Assembly: GCF_001659605.2 (NCBI RefSeq)
Contig: NC_035164.2
Coordinates: forward strand, 17,516,000 to 17,579,999
DNA length: 64,000 nucleotides
From: Manihot esculenta
Taxonomy: Eukaryota > Streptophyta > Magnoliopsida > Malpighiales > Euphorbiaceae
Direction of reading: 5' to 3'
Made by a program: the position numbers and the translations under genes. The notes under the pieces were generated by a model, which saw only the letters and a list, made by a program, of their open reading frames with translations, made no database searches and was not told the origin of the DNA. Positions within the stretch are counted from its first letter, which is position 1. Each line of letters starts with the position of its first letter. Shown piece by piece: positions 1-64,000 of this stretch.

Positions 1-13
1 GGGATCCTGGCCG

Positions 14-98
14 TTTTTGCTCCAGGAGTTCTCTTTGTCTCAAGGAGGTCTTCTACCTCCAGGAGGTCTCTTTCTCTCAAGGAGGTCTTCTGGCATCT
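14..98. repeat. Short pyrimidine/GGAGGTCT tandem-like repeats
   Basis: Four imperfect copies of ctccaggag or caaggaggtct units alternate with ctcttt and cttct spacers immediately downstream of the Tat gag stop (minus sense). No coding function is evident. The rest of 1-239 is simple AT-rich spacer of the Tat element. Confidence 0.45.
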
Positions 99-239
99 GT
101 TCTTTTCTTTTCCTGAGAGAGTTAATACTCACAATAATAGAGTTAATCATTGCATTTATAAGATGGTGTTATTTCATGTTTTCATAGTACTCGAATTTCT
201 TTTCACAAATATTCTAAGGAAAATACCTCTCTAGCTTGT

Positions 240-1543
240 TCAACCTTTTGTTCCTCCAACGACCATGTTGATGGTTCCACTGGACCCATCATTCACCGGC
301 CCTGCTCCCACTCTTCTAAGTGTCTGCCCTGTTGGGTTTGGCTGAGGCCTTTGTTCTTCCGATTTCTTTATAAAGTTCTTGAGGTGTCCCCTCTTTATTA
401 GCCTCTCGATCTCAGCAATCAACTGGAAGCAGTTATTGGTATCGTGGCCGTGCGTGCAGTGGTACTGACAATATTTGTCAGGATCTCGCTGGTTTGATTC
501 CGTTTTCATAGGCTTGGGCCACTGGAGGAACTCCTTGTCCTGGATGGCCATGAGTACTTCGGCTTTAGAGGCATTGAGAGGGGTCAGTTTCTCTGGAACC
601 CACGGAGGGAGTGACCTCTGTTCTGAGACCCGAGGAGGGAGAGGTCTTTGGTCCCTTCGATCCCAGGGTTGTCTGTAAGGCTCAGGCCTCTTGTCATGCT
701 TTTTCTCGTGCCTCTCCGGCCCCCCTTCCTCCGGTGCTTTCCCCTTATCTGCCGCTCCCCTGGCGAACCTGCTCGTCACTAAGGCGTCATCCTGCCTTAT
801 GTATTTTTCAGCCCGCTTTATCAGCTCGGCCAGTGAGGTCGGAGGCTTCCTGCTTAATGAGCCAAAGAACTGGGCCGAGGTCGTCCCCTTCTGCATGGCT
901 TCTACAGCCCTTCCTTCGTCGAGCTCGGAAATTTGCAGGGCTTCCGTATTGAAACGAGCGACGTACTCCCTGAGCGATTCGTCTCTCCTCTGCCTGACCA
1001 TTTCCAGGTAACTCGTCTTCCTATCTGCAGGCACCCCGGCGATAAACCGGCTGATGAAGCGAGTGGCCAAATCTCCAAAGCTGCTAATACTTCCGGCCTC
1101 AAGGCTGTTGAACCATGCCCGTGCCGGCCCTGAGAGCGTCGTAGGGAATACCTTGCACATTAAGGCATCTGACAAAGTCTGCAACTCCATGAATGTCTTG
1201 TAGTTCAAGACGTGCTCCCGGGGGTTTCCAGCTCCATCGTACACGGCCATGGGCGGCATCATAAACTTCTTGGGAACGGTCTCCTATTGCACCCACTTCG
1301 AGAAGGGTGAAGAGGTGGGCAAGAGAGTTTGGTTCTGACCCTTCATTCCCAGCTCAGCTAAGAGCTGCTCTCTCATCTTTTGTAGTTTTTGGTCTACGCT
1401 CTCCTCCCCCTGTCTGGGTTTCTTCTCCTAGCGGCACTCCTCCTCCCATGTCTCGCTGCCCATTCTTCCGGTTGTTCCAGCAGAATAACTGTCGGCCCCA
1501 TCGTTCTCAATCATCTCTCTCATTCTCCTTCCGTGAACCCTGG
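240..1543 (-). pseudogene. gag: Tat-type gag, C-terminal two thirds (broken)
   Basis: Encodes the capsid/nucleocapsid precursor of a Ty3 element. The longest open part (1262-240, 340 codons) begins in the capsid domain around MMPPMAVYDG and runs through the retrotransposon-gag fold (FNSLEAGSISSFGDLATRF region). It ends with KYCQYHCTHGHDTNNCFQL, the C-x3-H-type knuckle usual in Tat-lineage gags. Upstream of residue 1 the frame continues (PFSKWVQ, stop, ETVPKKF) through an in-frame TAG near 1290, so the true N-terminus lies on the far side of element B at 26526. The protein would form virus-like particles in the cytoplasm; here it is dead. The protease expected next would be left of the window. 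Confidence 0.8.
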
Positions 1544-3832
1544 TGTAACGACCCAAAAATCAGACCGCTATTGGCCCTAGGATCCGGGTCGGCTTAAGGC
1601 CGCCGGGACCCGTAGCAAGCCTAACATGAAACTTGTATACCTGTTAAATCCTATACATGATCAACACATACATAACATATTTGAACTTTTCTCATTCAAT
1701 TTCCAAACTCAACCTGTGCATGCACAACTCATAATCATCATTCACCTTATTGGAGTTCTCAACTAGGCTCCAATGGGAAACATTCACTCATACATTGAGT
1801 TTGGTTTTCATAAATATCATTAAACCATTACATTTGAAAGATCATGTATTAAAAGGGATAAACCACATACTAGGGTCAAGCACCACTCTAAACCTCAATA
1901 ACATCATTACATTACATAATTATTCAATACCATTCATTACATTACAGAGCTGAACATTTCATTACAATATTTATCATGTCCACCATTAGCTATTACATAA
2001 CCATGACTTTACTCTAGCTGACCTCCTGGTCTAACCCGTACCTGCAAACCTGGGATTAAGGGAGTGGGGTGAGCTACTAGAGCCCAGTGAGCAGAATAAT
2101 AAAACATGGTATTTAAAACATATGATAACATGGAATGCATCACAGCACAAACAATTCACATCAAGGATGAACTTGTCACCATTTAACCCTCCATACAGTC
2201 TAATCATGCCAGGGGCGTAGTGCAGGCACGCCTGCACTTTCATAGCATAATATACATATCCAATAGTGCCGGGGGCGTAGTGCAGGCACGCCCGGACTTT
2301 CTCTTACATAGTGCCAGGGGCGTAGTGCAGGCACGCCTGGACTTCCATATCATATCATCATGTCATAACATATGAGGGCTAATGGATCATCCAACATTCA
2401 TCCACATCATCAATATAATATGCAATGCAAGCATCCTAATATATCTCATGGCATTCATGATGCGTGTATCATGCTAAAATTTCCATTATTTGCTTTGAAA
2501 CATAAAGAGTTATTCCACTCACCTCTGGCTAGCTCTGACAGACACTGAAGCAGCTGACTCACTGCTGGGGTCCTCGGTTCCTCGGGTCCGAACCTACACA
2601 GGTGGACTCAAATGAGGGACCAAACATACATAAGTATGATTCTAAGATACTCCCTAAAAATCCCCTAAAACACCTTAAAACAATCACAAAAATCATGCAA
2701 AGGAAGGCTGGACAAAGCACTTTCGACGGCAGGTTTGGCGACCAAAAGTCCCTCCAGAGCCGAAAGTCATGCACCTTCGGCGGCACTTTCGGCGGCCGAA
2801 GGTTCCTTCCAGAGACGAAACTCATGCATGTTCGGCGGCACCTTCGGCGGCCGAAACTCCCTTCCAGAGCCAAAAGTCCACTTTCAGGGGCAGGGTTCGG
2901 TAGCCAAAAGTTGGCATCCACAGGCAGGTTCGGCGGCCGAAAGTCCCTTCGGCTGCCGAACCTGAGTTCCTTCCAAGGGCAGAAACTCAGCCTCTAACAT
3001 GCACAAAGCCTCCCAACTCATTCGAACATGCATTTACCTATCCTACAACATGCAAACTCAAGCATACAAGCTCCTAGGGGTTCAAACTATCCTAAACCTC
3101 AACTTACAACACATCAAACACACATAAACATCATACATTGTACAATAACTCAATATAAACCCATGAACTCAAAAATAACCTAGCATGCATATCTACCCCA
3201 TAAATCTTCATGAAACTCGCTTAAAACATATAATGAGCTAAAGATCGACTCTTACCTTTTGAAGATCTAGAGAGAGTGTGACCTAACTTGGAGATTTGGG
3301 GAAGATGGGTTCCTGAGGTCTCCAAGCTTCACAACTTCGATCTAAGCTCGAAATCTTCAAAACCAAGTTAAAATCCATAAGAAATCATGAAAACTCGAAG
3401 GAAGAAGCTCAAAATCAACAAGGGACAGCGGAGAGCTCATCTTGGCCGAAAATGGGGAGAAAAGCTCGCCCATTCGGACATGGGGACCCTTTTATAGGTG
3501 GCTGGCCAGGCCACTTTCGGGGGCCTAACGTGCCTCCGCATGCATGCCATGTTCGGCGGCTGAACATAAGGTTCGGCGGCCGAACCTGGACTTCCCTCAC
3601 TTATGCCTTCGGGGGCCTAAAGCACTCCCGAAGCGCATGCACGTTCGGCGGCCGAACCTGAATCTTCCTTCAAGGCTATTTTCATTCAAAACTCAATTTC
3701 CTTTTTACTTAAAATCATAAAATACATTAAATCATTTCATAAAACATGATTTTACCCTTCTAGAAGTTTTCGACATCCGAGATTCCACCGGACGGTAGGA
3801 ATTCCGATACCGGAGTCTAGCCGGGTATTACA
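1544..3832 (-). repeat. 3' LTR of element B
   Basis: 2289-bp LTR, sense strand minus, starting TGTAATACCCGGCTAGACTCC at 3832 and ending GTCGTTACA at 1544. It contains a TATA motif (plus-strand ttttatag near 3490), many TTCGGCGGCCGAA palindromes (2720-2960, 3550-3660) and three copies of a block containing GCGTAGTGCAGGCACGCC (2210-2345). Relative to the 5' copy it lacks about 24 bp near 2424, between direct repeats aatgcaa. Long LTRs are typical of the Tekay/Del lineage. Confidence 0.93.
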
Positions 3833-3869
3833 TTCTTCCCCCCTTAAGAACATTCATCCCCGAATGTTC
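3833..3869 (-). promoter_or_regulatory. PPT and conserved hairpin upstream of B 3' LTR
   Basis: The plus strand reads ttcttcccccccttaag directly after the LTR, so the sense strand has an A/G-rich tract expected to prime plus-strand DNA synthesis. Just beyond it gaacattc and gaatgttc form an 8-bp inverted repeat around atcccc. The same arrangement precedes the 3' LTRs of E (62441-62474) and G (about 47618-47649). Confidence 0.8.
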
Positions 3870-3929
3870 ACCAAACAAACATGGCATAGCATAAAACATA
3901 AACACACAACAAAACACATAACACTTACT

Positions 3930-6900
3930 TTAAAAGAGATGAGGATATTGCTGGAGCATGGACTCCCGTGTCTCCCAGGTACACTCCTCAATGTTGTGGT
4001 GATTCCAAAGGACTTTCACCATCGGGATTTTCTTATTTCTTAGCTTTATGATCTGGGTGTTAAGGATCCGTACTGGCTGCTCAACATAGGTCAGATCTTC
4101 TTGGATCTCCACATCAGGCTCACTAAGAACCTTGCTCGGATCTGACACGAACTTTCTTAACATGGAAACATGGAAAACCGGATGGATTCTTCTCATTGAA
4201 GCAGGCAAGTCCAGCTTGTACGATACATTCCCAATCTTTTGCAAGATTTCAAAGGGTCCGATGTACCGTGGAGTTAGCTTACCCTTCTTCCCAAACCGAA
4301 TCACCCCTTTCATTGGAGACACCTTGAGCAATACCAAATCCCCCTCCTGAAACTCTACTTGCCTTCTGCGGATATCTGCATAACTCTTTTGTCTGCTTGC
4401 AGCAGTCTTGATCCTTTCTTTGATTACGGGTACCACTCTGCTGGTGATCTCTACAAGCTCAGGCCTTGCCAAGGCCCTTTCTCCAACTTCTTCCCAGCAA
4501 ACAGGTGACCTGCACTTCCTTCCATACAAAGCCTCATATGGGGCCATCCTTATGCTAGCGTGATGGCTGTTATTGTAGGCAAACTCCACCAGAGGTAGAT
4601 GCTGCCTCCAAGAACCGCCAAAATCTAGCACACACATTCTAAGCATATCCTCTATTGTCTGGATGGTCCTCTCTGACTGTCCGTCCGTCTGTGGATGGAA
4701 AGCAGTGCTAAAATCCAACCTGGTACCCATAGCATTTTGCAGACTCCGCCAAAACCTGGAGGTGAACTGGGGTCCTCTATCAGACACTATTGAAATAGGA
4801 ACCCCATGCAATATGACAATCTCATCAACATACACCTGCGCCAACTTGTCCACAGAATAGCCACTCCTGACAGGGATGAAGTGAGCAGATTTGGTCAGTC
4901 TGTCCACAATCACCCATATGGAGTCCAATCTGTTGGACGATGCCGGTAACCCCACCACGAAGTCCATAGCAATATTCTCCCATTTCCACTCTGGAATAGG
5001 TAGTGGGTTAAGCATTCCAGCCGGCTTCTAATGTTCCAGCTTCACCCTCTGACATATTTCGCAGGCTGACACGAACTGTGCCACTTCTCTCTTCATCGCT
5101 GGCCACCAATAAACTCTCTTCAAATCTTGATACATCTTGGTGGCTCCAGGGTGAACACTGTATCTGGCATTATGAGCCTCTCTCATAATGTCTCCCTTTA
5201 GCCCTACGTCATCTGGTACACATAATCTGCTCCCATAGCGGAGGATCCTCTTGCTGTCAAATCTGAACTCTTCGTTCTTGCCTGACTGAACAGTCCTGGG
5301 AATCTTCACTAATTCTGGGTCCTCGTGCTGTTTCTAAGCCACCTGTTCCAGAAACACGGGTGCCACTCTCATCTGAGCTATTAAAGCACCTGTACCAGAC
5401 AACTCCAACTGTAGACCTTCATTAATGAGCTTATGGAACTCCTTCACCACTGGTCTTCTTTCTGCTGAAATATGGGACAAACTGCCAAGTGATTTCCGGC
5501 TCAAGGCGTCTGCCACAACATTCACCTTACCCGGATGGTACTGAATCTTGCAATCGTAGTCAGTAAGCAGTTCTACCAATCTCGTTTGCCTCAGATTTAA
5601 CTCTCTCTGACTCAAGATGTACTGCAGGCTTTTATGATCTGTGAAGATCTCACATTTTGCCCATAAAGGTAATGCCTCCACATCTTGAGTACAAAGACTA
5701 TCGCTGCCATCTCAAGGTCATGTGTAGGGTAATTCAACTCGTGCTTCTTCAGCTGCCTAGAAGCATAAGCAATCACCCTTTCATTCTGCATTAGCACACA
5801 ACCCAGTCCTACATGGGACGCATCACAATACACTGAAAAGTCTTCATTACTAGATGGCAGAGCTAACACTGGTGCTGAAGTCAACCTCTTCTTTAGCTCC
5901 TCAAAGCTCTCCTCACACTAGTCAGTCCACACAAACCTCTGGTTTTTCTTAGTCAGTCTAGTCATGGGAGCTGCAATTTTTGAGAAGTCCTGAACGAACC
6001 TCCTGTAGTAACCTGCTAAACCCAAAAAGCTCTTGATCTCTGTCACTGTAGTGGGTCTAGGCCAGTTTGCTACAGCTTCCACTTTCTTGGGGTCTACCTC
6101 GATTCCATTTTCTGACACCACATGCCCCAAGAATGAAATGCTCCTCAGCCAGAACTCACATTTGGAGAACTTGGCATACAAGCCCTGTTCCCTCAAAGTC
6201 TGCAGAACTAACCTCAGATGATGGGCATGCTCCTCTGCATTCCTGGAATACACTAAGATATCATCTATGAAGACAATAACGAAGTGATCCAGGTATTGAC
6301 TGAAAACTCTGTTCATGAGATCCATGAATGCTGCAGGGAATTGGTTAACCCGAACGGCATCACAAGGAACTCATAGTGCCCATATCTGGTCCTGAATGCT
6401 GTCTTCGGCACATCCTCTTCTCTTATCCTCAGCTGATGGTACCCAGATCTCAGATCTATCTTGGAGAAACAACCTGCTCCTGCTAGCTGGTCGAATAGAT
6501 CGTCGATCCTTGGCAACAGGTACTTATTCTTGGTAATGACCTTGTTCAACTGCCTGTAGTCGATACAAAGTCTAAGGGATCCATCTTTCTTTTTCACGAA
6601 CAGCACTGGAGCACCTCAAGGTGAGGTACTCGGTCGGATGAAGCCCTTATTTACCAACTCTTGCAACTGCTCCTTAAGCTCTTTCAGTTCAGCTGGTGCC
6701 ATCCTGTAGGGAGGGATAGAGATCGGTCTGGTTTCAGGCATCAATTCAATTTCAAACTCTATCTCCCTAGCAGGTGGTAAACCTGATAGCTCGTCTGGGA
6801 ACACATCTAAAAACTCACTGACCACGGGCACTGAGGCGGGCTCTCTGACATGACTATCCAGCTCTCTCACATGAGCTAGAAAACCCGGACAACCCCTCCT

Positions 6901-7613
6901 GAGTAGCCTACGAGCCTGTAGGGCTGATATCAAACCTCTAGGTGTACCCCTCCTGTCTCCTCTGAAGACAACCTCTGACCCATCCTGACATCTAAACATG
7001 ACTACCTTGTCTCTGCAATCCAAGGTAGCACCATGGGTAGATAGCAAATCCATCCCTAGAATGACGTCAAAATCTGTCAAATCTAGAACCACAAGGTCGG
7101 CGGAAAGGCACCTTCCCTCAACAAAAACTGGACTACACTGGCAGACTGACTCTGCCACTGATGGGTCACACTTGGGTCCACTGACCCATAGGGGACACTC
7201 TAACCCAGAGACCATCAATCCCAACCTCTCGATGGCTCTCGGTGCAATGAAAGAATGCGATGCACCAGGGTCCATTAATGCATACACATCTGAACAACCA
7301 ATGATGAGATTACCTGACACCACGGTGTTGGATGTGTTCGCCTCCTGCTGAGTCATAGTGAAGATCCGTGCTGGAGCTGATGGACCTTCACCTCTGAAAC
7401 CTGCTGAAGAAGAGGCTGCCCCTCTCCCTCGGCCTCTGCCACTAGCTTGAGTCGCGGCTGGAGCTACTGGTTGAGCCACACTACCAGAAGCTGTCTGCTA
7501 AGACTGTGCTTCAAAAGCTGCCCTAGGACACTCTTGTGCCATGTGTCCCTCCTGCCCACATCTGAAGCAGGCTGTCGTTCCAACCAGACATACTCCTTTG
7601 TGCAGCTTCCCAC
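3930..7613 (-). pseudogene. pol: Element B pol: protease, RT, RNase H, integrase, chromodomain (multiple stops and frameshifts)
   Basis: Homologous throughout to pol of element E. On the minus strand: end of the gag zinc knuckle (7613 down), protease with [10 protein letters not shown] (about 7280), RT with YRQLNK and YHQLRI (6600-6400), the FIDDILVYS catalytic box (about 6260), RNase H (5884-5500), integrase HHCC finger (5200-5040), integrase core with SDRGPQFTS and [10 protein letters not shown] (4860-4640), and a chromodomain-like C-terminus ending YPHLF at 3930. Compared with E, stops lie at 7498, 6616, 5918, 5334 and 5028; single-base deletions shift the frame near 6330 and 5650. Four of these five stops are CAG to TAG and one is TGG to TGA. 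Non-functional. Confidence 0.92.
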
Positions 7614-8969
7614 TGTAATACCCGGCTAGAGTCCGGCATCGGAATTCTGCTTTCCGGTGGAATCCGGGATGTCGAAAGTCGCTAGACGGGTTAGATTTAT
7701 GTTTTTCTATAATGTTTTACTATGTTCATCAAGTTTATTGCATAAGGAAATGAGTTTTTGAGTGAAATGACCCAAGGCAGAAAAGCCAGGTTCGGCCGCC
7801 GAAGTTGAGGTTCGGCCGCCGAACATGCATGGCTTTCGGTTTCACGTGTGGCCGCCGAAGGTGGTCTGGCCAGCCACCTATAAATGGCCCTCAGTCGGTT
7901 GAAGCGGTGAGAACACCGTTTCTTTTGTCTTCTGAGGTGAGATCCTGCCCTTGGTGAGTCTTTCTTCATGTTTTCATTAAATCATGCAAAGATTTGATTA
8001 GTTTTCATGATTATTTGAAGGTTTTAAGCTAAACACTCAAAGTTTTGAAGTTTGGAGAGTTTGAAGGCAAGTTGCTCCAAAACTCCACGTTAGGATCCTT
8101 CATCTACTTGTTTCCACGAGGTAAGTGAAGATCCTGAGCTTGTTTTTATGTTTTCTGAAGGTTTTATGGGGTTTGATGGAGAGAGTTGCATGAATAGGGT
8201 TTTTGAGAGTTTTTGATGATTTATGTGTACAGCTTGTTTTTGTGTTGTTTGTGTTGTGTGTTTGGGGTTGTTAGCTAGTTTTTGACCCCTTTGAGCATAT
8301 ACATGAGTGTATGCAAGTGGAGGAAGTGAGGTGTTTAAGTTGGAGAGGGTTTTGTGCATTTGGCGAGAGGCAGGGCAAGTTTCTGCCCTGCTGATGAACT
8401 CAGGTTCGGCCGCCGAAGGTACATTCGGCCGCCGAACCCCTGAAGAGGTGTGAGGAGATGGCTTCGGCTGCCCAAGCTTGCCCCCGAGCTTTTGGACTTT
8501 CGGCTCTGGAGGGAAGTTCGGCCGCCGAAGGTGCCGCCGAAGGTTAGAGACTTTCGTCTCTGGAGTGCCTTTTGGCCCCCGAAACTTGCCCTCGAAAGGG
8601 TTCGGCAGCCGAAAGTGGAAGTTCGGCCGCCGAAGGTGCTTGAGTTTCGTCTCTGGAGAGGACTTTCGGCCGCCGAACCTGCCGCCGAAAGTGTCCTGTC
8701 CAGCTTTCCTTTTGCATGCTTTGCATGGATGTTAGAATGAGTTTAAGGGGATTCTTGGGGAGTTTCATAGAGGTATTCATGAGCTAGTTTGGTCCCTCAT
8801 TTGAGTCCATCTGTATAGGTACAGACCAGAGGAACCAGAGAGAGCAGCAGTGAGTCCTGTGCCAGAGATTGTCAGAGCCTGCAGAGTCAGTCCAGTTAGC
8901 CAGAGGTGAGTGGAACTAAACTTAACTCTTTTAACTGCACAATGGAATGTTTTAGCATATCTCATGCAT

Positions 8970-10876
8970 TGACAGAACGGTTGTCGAGGCCGGTCAAAAA
9001 TAATACAATTCAATTATCAACAATATAAATACTGTAGATAGTGGTGAAAGGATCGAATCCACAGGGAATTGATACTTACCTATCTTTCTTGTCAAGACCA
9101 AACAAACAAACTGAAAATAAAAATAAAGTGCAAGTAAAGTAAAAAGGGGGGTTTTGAGATTGGTTTGATTAAACTAATGATGAAAGCAATAAAGAAAAGC
9201 AAATAATAAAATAAAGAGAAAACAAATATGAGAAAAGCTCTAGTTGAAGATTCAGATTCACTTTAGTTGATGGGATTGATCATTGACTCATATATTCCTT
9301 TGCTTGATTCAATAAATTGGCCATGGAGATTGAAGAAGCTTCTCACATCCATTATCTCTCTTTTAGATTAAATCAATTAGGGAAAGTCCTCCAATTAATT
9401 ACTAATTAACAATTGTCAAAGAACGTCTTTGAGCCTCAGGCCTTTTACAAAAGTCAATCGCATAAAGAAATAGAGAGAACCAATTCTAGTCACCCATATG
9501 CATGGAGATAACACTAGATCATGCAATTCCTTGGCTTTTACACCAAGTGTTCTTATATTTGAGCAATCCAAGCAATTACGGACTTAAGATTATTATCCAA
9601 ACTAACAATATATTACCTTGCAATCAAGAATCAGTGTAGATCCAAACAACAAAGCAATAATATCATAAAGCATGAAATACATGAATATTGAAAAGCAAAA
9701 GGTAAAACAATGAATGTCCAAGTCTCTCAATCCAAATTACAACCAAAGCTTCACTTGTTCTTCAACTAGAAAAAAGGTTTCAGCCACTCATGGCTGAAAC
9801 AAAAACTAAAAATAAAGAAAGGAAGAAAAAGAGAAGATGTCACTTGCAATCCCGTAGGTGTCTCCCAAGGGGAGTGTAAAGACCATGTAGAGGCTTCTTA
9901 TGTGGCTTTTTATAGTTGAAAAGTGTTGCCCTAGGTCATACTTACTGCCCAAGAGGTATTTTCTGCCCAAGATGTGTCTGAAAAGGAAAGAATCGCGCTT
10001 TTCGGCTTCAGAAGGAAGGCTGCGCGAAAATGCACTGCGAAAGGAAGTTGATGCGCGCGGTTTGGTCTCAGAAAGGGAAGGAGGCGCAGATTATGCTTCC
10101 TAAATAAGTTTAGATGCTGACCTTGCTTCCTAATTAGTGTAGAGGCTGCCCATATTGTTGCAGAAGAGGAAAGAATCGGACTGCAAGGCTTCAGAAGGAA
10201 GTTGGCGCGCAGATTGCTTTCAGAATAGGAAAGGAGCGTACCTTGTGCTTGAAAGGAGGAAAGAATCATGCATTAATGCTTCCAGAAGAGGAAGAAGTCG
10301 TGGCTGGAGCTTTAGAAGGAAAGAGACATGTTCCAAGGCTTTCAGAAGAGGAATGACGCGCGGATTGGTCTCCAGAAGGCAGGTGGCGTGCGCATGGATG
10401 CCTAAATTGGAAGATTTGACTCCTGCAGTATGTGCACATCTTTTGAACAAGGAAAGAAAAATCTGCGATTTGAATTTCAAATAATCTTCTGACTGAGCTT
10501 TCCTTATTTGCTTTTGCTTCTGTACTTTCCTCATTTGAAGACTTTCCTTTTTGGCTTCATGTTCTAAATAAGGCAGGAAAGATTTTGCAGTTCAAATTTC
10601 GAACAGTTTGCTAACTGTGCTTTCTGACTCTTTCCTTATTTGGCACTTTCCATATATGAAACTTTCCTTATTTGGAACTTTCCATATATGAAAACTTTCC
10701 TTTTCTGGAACTTTCCATATTTGGCACTTTTTTGGCAGTTTTAAGCGCATTTTCTCCAGAATGTCCTTTCACACCTAGTTTCTGCAAAACATGAACAAAA
10801 CAACCAAATTAGGCAGAAAAGGTGCAAATAAACATCATTAAGAACATTATAATATGGCCTAAAATGCGCTCTATCA
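8970..10876 (-). repeat. 3' LTR of element A
   Basis: 1907-bp LTR; sense strand minus. Contains repetitive purine-rich stretches (CAGAAGAGGAAAGAATC-like, 9980-10380) with several GCGCGC sites, and four ACTTTCC...TATATG/TATTTG repeats at 10640-10735. Short overlapping ORFs on both strands are by-products of this repetition and are duplicated in the other LTR; I do not regard them as genes. Confidence 0.92.
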
Positions 10877-10894
10877 AATACCCCCACACCTAAC
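10877..10894 (-). promoter_or_regulatory. PPT of element A
   Basis: The plus strand aatacccccacacctaac gives a sense-strand TTAGGTGTGGGGGTATT directly abutting the 3' LTR, the expected place and composition for a polypurine tract. Identical in its core to the PPT of the Athila-like element at 29161-29176. Confidence 0.8.
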
Positions 10895-11770
10895 CTTTTG
10901 CTTGTCCTCAAGCAAACAAACACAGTTGAACAAACTCTCTTCACTTTGATCCTTTATGTCCACTTAAGCTCTTACTCTAGACCCCTATTTTGAAGCATTG
11001 CAATAAAGAATATATGCATCAAGGTTACTTACCTCTTTCCTTGTTTCCCTTTACTTACCATGGCTAGGATTGGTTTTCCTCAAGAGAGACCATGCACATT
11101 ATATATTAAGACTTTTTCTAGCTTTTGGTGTGACTTGCCCTTACCTTGAAGTACTTTATTCAGGCTTTTGCACTTTAGATCTTGCTTGGAAAGGTCACCA
11201 ACCTATTTTTGATGTACTTTTAGATCTTTCAGTGGGTCACCTATCCAAGTGGCTATTTAGCCTTGTTCATAGTCTTTTGACCATTGGAACAATTTTCTCC
11301 ATTTTTTTTTTTTGTGCTTTTGAGGGCTTTGCCTTTGCTGAATTTTCTTTCTCTCAATGATTTGGGCAAATCAACACCTATTGCTAAATCAAGTCATGTT
11401 AAGTTCATTCACACAATTTCATTTTTGTCATCTTCAATCGAGGGTCATCAGTATATTTTTCACCATTGGTAAGCTCCAAGATTCAATTCAAAAAGCAATT
11501 TCCAAACATGAATACATCTTATTGCAATTGATTCAACATAGGTTTAAAGAGTCATTACATCAATGGGGTCATGGAAAGAAAGTTCATCCAACATAGTTCA
11601 TCAGTTTGAGTAAAGCAAATAAAAAGAAGATTGTGGATGATCAAACACAAACTGAAAGGAAAACTGAAAAGAAAACGCAAACTGAAAGCAAAAAAACTGA
11701 AAGGAAAATGCAAACTGAAAGGAAAAATGTGTCTAAAGCAAAAAAAAAATTAAAAATTTCAGAGATCCGC

Positions 11771-11784
11771 ACCCCCACACCTAA
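11771..11784 (-). promoter_or_regulatory. Second PPT-like tract inside element A
   Basis: acccccacacctaa repeats the PPT core 894 bp further inside the element. It is followed, as at the terminal PPT, by a ttgtcctcaa block (11793-11802). A matching second copy exists in the Athila-like element (30102-30115). Confidence 0.55.
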
Positions 11785-11886
11785 ATCATGCATTGTCCTC
11801 AATGTATAGCAAACATAAAAGAACAAAGGAAACTGAGTACTCCCCTGGTGTGGTGTTGTATGGTGTGATCCACTTGGTAAGTTGCC

Positions 11887-13107
11887 TCAAGTAATTGGGG
11901 GAGGAAAAAGGGTCCCAACATAATTAAGTGAATAGTGTAGCACGCCTTTTGATTTGGTCATAACCCATCTTATTTCTTTCATGTACTCATGAAGTAACAT
12001 GATCAGTTTCTCCTCTTTCAGATGAGGTGTGCCTCTAGCCCTTATGTTTGCATTTTTTAGCACTTCGAGCTTCAATTGATATTTCTCCATATGTAGCTGC
12101 AGTTTAGCATTGAGTTCGGGCAAAACAAATTCTACCTTATCTGGAGGCTTGGGCAAGCATAGATCTGCATGCTCCTTTGGTTTGGGTGCTTGGAATACCA
12201 TTTGTTCCTTGTGAGCCTGGGCTGTTTGCATTGGAAGGCTGAAAGGAGTTTCAGATTCTTCTTTCTGCGCAGAACTTACCTGAAAGGGAGGCAGAAGACC
12301 ACTGATCTGCGATTGAAGCTGAAAGGACACAACTGAAAGGCTTTCAGGTACTCCTTCTTGCGCAAGGTTGGTCTGCAATGGGAGGCTGGAAGGAGTTTCA
12401 TGCGATGGAAGCTGAAGAAGTGTGACTGGAAGTGTTGCAGGACTGTCCTGCGCAAGGTTGATCTGCGCACCAAGCTGAAGTGGTGCGATCTGCTTCTGTT
12501 CATTATGCGCATGGCTGCAGTCCACCTGTTGGATGCAACAGTCAGTTTCTTTCAGTTCTGGCTCTTTCTGGCTCTCTTTCCTGCAAGGATCATCATTTAG
12601 CATATCATTTTGATTTACATAAAAAACATCTTGGCTCATAAAATCAATGATATCTAAAGCAACAAGTTCTGTTTGATCAGTTGGATTGGACAAACTATCT
12701 TCTGGTTGGGTTTCTTCAGCAACTTGTTCTTGTACTTGCCATCTTTCATCATCAGCTTGACGCTCTTCCTCTTTTCTTACCATGTCTTCTCTCCATTTGG
12801 CGGCTACTCGATCCACTTCCTGTTGGAAATTGTGCAAAGTCTCCAACATCTTATAAAGATTAGTTCTGGTATCTTCAGGTATTGCATATCTCGGCTGTCC
12901 ATAGAATCTTTCACATGCATGTACTTGTTGGAGTTGTTGTTCTTCAAAAGCTTGTTCAGCTTGGTCTATAACAAAACTTCTCATAGCAGCGATTTGTTCA
13001 TAAAGTTCCACAAGGCGGAAAGGTGTACTTACCGCGTCTTGTTCTATGGTTAAATCTTTCAATAAAGATGTTAGAAAAGAAAGATCAGATCTACTTACCT
13101 CATTCAT
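11887..13107 (-). CDS. 406-codon ORF of non-autonomous element A, unknown function
   Basis: The only intact ORF of A, starting 122 bp after the PBS where gag normally sits. No zinc knuckle, protease or polymerase motif is visible. Residues about 1-120 look helical and charged (EQAFEEQQLQQ, RKEEERQADDERWQ), suggesting coiled coil. Residues 150-180 (DIIDFMSQDVFYVNQNDM, then CRKE) match the protease-RT linker of the Athila polyprotein ([18 protein letters not shown], then CRRE; plus coordinates about 35500-35612). Residues 200-310 are Gln/Leu/Pro-rich with repeated LPLQTNLAQ-like units. The C-terminal 90 residues are basic (KLQLHMEKYQLKLEVLKNAN). It could be a structural, gag-like or RNA-binding protein or a neutral remnant. 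The open frame over 406 codons with little LTR divergence suggests youth rather than proven constraint. Confidence 0.65.
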   Translation of the reverse strand: MNEVSRSDLSFLTSLLKDLTIEQDAVSTPFRLVELYEQIAAMRSFVIDQAEQAFEEQQLQQVHACERFYGQPRYAIPEDTRTNLYKMLETLHNFQQEVDRVAAKWREDMVRKEEERQADDERWQVQEQVAEETQPEDSLSNPTDQTELVALDIIDFMSQDVFYVNQNDMLNDDPCRKESQKEPELKETDCCIQQVDCSHAHNEQKQIAPLQLGAQINLAQDSPATLPVTLLQLPSHETPSSLPLQTNLAQEGVPESLSVVSFQLQSQISGLLPPFQVSSAQKEESETPFSLPMQTAQAHKEQMVFQAPKPKEHADLCLPKPPDKVEFVLPELNAKLQLHMEKYQLKLEVLKNANIRARGTPHLKEEKLIMLLHEYMKEIRWVMTKSKGVLHYSLNYVGTLFPPPIT

Positions 13108-13160
13108 GATTCAGATGTGCAATTGAGATGTTTCAGAAGATGGTTCTGCGCAGAGTGCTC

Positions 13161-13180
13161 TTTTTTTTTTTTTTTTTTTT
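13161..13180. repeat. Poly(T) tract
   Basis: Uninterrupted run of 20 T between the start of the A ORF and its PBS; on the sense strand it is an A20 tract in the 5' leader. Confidence 0.9.
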
Positions 13181-13228
13181 ATGTTCAGATCTGGTCCTGA
13201 AAGAAAAACAAATGAGTTAAATCAATTC

Positions 13229-13245
13229 CCCGGCAACGGCGCCAA
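13229..13245 (-). promoter_or_regulatory. tRNA-Asp primer binding site of element A
   Basis: Plus strand ccccggcaacggcgcca equals the 3' end of plant tRNA-Asp including CCA, so the sense strand is its complement. It lies 4 bp from the 5' LTR (13250). Primes minus-strand DNA synthesis. Confidence 0.9.
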
Positions 13246-13249
13246 TTTT

Positions 13250-15152
13250 GACAAAACGGTTGTCGAGGCCGGTCAAAAATAATACAATTCAATTATCAAC
13301 AATATAAATACTGTAGATAGTGGTGAAAGGATCGAATCCACAGGGAATTGATACTTACCTATCTTTCTTGTCAAGACCAAACAAACAAACTGAAAATAAA
13401 AATAAAGTGCAAGTAAAGTAAAAAGGGGGGTTTTGAGATTGGTTTGATTAAACTAATGATGAAAGCAATAAATAAAAGCAAATAATAAAATAAAGAGAAA
13501 ACAAATATGAGAAAAGCTCTAGTTGAAGATTCAGATTCACTTTAGTTGATGGGATTGATCATTGACTCATATATTCCTTTGCTTGATTCAATAAATTGGC
13601 CATGGAGATTGAAGAAGCTTCTCACATCCATTATCTCTCTTTTAGATTAAATCAATTAGGGAAAGTCCTCCAATTAATTACTAATTAACAATTGTCAAAG
13701 AACGTCTTTGAGCCTCAGGCCTTTTACAAAAGTCAATCGCATAAAGAAATAGAGAGAACCAATTCTAGTCACCCATATGCATGGAGATAACACTAGATCA
13801 TGCAATTCCTTGGCTTTTACACCAAGTGTTCTTATATTTGAGCAATCCAAGCAATTACGGACTTAAGATTATCCAAACTAACAATATATTACCTTGCAAT
13901 CAAGAATCAGTGTAGATCCAAACAACAAAGCAATAATATCATAAAGCATGAAATACATGAATATTGAAAAGCAAAAGGTAAAACAATGAATGTCCAAGTC
14001 TCTCAATCCAAATTACAACCAAAGCTTCACTTGTTCTTCAACTAGAAAAAAGGTTTCAGCCACTCATGGCTGAAACAAAAACTAAAAATAAAGAAAGGAA
14101 GAAAAAGAGAAGATGTCACTTGCAATCCCGTAGGTGTCTCCCAAGGGGAGTGTAAAGACCATGTAGAGGCTTCTTATGTGGCTTTTTATAGTTGAAAAGT
14201 GTTGCCCTAGGTCATACTTACTGCCCAAGAGGTATTTTCTGCCCAAGATGTGTCTGAAAAGGAAAGAATCGCGCTTTTCGGCTTCAGAAGGAAGGCTGCG
14301 CGAAAATGCACTGCGAAAGGAAGTTGATGCGCGCGGTTTGGTCTCAGAAAGGGAAGGAGGCGCAGATTATGCTTCCTAAATAAGTTTAGATGCTGACCTT
14401 GCTTCCTAATTAGTGTAGAGGCTGCCCATATTGTTGCAGAAGAGGAAAGAATCGGACTGCAAGGCTTCAGAAGGAAGTTGGCGCGCAGATTGCTTTCAGA
14501 ATAGGAAAGGAGCGTACCTTGTGCTTGAAAGGAGGAAAGAATCATGCATTAATGCTTCTAGAAGAGGAAGAAGTCGTGGCTGGAGCTTTAGAAGGAAAGA
14601 GACATGTTCCAAGGCTTTCAGAAGAGGAATGACGCGCGGATTGGTCTCCAGAAGGCAGGTGGCGTGCGCATGGATGCCTAAATTGGAAGATTTGACTCCT
14701 GCAGTATGTGCACATCTTTTGAACAAGGAAAGAAAGATCTGCGATTTGAATTTCAAATAATCTTCTGACTGAGCTTTCCTTATTTGCTTTTGCTTCTGCA
14801 CTTTCCTCATTTGAAGACTTTCCTTTTTGGCTTCATGTTCTAAATAAGGCAGGAAAGATTTTGCAGTTCAAATTTCGAACAGTTTGCTAACTATGCTTTC
14901 TGACTCTTTCCTTATTTGGCACTTTCCATATATGAAACTTTCCTTATTTGGAACTTTCCATATATGAAAACTTTCCTTTTCTGGAACTTTCCATATTTGG
15001 CACTTTTTTGGCAGTTTTAAGCGCATTTTCTCCAGAATGTCCTTTCACACCTAGTTTCTGCAAAACATGAACAAAACAACCAAATTAGGCAGAAAAGGTG
15101 CAAATAAACATCATTAAGAACATTATAATATGGCCTAAAATGTGCTCTGTCA
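13250..15152 (-). repeat. 5' LTR of element A
   Basis: 1903-bp LTR, nearly identical to 8970-10876; differs by a 3-bp deletion (attatcc versus attattatcc) and scattered substitutions. Ends TGACA...TGTCA. Acts as the promoter LTR for the minus-strand transcript. Confidence 0.92.
14184..14190 (-). promoter_or_regulatory. Likely TATA box of element A 5' LTR
   Basis: Sense-strand CAACTATAAAAAGCC context, conserved at the same place in the 3' LTR (9908-9914). Position in mid-LTR fits a U3/R promoter. Not experimentally supported here. Confidence 0.5.
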
Positions 15153-15466
15153 TGCATCATGATTATGCAATAGGGTGATTGCATAAGTACCCACGAATAT
15201 GTTGAATTGCATAGTTATTTGTTGATGTGGGTGAATGCTGAATGATCCAATAGTCTCAGACAGGAAGTCCAGGAGCCTTTGACTACGCCCTGGCAGGTAT
15301 AGCGAAGTCCAGGAGCCTTTGACTACGCCTTGGCAGGTATATAGGAAAGTCCAGGAGCCTTTGACTACGCCCTGGCAATGGTAAGTACAGAGGTGTTATA
15401 TACACATATACATATATGACAGGAAGACCAGGTGCTCGATTCTACGCCCTGGCACAGAGTTACTGG

Positions 15467-17867
15467 TGTAATACCCGGCTAGTTCAGACATCGGAGTTCC
15501 TACCGTCCGGTGGAATTTTGAATGTCAGAGTTTCCCTGAAGGGTAGAGTGAAGGTTTTCTAAAATGTTTTGATATGTTTTAAGTTTTTGATTTGAAAAGG
15601 AAATGAGTTTTTAAGAGAAAAGGCTAAGGAAGATTTTCCCACTTTCGGCCCCCTAAAGTTAAAGTTCGGCTGCCGAAAGTACCCCACGTTCGGCCCCCTA
15701 AACTTAAGGTTCGGCCCCCTAAAGTGGTGAGGTGTTGCATGGAGCTTTGGCCACCCAACGTGAAGCGGTGGTGCACTTTTAAAAGTGCTTTTGGCCGACT
15801 AAGGAGGTGCTTAGGCTCTCCTTTGGTTCAGGAACTTGCTCATGCTTTCTCTCAATGATCTTCCATAGTTTTACATCAAATCTTTCAAAGAAAAGTAGGT
15901 TTTAAGTGAGTTAAAGGGAGTTTTGAGAAGTTGTGGAGTTTAGGAGCTTGTGAAGCTTGAATCTCCATCTCTTCAAGTTAGGAGTCACGCCAGCCTTTGT
16001 TCTTCAATAGGTAAGTGTGAATCCTTGGTTTTAATTATGTTTTAAATGAGTTTGATGAGGGGAAAGGGGAGTTGTGCATGTGTATGCATGAGTTGTGCAT
16101 ATTAGGGTGTATGGATCCTATGCTTTGTTTGTGGTTGTTGTGTGTTATTTGTTGGAGTTTTAATGTGTTTAAGACTCCTATATGCATGATTAAGTGTTTA
16201 GAGTATGTTTGGAGAGGTTGGATGCATGTTTGGAGGGTTGAAGTTCGGATGGCAGGCGTTCTTGTGCACGAAACTGAGTTCTGGATGAACCCAGGTTCGG
16301 CCCCCGAAAGTCCAAGTTAGGCCGCCGAACATGCCTGACTTTCGTCTCTGGAGGAAACATTCGGCCGCCGAAGGTGCTGCCGAAGGTGCCCTGTCCAGCT
16401 TTCCTTTGCTTGTTTTGCATGCATGTTTTGAGGTGTTTTAAGGGGTCTTAAGGGGAGATGTTTAGAGGTATGTTAGAGTATGTTGGTCCCTCACTTGAGT
16501 CCATCTGTGTAGGCACAGAACAGAGGAACCAGAGAGAGCAGCAGTGAGTGTTGCTTCAGAGTTTGCAGAGTTAGCCCAGGGTTAGCCAAGCATTGGCTAG
16601 AGGTGAGTAGAACTAAACTTAATCGTTTATTAAAGAAACATAATGCTTTAGCATAGTTCATGCATCATGAATGCTATGATATGTATTAGGGTGATTGCAT
16701 TAGAATCACGAATGTGAAGCATTGCATATTATGTGATCAGAGATTAGGTGGACCCAGGCGACTCCAATAGCCTAAGCTTCGGCTCCTGTCATTGTGTCAG
16801 GTCAGTTGGGCAATTACTTGTTGGAATGCCCTGTGTAGCTCCTTTGGGGGGCCAGTGTTGACAGAGGGTATTTTTGGGGTCATGTCTACCTTAGTGGGGA
16901 TTGGACCAAGGCGACTTCAATAGCCCGTCGAAGGAGTTTTGGGGTCATGTCTAATCCAAGATATATTGAGATGCTTGTGTTGTGATGCATTTTCATATAT
17001 AGTGCGTATGAATGAACTGTTTTCAATGTTTCTACTCACTGGGCTTTAGAAGCTCATCCCTTTCCCTTAATCCCAGTTTTGCAGGTACAGGGTTAGCTGG
17101 GAAGTCAGAAGCATCAGAGTGTTGGCTTCAGTATGTTTGTGTATAGCATAGTGTGGACATGATATATGTAACAGGATATATGTAAAGTGATGTAATAGTT
17201 AGTCAGTCAAGGTATAAATGTATTAGAATGTGCTTTTGCCTATTGTCTAGTGTATGTTAATCCCTTGTTTATGCATGTATCCTGTTTTCAGTTTAATGAT
17301 GAGCAATGAGTCAAACCAGGCTTAATAACATGTTGTGTTTCGAAAACCCAGTGAATTATAACTGTGAGGGAAGACAGGGATTACTTCCTTTGACCCAAGA
17401 CCAGTGCAATAGGAAAGACCAGGTTTGATTCCTGTGATCCACAGAGCAGACCACTAGAGAAGACCAGGTTTGATTCCTGTGACTCTATGGTAACCAAGTT
17501 AACTTATGATATGCTGACCCTTACAGAGTGGGTTCTATGCTGCAGAGCGCATAGGGTATGGAGGTTACTTGGTAAAGCATCACTGGTGTATTATAGATAG
17601 CCAGAGGGCTAGTTCAGATTAGTATATCTGAGCATTTGGTTCATATGGTTGGACCTATAGGACAGTGTTTTAAAGGTTAAGTCTGGTAGTTTTAAAGACA
17701 AGTTTTAAAAAAGTAATAGTCCAGTCGGATCATGTATGGGATTTTAACAGGTACACAGAGTTCATAGCAGGCTTACTACGGGTCCCGGCGGCCTTAAGCC
17801 GATCTGGATCCTAGTGTCGAGCAGTTTGGGCCGTTACAAAGAGGGTACCGGTTTCCGGGCTGTTACA
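15467..17867 (+). mobile_element. Solo LTR D (Tekay/Del-like)
   Basis: 2401 bp from TGTAATACCCGGCTAGTTCA to GGGCTGTTACA, flanked by actgg (15462-15466, 17868-17872), inserted within solo LTR C. No PBS, PPT or coding region, so it is a solo LTR left by LTR-LTR recombination. Its first about 930 bp are nearly identical to the LTR of G (47650-48590), after which the two diverge abruptly. Carries variant palindromes with TTCGGCCCCCTAAAG and TTCGGCCGCCGAA. Confidence 0.93.
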
Positions 17868-18270
17868 ACTGGGACTATGTGGTGACAAGTTTACCTTTGA
17901 TGTGGTTTGTTTGTGATATGGTGCATTCCATGAGATCATCTTTTAATGAATTGTTTTACTGTTCTACTCATTGGGCTATAGAGCTCATCCCACTCCCTTA
18001 ACCCCAGTTTTGCAGGTTCAGTGTACAGTGTACAGGGCAAGTCAGCAGAGCATAGTAAAGAGTAAAGAGAATTGTACTAGTGTAAAGTGGACATGTAATA
18101 TTAACGCGATGTACTAGTTGTGTTTTCAGTTACAGATGTGCTTGACTTAGTAGTTTGTGTTGTAAATCTATTGTTATGTACATGATCTGTATATGTATAT
18201 GTTTTACTGTATGTGAAATACCAGGCTTAACAGGTATGAGTGACCCATCTAGAGTAAGCTCTAGTCAGGG

Positions 18271-18314
18271 GTACAGAGTACAGAGTACAGAGTACAGAGT
18301 ACAGAGTACAGAGA
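18271..18314 (+). repeat. GTACAGA heptamer tandem repeat
   Basis: About six copies of gtacaga near the 3' end of solo LTR C. Confidence 0.92.
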
Positions 18315-18493
18315 TAGTGCATGCACGGGTTAAGCCTTGGTTCAGAAAAGAGTTTTTATTTTCACAGAAAATGTATGATCATGTATGAGATTTATAGGTA
18401 CACAGAGAGTATAGCAGGCTTGCTACGGGTTCTGGCGGCCTTAAGCCGACCTGAATCCTAGCGCCGGTGACGGTCCATTTTGGGGTCGTTACA

Positions 18494-19400
18494 CCCACAC
18501 TTCATGCATACTGCATTATCTGCACCTAAGCTCGAGCCACTTCCTAATCCCAGACCTGACTTGATCTTGCTCCAAAACTTGTTCTTCTTGGACTTCCTGT
18601 GGCCTCTATCCCACTTCTTACTGCCTGAAGCTGCTGAACTCAAGGAAGAAGGATCCAACTTTCCCCCACCTGGGGTCTTAGAACCAGAAGACTGTGCCAC
18701 TGACTGCTTAACTCTTCCCTCGATTATGGCACTAGCCTCCATCCTCCGAGCCATATCCACTATGGCATGGAAACTCTCCCTATCTGCTGACTGGATCAAG
18801 GAGGAATACCTGGAATGGAGCTTCATGATATACCTCCTTGACTTCTTCTGATCTGTGTCAAGATTCTGCCCAGCAAACGGCAACAGCTCCAAGAATCTGT
18901 CTGTATACTCATCTACACTCATCTCATCTGTCTGCCTCAACTACTCAAATTCAATCATTTTCAGCTCCCTCGAACTGTCAGGAAAAGCCCATCCTGCAAA
19001 CTCATTGGCAAACTCCTCCCAGGATATACTATCCAACCTCGGGTTCACATAATTCTTAAACCACTCTCGGGCCTTTTTGCATTTCAATGTGAACCCAGCC
19101 ATCTGAATGGCTCTACTATCATCAGCTCCTATCTCATCTGTAATCACCTTGACCCTCTCAAGGTACACAAACGGGTCATCACCTGTTTCAAACTGGGGAG
19201 CACCCAACTTCATGTAATCGGTCATCTTGACCTTGCTCCCTCCAGATGAGCTAGGTTTAGGTATTTGGGTTTCTGGGACAGTAGGTGCTGCTGGTGGTGG
19301 AGGAGGTGCAGCATCCCCTGGGGTAGGGTTTGCTGTACCTGGGTAGAAGGATGGGGGTGGGTACATAGGGTACTATGGGTATGGTAGGTAGAAAGGTGGG
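18494..19400 (-). pseudogene. gag: Element B gag, middle and C-terminal part
   Basis: Minus-strand gag of B between solo LTRs K1 and C. It holds the Pro-rich linker ([13 protein letters not shown]), then the capsid domain starting [19 protein letters not shown] with KAREWFKNYV and the [18 protein letters not shown] region, and a basic Ser/Lys-rich tail leading to the first zinc-knuckle cysteines, where C interrupts. An in-frame TAG at 18941-18943 replaces the CAG present in E (EFEQLRQ). The capsid would assemble cytoplasmic particles; this copy is dead. The reading frame matches E gag residue by residue over most of its length. Confidence 0.9.
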
Positions 19401-21173
19401 TGATAGAGCATATTTTAGCCCATATTTTCATGATCTTATTGATGTTTATTTGCACCTATTCTACCTAATATTGTGGTTTTAATCATGTTTTGCAAGTATT
19501 AGGTGTGATGAAACAATTTGCAGAAAACGTTCTTAAAAATGCCAAAAGAAGCCAAAACTAGAGAAGCAACCTTCGGAGGCAACTTTCGGAAGCCAAAAAT
19601 CAGTCACCTTCGGCGGCCGAAAGAGGACTCCAGAGACGAAAGTCGACCACCTTCGGCGGCACCTTCGACCGCCGAACCTTGTGTCCAGAGTCGAAAGTCC
19701 AGCCTCCGAAACTCACTTTAGGCAGCCGAAAATACACTCCAATGCACACTTTCCTTATTCAAGAAGCCATATCTCAAGTTGCCATATTTGAGGAGCCAAA
19801 CAAGGGAAGTATTTTGAGATCCAAATCTTCAAGATTCACATTCAAATATTGGATTTCAAGATCAAGCTTATTAAGGAAGCCAAATCCAAAGATCACATGT
19901 TTCCCACTTAGTGTCATGCACATTCAAAATTCAAAAGGAGGCTCCACCTTCCTTATTAGTGCATGGGCAGCCTCTTAACTCTTTAGGCAACATCTTGAAG
20001 ACCTTGGGCAGCAATTAAAAAGACCAAAGAGCCCCCACTTGCCTCCATTCACATGCATCTCGTTTTTGCCTTCACCCATGCACAAAGAAGGCACATATGG
20101 GACCAAGGGCACTTTGGACAGCCTCTAAAAGACTCATGGACTGCCACCAAACCCTACGGAGCCTCTCAAGATCTATTTAAAGGCTTCAAGAAGACAAGAA
20201 GATAGATTTGGTTCCACCACTTCTCCACAAATTCGGCAAGGCTCCAAAGCCTCTCTCCACACTTTAGTTCTTCATCTTCTTCTTTCTTTTCATCTATTTT
20301 CTGTTTTGGTTCAGCCATGTGTGGCTGAAACCCTCTTTCTAGTTGAAGTTTGGTTGAAACTAAGGTTGTTTAAAGGGTTGTGAGATCTGAATAGAAACTT
20401 TTGTCTTTGATTTTATTCAATATTCATGCAATTGTGCTTAATTCTAAAGATTGCTTTGTTGTTTTGATCAAATTGGCCACTTGATTCTTGATTGCAAAGT
20501 TAATTGATTGTTGGATTAGGATATTTGTTAGTCCGTAATTGCTGGAAATATTCTGTCCATAGAACACTTGGTGTAAAAACCCAAGAAATTGTATGATCTA
20601 GCAACATCTCATGCGTTTGAGTAGCTAGGGTTTGGATCTTTCTTGTTCTTCATGCAATTGGCAATTGTTTTGATGCCTTTGGCCCAAGGACGTTCCTTGG
20701 CAATTTGTTGATTAGTAATTGGTTAGAGGACGTTCCCTAATCAGTTTGTTCATAAGGAAAGACATGGTGGTGAGAAGCGTCTTCCACCCCCATAACCAAC
20801 CTATTGAATCAATCAAGATAAGCATGTTTCAATGATCAACCCAAACAACCAAAGTGGATCCATATCTTCAACTAGACTTTTCTCATATTGATTTCTTCTT
20901 TTATTTTGATTACTTGCTGTTTTAATTGCTTTCAATAGTTGTTAGACAAATCAATCTCAAAACCCCCTTTTTTACTTTCCTTGCACTTGTTTCTATTTCT
21001 CTTTGATTACTTGCTTTCACTTGTGCTTTCATTTAGTTCTATTGGTCTTGATTGAGATAAATAAATAGGTAATCAATTCTCTGTGGATACGATCCTTCAC
21101 CACTATCTGCAGTTGTGAATTGTAGGTAACGAAGAAGGTTATTTTTTACCGGCTTCGACAACCGCTCCTGTCA
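19401..21173 (+). mobile_element. Solo LTR K1, Athila-type, plus orientation
   Basis: 1773 bp, TGATAGAGCATATTTTAGCC ... CGACAACCGCTCCTGTCA, flanked by gtggg (19396-19400, 21174-21178), inserted in gag of B. The ends and the inner block near 21080 (ctgtggatacgatccttcac) match element A and K2 LTRs in reverse orientation, so it belongs to that family. Unlike those it contains, at 19570-19735, a Tekay-like block of TTCGGCGGCCGAA and CCAGAGACGAAAGTC units. No internal region remains. Confidence 0.92.
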
Positions 21174-21591
21174 GTGGGTATGGCATATGAGAAGGGTAAG
21201 GATTAAAGCTGGGGTAATCCGATGTACCTCCCATCGAATACCCGGGGTTCTGTGAAAATGGTGGGTACTGAGGTGGCTAAACAAATCCCGAGGCCTGAGT
21301 GCCTCCTTGGGACTCTCCCATACCCTCCTCCGACATACTCACTCCAAGACTGCCATCCCTCCTCTGATCTACATCCATATCATCCCCCACATCCTCTGAC
21401 CTTCCTCCTTGAACTGTTCCCCTTACTGATCTACTTCTGCCCAGATCCAAAGACCTTCTCGGGTCTCTCACTGCTCTTTCCCTGCTAGACCTGCTAGACA
21501 TTGCTCTTGGCAATGCAGGGGGACAGGCACTCATGCCCTCATCCTCCGGTGGTACTCCAGTCAATCGTGCAGATCGACGAGTTCCTCTCAT
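21174..21591 (-). pseudogene. gag: Element B gag, N-terminal part
   Basis: ATG at 21591, 250 bp after the PBS. The frame starts MRGTRRSARLTGVPPEDEGM and is rich in Arg/Ser and then Asp/Glu, closely matching the E gag N-terminus (57410). It continues past K1 at 19400. The short Pro/Tyr-rich stretch that follows in E (PPYYPP repeats) is where K1 inserted. Confidence 0.88.
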
Positions 21592-21837
21592 CCTGTTTAC
21601 TGAAAAAGAGCACACATCACATAAACATTAGCATCAAATGGTTCATATGCAAACACATGAACCCGCATCACATACATAACATATCATTAATGCACATACA
21701 TATAATCATGGCATTTCACATCATCATTCAAGACAGGACTCTACATCCTATCCTAGTGGACATGATTTTCCTATTGTGCTTGACCTTCTAGAACATCTAT
21801 GAGCCCGACACTCTAGCTCCGACCATATGAACCTAGG

Positions 21838-21849
21838 GCTCTGATACCA
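21838..21849 (-). promoter_or_regulatory. tRNA-Met-type primer binding site of element B
   Basis: Sense strand TGGTATCAGAGC, complementary to the 3' end of plant initiator tRNA-Met, 3 bp from the 5' LTR edge at 21853. Confidence 0.9.
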
Positions 21850-21852
21850 ATC

Positions 21853-24800
21853 TGTAACGACCCGAAAATCGAACCGCTACCGGCGCTAGGATCCGGATCG
21901 GCTTAAGGCCGCCGGGACCCGTAGCAAGCCTAACATGAAACTTGTATACCTGTTAAATCCCATACATGATCAACACATACATAACATATTTGAACTTTTC
22001 TCATTCAATTTCCAAACTCAACCTGTGCATGCACAACTCATAATCATCATTCACCTTATTGGAGTTCTCAACTAGGCTCCAATGGGAAACATTCACTCAT
22101 ACATTGAGTTTGGTTTTCATAAATATCATTAAACCATTACATTTGAAAGATCATGTATTAAAAGGGATAAACCACATACTAGGGTCAAGCACCACTCTAA
22201 ACCTCAATAACATCATTACATTACATAATTATTCAATACCATTCATTACATTACAGAGCTGAACATTTCATTACAATATTTATCATGTCCACCACTAGCT
22301 ATTACATAACCATGACTTTACTCTAGCTGACCTCCTGGTCTAACCCGTACCTGCAAACCTGGGGTTAAGGGAGTGGGGTGAGCTATTAGAGCCCAGTGAG
22401 CAGAATAATAAAACATGGTATTTAAAACATATGATAACATGGAATGCATCACAACACAAACAATTCACATCAAGGATGAACTTGTCACCATTTAACCCTC
22501 CATACAGTCTAATCATGCCAGGGGCGTAGTGCAGGCACGCCTGGACTTCCATAGCATAACATACATATCCAATAGTGCCGGGGGCGTAGTGCAGGCACGC
22601 CCGGACTTTCTCTTACATAGTGCCAGGGGCGTAGTGCAGGCACGCCTGGACTTCCATATCATATCATCATGTCATAACATATGAGGGCTAATGGATCATC
22701 CAACATTCATCCACATCATCAACATAATATGCAATGCAACATATTCGTGAATTCTAATGCAAGCATCCTAATATATCTCATGGCATTCATGATGCGTGTA
22801 TCATGCTAAAATTTCCATTATTTGCTTTGAAACATAAAGAGTTATTCCACTCACCTCTGGCTAGCTCTGACAGACACTGAAGCAGCTGACTCACTGGTGG
22901 GGTCCTCGGTTCCTCGGGTCCGAACCTACACAGGTGGACTCAAATGAGGGACCAAACATACATAAATATGATTCTAAGATACTCCCCAAAAACCCCCTAA
23001 AACACCTTAAAACAATCACAAAAATCATGCAAAGGAAGGCTGGACAGGGCACTTTCGGCGGCAGGTTCGGCGGCCGAAAGTCCCTCCAGAGCCGAAAGTC
23101 ATGCACCTTCGGTGGCACTTTCGGCGGCCGAAGGTTCCTTCCAGAGATGAAACTCATGCATGTTCGGCGGCACCTTCGGCGGCCGGAACTCCCTTCCAGA
23201 GCCGAAAGTCCACTTTCGGGGGCAGGGTTCGGTAGCCAAAAGTTGGCCTCCACAGGCAGGTTCGGCGGCCGAAAGTCCCTTCGGCTGCCAAACCTGAGTT
23301 CCTTCCAAGGGCAGAAACTCAGCCTCTAACATGCACAAAGCCTCCCAACTCATTCGAACATGCATTTACCTATCCTACAACATGCAAACTCAAGCATACA
23401 AGCTCCTAGGGGTTCAAACTATCCTAAACCCCAACTTACAACACATCAAACACACATAAACATCATACATTGTACAATAACTCAATATAAACCCATGAAC
23501 TCAAAAATAACCTAGCATGCATATCTACCCTGACAGAGCGGTTGTCGAGGCCGGTCAAAATAATCAATTCAATTGCCAACAATAATAAAACTGTAGACAG
23601 TGGTGAAAGGATCGTATCCACAGGGAATTGATACTTGTTTACCTTCCTTGAGTAGACCAAATTAAAAGGATCAGAAGAGAGTAGAAAGTGCAAGTGCATA
23701 TAAAGTAAAAATGGGGTTTTGAGATTGATTTGATTGAACTAATGTAAAGAGCAATTGAAAAGAAAGCAGTTGGCAAATTAAGGGTAAAATAATGATAGTA
23801 AAAGCTCTAGTTGAAGATTCAGATTCACTTTAGTTGATGGGATTGATCATTGACTTATATGTTCCTTTGTTGATTCAATAAATTGGCCATGGAGATTGAA
23901 GAAGCTTCTCACGTCCATTGTCTCTCTTTAAGATTAAATTAATTAGGGAAAGTCCTCCAATTAATTACTAATTAACGATTGCCAAAGAACCTCTTTGAGC
24001 CTTAGGCCTTTTACAATAGTCAATTGCATAAAGATATAGAGAGAACCAATTCTAGTCACCCACATGCATGGAGACAACACTAGATCATGCGATTTCCTTG
24101 GTGATGCACCAAGTGTTCTTATGGTTGAACAAATCAAGCAATTTCGGACTTAAAATCATTCAAACCAACAATATATTACCTTGCAATAAAAATCAATGGA
24201 GATCTTAAATAACAAAGCGATAATGTCCTTTAAGCATGAAATCACAAGAATATTGAATAAGAAAAAGATAAACAATGTAGTCCAAGTCTCTCAATCCACA
24301 ATACAACTAAAGCTTCACTTATTCTTCAACTAGAATGAAAGAGTTTCAGCCACTCATGGCTGAAACAAAAACCATAAAGAAAGGTAGAAGAAGAGAAGAG
24401 GAAGCCGAAGGTGGTGAGGCGCGGCCTTGCTTGATCCGGATGGAGAAGGAGAAGATGAGTCTGAAAGTGTCCAAATTCGTGGCTGCCAAAGAGAGTGCCT
24501 TTTTATAGAGTTTTGGTGCTGCCTAGGTCTTCCTAATTAGTGTAGAGGCTGCCCAAGGTGCTGCCCAAACACTACTTGCTGCCCAAGTTGTTGCAGAAGA
24601 GGAAGATGGAGAGAATCAAGGCTTTCAGATGGAAGGTGGCGCGCAGATGGCCTTCAGAATAGGAAAGGAGCGTACCTTATGCCTGAAAAAGAAGGAAGAG
24701 CGATCCATGGATGCCAATAGAGGAAGAAAAATCGTGGCTTGCTCTGCAGGAGAGAGAGACGCGCGCGGATGGAGCTTGAATAGGAAGTAGGCGCGCGGAT

Positions 24801-26136
24801 CCGGATTGCAGAAGAGGTAGGCGCACGGATGGAGCTTGAATAGGAAGTATTTGCTGTCCAAACTCCCTATTTAGATGGAGCCTCTTTTGAATTATGAATA
24901 TGGACTGAATAAAGACCAAGTGCGTTGAGATCTCCTTCCTGAATAGGGAGTGGCGCGCAGATTGTGTTGCAAGAGGCAAGTGGTGCGCAGTCATTAAATG
25001 CAGATGGGAAAGTGTATCTGTCCAGTCTTTCCTTTTTAGGTGGAGCCTTCGTTTGAATTTTGAATTCTGAATGCAGAAGAGGAAGAGCATCTCCTTGAGA
25101 TCTTGCTGCCTAAACAGGAAGATATGACTGCTGCAGTGTGTGCACATCTTTTGAATAAGGAAAGAAAGATCTGTGATTTGAAATTCAAATAATCTTCTGA
25201 CTGAGCTTTCCTTATTTGCTTTTGCCTCTGCACTTTCCTCATTTGAAGACTTTCCTTTTTTGGCACTTTCCATATATGAAAACTTTCCTTATTTAGAACT
25301 TTCCATATATGAAAACTTTCCTTTTCTGGAACTTTCCATGATTGGCACTTTTTGGCAGTTTTAAGAGCATTTTCTCCAGAATGTCTCTTTACACCTAAAA
25401 TCTGCAAAACATGATTAAAACCACAAAATTAGGCAGAAAAGGTGCAAATAAACATCAAGAACATCATGATAAAGTGGGCTAAAATATGCTCTGTCATACC
25501 CCATAAATCTTCATGAAACTCGCTTAAAACATATAATGAGCTAAAGATCGACTCTTACCTTTTGAAGATCTAGAGAGAGTGTGACCTAACTTGGAGATTT
25601 GGGGAAGATGGGTTCCTGAGGTCTCCAAGCTTCACAACTTCGATCTAAGCTTGAAATCTTCAAAACCAAGTTAAAAATCCATAAGAAATCATGAAAAATC
25701 GAAGGAAGAAGCTCAAAATCAACAAGGGACGGCGGAGAGCTCATCTTGGCCGAAAATGGGGAGAAAAGCTCGCCTATTCGGACATGGGGACCCCTTTATA
25801 GGTGGGTGGCCAGGCCACTTTCGGGGGCCTAACGTGCCTCCGCATGCATGCCATGTTCGGCGGCCGAACCTGGACTTCCCTCACTTATGCCTTCGGGGGC
25901 CTAAAGCACTCCCGAAGCGCATGCACATTCGGCGGCCGAACTTGAGGTTCGGCGGCCGAACCTGAATCTTCCTCCAAGGCTATTTTCATTCAAAACTCAA
26001 TTTCCTTTTTACTTAAAATCATAAAATACATTAAATCATTTCATAAAACATGATTTTACCCTTCTAGAAGTTTCCGACATCTGAGATTCCACCGGACGGT
26101 AGGAATTCCGATACCGGAGTCTAGCCGGGTATTACA
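21853..26136 (-). repeat. 5' LTR of element B, interrupted by K2
   Basis: Sense strand minus. 4284 bp including solo LTR K2 (1966 bp plus 5-bp TSD); the LTR itself is about 2313 bp. It matches 1544-3832 with scattered transitions and one 24-bp length difference near 22736-22760. Same palindromes, the same three GTAGTGCAGGCACGCC blocks (22517-22650) and the same TATA region (near 25795). Confidence 0.93.
23531..25496 (-). mobile_element. Solo LTR K2, element-A family
   Basis: 1966 bp, plus strand TGACAGAGCGGTTGTCGAGG ... ATGCTCTGTCA, flanked by taccc (23526-23530, 25497-25501); the empty site is visible in the other B LTR (atctaccccataa at 3191). Same family as the LTRs of A but clearly diverged, with the same purine-rich and ACTTTCC repeats. 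No internal sequence. Confidence 0.94.
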
Positions 26137-26526
26137 CCTGGCCTCCGGTTCTTCCCCTTCCCCAGCTCTTCTCTCCCTTTCTCTGGTTTCGCGGCTAACT
26201 GTTTGGGGATAGTTGTGGGTAGGTTGAGGTTCGTTGGTCTGGGGCTCTTCTACCACTGGCAATACGTTTGTTGGGGTGCTAAGGCCCCGTTGCTGCATTA
26301 TCTGCCCCAATCAATGGACGGTGTTTTGTAGTTGGAGGGCCATGATTTGGAGGTCTTGGTTGGACAAGGTAGCGGCAGAAGCATTCCCTGCCAAGCTTGG
26401 CGAGGGATTGAAAGGGATGGGTGTTTGGTTGTTTGGTGTTGTGGGGCTAGAAAAGGAGAACTGCTGCCCCTCTTAGGCAGAGCTCAGGTCATTTGGAGTG
26501 ACGTTGTTTTCATTGTGGTTAGCCAT
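26137..26526 (-). pseudogene. gag: Tat-type gag, N-terminal part (broken)
   Basis: ATG at 26526 (MANHNENNVTPNDLSS), 60 bp after the PBS. The frame is Asn/Gln/Pro-rich and includes LQIMALQLQNTV and GQIMQQRG before element B cuts it. In-frame stops TAA (near 26475) and TGA (near 26312) are both explicable as single C/G transitions. The protein continues at 1538 on the other side of B. Confidence 0.75.
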
Positions 26527-26586
26527 TGTGGATCTCAGTGGGTATTTGTGAGAGTGGAACTCCAGTGATAAAAAGATCTCCTTCGT

Positions 26587-26604
26587 TCCCACAGACGGCG
26601 CCAA
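26587..26604 (-). promoter_or_regulatory. Primer binding site of the Tat-type element
   Basis: Sense strand TTGGCGCCGTCTGTGGGA, the PBS commonly seen in Tat-lineage elements, next to the LTR edge at 26609. Confidence 0.8.
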
Positions 26605-26608
26605 TTAA

Positions 26609-27090
26609 TGATCTGAGATCCAGAAAATAGGGTTTTACAATGGGTTCTGTAAAACTGAAAAAAAGCCTAGAGGAGAGTATTTATCCTTTTATATGTTTCC
26701 TTTTATCTGCCAGTGACGTGTAACAGAATGTATGTCATTGGGCCACCTGTCCCTGTTATTTCGATATGGACGTACGAGGAAATCAGATCGCTGCCCCATG
26801 CGTAACGGCCCCTGATTCTCCCAGACGCGCATACGGGTGGTCCCAAGTGATGGATGGGTAGGTCTTCTTCCTGATTTTGGGCCATATGATATGGGCTGAA
26901 CCCGGAGAGGATTTTATTCATCGGGCCCAAAGGGCTAGGCTGGCCTGATTGAGGAGATTGATGGGAGTCCAACCTTCAGGCTGAATGGGCCGGACTTGAT
27001 GCATGTGATGAGGCTTGAAGGCCCCTAGAAGAGGAGCTGGTGTCGTGGGCCTGGCCCCAGACCGAGGTGGAGAAATCCAGCGGTCATAAA
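26609..27090 (-). repeat. 5' LTR of the Tat-type element (outer end uncertain)
   Basis: Inner end TGATCTGAGATCC on the plus strand. A sense-strand TATA motif (ACATATAAAAGGATAAATAC) lies near 26690, followed by about 80 bases to the PBS side. GGCCC-rich U3 sequence (26800-27060) is usual in this lineage. The second LTR is outside the window, so the outer boundary cannot be fixed; it could extend as far as about 27300. Confidence 0.6.
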
Positions 27091-27656
27091 AAAGGATATA
27101 TAAACCTCCTCATGACCGAAAATTTAAGAGAGTTACAAACACAATTAAACTGTTTGCTCTCCCAATTTTCTCTATAGTGCCCCCAATCTCCCCTATTAGC
27201 ACCAAGGGAATTCAACAATTATTGCAGCTCTTCGAGAATTCTTAACTTTTCCTCCTCGTTTGGCTTACTATTGGAGGTAATCAACTTGGATTACTATAAT
27301 TTGTGACAATCTAGTTTGATAAATAAAATTATGAAATCAAGAATCTTGAATCTCTAAAGGTAAAATTTTGCATCTTTAATTTTAAGAAAGCAATTTTTAT
27401 TATTTCTTTCCATTGTTTGGACATTGAGATTTAACTTTTATTGCCATATTATTGTTTATGATATTGAAAAACCAACAGAACTCACACTACCATCGAAATA
27501 ATCTCATCGTTCATAACATCAAACTCTAGTACAATGGTTTAAAAATTAAATAACTGCATAGAATTGTAACAATGCACGTTGGTAGTCTTCCCACATGAGC
27601 ATTTTACCATAAAAATACTCCTTGCCTAGTTCCATGAGCTGAGCATCTTTAGCACT
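27091..27656. other. Unassigned sequence left of the Athila-like insertion
   Basis: Contains a plus-strand TATA-like aaggatatataaacctcct (27100) that could be a remnant promoter or part of a neighbouring LTR. Then come AT-rich sequence and, on the minus strand just before the Athila TSD (27655-27553), a 34-codon open stretch reading AKDAQLMELGKEYFYGKMLM onward to a TAA. No family recognised. Confidence 0.35.
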
Positions 27657-29160
27657 TGATAAGCGGTTGTCGAAGCCGTCAAAAATAAACCTATTAAACA
27701 ATCAACAATAAACTTGTAGATAGTGGTAATAGGGTCGAACCACAGGGAATTGACACCAATGTTTTTCCTAATAATGACTAGGTAAATAGCAAATAAATAA
27801 AAAAGGGGGGGTTTTGATTTGATGATTAAAATAAAATAGCAAAAGAAAGCAATAATTTAAAGATGAGTAAATCAATAAGAGAGAGATTCTAGCTGAAGTG
27901 TGAGTGTTATTCAGTTTGTTCAGAATTGATCATTGATTTCTTAAAGATTCCTATTTGACTTCAATAAATTAGTTTTGGTTGTGGAAAACGCTTCTCACAA
28001 TCCAAATTCCTCCTTAGTTCTAGTTTGATTAGGAAACGTTCGCTAATCAAACACTAATCAACAAGTTGCCAAGGAACGTCCTTGGGGCATTGTAGCATCG
28101 AACAACTGTTGATTGCATTAAGACTTAGAGAAACCTAATTCTATCCTTGCCAACCGCGTGGTCAAGTTTAGATTATGCAACCTGATTAAATGTGTATTTG
28201 AACAACCTAAGCAATTACGGACCTAAACCATTCAAACAATATCACTTAGCAAATTAGAAGCAATGGGCCCTTATTGATTCTAAAAGCAAGTAATATTTAT
28301 AGAAGAGATCAGATTGCATAAATATTGAAACAAACAAGAGTTCAACAATGGAGTATTAAACCTCCCAATTCATCACAATTCTGAATATTCACAATTTCAA
28401 CTAGAAACAAGGAACTTAGCCACTCATGGTGGACTAAATACACAAAAAGATGAAAAGAAAATAAAGAAGAACAACTGCAGAGTTTCTGGCGAGGGAGAGA
28501 TGCTGGATGAGGCTGATCAGAAGATGCCTTTGCTGGTTTTGAGGCTCTCCTTTTATAGCTGCAGAATTTCTCTCCTTCTAGGGTTTTGAAATCCCTCTTT
28601 GATTTGGTGTTGGACTCCTCTTTTGATGTTGACTTTAATTGCAATTGGATTTCCTTGGATGAGAAGCTCTTTCGTGGCTCTTGGATAAGTGCTGGAAGTG
28701 ATTGGATTGGATTTGGACTTCTGAAAATTCGGATTTCTGTTTGCTGTCCATTTTCCCGCTCTGCTGTAATTTTCTGCTGTCAAAGTGATTTGCCCGGCGA
28801 TTTGACCAGTTTCTTGGGCAAATCACTGGGCAAATCGCTTCTCTGTGAGTCAGTCCTCTATGCCTCTGCGAGTGATTTGGCCAGTGATCCTCGATTGTCT
28901 TGGTCAAATCGCCTGCCCATGTCACTGCTGTCCGTTGCCTCTGGGTATCTGTTTTAGCTTGATCTGGGCAGTGATTGGAGCAGATTTTTGGGCAAATCAC
29001 TGGGCAAATCATCCTTTTGCAAATTTTCTGCACTTTTTCTCCCATTTTCCAGATTCTTCCTTTTCTGTAAAAACAATATAAAAACTATAAATTAAGCTAG
29101 AAAATGTGTAAATAATCAATAAAAGAGATAATAAAAATGTGGCTAAATTGTGCTTGATCA
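27657..29160 (-). repeat. 3' LTR of the Athila-like element
   Basis: Plus strand TGATAAGCGGTTGTCGAAGC ... GTGCTTGATCA. Includes the conserved block GTAGATAGTGGTAATAGGGT near the U5 end, a TATA motif (ttttata at 28551-28557) and the GGGCAAATCACT motif in both orientations (28785-29010). Confidence 0.95.
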
Positions 29161-29176
29161 AATACCCCCACACCTA
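29161..29176 (-). promoter_or_regulatory. PPT of the Athila-like element
   Basis: Plus strand aatacccccacaccta abutting the LTR; sense TAGGTGTGGGGGTATT. Confidence 0.82.
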
Positions 29177-30250
29177 GCTTTTTGCTTGTCCTCAAGCAAC
29201 AAATAACTTAGCCAATCAAGCCCCCTTTTTCCTTAGAACCTAAACACCACTTAATCAGCCCCCCCTAGACTCCTAACCTGAATTATCACAGTATAGAGTA
29301 CATGCACTAAGGTCATCCTCTCCTTTCCTTGTTTCCTTTTACCTACCATGGTCAAGAGAAAGGTTTTTGAATCAATCATGCTTATTCCTTTATGTTAGTT
29401 TTAATGCAACCCCTAGGAGTGACCTGCCACCTTCTCTCTTTCTCCTTTTTATTTATATTTTTATTTTCAGCAGCACTTATTCTTATTCTTTGCCTGAAAA
29501 AGTCACTAACCTTTTTACGCGATTGTGTACATGGGTGATACACCCCCGGTTACTCAGTTAGTCACTTGTTCAAGTGGCTACTAGCTCTGTTCATAGTCTA
29601 GACCATCGAAACTTATTTGCTTGAAAAAATTACTGACCTTTTTACGCGATTGTGTACATGGGTGATACACCCCCGGTTACTCAGTCAGTTACTTCTCCAA
29701 GTGGCTATTAGGCTCAGTTCATAGTCTTAGACCATTGGAACAAGTTTGTGATTTGTGCTAATTTGGGCAAATCAGCTCATAGGGAGTTACACTCACTTTG
29801 TGTTTGCATGTATTTGTATTTTAATTTCCCTTGACCACAACAAGTTTAAGGGTTCAATTCAAGTAAAGAACTTCCTAAGTGAAGGTAGCATACTGTGAGT
29901 AATTCAACTAAGGCTTAGAGGGGTGGCCAATCAATGGGGTCATGAGATAAGGGCACTCTTTCAACCTTGTTATTTATGTTGAGTAAAGCAACTAGCTACA
30001 AAATTCTGTGTGTGTGCAGAAAGGGGTAAAAAAAAACAAAAAGAAACAAAAAGAAATCAAAAGGATTGACAGATCAAAAGAATGGAATAAAGACTCTCCA
30101 GTACCCCCACACCTATCCCACATATTGTCCTCAATGTGTAAGTATATATATAAAAGAATGAAAAAGGAAAGGGAAAGATATTTCCTGGCCTGGGGGTGAT
30201 TTGACCAGTGACTTGAGCAAGTACTGGGCAAATTACTGGGCAGATCGCTA
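29177..30250 (-). other. Non-coding 3' internal region of the Athila-like element, with a tandem duplication and a second PPT-like tract
   Basis: About 1.1 kb between the second ORF and the PPT. A roughly 138-bp tandem duplication spans about 29486-29760 (both copies contain acgcgattgtgtacatgggt and tacacccccggttactcagt). A second PPT-like tacccccacaccta lies at 30102-30115, followed by ttgtcctcaa as at the terminal PPT. Element A has a single copy of the corresponding region (11180-11290: ccaagtggctatttagcctt, gttcatagtc, gaccattggaac), so the segment is conserved across the family. No ORF of note. Confidence 0.7.
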
Positions 30251-31975
30251 TCAGTGACGGTGCTGGGGCAGAAAGTGGTCCACCAGCAGGTTCAACAAGT
30301 GCTCCATCCTCTGCATTTGGTCCTCAATCCTACTGAGACGAGCCTCGACTGTCTGGTTGGGGGCTTCGTCTTCGTGTGGCTGAGGAGCATCCTGCTGAGG
30401 GGCTGCTGGTGGTGGCTCATTTGCTGGTCCTTGGCCTATTGCCTGGGTTGCCTCATTTACTGGTTCTGCGGTGGAGGCTGGCTGCTGTGTGCTGGTGCTT
30501 ATGGTGACTTTCTTCCTTCTGAAAACACGCTCATGGCGTGGCGTTACTGGACCTGCAGGTGCAATAGAAAAAACATCCCCCACCTTACAAAGCAACCCCA
30601 TATCATCCAATGTGCGTAAGTCCAAGGGGGTTGTTTTGGGGGTGGGGGAGAGGTCAGTATATGCGGGGTGCAATAGCTTGAGATTCACTGCAATGGCAGT
30701 GATCAAAGGACCAAAAATCAAGGGCCTATTATATTGTATAATGCTGGATAGTTGGGTGGCAACCCAATATCCAAGATGTATTTTCCTGCCCCTGTGCATG
30801 CACCAAAGGAAATACAACTCAGTTCTGGTCAGGATGTTGGAGGCATCCTTCCTCCCAGAGAATGTGTAGGCCAGGTATCTGTGAAGGTATTTCAGACTGG
30901 GGTTGCTGAGGTATAGGTCCTTGGACCTAGTGGGTGAGTATGAGTCAGGTGGATTATCACTAAGTTCCAAGTACGCAGAGTTTTGATCAAACTCAGCAGG
31001 GAAGTCCCATGTTGACTGTGGGCATTCACAGCCCATGGCTATGGTGAACTCCTGCAGGGATAAGCGAAATCGCTTCCCCAACAATCTAAATCCAATGGTG
31101 CCAGGTGTGTGTATGTTGTGCATGGCCGGTTTATCAAAATAAAATGTGGTGAAAAACTCCTGTGTGAGTTCCAGGAAGGATGGCATGCGCAGGAGGAAGA
31201 AAGTGTCCCAGCCAATAGCAGAAATTAGAGAACGTACCTGGGAATGTAGTTTCAGTGCTCCAAGGGTGGCATGATGGATATACTTACCTGGATGATATGG
31301 TAAGGATGAAATTTTAAGCAGCCTGGTGCGTTCAGAAATTTTGTTGAATGTCAGTGCTTTGACGATGTGATCTGGGTGTGTTGGCCTGGGCAAATCGCTG
31401 GGCAAATTGCTGGGCATATCACTGAGTGTGTCTGTGGGCACATCGCTAGGCACATCACTTGGTAAGTCCCTGGGCGCATCGCTGGGCATAGCGCTGGTGA
31501 AGTCAGTAGGCGCATCGCTAGGCACATTGCTTGGCATATGGCTGGGCACAGCGTTGGGCACAGCGTTGGGCACATCGCTGGTGGAATCAGTTGGCGCATC
31601 AGTGTCTTTGGCGATGGTAGGTTCCGGTTCTGGCTCGAACCTCGGTGGCGACTGAGTTCTTGGCCGTTTCTGGCTGTGGCCGGTGGGAGTGGTGGTTTCG
31701 GGGAACTTTTTGCCCTCAGGGCCTGCCGTCGGGGCTGTTGTGGATGGTGGTGGCGGCGTTCTTTGCCGTTTCTTTTGCCGGCGATATATCTGGACGGCCG
31801 GTGAATCGGTGCGTCCTGTTCCTGTGCTTGTGGCCGGTGGTGTTTCGGCGCTGGCGGTGGCTGGTGGAGGGGCATCTTGCGCCTCGTCATCGCTGTCGGA
31901 AGGGACGGGTCTCGGAAGCCCTAATTTCTTCCACATGAACGGTCCGCCGGTGGCCTTCATCTTAATCCTTACCAT
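30251..31975 (-). CDS. Athila-type second ORF (post-pol, sometimes called env-like)
   Basis: 574 codons from ATG at 31975, 494 bp downstream of the pol stop. The N-terminal about 190 residues are low complexity (Pro/Thr/Ser), including tandem SDVPSDVPTD/SDMPSNLPSD units coded by the element's GGGCAAATCACT-type repeat. Residues about 200-480 form a globular region (IGWDTFFLLRMPSFLELTQE; GTIGFRLLGKRFRLSLQEF; TELYFLWCMHRGRKIHLGYW) resembling the family described from Arabidopsis ATHILA ORF1 proteins. The C-terminus is Gln/Pro-rich and ends in a heptad-like stretch (RLSRIEDQMQRMEHLLNLLV), probably coiled coil. I see no signal peptide or convincing transmembrane helix, which argues against a true envelope protein. 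Expression may need splicing or a subgenomic RNA. Function unknown. Confidence 0.82.
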   Translation of the reverse strand: MVRIKMKATGGPFMWKKLGLPRPVPSDSDDEAQDAPPPATASAETPPATSTGTGRTDSPAVQIYRRQKKRQRTPPPPSTTAPTAGPEGKKFPETTTPTGHSQKRPRTQSPPRFEPEPEPTIAKDTDAPTDSTSDVPNAVPNAVPSHMPSNVPSDAPTDFTSAMPSDAPRDLPSDVPSDVPTDTLSDMPSNLPSDLPRPTHPDHIVKALTFNKISERTRLLKISSLPYHPGKYIHHATLGALKLHSQVRSLISAIGWDTFFLLRMPSFLELTQEFFTTFYFDKPAMHNIHTPGTIGFRLLGKRFRLSLQEFTIAMGCECPQSTWDFPAEFDQNSAYLELSDNPPDSYSPTRSKDLYLSNPSLKYLHRYLAYTFSGRKDASNILTRTELYFLWCMHRGRKIHLGYWVATQLSSIIQYNRPLIFGPLITAIAVNLKLLHPAYTDLSPTPKTTPLDLRTLDDMGLLCKVGDVFSIAPAGPVTPRHERVFRRKKVTISTSTQQPASTAEPVNEATQAIGQGPANEPPPAAPQQDAPQPHEDEAPNQTVEARLSRIEDQMQRMEHLLNLLVDHFLPQHRH

Positions 31976-32468
31976 GGTGCCGGTGGGTGAGTGGTGGTCG
32001 GAGAGAAGAAAGCTTGAAGAAGAAGAAGAGATAAAAAAAAACAGTAGTTTAGCGTAAAAATTAAAAATAAAAGAAAAGACTACTTAAAGTGATTAGGGAA
32101 TGTGATCTGCCCTGATCATTAAATGCTGGCCCTCTGGATTTTTGACAGGGTGATTTGCCCAGTGATTTGGGTAAGCAGTGGGCAAATCACTTGGCCAGAC
32201 CGCTTCTCCTTTGCTTTTGCTGGGCTGGTACTGTTCACGCCCTTTTCTGATGATGTGCTTGATTTTGCGATTGGACCGGTGATCTTGGTCAAATTATCTG
32301 GGCAATTGGGCAAATCACTGCCCCGATCACTTGTGATTATGGTACATTCAGTCGATTTGCCCGGCGATTTGGGCAAGTATTGGGCAAATCACTGGGCAAA
32401 TCACTGCCTCTGGGCTGCCTCCCAGTAGCGCCCTGTTTTCTGTCTTGGGCTGGACTTCAGTGTCTTGC
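31976..32468 (-). other. Spacer between gag-pol and the second ORF, rich in the GGGCAAATCACT motif
   Basis: Non-coding. Contains dense direct and inverted copies of the motif (32148-32200, 32260-32330, 32350-32405), able to pair as hairpins, for example gatttgcccagtgatttggg against gggcaaatcac. No other feature. Confidence 0.7.
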
Positions 32469-35400
32469 TCAGCAGTCTTGGGAAGGGGGATCCAAGGGAA
32501 CCTCCTCCACAACATGGACAGTAAAACTTTCATAGAATCTCTTCAAACGATGCCCATTAACTTTGAAAACTTTGCTTGTTTGTGGGCTTCTAATGTCAAC
32601 AGCTCCATGTGGATAAACATGCTCAACCAAAAATGGCCCAATCCACCTAGACCGAAGCTTTCCAGGGAATAATTTGAACCTGGAATCAAAGAGCAAAACC
32701 TTATCACCAACCTGGAAGTGTTTTCTGGAGATGTTCTTGTCATGGAAAGCTTTGGTCCTTGCTTTATAATCCCATGAAGCTTCATATGCATCACGCCTAA
32801 TCTCTTCAAGCTCTTGAATCTGCAGTTTTCTGTGAACTCCAGCCTCTTTTACATCAAGATTGCAGCTCTTCACAGCCCAATAGGCTTTGTGTTCAAGTTC
32901 CACAGGTAGGTGGCATGCTTTCCCATAAATCAGCCTATATGGAGACATCCCAATTGGAGTTTTATATGCTGTTCTATATGCCCATAAGGCATCATTGAGG
33001 CGTATACTCCAGTCCTTGCGATTTGGGCAGACTGTTTTCTCTAAGATTGACTTGATCTCCCTGTTTGATACTTCAGCCAGCCCATTTGTTTGAGGATGAT
33101 AGGTGGTAGAGGTTCTATGGATGACATGGTGCTTCTTTAGGAGAGTTTCTACCACCTTGTTGCAAAAATGGGTGCCTCGGTCACTGATTATTGCCTTGGG
33201 CAGTCCAAATCTTGAGAAAATGTGGGACTTTACAAAATCACACACTGTTTTGGCATCATCAGCTCTTGTTGCTTTGGCCTCAATCCACTTGGACACATAA
33301 TCCACAGCAAGAAGTATGTAGGTGTTGCCAAAGGAAGGTGGGAATGGTCCCATGAAGTCAATGCCCCATATGTCAAAGATTTCACATACCATGATGGGTG
33401 CTTGAGGCATTTCACTTCTTTTGCCAAGGTTTCCTGTTTGTTGGCATCTTGCACATGACCTACAAAATAAATAAGCATCTCTAAATATGTTAGGCCAAAA
33501 TAATCCACTTTCAAGGACTTTCAAGGCTGTCTTTCGTGGCCCAAAGTGACCTCCACAGCTGTAGGAGTGGCAGAAAGTTAGGACAGAAGTGATCTCATGG
33601 TTTGGGATGCATCTCCTTATGACTTGGTCTGCACAATGCTTCCATAGGTAGGGCTCATCCCACACATAATACCTTGCCTCTTTCTTGATCTTGTCTCTTA
33701 TGTGTTTGGGCAAATCAGTAGGCAAATCACCTATAGCAAGGAAATTGACAATATCAGCATACCATGGTTCCTCTTCTTGGACAGCAAAGAGGTGCTCATC
33801 AGGGAAGGTCTCATTGATGGGGCATGTCTCCATCTCAGTCAGAATTCTGCTGAGGTGATCAGCTACAAGGTTCTCCTTGCCTTTCTTGTCACGGATTTCC
33901 AAATCAAACTCTTGTAACAGCAGTATCCATCTCACCAGCCTAGGTTTGGACTCCTTTTTCTTGATTAAGTACCTTAGTGCAGCATGATCTGAGTATATAA
34001 TCACCTTTGTCCCAAGTAGGTAGGGTCTAAACTTCTCCAATGCAAACACAACAGCCAGCAATTCTTTTTCTGTGGTGGAATAGTTGCATTGTGCAGCATC
34101 TAGGGTGCGTGAGGCATAGTGAATAACATGAGGAGAGTTACCTATACGCTGTCCCAATACTGCACCTACAGCAAAGTTGCTGGCATCACACATTATCTCA
34201 AATGGAAGGTTCCAATCAGGTGGCTGGATGACTGGGGCAGAAATTAGGAGTGATTTGATCAGATCAAAGGCTGATTTGCAGCTGTCATCAAAGTTGAAGG
34301 GTACATCCTGCTGTAACAATCTGCAAAGAGGCTGAGTTATTTTAGAAAAATCTTTGATAAACCTCCTGTAAAAACCAGCATGTCCAAGGAATGATCGAAT
34401 CTCCCTAATGCTGGTTGGGTAGGGCAGATTTTTGATGGTGTCAACTTTGGCTTTGTCCACCTCAATCCCTTTTGCTGAAACAATATGGCCTAAGATTAAG
34501 CCATGGCTGACCATGAAGTGGCATTTCTCATAGTTGAGAACCAAGTTTGTCTCCAAACACCTTTGAAGTATCTTCTCTAAGTTGGCTAAGCACTCATGGA
34601 ATGAGTTGCCATATACCGTAAAGTCATCCATGAAGACTTCAATGATCTTCTCTACATAGTCAGAAAAAATACTCATCATGCACCTTTGGAAAGTGGCTGG
34701 TGCATTGCAAAGACCAAAGGGCATCCTCCTGAATGCGAATGTGCCAAATGGGCATGTGAAAGTGGTCTTCTCTTGATCTTCTGGTGCAACTGGGATTTGA
34801 TAAAATCCAGAATATCCATCAAGGAGGCAGTAGTGGCTTTTTCCAGCAAGTCTCTCAAGCATTTGGTCCATGAAGGGCAAGGGAAAATGGTCCTTCCTTG
34901 TGGCTGTGTTGAGCTTCCTGTAGTCCATGCAAACTCTCCACCCATTTTGCACACGAGTGGGTACTAGCTCTCCTTCAGAATTGGGGACAATGGTAATCCC
35001 GGTCTTCTTTGGTACCACATGGATGGGACTCACCCATTTACTGTCAGAAATGGGGTAGATTACCCCAATGTCTAGGAGCTTCACAATCTCCTTCTTTACA
35101 ACCTCCATCATAGGTGGATTCAGCCTTCTTTGTGCCTCACGAACAGGTTTGCATTCATCCTCCATGAGAATCCTATGCATGCATGTTGATGGTGAGATAC
35201 CCTTTATGTCCTCCAATGTCCACCCAATTGCCTTCTTGTGTTTTCTCAACACATCCAGGAGCTTTTCCTCTTCTTCTTGACTGAGCTGGTTGGAAATGAT
35301 TGCTGGAAGTGTATTTCCAGCTCCCAAGTAGGCATATTTGAGGTGGCTAGGCAAGGGTTTCAGTTCTGGTGCATTCTCTGTCTGCTGGTTTTCTGTCTGT

Positions 35401-38036
35401 ATACTGTCTGATTTGAGCTGTGATTTGAGCAGATTTTTGGGCAAATCACTGGGCAAATCACTCATACCCAGCAAGTCACAGCAGTCTGCTGTTCTGTCTG
35501 TTTCAGAGATGTTGCTGTCCACCTCTTCCCTCCTGCAAAGATCTTCATAAAGTAAGTTTTCTTGATCAAAATCAAAAACTTCTTGGCTTAAATCATCAAT
35601 AACATCAAGGCCATAAACAGGAGAAACATCATTGGGAAATTTCATGACATCATAAACATTAAATTTGATAACTTCCCCTTCAAACTCCATAGTCAATGTG
35701 CCATCATGCACATCAATTTTTGTTCTTGCTGTGCTCAAGAATGGTCTCCCAAGTAGGATATCAGATGTAGTGTTGCTCTTGTCTTCCTCCATGTCAATAA
35801 CATAAAAATCTGCTGGAAAGACTAATTGGTCCACTTGCACTAACACATCTTCTAGCACTCCCTTAGGGTAGACAATGGATCGATCAGCTAATTGGATCAC
35901 AATGCTAGTGCCTTTGAGTGTACCTGCATTTAACAAGTTAAAAATAGACAGAGGCATGACATTTATTGAAGCTCCAAGGTCACACATGGCCTTCTTTATT
36001 CCCACATTGCCTATTTTGCATGAAACTGCAAACATTCCTCTATCTTTGCATTTGACTGGTAGTTTCCTTTGGATGACAGCTGAAACACACTCCCCCACAC
36101 TTACCTTCTCACGTTCAGCAAGTTTCCTTCGGTTGGTGCATAGCTCTTTGAGAAATTTGGCATACCTTGGAATTTGCTTCACAGCATCAAGTAGAGGAAT
36201 GTTAATTTCCACTTTGCGGAGTGTCTCCAATATCTCTTTTTCCTCTTTCTCCTTTTGGGACCTTGCAAATCTCTTTGGGAAGGGAGGAGGTACCTTGAAT
36301 TTCTCCATAGGTTGCTGTTTCTGCCTTTGACTTGATTCTGCCTGGTCTGTTGATTTGGGCAAATCACTTTCTGCCTTCTCTGGAGAATTGGGCAAACCAC
36401 TGCTGGACAGCTTAGTTTGCCCAGCGATCGGGTCAGTTCCTACGAGTAAACTGGGCAAATCACTGCCCTGATCACTTTCTGGCAGAATTTCTTCCATGGT
36501 CTGTTTTTGCAATTTTTCAGCCCTATTGTCTTGCAACTCCTTTCCACTCCTCAATGTGATGGAACTAGCATTTTGCCTTGGATTTATCTCAGTTTGGGAA
36601 GGTAGCTTTCCTTGTGATTCAATTTTGTTTAAGGATGAAGCCATTTGCCCCATTTGTTTCTCAAGATTCTGCACAGTATTTGCCAAATTTTTCACAATCT
36701 CTTCAAGGGATGCATTAGAATTTTGAGGTGCAACTTGAGCTTGGTTCCTTTGCTGGTAACTTGGATATTGCTGTCCCCTTGCATAACTGAAATTTGGATG
36801 GTCCCTCCAACCTGGATTGTAAGTATTTGCATAGGGATCATACCTTCTTTGCCCATTAAAGCCTCCAACCGCATTGACTTGCTGGTCCTCCTCTTGAAGG
36901 GAAGGACATAGATCAGTTGGGTGGTTGTTGGCACATATTCCACAAGTCTTGGGCTGCTGAATTTGCTGGACTTGTTGGGTTTGACTCACAACAAGGCTAC
37001 GGACAGCATTGGTGAGTTCAGAAAGTTGGGATGATAAAATGGAATTACTCACCTCATTCACATTCCTTGTTGGCAGCTCTTGATCTCCAAATTGCTGAGA
37101 AGCTGCGGCCATGGTGGAAATTAAGTCCCTCATCTCTCGAGGTGATTTTCTCTCAGTTGATCCTCCACAGGCTGCATCAATAAACTTTCTTTCTGAGGGT
37201 AGTAGACCTCCATAGAAGTACTCAATGAGAGATTGGTCAGAAATATCATGTTGAGGGCAGCTTGTGCATAACTTTTTGAACCTCTCCCAATACTCATACA
37301 AGCCTTCAGAGTGCTTTTGCCTTATGCCACTTATCTCTCGACGGATGCCAATGGCTTTTGAGGTAGGGAAGAATTTTTTCAAGAATGCTCTCACCATATC
37401 AGTCCATGATGTGATGGTTCCGGGTGGTAAGTAGAATAGCCATTCTTTGGCATAGTCGTCAAGGGAAAAAGGGAAGGCTCTAAGTTTGATATCCTCTTCT
37501 GGAATACCTTGGGGTCTCAAGGTTGAGCACACAACGTGGAATGCCTTCAGATGCTTGTGAGGATCTTCATTTTCAAGGCCTCTGAATTTGGGAAGGAGAT
37601 GGATCAGACCTGTTTTTAGCTCAAAAGGTGCTGTCAATGGGGGATATGCAATGCATAAGGGTGCTAGATCTCCTGCTGGTTCAGCTAACTCTCCAAGAGT
37701 TCTCTCCCGTGGCTGAGGTGCTTGGATGGGCATGTTTCTTGCTTGATTTTCAGCTTCTACATGTGCAGCAGGTGGTGCCGCCATTGCTGGATTTTCTGCC
37801 ATGACCAGGAATTCAGTTTCTGGTAAAAATTCTGCTGTAGCAGGTGCGGTGATGGAAGTTTCTGCTGGTGCAGAAATTTCTTCAGCAGGGGCAGTAGGTG
37901 GTCTGTGAGGTGGAGTTGTTGATGAAGATGGTCTTGAGGCTTGGTTCCTCAAATTTGCTTGCTTCCTTAAGCTCTTGGCAGTCTTTTCAATCTCTGGGTC
38001 GTAAAGAAGAGTGTCTTTACGGCCAGACCTGGTCAT
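32469..38036 (-). CDS. gag-pol: Athila-like gag-pol polyprotein, intact
   Basis: 1855 codons in one frame from ATG at 38036. Approximate residues: 146-300 gag capsid ([35 protein letters not shown]); 364-377 knuckle [13 protein letters not shown]; about 684 protease DLGASIN; 1040-1160 RT with [32 protein letters not shown] and catalytic FMDD near 1132; 1275-1390 RNase H ([23 protein letters not shown]); 1493-1536 integrase HHCC finger (CARCQQ); integrase core with [20 protein letters not shown] near 1616 and [18 protein letters not shown]-terminal domain ending [12 protein letters not shown]. No chromodomain. Processed by its own protease; reverse transcription in cytoplasmic particles and integration in the nucleus. 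Gag and pol share one frame without a stop, so the gag:pol ratio must be set some other way. Confidence 0.96.
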
Positions 38037-38066
38037 AAAGGGAAAATACGTTAGTTTAAATCAATT

Positions 38067-38083
38067 CCCCGGCAACGGCGCCA
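38067..38083 (-). promoter_or_regulatory. tRNA-Asp primer binding site of the Athila-like element
   Basis: Plus strand ccccggcaacggcgcca, identical to the PBS of element A, 5 bp from the LTR edge. Confidence 0.92.
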
Positions 38084-38088
38084 ATTTT

Positions 38089-39592
38089 TGATAAGCGGTT
38101 GTCGAAGCCGTCAAAAATAAACCTATTAAACAATCAACAATAAACTTGTAGATAGTGGTAATAGGGTCGAACCACAGGGAATTGACACCAATGTTTTTCC
38201 TAATAATGACTAGGTAAATAGCAAATAAATAAAAAAGGGGGGGTTTTGATTTGATGATTAAAATAAAATAGCAAAAGAAAGCAATAATTTAAAGATGAGT
38301 AAATCAATAAGAGAGAGATTCTAGCTGAAGTGTGAGTGTTATTCAGTTTGTTCAGAATTGATCATTGATTTCTTAAAGATTCCTATTTGACTTCAATAAA
38401 TTAGTTTTGGTTGTGGAAAACGCTTCTCACAATCCAAATTCCTCCTTAGTTCTAGTTTGATTAGGAAACGTTCGCTAATCAAACACTAATCAACAAGTTG
38501 CCAAGGAACGTCCTTGGGGCATTGTAGCATCGAACAACTGTTGATTGCATTAAGACTTAGAGAAACCTAATTCTATCCTTGCCAACCGCGTGGTCAAGTT
38601 TAGATTATGCAACCTGATTAAATGTGTATTTGAACAACCTAAGCAATTACGGACCTAAACCATTCAAACAATATCACTTAGCAAATTAGAAGCAATGGGC
38701 CCTTATTGATTCTAAAAGCAAGTAATATTTATAGAAGAGATCAGATTGCATAAATATTGAAACAAACAAGAGTTCAACAATGGAGTATTAAACCTCCCAA
38801 TTCATCACAATTCTGAATATTCACAATTTCAACTAGAAACAAGGAACTTAGCCACTCATGGTGGACTAAATACACAAAAAGATGAAAAGAAAATAAAGAA
38901 GAACAACTGCAGAGTTTCTGGCGAGGGAGAGATGCTGGATGAGGCTGATCAGAAGATGCCTTTGCTGGTTTTGAGGCTCTCCTTTTATAGCTGCAGAATT
39001 TCTCTCCTTCTAGGGTTTTGAAATCCCTCTTTGATTTGGTGTTGGACTCCTCTTTTGATGTTGACTTTAATTGCAATTGGATTTCCTTGGATGAGAAGCT
39101 CTTTCGTGGCTCTTGGATAAGTGCTGGAAGTGATTGGATTGGATTTGGACTTCTGAAAATTCGGATTTCTGTTTGCTGTCCATTTTCCCGCTCTGCTGTA
39201 ATTTTCTGCTGTCAAAGTGATTTGCCCGGCGATTTGACCAGTTTCTTGGGCAAATCACTGGGCAAATCGCTTCTCTGTGAGTCAGTCCTCTATGCCTCTG
39301 CGAGTGATTTGGCCAGTGATCCTCGATTGTCTTGGTCAAATCGCCTGCCCATGTCACTGCTGTCTGTTGCCTCTGGGTATCTGTTTTAGCTTGATCTGGG
39401 CAGTGATTGGAGCAGATTTTTGGGCAAATCACTGGGCAAATCATCCTTTTGCAAATTTTCTGCACTTTTTCTCCCATTTTCCAGATTCTTCCTTTTCTGT
39501 AAAAACAATATAAAAACTATAAATTAAGCTAGAAAATGTGTAAATAATCAATAAAAGAGATAATAAAAATGTGGCTAAATTGTGCTTGATCA
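38089..39592 (-). repeat. 5' LTR of the Athila-like element
   Basis: 1504 bp, essentially identical to the 3' LTR. Provides promoter and polyadenylation signals for the minus-strand genomic RNA. Confidence 0.95.
38983..38989 (-). promoter_or_regulatory. Likely TATA box of the Athila-like 5' LTR
   Basis: Sense CAGCTATAAAAGGAGAGCC, well placed in mid-LTR; the same site is in the 3' LTR (28551-28557). Confidence 0.6.
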
Positions 39593-39950
39593 GCACTCTA
39601 TAGAGAACTAACCTTAAAGCACATCAATCGATACCTTATATGACACCCTAAAATTTCACCAGCCTACAAAGCACCATGTTTTTGCTAATTTCTTATGCAA
39701 TCCCTTTGCACCATCAGCACAAATCATAGATACCTTTCTATTTACAGTACAATCATGAACTCCTACCTCAACATAATTATAATCTAAATTGTTTTCCTTT
39801 ATATTATCTCACATTGTTCCTTGTAATAGTTGATCCACAAATGAGAGCCTTGCAACTATATTAGAGACATTTGATTCCATTCATCTAACTTTCTTCTCAT
39901 TTAGCTAGCCTCTCCATTTGTTGGTTGTTCATCCAGTTCACCGCAGTCAT
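39593..39950 (-). other. Unassigned sequence with a minus-strand coding-like stretch, right side of the Athila-like insertion
   Basis: Minus-strand frame from about 39875 to 39665 reads MESNVSNIVARLSFVDQLLQ, then a TGA, then an open stretch including KVSMICADGAKGLHKKLAKT before a TGA. Together with the open stretch at 27655-27553 across the insertion this could be a decayed host gene fragment or a piece of another transposon. I do not recognise the protein. Confidence 0.3.
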
Positions 39951-40039
39951 GAGACCCCATGAATTCACTTGCTTAATAATTACTAAACTTTTAACAAAGT
40001 ATGTAAATTTAATACAAAAAAAAAAAGAAAAAAAAAAAG

Positions 40040-40480
40040 CTAATGGATCTCATTATTTTAGTAACTTAAGTTATTTATTATACTCATTTGTGTTTTTTCT
40101 TAGATTACGTATAAATAAGTGAGCTTTCTACCATTTTATATACATCAAATGCTTAAAAAATTAAAAGAAAGCTAAAAGAGTTTATAGTCAAGAAAAGGTG
40201 TTTCTTAAGTGAAACTTTGGATTCAACCATTAGTGTAAATTTAATTAGAATCACACGATGAAATTTTTGAGTTATTGTATCTTGTAGGGGATAAGTCAAT
40301 AAAGAAGGTCTGCTACAAGTCAATAAAGAACGTCTGTTATATCATTATATAGTCTTTGCCTACTGTAAAAGGCTTGAATCTCCTTAAAGAGAACGAGGTA
40401 TATGTACCTTAGCCTCATTAATCTTGTTAATATTCTCCTTATTGTGTAATTATCATTTTATTTTATTGTAATTTCACCAA
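40040..40480 (+). repeat. 5' LTR remnant of copia element H
   Basis: AT-rich; shares with 54240-54480 the run gttatttattatac, the TATA-like cgtataaataagtgagctt and a taaaagaaa tail. The 5' boundary is obscured by an A-rich tract (40012-40039). Confidence 0.5.
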
Positions 40481-43400
40481 TAATTTTAAGGAGATTCAAT
40501 TATAGAACCTATCTATGAGAAGGAAATGGAGAATACAGGAGACCTTAACAAGCTCTTCTGTTTCAAAGGAGCCTATTTTAAGAGATGGTAAGGTAAAGTA
40601 CTATTCTATCTCAACGTTTCAAGGTTACATATATACTTATGGAGAAGAATCCAAATAAGATAAATACTTAAGGCATGGATAGGGTTGAACAGTATGAAAA
40701 GTATAAGTATAATTACCATTATTATCTTTTAAATTGTCTTTCTAATCATTTTTTATTACTATGACAATACTTATCCTTCTGCAAAGAATATATGAAAAGT
40801 CTTGTAGTTAAGGTATGATATTGAACAAGATGATGTTAAGAAGTACACTGCGAGTTGTTTTTTCTGATACGAAATGGTAGATGGCAAAGTCCATTGTCGA
40901 ATAAGTATAAGATTTCGAAATGATTCTATGAGAAGTTTGTTCAGAAGGAGTTAATAAGTTCATAGAAAACTTAATCATGCACGAAATTATTAATAAACTC
41001 CTTTCATCATGGAGTGAATTTCAAAAGATGTTAAGGCATGAGCAAAAAGAAATATCTCTTGAAATATTAATTTAATGTATTTGCATAGAAGTGGAGGCAA
41101 AAAGACAAATTACTCCTGTGAAATAAGAGAATCAAGATGATACCATTATGGTAAACTTAATCTCTTCAAATATTTTATAGAAAAATTATTAACCTAAAAG
41201 TTCTTGTTTAAAGCCTTACAAAAATTTTGGTAAAAATAAGAGTAAATATCATAGCGAAAATAACAGTCAAATAAATAAGAACCATGGGCCATTTTTACAA
41301 TATCATAATACATATTTTACATGTGAAAAGAGTGGGCATTTTAATTTCTTAAATTTATAAATTTCGAAAACATGATGCTGATCCTCAAGCTAATGTTTAC
41401 TGAATAGCCATTTGTGGTAATGATTACATATGTTAACATAGTAGAAAGTATATAAGGATGGTGGGCAGACTCCAATGCCAATAGGCATGTCCATTATGAT
41501 AAAAATTGGTTCAAAATGTACATTCTATATAAGCAATAAAAAACTATAATGCTAGAGACTCTCATACAACTAAAGTATTAAGAAATGGAGAGGTTTAGTT
41601 AAAGGGAAAAGTATGAAAAATACCCTATGATTTTATAGATTTTTCACTTTGAGGTATGTGATTTATTTCAGAGTTTGTAGTTCAATTTTGTGCTAAAATA
41701 ATATCTCATGGTATCACTCTGTTAGAAAATAATGCAAATTTCTTAATCCCGTACTAACGTGAAACTCATATTAAGAGTTATTAATTTGACACAAAATTGA
41801 ATTATAGATCTTAAAGTAAATCATAGACTCCAAAATAAAAAACTGATGAAATCATATGATATTTTTTTTATACTTTTCTCTCAATTAAAATTCACTTTTG
41901 AAAAGATGTTTAATGTGCTTTGTACTCTTTTAATGAGAAAAAAATCTAATGTCAGGTTTTCTTTTGAATAAGGCTGGATTCAAACAAGTGATAAAATTTG
42001 AGCAACATCTAAGAGTTTTGCTTGAAATGGCATGTTTAAGTTAAATGTTGAAAATAATAAAGTATATAATAATTTTGTTTACTTACTTTCTTCTTTGAAT
42101 TTTTGGCATGCTTGTTTATGTCATATAAATAATTGATATATTGGTATAATGGGTAACATTAATATATCCATTGAATTACTTAGTTTAATTCACACTGATA
42201 TTTGTAAATTTGAAAGATTATTAACTTTTCGTGGAAATAGATATATTATCACTTTTATTGATAATCATTTTAAATATACTCATGTATATTTAATGAAAAA
42301 TAAAAGGGATGCGCATGATACATTTAAAAACTATCTCTTTAAGGTAAAAATCAGTTTAGTAGAAAATTTAAAAGAATAAAAGTGATAGAGATCATGAGTA
42401 TGAATCCATTGGACTGAACTCATTTGCTTAATACTTGGGAATTATTCATGAAACCATTGTTCCATATTTAAGAGTTTGGGTTGTTTTGTTTATGTTAAAT
42501 TACTACATCCTAAAAGTCTCAAATTGGGAGTTAGAACTGCTACATGTATTTTTCTTTAATATACTTTGACTAGTACTTCCTACTTATTATTAAATATTGA
42601 AAATAATATAATCTTTGAATCTAGAGATGCTATATTTCATGAAGTTAAATTTTCTTTTAATTCAATAACTAGTAGGGTCAAAACATTGTAGAAAATATTT
42701 TAAATTATTCTAGTTCTTCTATTCTTTATTTTCAAAATTAAAAAAACTTTATTTTTGAACTGAGATGGAGTAAAAGAGGCAGAACTAGAAAAGATTTTTT
42801 ATCCTAATTATTGTCCTAATTATTATATATATAATATTTCAATCCTTTTTTTCTATAAGAAGCTTTATCTTTAATTGATGATTTTTATTTTGAAAAGAGA
42901 ATATAAATAATGAATATGATTTATTGATTTCCAATAAACTTGGAAATTGATCAATTTACTATCAAGTTCTAAAACCACGATTTGTAAATGGGTTCTTCAA
43001 AAAAGTTGAAACCCAATGATTTTGTATATAATTATAAAGCTACACTTGTTACAAAAGATTTCAAGCAAAATGATGATATTGATTTTTCTATACATTTCCA
43101 GCAGAGTAACATCAATTTGATTGCTAATTTCAATAATTGCAATGTTTGATTTACATATTTATCAAATAGATGATAAAACTAATATTTTAAGTGAAGATTT
43201 AAATGAAGAAATATATATGATTCTACCATACAGGTTCATAGAGCATGGACAAGAGAACAAAGTATCCAAGCTAACTAAGTGCCTCTATAGCTTAAAGTAG
43301 ACACCAAAATATTACCATGCAAATTTTAATTTTTATGTGACTGAAAATAGTATTAAGCCAAATGAGTCTAATAAGTGTATCTATTATAAATTTTTTGCTC

Positions 43401-43891
43401 TAATATGCATGTGATTAGAGAGACCAAATATATTCTCTGTAACTTATGAAAAACACAAAAATAGATGATGATATTTTTCTTAATTGGTCAAATTATTTTG
43501 AAATTATTGAATAAATTTAATCGTATAAATTGCAAGAATTTTGCAGCTTCTTTTGAATTCAAGTATTCTCTTATTTCCTATTAAAGGCGAGGATGAAATT
43601 ATTAATCAAAATGAATATGCTAGTGTTATTGAAAGTTTATGTTATGTGTTATAGAAATACTAAACAGATTTACAAGCAACCTAGGTAAAGATCATTGGTA
43701 TCTAATAGTGTGTGTAATGAAATATTTAGTAGGTACTAAAAATTATTACTTATAAAAAATATCCTGCAACATTTGAAGATTATTGTGATTCTAATTAGAA
43801 TGCACTATTAGGCTAGTTGGTTCTCTCTCTATCTCAAGTTATATTTCTTTTACTTTGAAAAGTGATGCTATATATTGGAAATTCGAGACAC
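40481..43891 (+). pseudogene. pol: Copia gag-protease-integrase-RT relic
   Basis: Recognisable pieces: gag start-like KLFCFKGAYFKRW (about 40550); a knuckle-like FTCEKSGHFN (41315); protease-like WWADSNANRHVHYDKNWF (41460), in place of the usual DSGA motif; integrase LLSLIHTDICKF and RGNRYIITFIDNHFKYTHVY (42175-42290); a downstream KLGVRTATCIF and ESRDAIFHEVKF segment (42510-42660); RT EEIYMILPYRFIEHGQENKV (43205) followed by CLYSLK; and KYLVGT (43715) before the RNase H start. Riddled with stops. No active site is complete. Confidence 0.8.
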
Positions 43892-44312
43892 TGATATGGA
43901 GTAATTAGTCTTGAACTTTACAGTAGACTTGGACTGGACTTAACTTTTGCTGCCGATGTCCGATAGAGACTCACGATAGCTTTTCGGAAAGGAAATTTCG
44001 AGACGTACGACTTTCAAAAGTGTGACAAGAGCCGTAGGCCCGTCACGAAGTTCGATATGGAAATTCATCGTTTAGGGGGTCAATTTTACATTTTAATTAT
44101 TTTTTTGGATATTTTGGGTATTTTCATAATTTTGCATATTAGGGTTTTATTTCTATTATAAATAGCCTCCATTGGCTATTAGAAACTCACTTTTCAATCT
44201 TTGAGGAATTTTAATAAGACTTTTAGTCTTCTAGCTTATCTTTTCTCTTATTTCGTCTTAGCCAAACGATATTGGTTAAAATTCCTGACGGAGTCTAAAT
44301 AGTCCTTTATCA
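43892..44312 (+). repeat. 5' LTR of element F
   Basis: 421 bp. TATA-like ctattataaatagcctcc around 44153-44170. Ends agtcctttatca just before the PBS. Confidence 0.9.
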
Positions 44313-44315
44313 TAT

Positions 44316-44326
44316 TGGTATCAGAG
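44316..44326 (+). promoter_or_regulatory. tRNA-Met-type primer binding site of element F
   Basis: tggtatcagag starting 3 bp after the 5' LTR end. Confidence 0.85.
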
Positions 44327-44338
44327 AAAAGTTCAACC

Positions 44339-45472
44339 ATGGCAGATAACCAAGAGGTGCGACTTGCTGCGATTGAGGCATCTTTGGTAGAATTGAGGGA
44401 GATGATCGGACAATTGACCTTGCAGCATGGAATCTACCAACCCGCCGCTGCCGCACACCCCCAACTAGTCGCCAATCCTATGGTTGTCAATCCTGTGCCT
44501 GCAAATCCCCAACAGAATTATCAGGAAGGTTACAAGATGAAGGTAAATCTTCAAAACTTTTCTGGTTCGTTAGATGTTGAATCTGTTCTTTATTGACTGG
44601 CAGAGGTTGAACGTTTCTTTGAAGTTATGAATGTGAAAGAGGAGCACAAGGTTCCAATTGTGGCCTATAAGTTAAAAGGGGGTGCAGTAGCCTGGTGGAA
44701 TTTGATTCAAAACGAACGCTATCGGAGGAGGCTGGAGTCCATACGAAACTGGATGTTGATGAAGCAAATGTTTGAATAACGTTTCTTGCCTAGCGATCAT
44801 GCACAAGTTTTGTATAACTGGTATCATGATTGTGTATAGGGAAACCAAAGGGTGGATGAATATACCGAGGAGTTTTTAAGGTTGCAGGCGAGGTGTGAAA
44901 ACTGTGAGAACGAAGCCCAACAGGTTGCTCATTATCAGAGGGGCCTGAATCACGAAATTTGTTGTATGATGGGAGTAGCTGCGATTTTCACCTTGGCAGA
45001 CGCTATTGAGATGGCAAAAAGGTTAGAAGAGCATGTTGATTGGCAGCCACAACAGCAGTACAACCGGAATTTCAATTACAGAAATTTTGGTTCAGCAGGG
45101 ACGCAGCAGTATAGAGGCAATTACAGCGGGCAGCCTTCTAAGGTTGTAAATTTTGGCAACCCTCATAATACCATGGAAGGAAGGAGAGACAATAAGGGAA
45201 AGGCAGTCACCACTACAACAAACAAAGGAGGCAGAACCAATCCTTATCAGAAGCCAATGGCAGACATATGTTACCGATACAGGCAATCTAGTCATCAATC
45301 AAATAATTGTCCAGAACGTAGAGGAGTTAATACTGACCGCCGACAGGTTAATATAGTTGAGCAGGTGGCTGAAACTGACGAGGAAGTGGATGACGATGAC
45401 GGGTCTATTGCTGGTTCTGAAGATGGAGAGGTCACCTATGTGGTGAAGAAAATTTTATGCTCAAAAAAATAG
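44339..45472 (+). pseudogene. gag: Element F gag
   Basis: ATG at 44339 (MADNQEVRLAAIEASLVELR), a coiled-coil-like start, then the capsid domain (VERFFEVMNVKEEHKVPIVA; LKGGAVAWWN) and DEYTEEFLRLQARCENCEN. Stops interrupt at 44595 (TGA), 44777 (TAA) and 44838 (TAG). The zinc knuckle CYRYRQSSHQSNNCPERR has lost its second Cys (Tyr instead). The frame reopens 44852-45472 with an acidic tail (DEEVDDDDGS). Non-functional. Confidence 0.88.
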
Positions 45473-47229
45473 GAGGATGAGACACAAAGGAGGACAATTT
45501 TCCAGGCAAAGTGTCGAATAGGAGAGACAATTTGCAGGCTAATTATAGATAGCTGCAGTTGTGAGAATCTGATAGCTAAGCAATTGGTAGAGAAATTGCA
45601 GTTGCCTACACAGCCTCACCCTTCGCCATACAAAGTCAGATAGATTAAGGAAGGTCCAACAATTGAGGTCAATAGAATCTGCAGCATGTCTATCTCGATC
45701 AATAAATCTTATACTGAACCTATTAATTGTGATGTTGTAGATATGGATTGTTGTGGCATTTTGCTAGGTCGCCCTTGGCAATTTGACGTTGATGCTTTGC
45801 ATAAGGGGAAGGAGAATTCATACATGTTCACGTGGAATCAAAAGAAGATTACTATCTTGCCTTCCAATTCTGCGAAACATTCTAAAGTGGAAGAGAATCA
45901 TGCTGTTGCTATTTCTACGGGAGTACAGAAGCTATTAGGCGCAGTTGAGAAATCTGGAGGCAAACTGGCTTTATTAGTGAGAGCAAAAAGTACAATGGAG
46001 GATGCACCATCTTTACCACCACCCGTCAAAGGGTTGTTGAAGGAGTTTCCTAAGATAGTGGAGGAATCATCCAAGCTTCCACCACTGCGGAATATCCAAC
46101 ATCAGATTGATCTCATTCCTGGATCAAAATTACCGAATCTGCCTCATTACAAGATGAATCCAAAGGAGAGTGAAATCCTCCAAGAAAAGGTGGAAGAATT
46201 ATTGAAGAAGAGGCATATTCGGGAGAGCATTAGCCCCTATGGAGTACCTGTCCTATTAGTTCCAAAGAAAGATGTGACTTGGAGAATGTGTGTGGATAGC
46301 AGGGCCATCAATAAAATTACAGTTCAATATCGATTTCCTATTCCACGATTGGATGACATGCTAGATCAGCTATCCGGGTCTAACGACTTTTCTAAAATCA
46401 ACCTTAAAAGTGCCTATCACCAAGTTCGGATCAAGGAGAGAGATGAATGGAAGACTGCCTTCAAGACTAAGGAAGGCTTGTATGAGTGGCTGGTTATGCC
46501 CTTTGGTTTAACGAATGCACCTAGCACTTTTATACGACTCATGAACCAGGTTTTGCATTCTTTCTTACGCAAATTTGTGGTTGTTTATTTTGATGACATC
46601 TTGATATTTAGTCGCAATGAGAAAGAACATCTACAGCATCTCCGTCAAGTCATGATAGCCTTATAAGAAAGTGAGCTTATTATTAATCTTAAGAAGTGCA
46701 TCTATATGACAGCGCGTTCTGTTCCTGGGATTCGTTGTTAGTGTAGAAGGGATACATGTTGATGAGAAGAAGGTAGAAGCAATACGGAATTGGCCCATCC
46801 CTAAAACTATTTTTGAAGTTCGCAGCTTTCATGGCCTTACTACTTTCTATCGACAGTTTATTAGAAATTTCAGCAGCATCGTTGCCCCTATCACAGATTG
46901 CTTGAAGAAAGAGAGAGTGCAGAAATTTGCATGGACTGAAGCTGCCAATAAGAGCTTTGAAGAGATTAAAGATAAGCTTACTTCTGCCCCTATTCTTGCT
47001 CTACCCGATTTTGATAAACTGTTTGAGGTTGAATGTGATGCTTGTGGAGTTGGAATTGATGGAGTGTTGTCACAATCTAAAAGGCCTATTGCCTTCTTTA
47101 GTGAGAAACTGAATGAAACTAGAAAGAAGTGGTCTACTTATGAGCAGGAGCCATATACAGTATTCCAGGCTTTTAAAACTTAGGAGCAGTATTTGATGAA
47201 GCAAGAGTTCATTATTCACACAGATCATC
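45473..47229 (+). pseudogene. pol: Element F pol, protease through start of RNase H
   Basis: Protease region IIDSCSCENLIA (about 45540) has Ser-Cys in place of the usual Ser-Gly after Asp. Then ILLGRPWQFDVDALHKGK (45760), a typical Reina-type segment. RT: open 45686-46666 with CVDSRAINKITVQYRFPIPR, FGLTNAPSTFIRLMN and the catalytic YFDDILIFS (about 46590). A TAA and a frameshift follow at 46664-46720. RNase H starts [20 protein letters not shown] (46980) and is cut after HTDH at 47229 by G. Confidence 0.9.
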
Positions 47230-49925
47230 GGTACAACAGATTGGTAGAAAAGATTGATGATCTATTGGCACTGTTAGTGGAAACTGGTTGTGATTCCAGT
47301 GTGATTACGGATTGGTATCAGTACAGATTTGTATCTGTTAAAGTGAGAGTTTTCACAAAGAGAGTAGTTTAGTTAAGAGAAAGAAAAGAAGAATAAGGAT
47401 CAGAGTAGCGCAGCGAAAGCTGTGGAATTCAGAAAAAGGTTATGAGTATAAACTCAGATCAGGAGCAGAGTGATAGAGTAATCGCTTATGCTTCTAGACA
47501 GTTGAAGAAGCACGAGTTGAATTACCCTACCCATGACCTAGAGATGGCAGCAGTTATCTATTCTCTCTTTAGAGAGAAGTGATAGGCTTTACTTGCTTAT
47601 CTGTTTGTTTTTAACATTCGAGGACGAATGTTTTGTAAGGGGGGAAGCTTGTAATACCCGGCTAGTTCAGACATCGGCGTTCCTACCGTCCGGTGGAATT
47701 TTGAATGTCAGAGTTTCCCTGAAGGGTAGAGTGAAGGTTTTCTAAAATGTTTTGATATGTTTTAAGTTTTTGATTTGAAAAGGAAATGAGTTTTTAAGAG
47801 AAGAAAAGGCTAAGGAAGATTTTCCCACTTTCGGCCCCCTAAAGTTAAAGTTCGGCTGCCGAAAGTACCCCACGTTCGGCCCCCTAAACTTAAGGTTCGG
47901 CCCCCTAAAGTGGTGAGGTGTTGCATGGAGCTTTGGCCACCCAACGTGAAGCGGTGGTGCACTTTTAAAAGTGCTTTTGGCCGACTAAGGAGGTGCTTAG
48001 GCTCTCCTTTGGTTCAGGAACTTGCTCATGCTTTCTCTCAATGATCTTCCATAGTTTTACATCAAATCTTTCAAAGAAAAGTAGGTTTTAAGTGAGTTAA
48101 AGGGAGTTTTGAGAAGTTGTGGAGTTTAGGAGCTTGTGAAGCTTGAATCTCCATCTCTTCAAGTTAGGAGTCACGCCAGCCTTTGTTCTTCAATAGGTAA
48201 GTGTGAATCCTTGGTTTTAATTATGTTTTAAATGAGTTTGATGAGGGGAAAGGGGAGTTGTGCATGTGTATGCATGAGTTGTGCATATTAGGGTGTATGG
48301 ATCCTATGCTTTGTTTGTGGTTGTTGTGTGTTATTTGTTGGAGTTTTCATGTGTTTAAGACTCCTCTATGCATGATTAAGTGTTTAGAGTATGTTTGGAG
48401 AGGTTGGATGCATGTTTGGAGGGTTGAAGTTCGGATGGCAGGCGTTCTTGTGCACGAAACTGAGTTCTGGATGAACCCAGGTTCGGCCCCCGAAAGTCCA
48501 AGTTAGGCCGCCGAACATGCCTGACTTTCGTCTCTGGAGGAGACATTCGGCCGCCGAAGGTGCCGCCGAAGGTGCCCTGTCCAGCCTTCCTTTGCTTGTT
48601 TGCATGCATATGTTGAGGTAGTCTAGAGGGGTTTTGGGGAGTTGTTTCTCAGTTGTATAGAGTATGTTTGGTGCCTCATTTGCGTCCTCCATTGTAGGAT
48701 TGGACCCGAGGAACCGAGGTGTTTAGCAGTCGTCGTAGCTGTTTCAGAGTTAAAGGTAGCCCAGAGGTAGCCAAGCAGTGGCTACAGGTGAGTGGAACTA
48801 ACTGTACTATTTGACATTCAGAAATGACACGAATCTAGCATGATCCATGCATCATAAAATGCCATGTTATGTATTAGGTTGTGTTGCATTAGATTCCACG
48901 AATATGCTGCATTGCATAAGCTGATATTTGTGTGGATGAATGTTGGATGATCCTTAGCCCTTGATAGAGCACAGATACAGAGTTATGGCACGAGATAGCC
49001 ATACCAGGTCGCCCCTGGATAGTCCAGGTCGCTCCTGGTACTATGAGTGAGACAGCTGGGCTGTCAGATCAGAGCTCAGAGCAGTCCAGGTGAGGCCTCA
49101 TCGCCCCTGGCACAGTTGGACATGTTATGATATGAGTTACTTCAGAGTAGTCCAGGCGAGGCCTAATCGCCCCTGGCACAGTTGGACATACTATTATGTA
49201 TGTAGAGGGCTATGGTGACAAGTTCATCCTTGAGATGATATGTTTGTGATGTGATGCATTTCATGAGAGCATGTAATGAATGAACTGTTTTTATTGTTCC
49301 TCCTCACTGGGCTGTAGTAGCTCATCCCACTCCCTTAACCCCAGTTTTGCAGGTTCTGAGATAGCTATGGGAAGTTAAAGTCAGCAAGAGTACAGAGGAA
49401 AGTTATGCATGAATGTATGTTTGTAATAGCATAGTGGACATGATGTAATTAAAAGATTAGTTGTAATGTAATGTATAGATATGTACTGTCGTATACTGGA
49501 TAGACTTGTGCTTTTCCTAGTATCCTTGCTATAGTGTGATGTATGATTAATCCCTTGTACATGAATCCTGTTTTACGTTTCTTGATGAGAAATGTGTGAG
49601 TTAGGCTTAATGTATGGCTTTGATGTGATACCAGTGGATTGTATTACAGAGTAAAAGGGTTTCAATCCCTTGATCCACAGCAGATAGTAGTCCCTGGTAT
49701 AGGCCCTGAGGGCCATTTCAGATTGCTATGTCTGAGTAGCAGTAGTTAAGCCTACAAAGTTTTACAGGATTATTGAGTATCTTTGTATCATGTATGGGAT
49801 TTATCAGGTACACAGAGAGTATTGTCGGCTTGCTACGGGTCCCGGCGGCCTTAAGCCGATCTGGATCCTAGTGCCAGTGATGGTTCGGACCGTTACTGAG
49901 TGGTACCGGTTTCCGGGTCGTTACA
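47230..49925 (+). mobile_element. 5'-truncated Tekay-like insertion G: 420 bp of internal sequence, PPT and one LTR
   Basis: Flanked by tcatc (47225-47229, 49926-49930), and F RNase H resumes exactly in register after it (HTDH then QSL). The left end (ggtacaacagattggtag) is not an LTR end. Within it, 47492-47560 encodes [20 protein letters not shown], the RNase H of Tekay elements such as E, then jumps directly to the conserved AACATTCGAGGACGAATGTT hairpin and PPT. A typical LTR follows (47650-49925). Confidence 0.85.
47650..49925 (+). repeat. LTR of insertion G
   Basis: 2276 bp, TGTAATACCCGGCTAGTTCA ... TCCGGGTCGTTACA. The first about 940 bp are nearly identical to solo LTR D (15467 on); the remainder is a different subfamily. 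Tandem AGTCCAGGCGAGGCCTAATC-like blocks lie at 49080-49190. Confidence 0.9.
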
Positions 49926-51396
49926 TCATCAATCTTTGATCCATTTTAAAACTCAAAAATATGTGAATAAGATGCATGCTCGATGAACAGCTTACTTTGG
50001 AGCCTTTCATTAAGTCATCAAACATAAGGCTGGCCATAGTAATAAGGTGGCTGATGTTTTGAGTAGGAGGGCTGCTCTGTTGATTACAGTCAATCAGGAG
50101 GTTGTAGGTTTTGAATTCCTAAAGGATTTGTATGCTACAGATGATAATTTTGCTGATATATGGGCTAGAGTCTAGACTCACCAGCCTACTGATGGGTTCT
50201 TGATACATGATGGCTTTCTTTTTAAGGAGAACAGGTTATGCATTCCTCGATCTTCTTTGCGGGAAAGCTGATTCGCGAGATCCATGGAGGAGGTTTGAGT
50301 GGTCATTTGGGGCGTGACAAGACTATTGCTGGGTTGAAGGAGCGTTTTTACTGGCCATAATTAAAAAGGGATACAGGTCGGATGGTTTAGAAGTGCTCAG
50401 TGTGTCAAACTCAGAAGGGACATTCGCAAAATACAGGCTTATACACTCCACTGCCTATTCCAACCCATCCTTGGGAGGACTTATCATTTTGTTCTTGGTC
50501 TTCCGCATACTCAACGTGGATCTGATTCCACTTTTGTTGTTGTTGACAGGTTCTCCAAAATGGCGCATTTCATTCCCTGCAAGAAAACTAATGATGCTTC
50601 TCATGTTGCAAAACTGTTTTTCCAGGAGATTGTTCACTTACATGGTGTCCCCAAGACCATTACTTCTGATAGAGATGTGAAGTTTCTAGCTCACTTCTGG
50701 GTGACTTTATGGAAACGTTTTGGAACTGAACTTCAATACAGCAGTGCTGCCCATCCCCAAAATGATGGACAAACTGAAGTGGTAAACCGCACGCTTGGCA
50801 ATCTTCTACGCTGCATCTGCAGTAATAAGAAAACTGCTTGGGATCTTGCTCTTGCCCAAGCAGAATTTGCTTACAATAGTGTTGTTCACAGCTACACAAA
50901 GATGTCACCGTTTGCTGTTGTGTACAAGAAAGTCCTAGCGCATACAGTTGATCTTATTGCACTTCCCACAGGTTCTGACAACAGTATTGTAGTAAGCAAC
51001 TTAGCAAAGCAACACGTGAATATTTTCAAGCAAGTACAACAATGCCTTACAGAAGCCAATGATAAATGTAAAGCTACAGCTGATAAACATAGGCATTTTA
51101 AATCTTTCAATGTCGGTGATCAAGTTATGGTGTATTTATGTAAGGAGCGTGGTGGAGGATAGAAAAAGCTTGACGCCAAGAAGATTGGTCCATTCCGGAT
51201 CATTCAGAAGATTAATGACAATGCCTATGTTCTTGACCTCCCACATGAGATGAAAATTTCCAAGACGTTTAACATGACAGATCTATTTCAGTACTACCCT
51301 GCTGATAACAACTCGAGGTCGAGTTCTTTACAAGTAGAAGGGAATGATATGGAGCAATTAGCCTTGGATTTTATCGCAGACTTGGACCGGGCCTAA
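49926..51396 (+). pseudogene. pol: Element F pol, RNase H end and integrase
   Basis: Resumes QSLIHFKTQKYVNKMHAR, then KVADVLSRR (50060). The integrase HHCC finger (HGGGLSGH ... [10 protein letters not shown], 50285-50420) carries stops at 50357 and 50388. The core is open 50560-51162: [56 protein letters not shown] at 51160 precedes [10 protein letters not shown] and [20 protein letters not shown], and the frame ends at TAA 51394 inside the 3' LTR. Dead copy. Confidence 0.88.
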
Positions 51397-53281
51397 CTTT
51401 TGCTGCTTGCGAGCAATTTTTCAAATCATGCATAATATAAAAAATAATTTTAAAATCATGCAGGATCCGAAAATATTTTCGGATTCTGTGTGTCAATCCA
51501 GTGGATTCGCCAGTTTGACTGACGAACATGCTAGTTCGACACTCATGGTGTCGAACTTATGGAAGTTCGACACCAAAAATGTCGAACTCTATCTAATTTA
51601 GCTTGTTCGGCACTATGAGTGCCGAACAAGCTTTTCATTGCTACGGGAGCAGTTGAAACTGCGCCTGTGGCAGCATGCGTAGCTCTTCGGCACTTATAGT
51701 GCCGAAGAGCTGCATCCATGCAGTGGATGGCCCTGCATGCATCTGCATCCATAAGAAAATGAAATCTAATATTAAGTTTATGTAAATATTTTGTAATATA
51801 TAATAAAATTTAATATTTTTAAAATAAATATAATTAAGAAAATAAAATGTAATAATTTTTTTAAAAATATAATAATTTTATTTTTAAAATTATTTCATCC
51901 ATCCGTTGTATTTTTTTATTATTCTTTTATTATTTATTTATTTTATTTATATTATCAAAATATATAAATTAATTAATATTAATTTTATTTTATGTTTAAG
52001 TTTTTGTAAATATTTTTTAATATACGCTCACACAAAATCTGAAAATACCCTGAGTTGACATACAAAATTTAAAAATATTTTCGAATCTTATATGATTTTA
52101 AAATTATTTTATTTTTTATATTATCCATCTAAAAATATTTTCGAATCTTATATGATTTTAAAATTATTTTATTTTTTATATTATCCATGATGGATTTTAA
52201 AATTATTTTTTATGTTATGCAAGAAAATTCGGGCTTCGGCACTATAAGTGCTGAAGATGGCCCTGCATGTATGGAGGTCAGGTAAGAAAATAAAATCTAA
52301 TATTAAATTTTATTAGATATTAAAAATATTTACAAAAACTTAAACATAAAATAAAATTAATAGTAATTAATTTATATATTTTAATAATATAAATAAATAA
52401 TTTTAAAATAATAAAAAAATACAACAGATGGATGAAATAATTTAAAAAATAAAATTATTATATTTTTTAAAAAATTATTACATTTTATTTTCTTAATTAT
52501 ATTTATTTTAAAAATATTAAATTTTATTATATATTACAAAATATTTACATAAACTTAATATTAGATTTCATTTTCTTATGGATGCAGATGCATGTAGGGC
52601 CATCCACTGCATGCATGCAGCTCTTCGGCACTTATAGTGCCGAAGAGCCACGCATGCTGCCACAAGAGCAGTTTCAACTGCTCTCGTGGCAATGAAAAGC
52701 TTGTTCGGCATTCATAGTGCCGAACAAGCTAAATTAGATAGAGTTCGACATTCTTGGTGTCGAACTTCCATAAGTTTGACACCATGAGTGTCGAACTAGC
52801 ATGTTCGCTAGTCAAACTGGTGAACCCACTGGGTTGACACACAGAATTCGAAAATATTTTCGGATTCTGCATGATTTTAAAATTATTTTTTATATTATGC
52901 ATGATTTGAAAAATTGCTCGCCAACGTCCGATAGAGACCCACGATAGCTTTTCGAAAAGGAAATTTTGAGACGCATGACTTTCAAAAGTGTGACAAGAGC
53001 TATAGGCCTGTCACAAATTTCGATATGAAAATTCTATCGTTTAAGGGGTCAATTTTATATTTTAATTATTTTTTTGGATATTTTGGGTATTTTCATAATT
53101 TTGCATATTAGGGTTTTATTTCTATTATAAATAGCCTCCCTTGACTATTAGAAACTCACTTTTCAATCTTTGAGAAATTTCAATAAAACTTTTAGTTTTC
53201 TAGCCTATCTTTTCTCTTATTTCGTCTTAACCAAACGATATTGGTTAAAACTCCTGACGAAGTCTAAATAGTCCTTTATCA
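51345..53281 (+). repeat. 3' LTR of element F, interrupted by a fold-back element
   Basis: Begins TGATATGGAGCAATTAGCC after a gtagaaggga PPT, and resumes after the insertion at 52922 (caacgtccgatagagaccca). Without the insertion it is 424 bp, against 421 bp for the 5' LTR. Confidence 0.88.
51409..52921. mobile_element. Long fold-back (inverted-repeat) element, no coding capacity
   Basis: 1513 bp. The termini GCGAGCAATTTTTCAAATCA and its reverse complement begin inverted arms of roughly 600 bp each that pair nearly throughout (left 51409-about 52020, right about 52315-52921). Each arm holds four short palindromes (for example cttcggcacttatagtgccg and gttcgacactcatggtgtcg). The centre (52065-52200) has a 66-bp direct duplication of an AT-rich segment. 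A clean TSD is not evident beside the ends. No ORF; likely a non-autonomous DNA transposon of fold-back or giant-MITE type. Confidence 0.82.
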
Positions 53282-53820
53282 CACACTATTCTTGTCAATT
53301 CTACTATGTAAACTGAACTTATTGTTTTAGTTTCATCGGGTGATGAGGTAAATTGGATAAGGAACTTCCTATAAATTCTAATATGGAAAAACTTGTTCTA
53401 CTAATATTGCTTCATTGTGATAGTACCACAACAATTGATAGAGTAAGAAGTCATTATTATAACGATAAATCCAGATCCATAAGAAGAAAATATTGTATTA
53501 TGAGATTATATTTATGTAATGGTATTATCAATGTGAATTATATTAAATCTTCTAATAATTTTACAGATCAATTAATTAAGGCTTTAGTAGGAGAAAGGAT
53601 TTGGAACACATTGAGAGATATGGGATCAAACCTAATACAATCATGAACCACATGTAAGGATACTCAATCCAAGGACTAGAGATCTTGAGAATTGGATTTA
53701 ACAAGAAGAACAAATTATATAGTAGTCATAAGAAATGCACAATATATTTTTGAACTTATAAGGTAAGAGATTGAGTTAAAATAAGCTCTTAATGAATATT
53801 TGTATCTCTTATGAGTGGAG
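53282..53820 (+). pseudogene. pol: Copia RNase H C-terminus and 3' tail of element H
   Basis: Continuation of H pol after F: SSGDEVNWIRNFL, LLHCDSTTTIDRVRSHYYND, KSRSIRRKYCIMRLYLCNGI, NVNYIKSSNNFTDQLIKALV and WNTLRDMGSNLIQS, with one open stretch 53353-53646. This is the conserved Copia RNase H end with the DQLIKAL (usually DPLTKGL) signature. Ends in a gagtggag PPT before 53821. Confidence 0.85.
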
Positions 53821-54600
53821 TGTTAGAATTACAAGAGCACCTTTGATAGATTTCACTTATATGAGTGTGGAAGTGAGTTGCTTTCCATAAGAATTGGGTT
53901 TATTCTTAAATAGACTCATGAATCGAGATTAACACAAGGCATAATGTACCGGCTACTAAAGCTCATTATCGATGGCTGGATCTTTATACTCAAGCAATTA
54001 TCCTTTATTTAAGCAATTATTATTTATCTCCCTTAAGTAGTTAAAGTTCAACTTTGAGACCACTCTAACTTTCGAGTAGAGGCAATTGTTTCGCAAAAGG
54101 AAAGTTTAATGCAGAGTCACATCTTTATGAGACATAAAGATTTTTCTTTACCTAATAATTATATAATTAATTTAACAATAACTTAAGTTTAATTAATTAA
54201 CTATTTATTAAAGTAACTTTAATTTTCATTAAATTAAGTTTATAACTTATGTTATTTATTATACTAATTGATGTTTCTCCTTAGATTATCTATAAATAGG
54301 TAAACTTGCTGCACTTACAAGCTCAGCCTGGTAGTAAGTGCATCTAAGTAAATCTGAGAGGTCTCAGGTTCTAATCCCCAATCCCCAATTTCCATTTCAA
54401 AAAAAAAAAAGAAGGTGAACTTGCTATAACTTTACACACATTTAATGTTTAAACAACTAAAAGAAAATTAATTTACAGAGAAGTTAATGGCTCTTATTGG
54501 GTAGAGTGAGAGTTAACAAGGCTTGCCCCTCTACTTCTACTTTGTGGAGGTTGAGATTTTTGGAAGAAGTTGAGAGTTTCTTGGATATGAGATTGTTAAA
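53821..54600 (+). repeat. 3' LTR remnant of copia element H
   Basis: Starts TGTTAGAATTACAAGAGC right after the PPT. AT-rich, with matches to the left remnant at 54250-54300 and 54426-54480. Interrupted by a SINE at 54311-54412. Its 3' end is uncertain. Confidence 0.6.
54311..54412 (+). mobile_element. tRNA-derived SINE
   Basis: About 102 bp. Box A-like agctcagcctggtagtaagt (54329), box B-like aggttctaatcccc (54366) and a 3' A-rich tail, flanked by aggtaaacttgct (54298-54310) and aggtgaacttgct (54413-54425), a 13-bp duplication with one mismatch. Transcribed by RNA polymerase III and mobilised by LINE enzymes in trans. Confidence 0.82.
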
Positions 54601-54733
54601 AATTTGTCCCTTAATGTAATTGGCCCATGAATATTAATACCTTGACCATATCAGAACGTTCTGACGGGTTGTCCCATCAGATTTGATGGTAGCGGATAGT
54701 CGACTAATAAATACTGAGTCACTTCACCATACC
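54601..54733. other. Unassigned spacer before element E
   Basis: AT-rich, no ORF. Contains an imperfect inverted repeat around gaacgttctgacgggttgtc. Possibly more of the copia LTR. Confidence 0.4.
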
Positions 54734-55000
54734 TGTAATACCCGGCTAGACTCCGGTATCGGAATTCCTACCGTCCGGTGGAATCTCGGATGTCGGAAAT
54801 CTCTAGAAGGGTAAAAGCATGTTTTCATGAAACGTTTTCATGTTTTAATGATTTTAAATACGATTTTAAAAGAGTTTTTGCATGAAAAGTCTTTGGAGGA
54901 AAACTCAGGTTCGGCCGCCGAAAGTCAAGTTCGGCCGCCGAACATGCATGCGTTTTGGAGGCACGTTAGGCCCCCGAAAGCATGAGTGAGGGAAGTCCAG

Positions 55001-55115
55001 GTTCGGCCGCCGAAAGTCAAGTTCGGCCGCCGAAAGTCAAGTTCGGCCGCCGAAAGTCAAGTTCGGCCGCCGAAAGTCAAGTTCGGCCGCCGAAAGTCAA
55101 GTTCGGCCGCCGAAC
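55001..55115 (+). repeat. 20-bp tandem array of the TTCGGCCGCCGAA motif
   Basis: Five perfect copies of gttcggccgccgaaagtcaa and a partial sixth. The 3' LTR has a single copy plus a partial one at the same place (62741-62775), so four units were gained or lost after the LTRs were made identical at insertion. Confidence 0.95.
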
Positions 55116-55169
55116 ATTGCATGGATTCGGAGGCACATTCGGCCCCCGAACGTGGCCTGGCCAGCCACC

Positions 55170-55177
55170 TATAAAAA
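55170..55177 (+). promoter_or_regulatory. Likely TATA box of Tekay-like LTR E
   Basis: ggccagccacctataaaaag context, just downstream of the palindrome array. The stretch ggccagccacctata is conserved in B (near 3495), C (near 7875) and the E 3' LTR. Confidence 0.6.
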
Positions 55178-56265
55178 GGGGACTTAGCCGAAATGGGTGA
55201 GTTTTCTCCCATTTTCGGCCACAGCAAGCTTCCAACCTTCCCTTTGCAACTCTTGTGTTCTTCTTCCAAATCTCTTCCATTTTTCTTGAGTTTTAACCTC
55301 ACATTGCAAGTTTTGAGCGTTTAAAGCAAGTTTTGGAGCTTTGGGAACTCAGGAGCTCATTTTTGTGGATCTCCAAGTTTAGGTCGTCTCTCTCTCGATC
55401 TTCAAGAGGTAAGAGCCGATCTTAAGCTCCTTATGTGTTTTAAGTAAGTTTTATGCAAGATCTATGGGTAGAAATGCATGTTAGGTTATATGTTGAGTTT
55501 ATGGGTTATCTTGATGATTTGAGCAATGTATGTTGATTTTTGTGTATTTGAAGTGTTGTAGTTGGGGTATATGATATTTTGAGACCCCTAGGTGTAATGT
55601 ATGTAAAGTATGCATGTTGTAGAACAAGATTATGCATGATTGGAGGTTTTGGGAGGCAAGGGGTTCATGTGAACCAAGTTTCTGCCCTTCTGGCAGAAAC
55701 CAGGTTCGGCCGCCGAAAGGAGTTTCGGCCGCCGAACCCCCTTTTGTGGAGGCAGCATCCGGCTGCCGAAGCTTGCCCCCGAAAGAGACTTTCGTCTCTG
55801 TCTGGGACTTTCGGCCGCCGAAGGTGCCGCCGAAAGTGCCTGACTTTCGGATCTGTCCAGGACTTTCGGCCGCCGAAGGTGCCGCCGAAAGTGCCCTGTT
55901 CAGCCATTTCATGCATATCTCTATGTGATATTTTCAGGATGTTTTAGGGGGTTTTTGGGGAATATTTTAGAGTTATGTTCTAGTATGTTTGGTCCCTCAT
56001 TTGAGTCCACCTGTGTAGGTTCGGACCCGAGGAACCGAGGACCCCAGCAGTGAGATAGCTGCTTCTGAGTCAGTAGAGCTTCAGCAAAGGTGAGTGGAAT
56101 AACCCTTATATTTTAAATAAAGAAATCAGTTTTAGCATGATTCATGCATCATGAATGCCATGATATAATAGGGTGTTTGCATTAGATTGACGAATATGTT
56201 GCATTTGCATAATATGTTTGATGATGCGGATGAATGTTGGATGATCCTTTAGTCCCCCTATGTTA

Positions 56266-56319
56266 TGATGATGATGATGATGATGATGATGAGGATGATG
56301 ATGATGATGATGATGATGA
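56266..56319 (+). repeat. (GAT)n trinucleotide microsatellite
   Basis: About 17 GAT units with one GAG variant in the 5' LTR of E; a second copy lies in the 3' LTR at about 63928-63981. Confidence 0.95.
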
Positions 56320-56322
56320 TAC

Positions 56323-56520
56323 GGTAAGAGAAAGACCAGTGAGGCCCATTCTACGCCCCTGGCACAGTTGGACCATGTTATGCTATGTTATGTAAGAGAA
56401 AGACCAGTGAGGCCCATTCTACGCCCCTGGCACAGTTGGACCATGTTATGCTATGTTATGTAAGAGAAAGACCAGTGAGGCCCATTCTACGCCCCTGGCA
56501 CAGTTGGTCCATGTAGGGGA
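56323..56520 (+). repeat. 68-bp tandem repeat, three copies
   Basis: Unit begins taagagaaagaccagtgagg and contains ttctacgcccctggcacagt. A related tacgcccctggca core is tandemly repeated in other LTR subfamilies (B, C, G). Confidence 0.9.
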
Positions 56521-57141
56521 CTATAGGTGACAAATTCATCCTTGATGTGATTAGCTGTGATGTGATGCATTTCATGTTATCATATGTTTTAAATTGTTTT
56601 TATTTATTCTGCTCACTGGGCTCTTGTAGCTCACCCCCCTCCCCTAATATCAGATGTGCAGGTACAGGGTAGATCAGGAGGTTAGCCAGAGTATGGAAGC
56701 TATGTTTATGTAATAGTTAGATTGTGGACATGACAATTGTATTGTGATGTAATGTAAAAGAGTTTTAAGTTATGTGATGTAATTTGAATGTTGAGGATAG
56801 AGTTGTGCTTGACCAATACAGATTGTTAATCCCACTTGTATGTACATGATCTTTATTTTATGATAGATGATCTTATGTTATCAACCAAGCTTAGTTATGA
56901 TGAGATACCCCATTGGAGCATTTGATGAGGGCTCCAGTGGAGGTTTATGATATGTTTATGTTTATGTACAGGTTGAGCTTGGTTGTTATATGAAAATGTT
57001 TACAGGTTTATGAGTATTGTTGATCATGTATGGGATTAAACAGGATTACAGGTTATGTCAGGCTTGCTACGGTTCCCGGCGGCCTTATGCCGATCTGGAT
57101 CCTAGCGCCGGTAACGGTCCAGATTTTGGGTCGTTACAGAA

Positions 57142-57154
57142 TGGTATCAGAGCC
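57142..57154 (+). promoter_or_regulatory. tRNA-Met-type primer binding site of element E
   Basis: tggtatcagagcc 3 bp after the 5' LTR. Confidence 0.92.
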
Positions 57155-57409
57155 CTAGGTTCATATGGTCGGACCTAGAGTGTCGGGCTCATAGATGTTA
57201 TAGCAGGTCAAGCACAATAGGAAAGGTCATGTCCACTAGGATAGGGTGCGGAGTCCTGTCTTACATGATGATGTGATATGCCATGATTATATGCATGTGC
57301 ATAAATGATATGCTATGATATGTGATGTATGTGATGCGGGTTCATGTGTGCCGACATGAACCATATGATGCTAATGTTTGTGCTATGTGTGCTGTTTTCA
57401 GAAAACAGG

Positions 57410-57949
57410 ATGAGAGGAACTCGTCGATCTGCAAGATTGACTGGAGTGCCACCTGAGGATGAGGGCATGAGTGCCTGTCCTCCAACATTGCCTAGGGCAA
57501 TGTCGAGCATGTCTAACAGGGACAGAGTAGCAAGAGACCCTAGAAGGTCTTTAGATCTGGGAAGAAGCAGATCAGTACGAGGAACAGTTCAAGGTGGTAT
57601 GTCAGAAGATGTGGGAGATGACATGGATGTGGACCAGAGGAGGGATGGCAGTTTGGGGATGAGTATGTCAGAGGAAGGTATGGGAGAGTCCCAAAGAGGC
57701 ACTCAGGCCTCGGGTTTTGTTCAGCCACCATATTACCCACCTTTCTCACAGAATCCCGGGTATTCGATAGGAGGTACATCGGATTACCCTAGTTTTAGCC
57801 CTTACCCCACACAGATGCCATACCCACCATATTACCCACCATACCCACAGTATCCTATGTATCCACCACCACCCTACCACAGAAAATGTTGCACCTCCTC
57901 CACCACCAGCAGCACCTACTGTCCCAGAAACCCAAATACCTCAACCTAG
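57410..57949 (+). pseudogene. gag: Element E gag N-terminal region, ending in a frameshift
   Basis: ATG at 57410 (MRGTRRSARLTGVPPEDEGM) as in B. Arg/Ser-rich, then acidic, then strongly Tyr/Pro-rich ([19 protein letters not shown]). Near 57880 the frame is lost (one-base shift) and the ORF runs out at 57949, while the downstream frame continues with [20 protein letters not shown] to 57975. In B the equivalent residues are in one frame, so the shift is a defect of E rather than programmed. Confidence 0.85.
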
Positions 57950-59876
57950 CTCATCTGGAGGGAGCAAGGTCAGAATGACTGATTATATGAAGTTGGGCGC
58001 TCCCCAGTTTGAAACCGGTGACGACCCGTTTGTGTACCTTGAGAGGGTCAAGGCGATAACAGATGAGATAGGGGCGGATGACAGTAGAGCCATTCAGATG
58101 GCTGGGTTCACGCTAAAATGCAAGAAGGCCCGTGAGTGGTTCAAGAGCTATGTGAAACCGAGGGTGGATAGTCTATCATGGGAGGAGTTCGCTAATGAAT
58201 TTGCAGGGTGGGCTTTCCCTGATAGTTCAAGGGAATTGAAGATGATAGAATTCGAGCAGTTGAGACAAACTGATGACATGAGTGTAGATGAATATACTGA
58301 CAGGTTTATGGAGTTGCTGCCGTTTGCTGGGCAGGATCTTAATACAGACCAGAAGAAATCAAGGAGGTATATCATGAAGCTCCATTCCAGGTATTCCTCC
58401 TTGATACAGTCAGCAGATAGAGAGAGCTTTCATGCCATAGTGGATATGGCTAGGAGGATGGAGGCTAGTGCTATCATCGAGGGAAAAGTCAAACAGTCAG
58501 CAGCACAGCCTTCTGGTTCCAAAACCCCAGGTAAGGGAAAAGTGGATCCTTCTTCCTTAAGCTCAGGCAGTAAGAGGTGGAGCAGTACCACCAAGAAGTT
58601 TAAGAAGAACAAGTTCTGGAACAAGATCAAGTCAGGTCTGGGATTAGGAAGTGGCTCGAGCTCAGGTGCAGAGAATGCAGTATGTAAGAAATGTGGGAGA
58701 TCACACAGAGGAGTATGTCTGGTTGGGACATCGGCCTACTTCAGGTGTGGGCAGGAGGGACACATGGCACGAGAGTGTCCTAGAGCAGCTTTTGTGACAC
58801 AGTCTCAGCAGACAGCTTCTGGTAGCGTAGCACAGCCAGTAGCTCCAGCCATGACACAGGCCAGTGACAGAGGCAGAGGGAGAGGGTCAGCCTCTTCTTC
58901 AGCAGGGTTCAGAGGTGAGGGTCCGTCAGCTCCAGCAAGGATCTTCACCATGACACAGCAGGAGGCAGATGCATCTAACACCGTGGTGGCAGGTAATTTA
59001 GTCATTGGGTGTTCTGATGTGTATGCATTAATGGACCCTGGTGCATCTCATTCTTTTATTGCTCCGAGGGCCGTAGAGAGGTTGGGATTAATGGTCTCTG
59101 AGTTAGAGTGTCCTCTCTGGGTCAGTGGACCCAAGTGTGATCCATCAGTGGCAGAGTCAGTCTGCCAGTGTAGTCCAGTTTTTGTTGAGGGGAGATGCAT
59201 GTCCGCCAACCTTGTGGTTCTAGAGTTGACAGATTTTGACATCATTCTAGGGATGGACTGGTTATCTACCCATGGCGCTACCTTGGACTGCAGGGACAAG
59301 GTAGTCAGGTTCAAAGATCAGGATGGATCAGAGGTCGTCTTCAGAGGAGACAGGAGGGGTACACCTAGAGGTTTGATCTCATCTCTTCAGGCTCGTAGGT
59401 TGCTTAGGAGGGGATGTCAGGGGTATTTGGCTCATGTGAGAGAGCTAGACAGTCAGATTAGAGAACCCGCCGCAGTGCCAGTGGTCAATGAGTTTTTAGA
59501 TGTGTTCCCAGACGAGTTGCCAGGTTTACCACCTGCTAGGGAGATAGAGTTCGAGATTGAACTGATGCCTGGAACCAGACCGATCTCTATCCCTCCCTAC
59601 AGGATGGCGCCAGCAGAATTGAAAGAGTTAAAGGAGCAGTTGCAGGAGCTGGTAGACAAGGGCTTCATCCGACCGAGTACCTCACCTTGGGGTGCTCCAG
59701 TGTTGTTTGTGAGAAAGAAGGATGGATCCCTCAGACTTTGTATCGACTACAGGCAGTTGAACAAAGTCACTACCAAGAATAAGTACCCATTGCCAAGGAT
59801 CGACGATCTATTCGACCAGCTAGCAGGAGCGGGTTGCTTCTCCAAAATAGATCTGAGATCGGGTACCATCAGTTGA
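57950..59876 (+). pseudogene. gag-pol: Element E gag capsid, zinc knuckle, protease and RT start
   Basis: Open from 57975 ([20 protein letters not shown]). Capsid domain with [12 protein letters not shown] and [18 protein letters not shown]; a basic tail; knuckle region [10 protein letters not shown] and [15 protein letters not shown], where the first Cys of the second knuckle is Tyr (B keeps Cys). Protease [17 protein letters not shown] (about 59037), then [14 protein letters not shown] begins [20 protein letters not shown] and continues [20 protein letters not shown] until a one-base deletion near 59863 ends the frame in TGA at 59874. Gag and pol share one frame in the intact ancestor. Confidence 0.9.
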
Positions 59877-62374
59877 GGATCAGGGAAGAGGACGTACCAA
59901 AGACAGCTTTCAGGACCAGATATGGGCACTATGAGTTCCTTGGATGCCGTTCGGGCTGACCAACGCGCCTACAGCATTCATGGACCTCATGAACAGAGTA
60001 TTTAGACAGTACCTGGATCACTTTGTTATTGTCTTCATAGACGATATCTTGGTGTATTCCAGGAATGCAGAGGAGCATGCCCATCATCTAAGGTTGGTTC
60101 TACAGACCTTGAGGGAACATGGCTTGTATGCCAAGTTCTCCAAGTGTGAGTTCTGGCTAAGGAGCATTTCGTTCTTGGGGCACGTAGTATCAGAGAATGG
60201 AATTGAGGTGGACCCCAAGAAGACAGAAACTGTGGTTAACTGGCCTAGACCCACTTCAGTAACAGAGATCAGGAGTTTCTTGGGTTTGGCAGGTTACTAC
60301 AGGAGGTTCGTTCAGGACTTCTCGAAAATTGCAGCTCCTCTGACCAGACTAACCAGGAAGAATCAGAAGTTTCTGTGGACCGACCAGTGCGAGGAGAGTT
60401 TTGAAGAGCTCAAGAAGAGGTTGACTTCAGCACCAGTTTTAGCTCTGCCAGCTAGTGATGAAGACTTTACAGTCTTTTGTGATGCGTCCCGTGTGGGACT
60501 GGGTTATGTGCTTATGCAGAATGAGAGGGTGATTGCTTATGCTTCTAGGCAGCTGAAGAAGCATGAGTTGAATTACCCCACACATGACCTTGAGATGGCA
60601 GCAGTAATCTTTGCACTCAAGATGTGGAGGCATTACCTCTATGGGGTAAAATGTGAGATCTTCACAGATCATAAAAGCTTGCAGTACATCTTGAGTCAAA
60701 GAGATTTGAATTTGAGACAGAGGAGGTGGGTAGAGCTGCTGAGTGACTATGATTGCAAGATTCAGTATCATCCGGGTAAGGCGAATGTTGTGGCAGACGC
60801 CCTAAGCCGGAAGTCACTAGGCAGTCTATCCCACATCACGGCAGAGAGGAGACCAGTGGTGAAGGAGTTTTACAAGCTCATTGAGGAAGGTCTACAGTTG
60901 GAGTTATCTGGTACAGGTGCCTTGGTTGCTCAGATGAAAGTGACACCCGTGTTTCTGGAGCAGGTGGCTCAGAAACAGCATGAGGACCCAGAGTTAGTAA
61001 AGATTGCCAGGACTGTTCAGTCGGGCAAAGACAGAGAGTTCAGATTCGACAACAAGGGAATCCTCCGCTATGGGAGTCGTTTATGTGTACCAGATGACAT
61101 AGGGCTAAAAGGAGACATTATGAGAGAGGCTCATAATGCAAGATACAGCATTCACCCCGGAGCCACCAAGATGTATCAAGATCTGAAGAAAGTTTATTGG
61201 TGGCCAGCTATGAAGAGAGAAGTGGCACGGTTTGTGTCAGCCTGCGAAATATGTCAGAGGGTGAAGCTGGAACATCAGAAGCCGGCTGGAATGCTTAACC
61301 CGCTACCTATTCCAGAGTGGAAATGGGAAAATATAGCTATGGACTTCGTAGTGGGGTTACCGGCAACGTCCAACAGATTGGACTCCATATGGGTGATTGT
61401 GGACAGACTCACCAAATCTGCTCACTTCATCCCTGTCAGGAGTGGCTATTCTGTGGACAAGTTGGCGCAGGTGTACGTTGATGAGATAGTCAGATTGCAT
61501 GGGGTTCCTGTTTCTATTGTGTCAGATAGAGGGCCCCAGTTCACCTCCAGGTTTTGGCGGAGTCTGCAGAATGCCATGGGTACTAGATTGGATTTTAGCA
61601 CTGCCTTCCATCCACAGACAGACGGACAGTCAGAGAGGACCATCCAAACTATAGAAGATATGCTAAGAATGTGTGTGCTGGACTTTGGCGGTTCTTGGAG
61701 GCAGCATCTACCTTTGGTGGAGTTTGCCTACAATAACAGCCATCATGCTAGCATCGGGATGGCTCTATATGAAGCTTTATATGGAAGGAAGTGCAGGTCA
61801 CCTGTTTGCTGGGAAGAAGTTGGGGAAAAGGCCTTGGCAGGGCCTGAGCTAGTAGAGATCACCAGCAGGGTGGTGCCCATGATCAGAAAGAGAATCAAGA
61901 CGGCTGCAAGCAGACAGAAGAGTTATGCAGACATCCGCAGAAGACTAGTAGAGTTTCAGGAGGGAGATCTGGTATTGCTCAAGGTGTCTCCTATGAAAGG
62001 AGTGGTTCGGTTCGGGAAGAAAGGTAAGCTGGCTCCACGGTACATCGGACCCTTTGAAGTCTTGCAAAGGATTGGGAATGTGTCGTACAAGCTGGACTTG
62101 CCTGCTTCTATGGCAAGAATCCATCCGGTTTTCCATGTTTCTATGTTGAGGAAATTCGTGTCAGATCCGGGCAAGGTTCTTAGTGAGCCTGATGTGGAGA
62201 TCCAAGAGGATCTCACCTATGTTGAGCAGCCAGTACGGATCCTAGACACTCAGATCAGAAAGTTGAGGAACAAGGAAATCCCGATGGTGAAAGTCCTTTG
62301 GAACCACCACAATAATGAGGAGTGTACCTGGGAGACACGGGAGTCCATGCTCCAGTAGTACCCTCATCTCTTTT
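59877..62374 (+). pseudogene. pol: Element E RT, RNase H, integrase and chromodomain
   Basis: A second one-base deletion near 59942 separates the short RT piece ([20 protein letters not shown]) from the long open stretch 59944-62358: [17 protein letters not shown], catalytic FIDDILVYS (60035), RNase H from [20 protein letters not shown] with [10 protein letters not shown], the [13 protein letters not shown] tether, HHCC finger (ending CEICQRVK, 61150-61265), integrase core ([33 protein letters not shown]), and C-terminal chromodomain ([20 protein letters not shown]). A CAG-to-TAG change at 62356 removes the final six residues found in B. Catalytic residues are otherwise present. Confidence 0.92.
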
Positions 62375-62440
62375 AAGGTTAGATCTCTTTGTGCTTGTAT
62401 GTATGTTATGATGTATGCTATGCATGTGTTAGTTGAGGAA

Positions 62441-62474
62441 CATTCGGGGACGAATGTTCTTAAGGGGGGGAGAA
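62441..62474 (+). promoter_or_regulatory. Conserved hairpin and PPT of element E
   Basis: gaacattcggggacgaatgt(tc) forms an 8-bp stem, followed by ttaagggggggagaa, the PPT, abutting the 3' LTR at 62475. Confidence 0.85.
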
Positions 62475-64000
62475 TGTAATACCCGGCTAGACTCCGGTAT
62501 CGGAATTCCTACCGTCCGGTGGAATCTCGGATGTCGGAAACCTCTAGAAGGGTAAAAGCATGTTTTCATGAAATGTTTTCATGTTTTAATGATTTTAAAT
62601 ACGATTTTAAAAGAGTTTTTGCATGAAAAGTCTTTGGAGGAAAACTCAGGTTCGGCCGCCAAAAGTCAAGTTCGGCCGCCGAACATGCATGCGTTTTGGA
62701 GGCACGTTAGGCCCCCGAAAGCATGAGTGAGGGAAGTCCAGGTTCGGCCGCCGAAAGTCAAGTTCGGCCGCCGAACATTGCATGGATTCGGAGGCACATT
62801 CGGCCCCCGAACGTGGCCTGGCCAGCCACCTATAAAAAGGGGACTTAGCCGAAATGGGTGAGTTTTCTCCCATTTTCGGCCACAGCAAGCTTCCAACCTT
62901 CCCTTTGCAACTCTTGTGTTCTTCTTCCAAATCTCTTCCATTTTTCTTGAGTTTTAACCTCACATTGCAAGTTTTGAGCGTTTAAAGCAAGTTTTGGAGC
63001 TTTGGGAACTCAGGAGCTCATTTTTGTGGATCTCCAAGTTTAGGTCGTCTCTCTCTCGATCTTCAAGAGGTAAGAGCCGATCTTAAGCTCCTTATGTGTT
63101 TTAAGTAAGTTTTATGCAAGATCTATGGGTAGAAATGCATGTTAGGTTATATGTTGAGTTTATGGGTTATCTTGATGATTTGAGCAATGTATGTTGATTT
63201 TTGTGTGTTTGAAGTGTTGTAGTTGGGGTATATGATATTTTGAGACCCCTAGGTGTAATGTATGTAAAGTATGCATGTTGTAGAACAAGATTATGCATGA
63301 TTGGAGGTTTTGGGAGGCAAGGGGTTCATGTGAACCAAGTTTCTGCCCTTCTGGCAGAAACCAGGTTCGGCCGCCGAAAGGAGTTGCGGCCGCCGAACCC
63401 CCTTTTGTGGAGGCAGCATCCGGCTGCCGAAGCTTGCCCCCGAAAGAGACTTTCGTGTCTGTCTGGGACTTTCGGCCGCCGAAGGTGCCGCCGAAAGTGC
63501 CTGACTTTCGGATCTGTCCAGGACTTTCGGCCGCCGAAGGTGCCGCCGAAAGTGCCCTGTTCAGCCATTTCATGCATATCTCTATGTGATATTTTCAGGA
63601 TGTTTTAGGGGGTTTTTGGGGAATATTTTAGAGTTATGTTCTAGTATGTTTGGTCCCTCATTTGAGTCCACCTGTGTAGGTTCGGACCCAAGGAACCGAG
63701 GACCCCAGCAGTGAGATAGCTGCTTCTGAGTCAGTAGAGCTTCAGCAAAGGTGAGTGGAATAACCCTTATATTTTAAATAAAGAAATCAGTTTTAGCATG
63801 ATTCATGCATCATGAATGCCATGATATAATAGGGTGTTTGCATTAGATTCACGAATATGTTGCATTTGCATAATATGTTTGATGATGCGGATGAATGTTG
63901 GATGATCCTTTAGTCCCCCTATGTTATGATGATGATGATGATGATGATGATGAGGATGATGATGATGATGATGATGATGATACGGTAAGAGAAAGACCAG
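62475..64000 (+). repeat. 3' LTR of element E, truncated by the window
   Basis: 1526 bp of an expected about 2325 bp. Lacks four of the 20-bp palindrome units present in the 5' LTR and carries scattered single-base differences (for example gagttgcggcc for gagtttcggcc). Confidence 0.93.

Follow-up and report, generated by a model that had tools for sequence, protein, structure and literature searches.

A short non-autonomous Athila element of cassava with an open reading frame that seems to be under selection

Structure and Athila affinity of the element

The window, i.e., the whole 64,000-nt stretch of Manihot esculenta (cassava) DNA that was analysed, carries on its minus strand a complete, non-autonomous LTR retrotransposon (8970-15152). 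It is flanked by the target site duplication (TSD) TGCAT, with the left copy at 8965-8969 and the right copy at 15153-15157. Read in its own orientation, the element comprises a 5' LTR (13249-15152), the primer binding site (PBS) TGGCGCCGTTGCCGGGGA (13227-13244), which we take to be a tRNA-Asp match, a 5' leader (13108-13226), a 406-codon ORF (11887-13107), a 3' noncoding region (10896-11886) and the polypurine tract (PPT) GGTTAGGTGTGGGGGTATT (10877-10895), which adjoins the 3' LTR (8970-10876). A second PPT-like motif lies internally at about 11770-11800, within the 3' noncoding region, and the ORF start carries a putative splice donor (GAG|GTAAGT). Both LTRs have TG...CA termini and are 99.4% identical, i.e., they differ by 8 substitutions (in about 1904 positions) and one 3-nt indel. 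The insertion is thus young (about 0.14 Myr, assuming a rate of 1.5e-8 per site and year). Two LTRs, TSD, PBS and PPT are present without RT or integrase, and the description given by the initial annotation, i.e., a complete TSD-flanked, non-autonomous Athila element with a single ORF and no enzymatic domains, holds. TRIMs are defined by very short LTRs and a very short element; with LTRs of 1.9 kb and a total length of 6.2 kb, the element is not a TRIM.

Coding and noncoding sequence both derive from the Athila lineage (Ty3/gypsy). The window also holds a longer Athila element (27656-39592), in which the PBS and the bases after it are identical and 17/19 bases of the PPT are the same. The sequence 3' of its env-like ORF can be aligned with the 3' noncoding region of the short element. 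Comparison with its gag start reveals a gag-start remnant in the 5' leader (about 13178-13197, without a start codon there), which also contains a poly-A run; 1/2000 shuffles scored as well as the post-PBS leader in this comparison.

The ends, PBS and PPT of the short element suit Athila replication. Its LTR termini are not conserved relative to the window's longer Athila (TGACAGAG/TGATAGAG...TGTCA vs. TGATCAAG...TATCA). Conserved LTR termini are a criterion for partner pairs in the available part of PMC9744471, and the longer element is, given the differing termini, an imperfect partner. Among 12 sampled Athila stretches, 6/12 contain about 700-920 bp of LTR with 76-77% identity to the short element's LTR vs. 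67-72% to the LTR of the window's Athila; these LTR parts are closer still to the solo LTR at 19401-21176 (79-82%). None of the 12 stretches, which cover LTR ends of 12 Athila loci, showed a PBS.

Origin of the 406-codon ORF

No Pfam family reaches the cut-off for the ORF, the sole listed match being DUF6026 (E = 0.7). Among 5.8 billion proteins, 8 relatives are listed, and none were confirmed in IMG/VR viral contigs or prokaryote genome contigs. The structure model is poor past residue 132 (mean pLDDT 42.8).

According to the initial annotation, the ORF shares only a short linker with the Athila polyprotein, while the rest belongs to no recognisable family. The shared linker is real (37% identity over 59 aa to the window's Athila polyprotein, E = 5e-8), but further Athila matches are found on both sides of it. 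Residues 1-136 (12700-13107) extend from the end of gag on the nucleocapsid side (NEVS...) to the stretch just ahead of the protease in Athila; they are predicted to be helical and the knuckle cysteines are missing. Residues 137-200 (12508-12699) represent the protease-to-RT linker (LDIID...), followed by a Q/L/P-rich linker part that varies in length (residues 201-310; 12178-12507) and the pre-RT segment (EEKLIMLLHEYMKEIRW; residues 311-406; 11890-12177), with RT itself missing. Three ORF segments match, in order, a profile of 118 Athila sequences (profile positions 30-106, 466-556 and 595-622), and the whole ORF scores 17.5 bits vs. 9.0 for the best of 2000 shuffles. For the linker and the pre-RT segment, 0/2000 shuffles each were as good. 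The N-terminus alone matches the profile weakly (21/2000 shuffles equal it); compared with the protein P0005, which combines an intact CCHC region with the same protease-RT linker, it matches clearly (score 69; best of 2000 shuffles: 50).

At the DNA level, longer cassava Athila copies are colinear with the ORF at 72-88% identity over all pieces, where 8 loci were used and each piece is not present in each locus. Matched are ORF nucleotides 4-37, 75-158, 244-288, 447-665 and 785-994, and AATGAGGTAAGTA is common to the ORF start and the longer Athila in 5/5 loci examined. DNA counterparts thus exist for the nucleocapsid-side gag end, the pre-protease stretch and the protease-RT linker, and the pre-RT segment is matched at the protein level. 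Deleted from the short element are the capsid, protease, RT-RH-IN and the env-like ORF; the CCHC knuckle is also lost. That is, the capsid-side gag is missing between leader and NEVS, no Gag family is found by Pfam, and the ORF does not encode a Gag with capsid. Judged by these alignments, the 406-codon ORF is a cut-down Athila polyprotein, assembled from inter-domain segments. The initial annotation had itself named the case in which the ORF would prove to be a known domain of full-length Athila elements that the copy in the window lacks; given that origin and the flanking ORF parts in longer cassava Athila copies, this is largely so.

Selection on the ORF among genome copies

At least 102 cassava loci were scored as matches to the ORF (102/4906 candidates scored; gathered by a six-frame protein search, which is biased towards open frames). 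For 57/57 full-span copies, the net length of the ORF is divisible by 3, where the first 62 nt of one copy and 4-5 nt of two were extrapolated. Large length variation is tolerated in the middle of the ORF. Among 20 close copies, we find no ORF indels vs. 102 distinct indels in the noncoding region and 201 in the LTR. In divergent copies, local DNA alignment places 93 gaps, of which only 28 have a length divisible by 3 despite net lengths in frame, such that the non-triplet gaps reflect either poor gap placement in the repetitive middle or compensating indels. Twenty copies picked for the similarity of their ORFs show 99.1-99.6% ORF identity and LTRs that mostly differ by 5-15%, i.e., one ORF cassette on many LTR backbones. 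Two identity classes occur within one segment, and recombination is common.

We compared variants found in single copies with those shared by at least three copies. Within 53 copies, singletons comprise 119 nonsynonymous, 43 synonymous and 7 stop variants, and shared variants 88 nonsynonymous, 70 synonymous and no stops (shared vs. singleton N:S, OR 0.45, P = 0.00065; stops P = 0.009). The purifying signal is strongest in the helical N-terminus (residues 1-136; OR 0.20, P = 0.007); N:S is also depressed, less surely, in residues 311-406, and no selection was detected by the 53-copy variant test in residues 137-200, i.e., the linker on which the initial annotation had focused. The neutral spectrum was taken from 21 singletons in 7 copies that align well in the 3' noncoding region and is rough; badly aligned copies were left out since they inflated it, and a transitions-only null was used beside it. 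Even with the latter, shared variants fall below the neutral ratio (P = 0.011, 41 copies). Singletons look neutral for the whole set but not for each subset: within 27 close and intermediate copies they show a depletion as well (0.59 of neutral, P = 0.014). The 21 closest copies are uninformative with regard to shared variants (N:S 6:3). NG86 dN/dS has a median of 0.43 for the window's ORF vs. 14 divergent copies; for the 21 closest copies, the median is 0.65. Against the window's ORF, values of 1.11 and 0.84 were obtained for two of six intermediate copies.

Natural selection on the ORF protein seems to have acted during the element's multiplication, as the initial annotation had considered when it proposed either a selected function or extreme youth. 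The comparison of genome copies by dN/dS which it suggested comes out in favour of a selected product. Youth applies to the insertion at 8970-15152 but does not account for the open frames in copies about 20% of residues apart. LARDs have no coding capacity in their internal region; as the ORF appears to be selected, the element does not belong to this class.

The ORF might be a passive relic whose product is unneeded and which is open only owing to the youth of the copies and to a parent that still had coding capacity not long ago. The youth of this insertion (8 LTR substitutions), the neutral-looking singletons of the whole set and the 21 closest copies, which alone do not reject it, speak for this reading. 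We consider it improbable, given the depletion of amino-acid changes and stops among shared variants, open copies in subfamilies at 77-81% amino-acid identity, and an N-terminal signal (OR 0.20) that sits in the knuckle-less form of the short family. A little less improbable, though still unlikely, is selection on translation of the RNA rather than on the protein, i.e., an open 5'-proximal frame would allow escape from nonsense-mediated decay or guide packaging. The ORF start close to the leader, the missing stops among shared variants and the length-tolerant middle speak for it; yet such selection predicts a loss of stops and frameshifts, not the preference of synonymous over amino-acid changes seen in residues 1-136 and, with less certainty, in residues 311-406.

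We give similarly little credence to a signal inherited from Athila gag-pol by recombination, with a short element that needs no protein. Recombination is common, as judged from the two identity classes within one segment, and dS is 0.66 in the middle and 0.32 in the C-terminal segment, far above 0.09 in the N-terminus. Against this, the copies share a start, a protease junction and, where spanned, a stop that are missing from the longer elements, and the strongest constraint lies in the knuckle-less N-terminal part. That an unrelated gene was captured in an Athila shell, the strong form of the initial annotation's view, is hardly credible: it would agree with the missing Pfam match and the 8 relatives among the matches listed, but the ORF is colinear with cassava Athila gag-pol copies at the DNA level, starting codons included. 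A captured host gene is ruled out by this colinearity.

Proposed mechanism and comparison with known systems

Our main reading, to which we assign a probability of about 0.8, is that of a non-autonomous Athila (Ty3/gypsy) element which arose by internal deletion and whose ORF product would be selected for helping its own RNA in cis. The source would be a longer cassava Athila element. For packaging, reverse transcription and integration of its RNA, the short element would depend on proteins that complete Athila elements supply, and the ORF product would help the RNA encoding it in that step. Most likely a helical, oligomerising Gag-derived fragment, it may join helper Gag or Pol assemblies or bind RNA near its site of translation. 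Such a cis-advantage would maintain selection on the ORF in source copies, with each new insertion then decaying neutrally, and template switching between co-packaged RNAs could move the ORF between LTR backbones. More tentatively, a protein made of Gag-Pol inter-domain segments only, without capsid or zinc knuckle, might have become a factor that assists packaging or assembly in cis and is kept by selection. It would spread as a cassette recombining across LTR backbones, i.e., as the parasite's own accessory gene.

Non-autonomous retroelements are usually viewed as freeloaders that persist through nothing but their RNA signals, or as sources of Gag. In the cassava element, selection apparently keeps a protein without capsid or nucleic-acid-binding knuckle, and therefore some part of Gag-Pol outside the named domains would have to be worth keeping. 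What the gag tail and the pre-RT segments of Athila bind becomes a testable question. The spread of the ORF over diverged LTR backbones also shows modular recombination clearly at work in a plant genome.

Within cassava, longer, P0128-like Athila copies (L069-L076) contain the flanking ORF parts in unchanged order (72-88% DNA identity). Unlike the short element, they possess gag, protease and, to a varying extent, pol. Their open frames around the match span only 221-381 aa, with a stop inside the match in 3/8, such that they are interrupted relatives. LARDs and TRIMs, both in use as element classes in the available part of PMC7353026, are likewise non-autonomous LTR elements mobilised in trans, but lack a selected coding region, and TRIMs are far shorter than the cassava element.

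In wheat, RLG_Quinta is paired with RLG_Cereba, and RLG_Sabrina/RLG_WHAM with RLG_Wilma (PMC11302176, PMC9744471). As far as the accessible portions of both sources go, these pairs resemble our case in the non-autonomous partner, the shared PBS, sequence exchange between lineages and long co-evolution, and RLG_Quinta also in having an ORF of its own. RLG_Quinta encodes GAG plus DUF1 and has LTR termini in common with its partner, whereas the cassava element has no capsid and does not share its termini with the longer Athila in the window.

The claim of an undescribed system made by the initial annotation is too strong, as selected coding non-autonomous Athila families have been known from Arabidopsis since 2008. 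Within the part of that study available (Marco and Marin 2008, PMC2410132), these pol-less LTR families show intact ORFs, purifying selection and recombination between families, as does the cassava element. They encode Gag or Gag plus Env, whereas the cassava ORF consists of inter-domain segments without capsid, knuckle or Env. A selected ORF without capsid looks like a new variant beside the Gag and Gag plus Env non-autonomous Athila elements of Arabidopsis.

Structure and predicted product of the short element

The short non-autonomous Athila-type element lies at 8970-15152 on the minus strand, just where the initial annotation had placed it. Its LTRs (8970-10876 and 13249-15152, minus strand) are 99.4% identical, i.e., they differ by 8 substitutions and one 3-nt indel, which at 1.5e-8 per site per year (a rate used in PMC2410132) gives an insertion age of about 0.14 Myr. 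The element has the 5-bp duplication TGCAT on both sides, and its PBS and PPT match those of the longer Athila element at 27656-39592 (window Athila). No Pfam family was matched by its 406-codon ORF (13107-11887, minus strand). The ORF start (13092-13104) reads GAG/GTAAGTA, a consensus-like splice donor also present in the 5 longer relatives looked at, while the leader (13196-13210) holds the consensus-like acceptor TTTTTCTTTCAG/G; splicing may matter for this lineage.

In an AlphaFold2 model of the ORF protein (9 sequences), the predicted helical stretches are residues 6-21, 28-67 and 78-132, with 10-residue mean pLDDT of 51-79 up to residue 130. Past residue 132, the prediction is mostly disorder apart from helices of low confidence within 332-399, and the model's mean pLDDT is 42.8. 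The modelled helical N-terminus would fit self-association of the protein.

Derivation of the ORF from Athila

We compared the ORF with an Athila profile of 118 sequences (the window polyprotein and 117 of 120 listed proteins; 3 were left out for length). Three matches in correct order were obtained, scoring 17.5 bits vs. 9.0 for the best of 2000 shuffles. The linker and pre-RT segments each outscore 2000/2000 shuffles. The N-terminus alone is not distinct from shuffles on this profile (21/2000 as good), and residues 196-310 do not match it. Judged by alignment, the gap left by the weak N-terminal match is bridged by the related protein P0005, in which an Athila CCHC region leads, with no protease in between, into the linker found in the ORF. 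Its alignment with the ORF N-terminus scores 69 (best among 2000 shuffles: 50) and suggests that substitutions removed the knuckle cysteines of the ORF. A second homolog, P0128 (Manihot esculenta LOC122723222), recurs as the same protein on cassava contig C3 with 99% identity; both are among 8 ORF relatives in the matches listed from 5.8 billion predicted proteins.

At the DNA level, eight longer cassava Athila copies (8 of 150 scored matches) are colinear with the ORF at 72-88% identity, with some pieces absent in some loci. That is, same-genome Athila elements do carry the flanking parts of the ORF, as the initial annotation had proposed to check, and its claim that the rest of the ORF has no recognisable family does not hold, since ORF pieces match both the Athila profile and this DNA. 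At the ORF start, AATGAGGTAAGTA is identical in the short element and 5/5 longer Athila loci looked at, in which the ATG is GCC or ACC. Residues 77-149 match a stretch ending just before the protease (E = 0.006, one locus), and the ORF from residue 137 on matches sequence at the protease end and past it in longer cassava loci; the protease thus appears to have been excised between them. The leader 3' of the PBS resembles the start of the window Athila gag, without start codon (1/2000 shuffles as good). Given the colinear matches and this gag-like leader, the short element is an Athila that has lost capsid, protease, RT-RH-IN and env-like ORF by deletion.

Two further arrangements were seen. 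In locus L080, an Athila integrase end directly adjoins a 3' region, pieces of which are 86-93% identical to the 3' noncoding sequence of the short element; this locus is possibly a near relative of the parent, without env-like ORF. Three Athila copies (L070, L071, L074) have protease-side and integrase-side stretches with the RT-RNase H part gone, and are a second deletion form in the cassava genome.

Signs of selection on the ORF

Besides the window, we read 60 loci in two sets. In the set of 40, all span the ORF and 32/40 have no internal stop; in the set of 20, 17 span it, 14/17 without internal stop. Net ORF length is divisible by 3 in 57/57 spanning copies (first 62 nt extrapolated in L066, 4-5 nt in two others).

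Variants were counted in 53 sequences, i.e., the window and 60 loci minus 4 (three truncated, one with unaligned start) and minus 4 second members of tandem pairs. N, S and stop variants number 119, 43 and 7 in single copies, 24, 18 and 1 in two copies, and 88, 70 and 0 in at least three copies. Shared vs. single variants give an N:S OR of 0.45 (P = 0.00065; stops P = 0.009); the test requires no mutation spectrum, and its P values are inexact because related copies have variants in common. By segment, the OR is 0.20 for residues 1-136 (P = 0.007), 0.60 for 137-200 (12508-12699; P = 0.32; shared N:S 20:7), 0.61 for 201-310 (P = 0.14) and 0.48 for 311-406 (P = 0.08). The linker at 12508-12699, the first clue to Athila, is the segment with least sign of selection.

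In 41 copies, shared variants are at 0.53 of neutral N:S (P = 1.6e-5) and singletons at 0.95, both under the observed, rough spectrum; on the harshest null, transitions only, shared variants give P = 0.011. The dN/dS among genome copies (NG86), likewise proposed in the initial annotation, has a median of 0.43 for the window vs. 14 divergent copies (by segment, 0.28 in residues 1-136 and 0.23 in 311-406). Some results go against this. Taken by themselves, the 21 closest copies give no signal in shared variants (N:S 6:3) and have a median dN/dS of 0.65, 2/6 intermediate copies give dN/dS of 1.11 and 0.84, singletons are also depleted (0.59 of neutral, P = 0.014) when close and intermediate copies are pooled (27 copies), and only 28/93 locally placed gaps in divergent copies are divisible by 3.

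Copies, LTR backbones and presumed helper

The cassava genome holds at least 117 stretches matching the ORF, i.e., at least 102 loci including the window's own, some truncated (a lower bound, 102 of 4906 candidates scored). In protein identity, about two thirds of these lie at 97-100%, and other groups at 91-96% and 77-81%. Nine same-orientation pairs are spaced 4.1-4.8 kb (e.g., C1:20014767/20019253, C8:13212605/13217085, C16:19038856/19043307, C11:17342687/17347314), as expected of LTR-internal-LTR-internal-LTR tandems, which seem common for an LTR element.

We read the 20 closest copies in full. Their ORFs share 99.1-99.6% identity with the window (98.5-100% in each third), and most LTR quarters fall at 85-95% (full range 84.5-99.3%; not all could be aligned). 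A 250-bp 3' noncoding stretch falls into two identity classes, 0.84-0.87 and 0.996-1.0 (18/20 copies measured). Both LTRs of a copy could be compared in 16/20 and are 98-100% identical to each other (one comparison covers just 199 bp, another runs across a tandem neighbour). Scored in 80-bp steps, 19 copies show mismatch rates of 0.06-0.16 upstream of the ORF and 0-0.011 across most of its length; the rate is 0.03-0.04 around the final 100 ORF bases, 0.01-0.02 over the 160 bases that follow and mostly 0.05-0.11 thereafter. This low-divergence block is partly expected, as copies were picked by ORF similarity. Near-identical ORFs on such different backbones are nevertheless unexpected without recombination.

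The window Athila has LTRs at 27656-29160 and 38088-39592 (99.9% identical), an uninterrupted polyprotein frame (38036-32469, 1855 aa) and a 574-aa ORF (31975-30251) that we take to be env-like. Residues 310-960 of its polyprotein reach only about 53% identity in the best of the matches listed. It has PBS and PPT in common with the short element but differs in LTR termini. Sampled upstream, 6/12 other Athila loci have LTR stretches closer to the short LTR (76-77% identity) than to the window Athila LTR (67-72%); of the remaining 6, two have shorter LTR pieces and the rest lie in other sequence. The helper is thus presumably some Athila lineage of the cassava genome. Two solo LTRs, at 23531-25500 (pieces 73-94% identical to the short-element LTR; 5-bp duplication TACCC) and 19401-21176 (72-80%; GTGGG), belong by sequence similarity to the same wider LTR family.

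In the literature covered, which includes few subscription papers and takes in PMC2410132, PMC11302176, PMC7353026, PMC9744471 and PMC11963269, we found no cassava element of this type. PMC9744471 proposes, for wheat elements, that sub-populations exchange LTRs. The short element is of an ordinary kind; its coding remainder is unusual and looks to be under selection.
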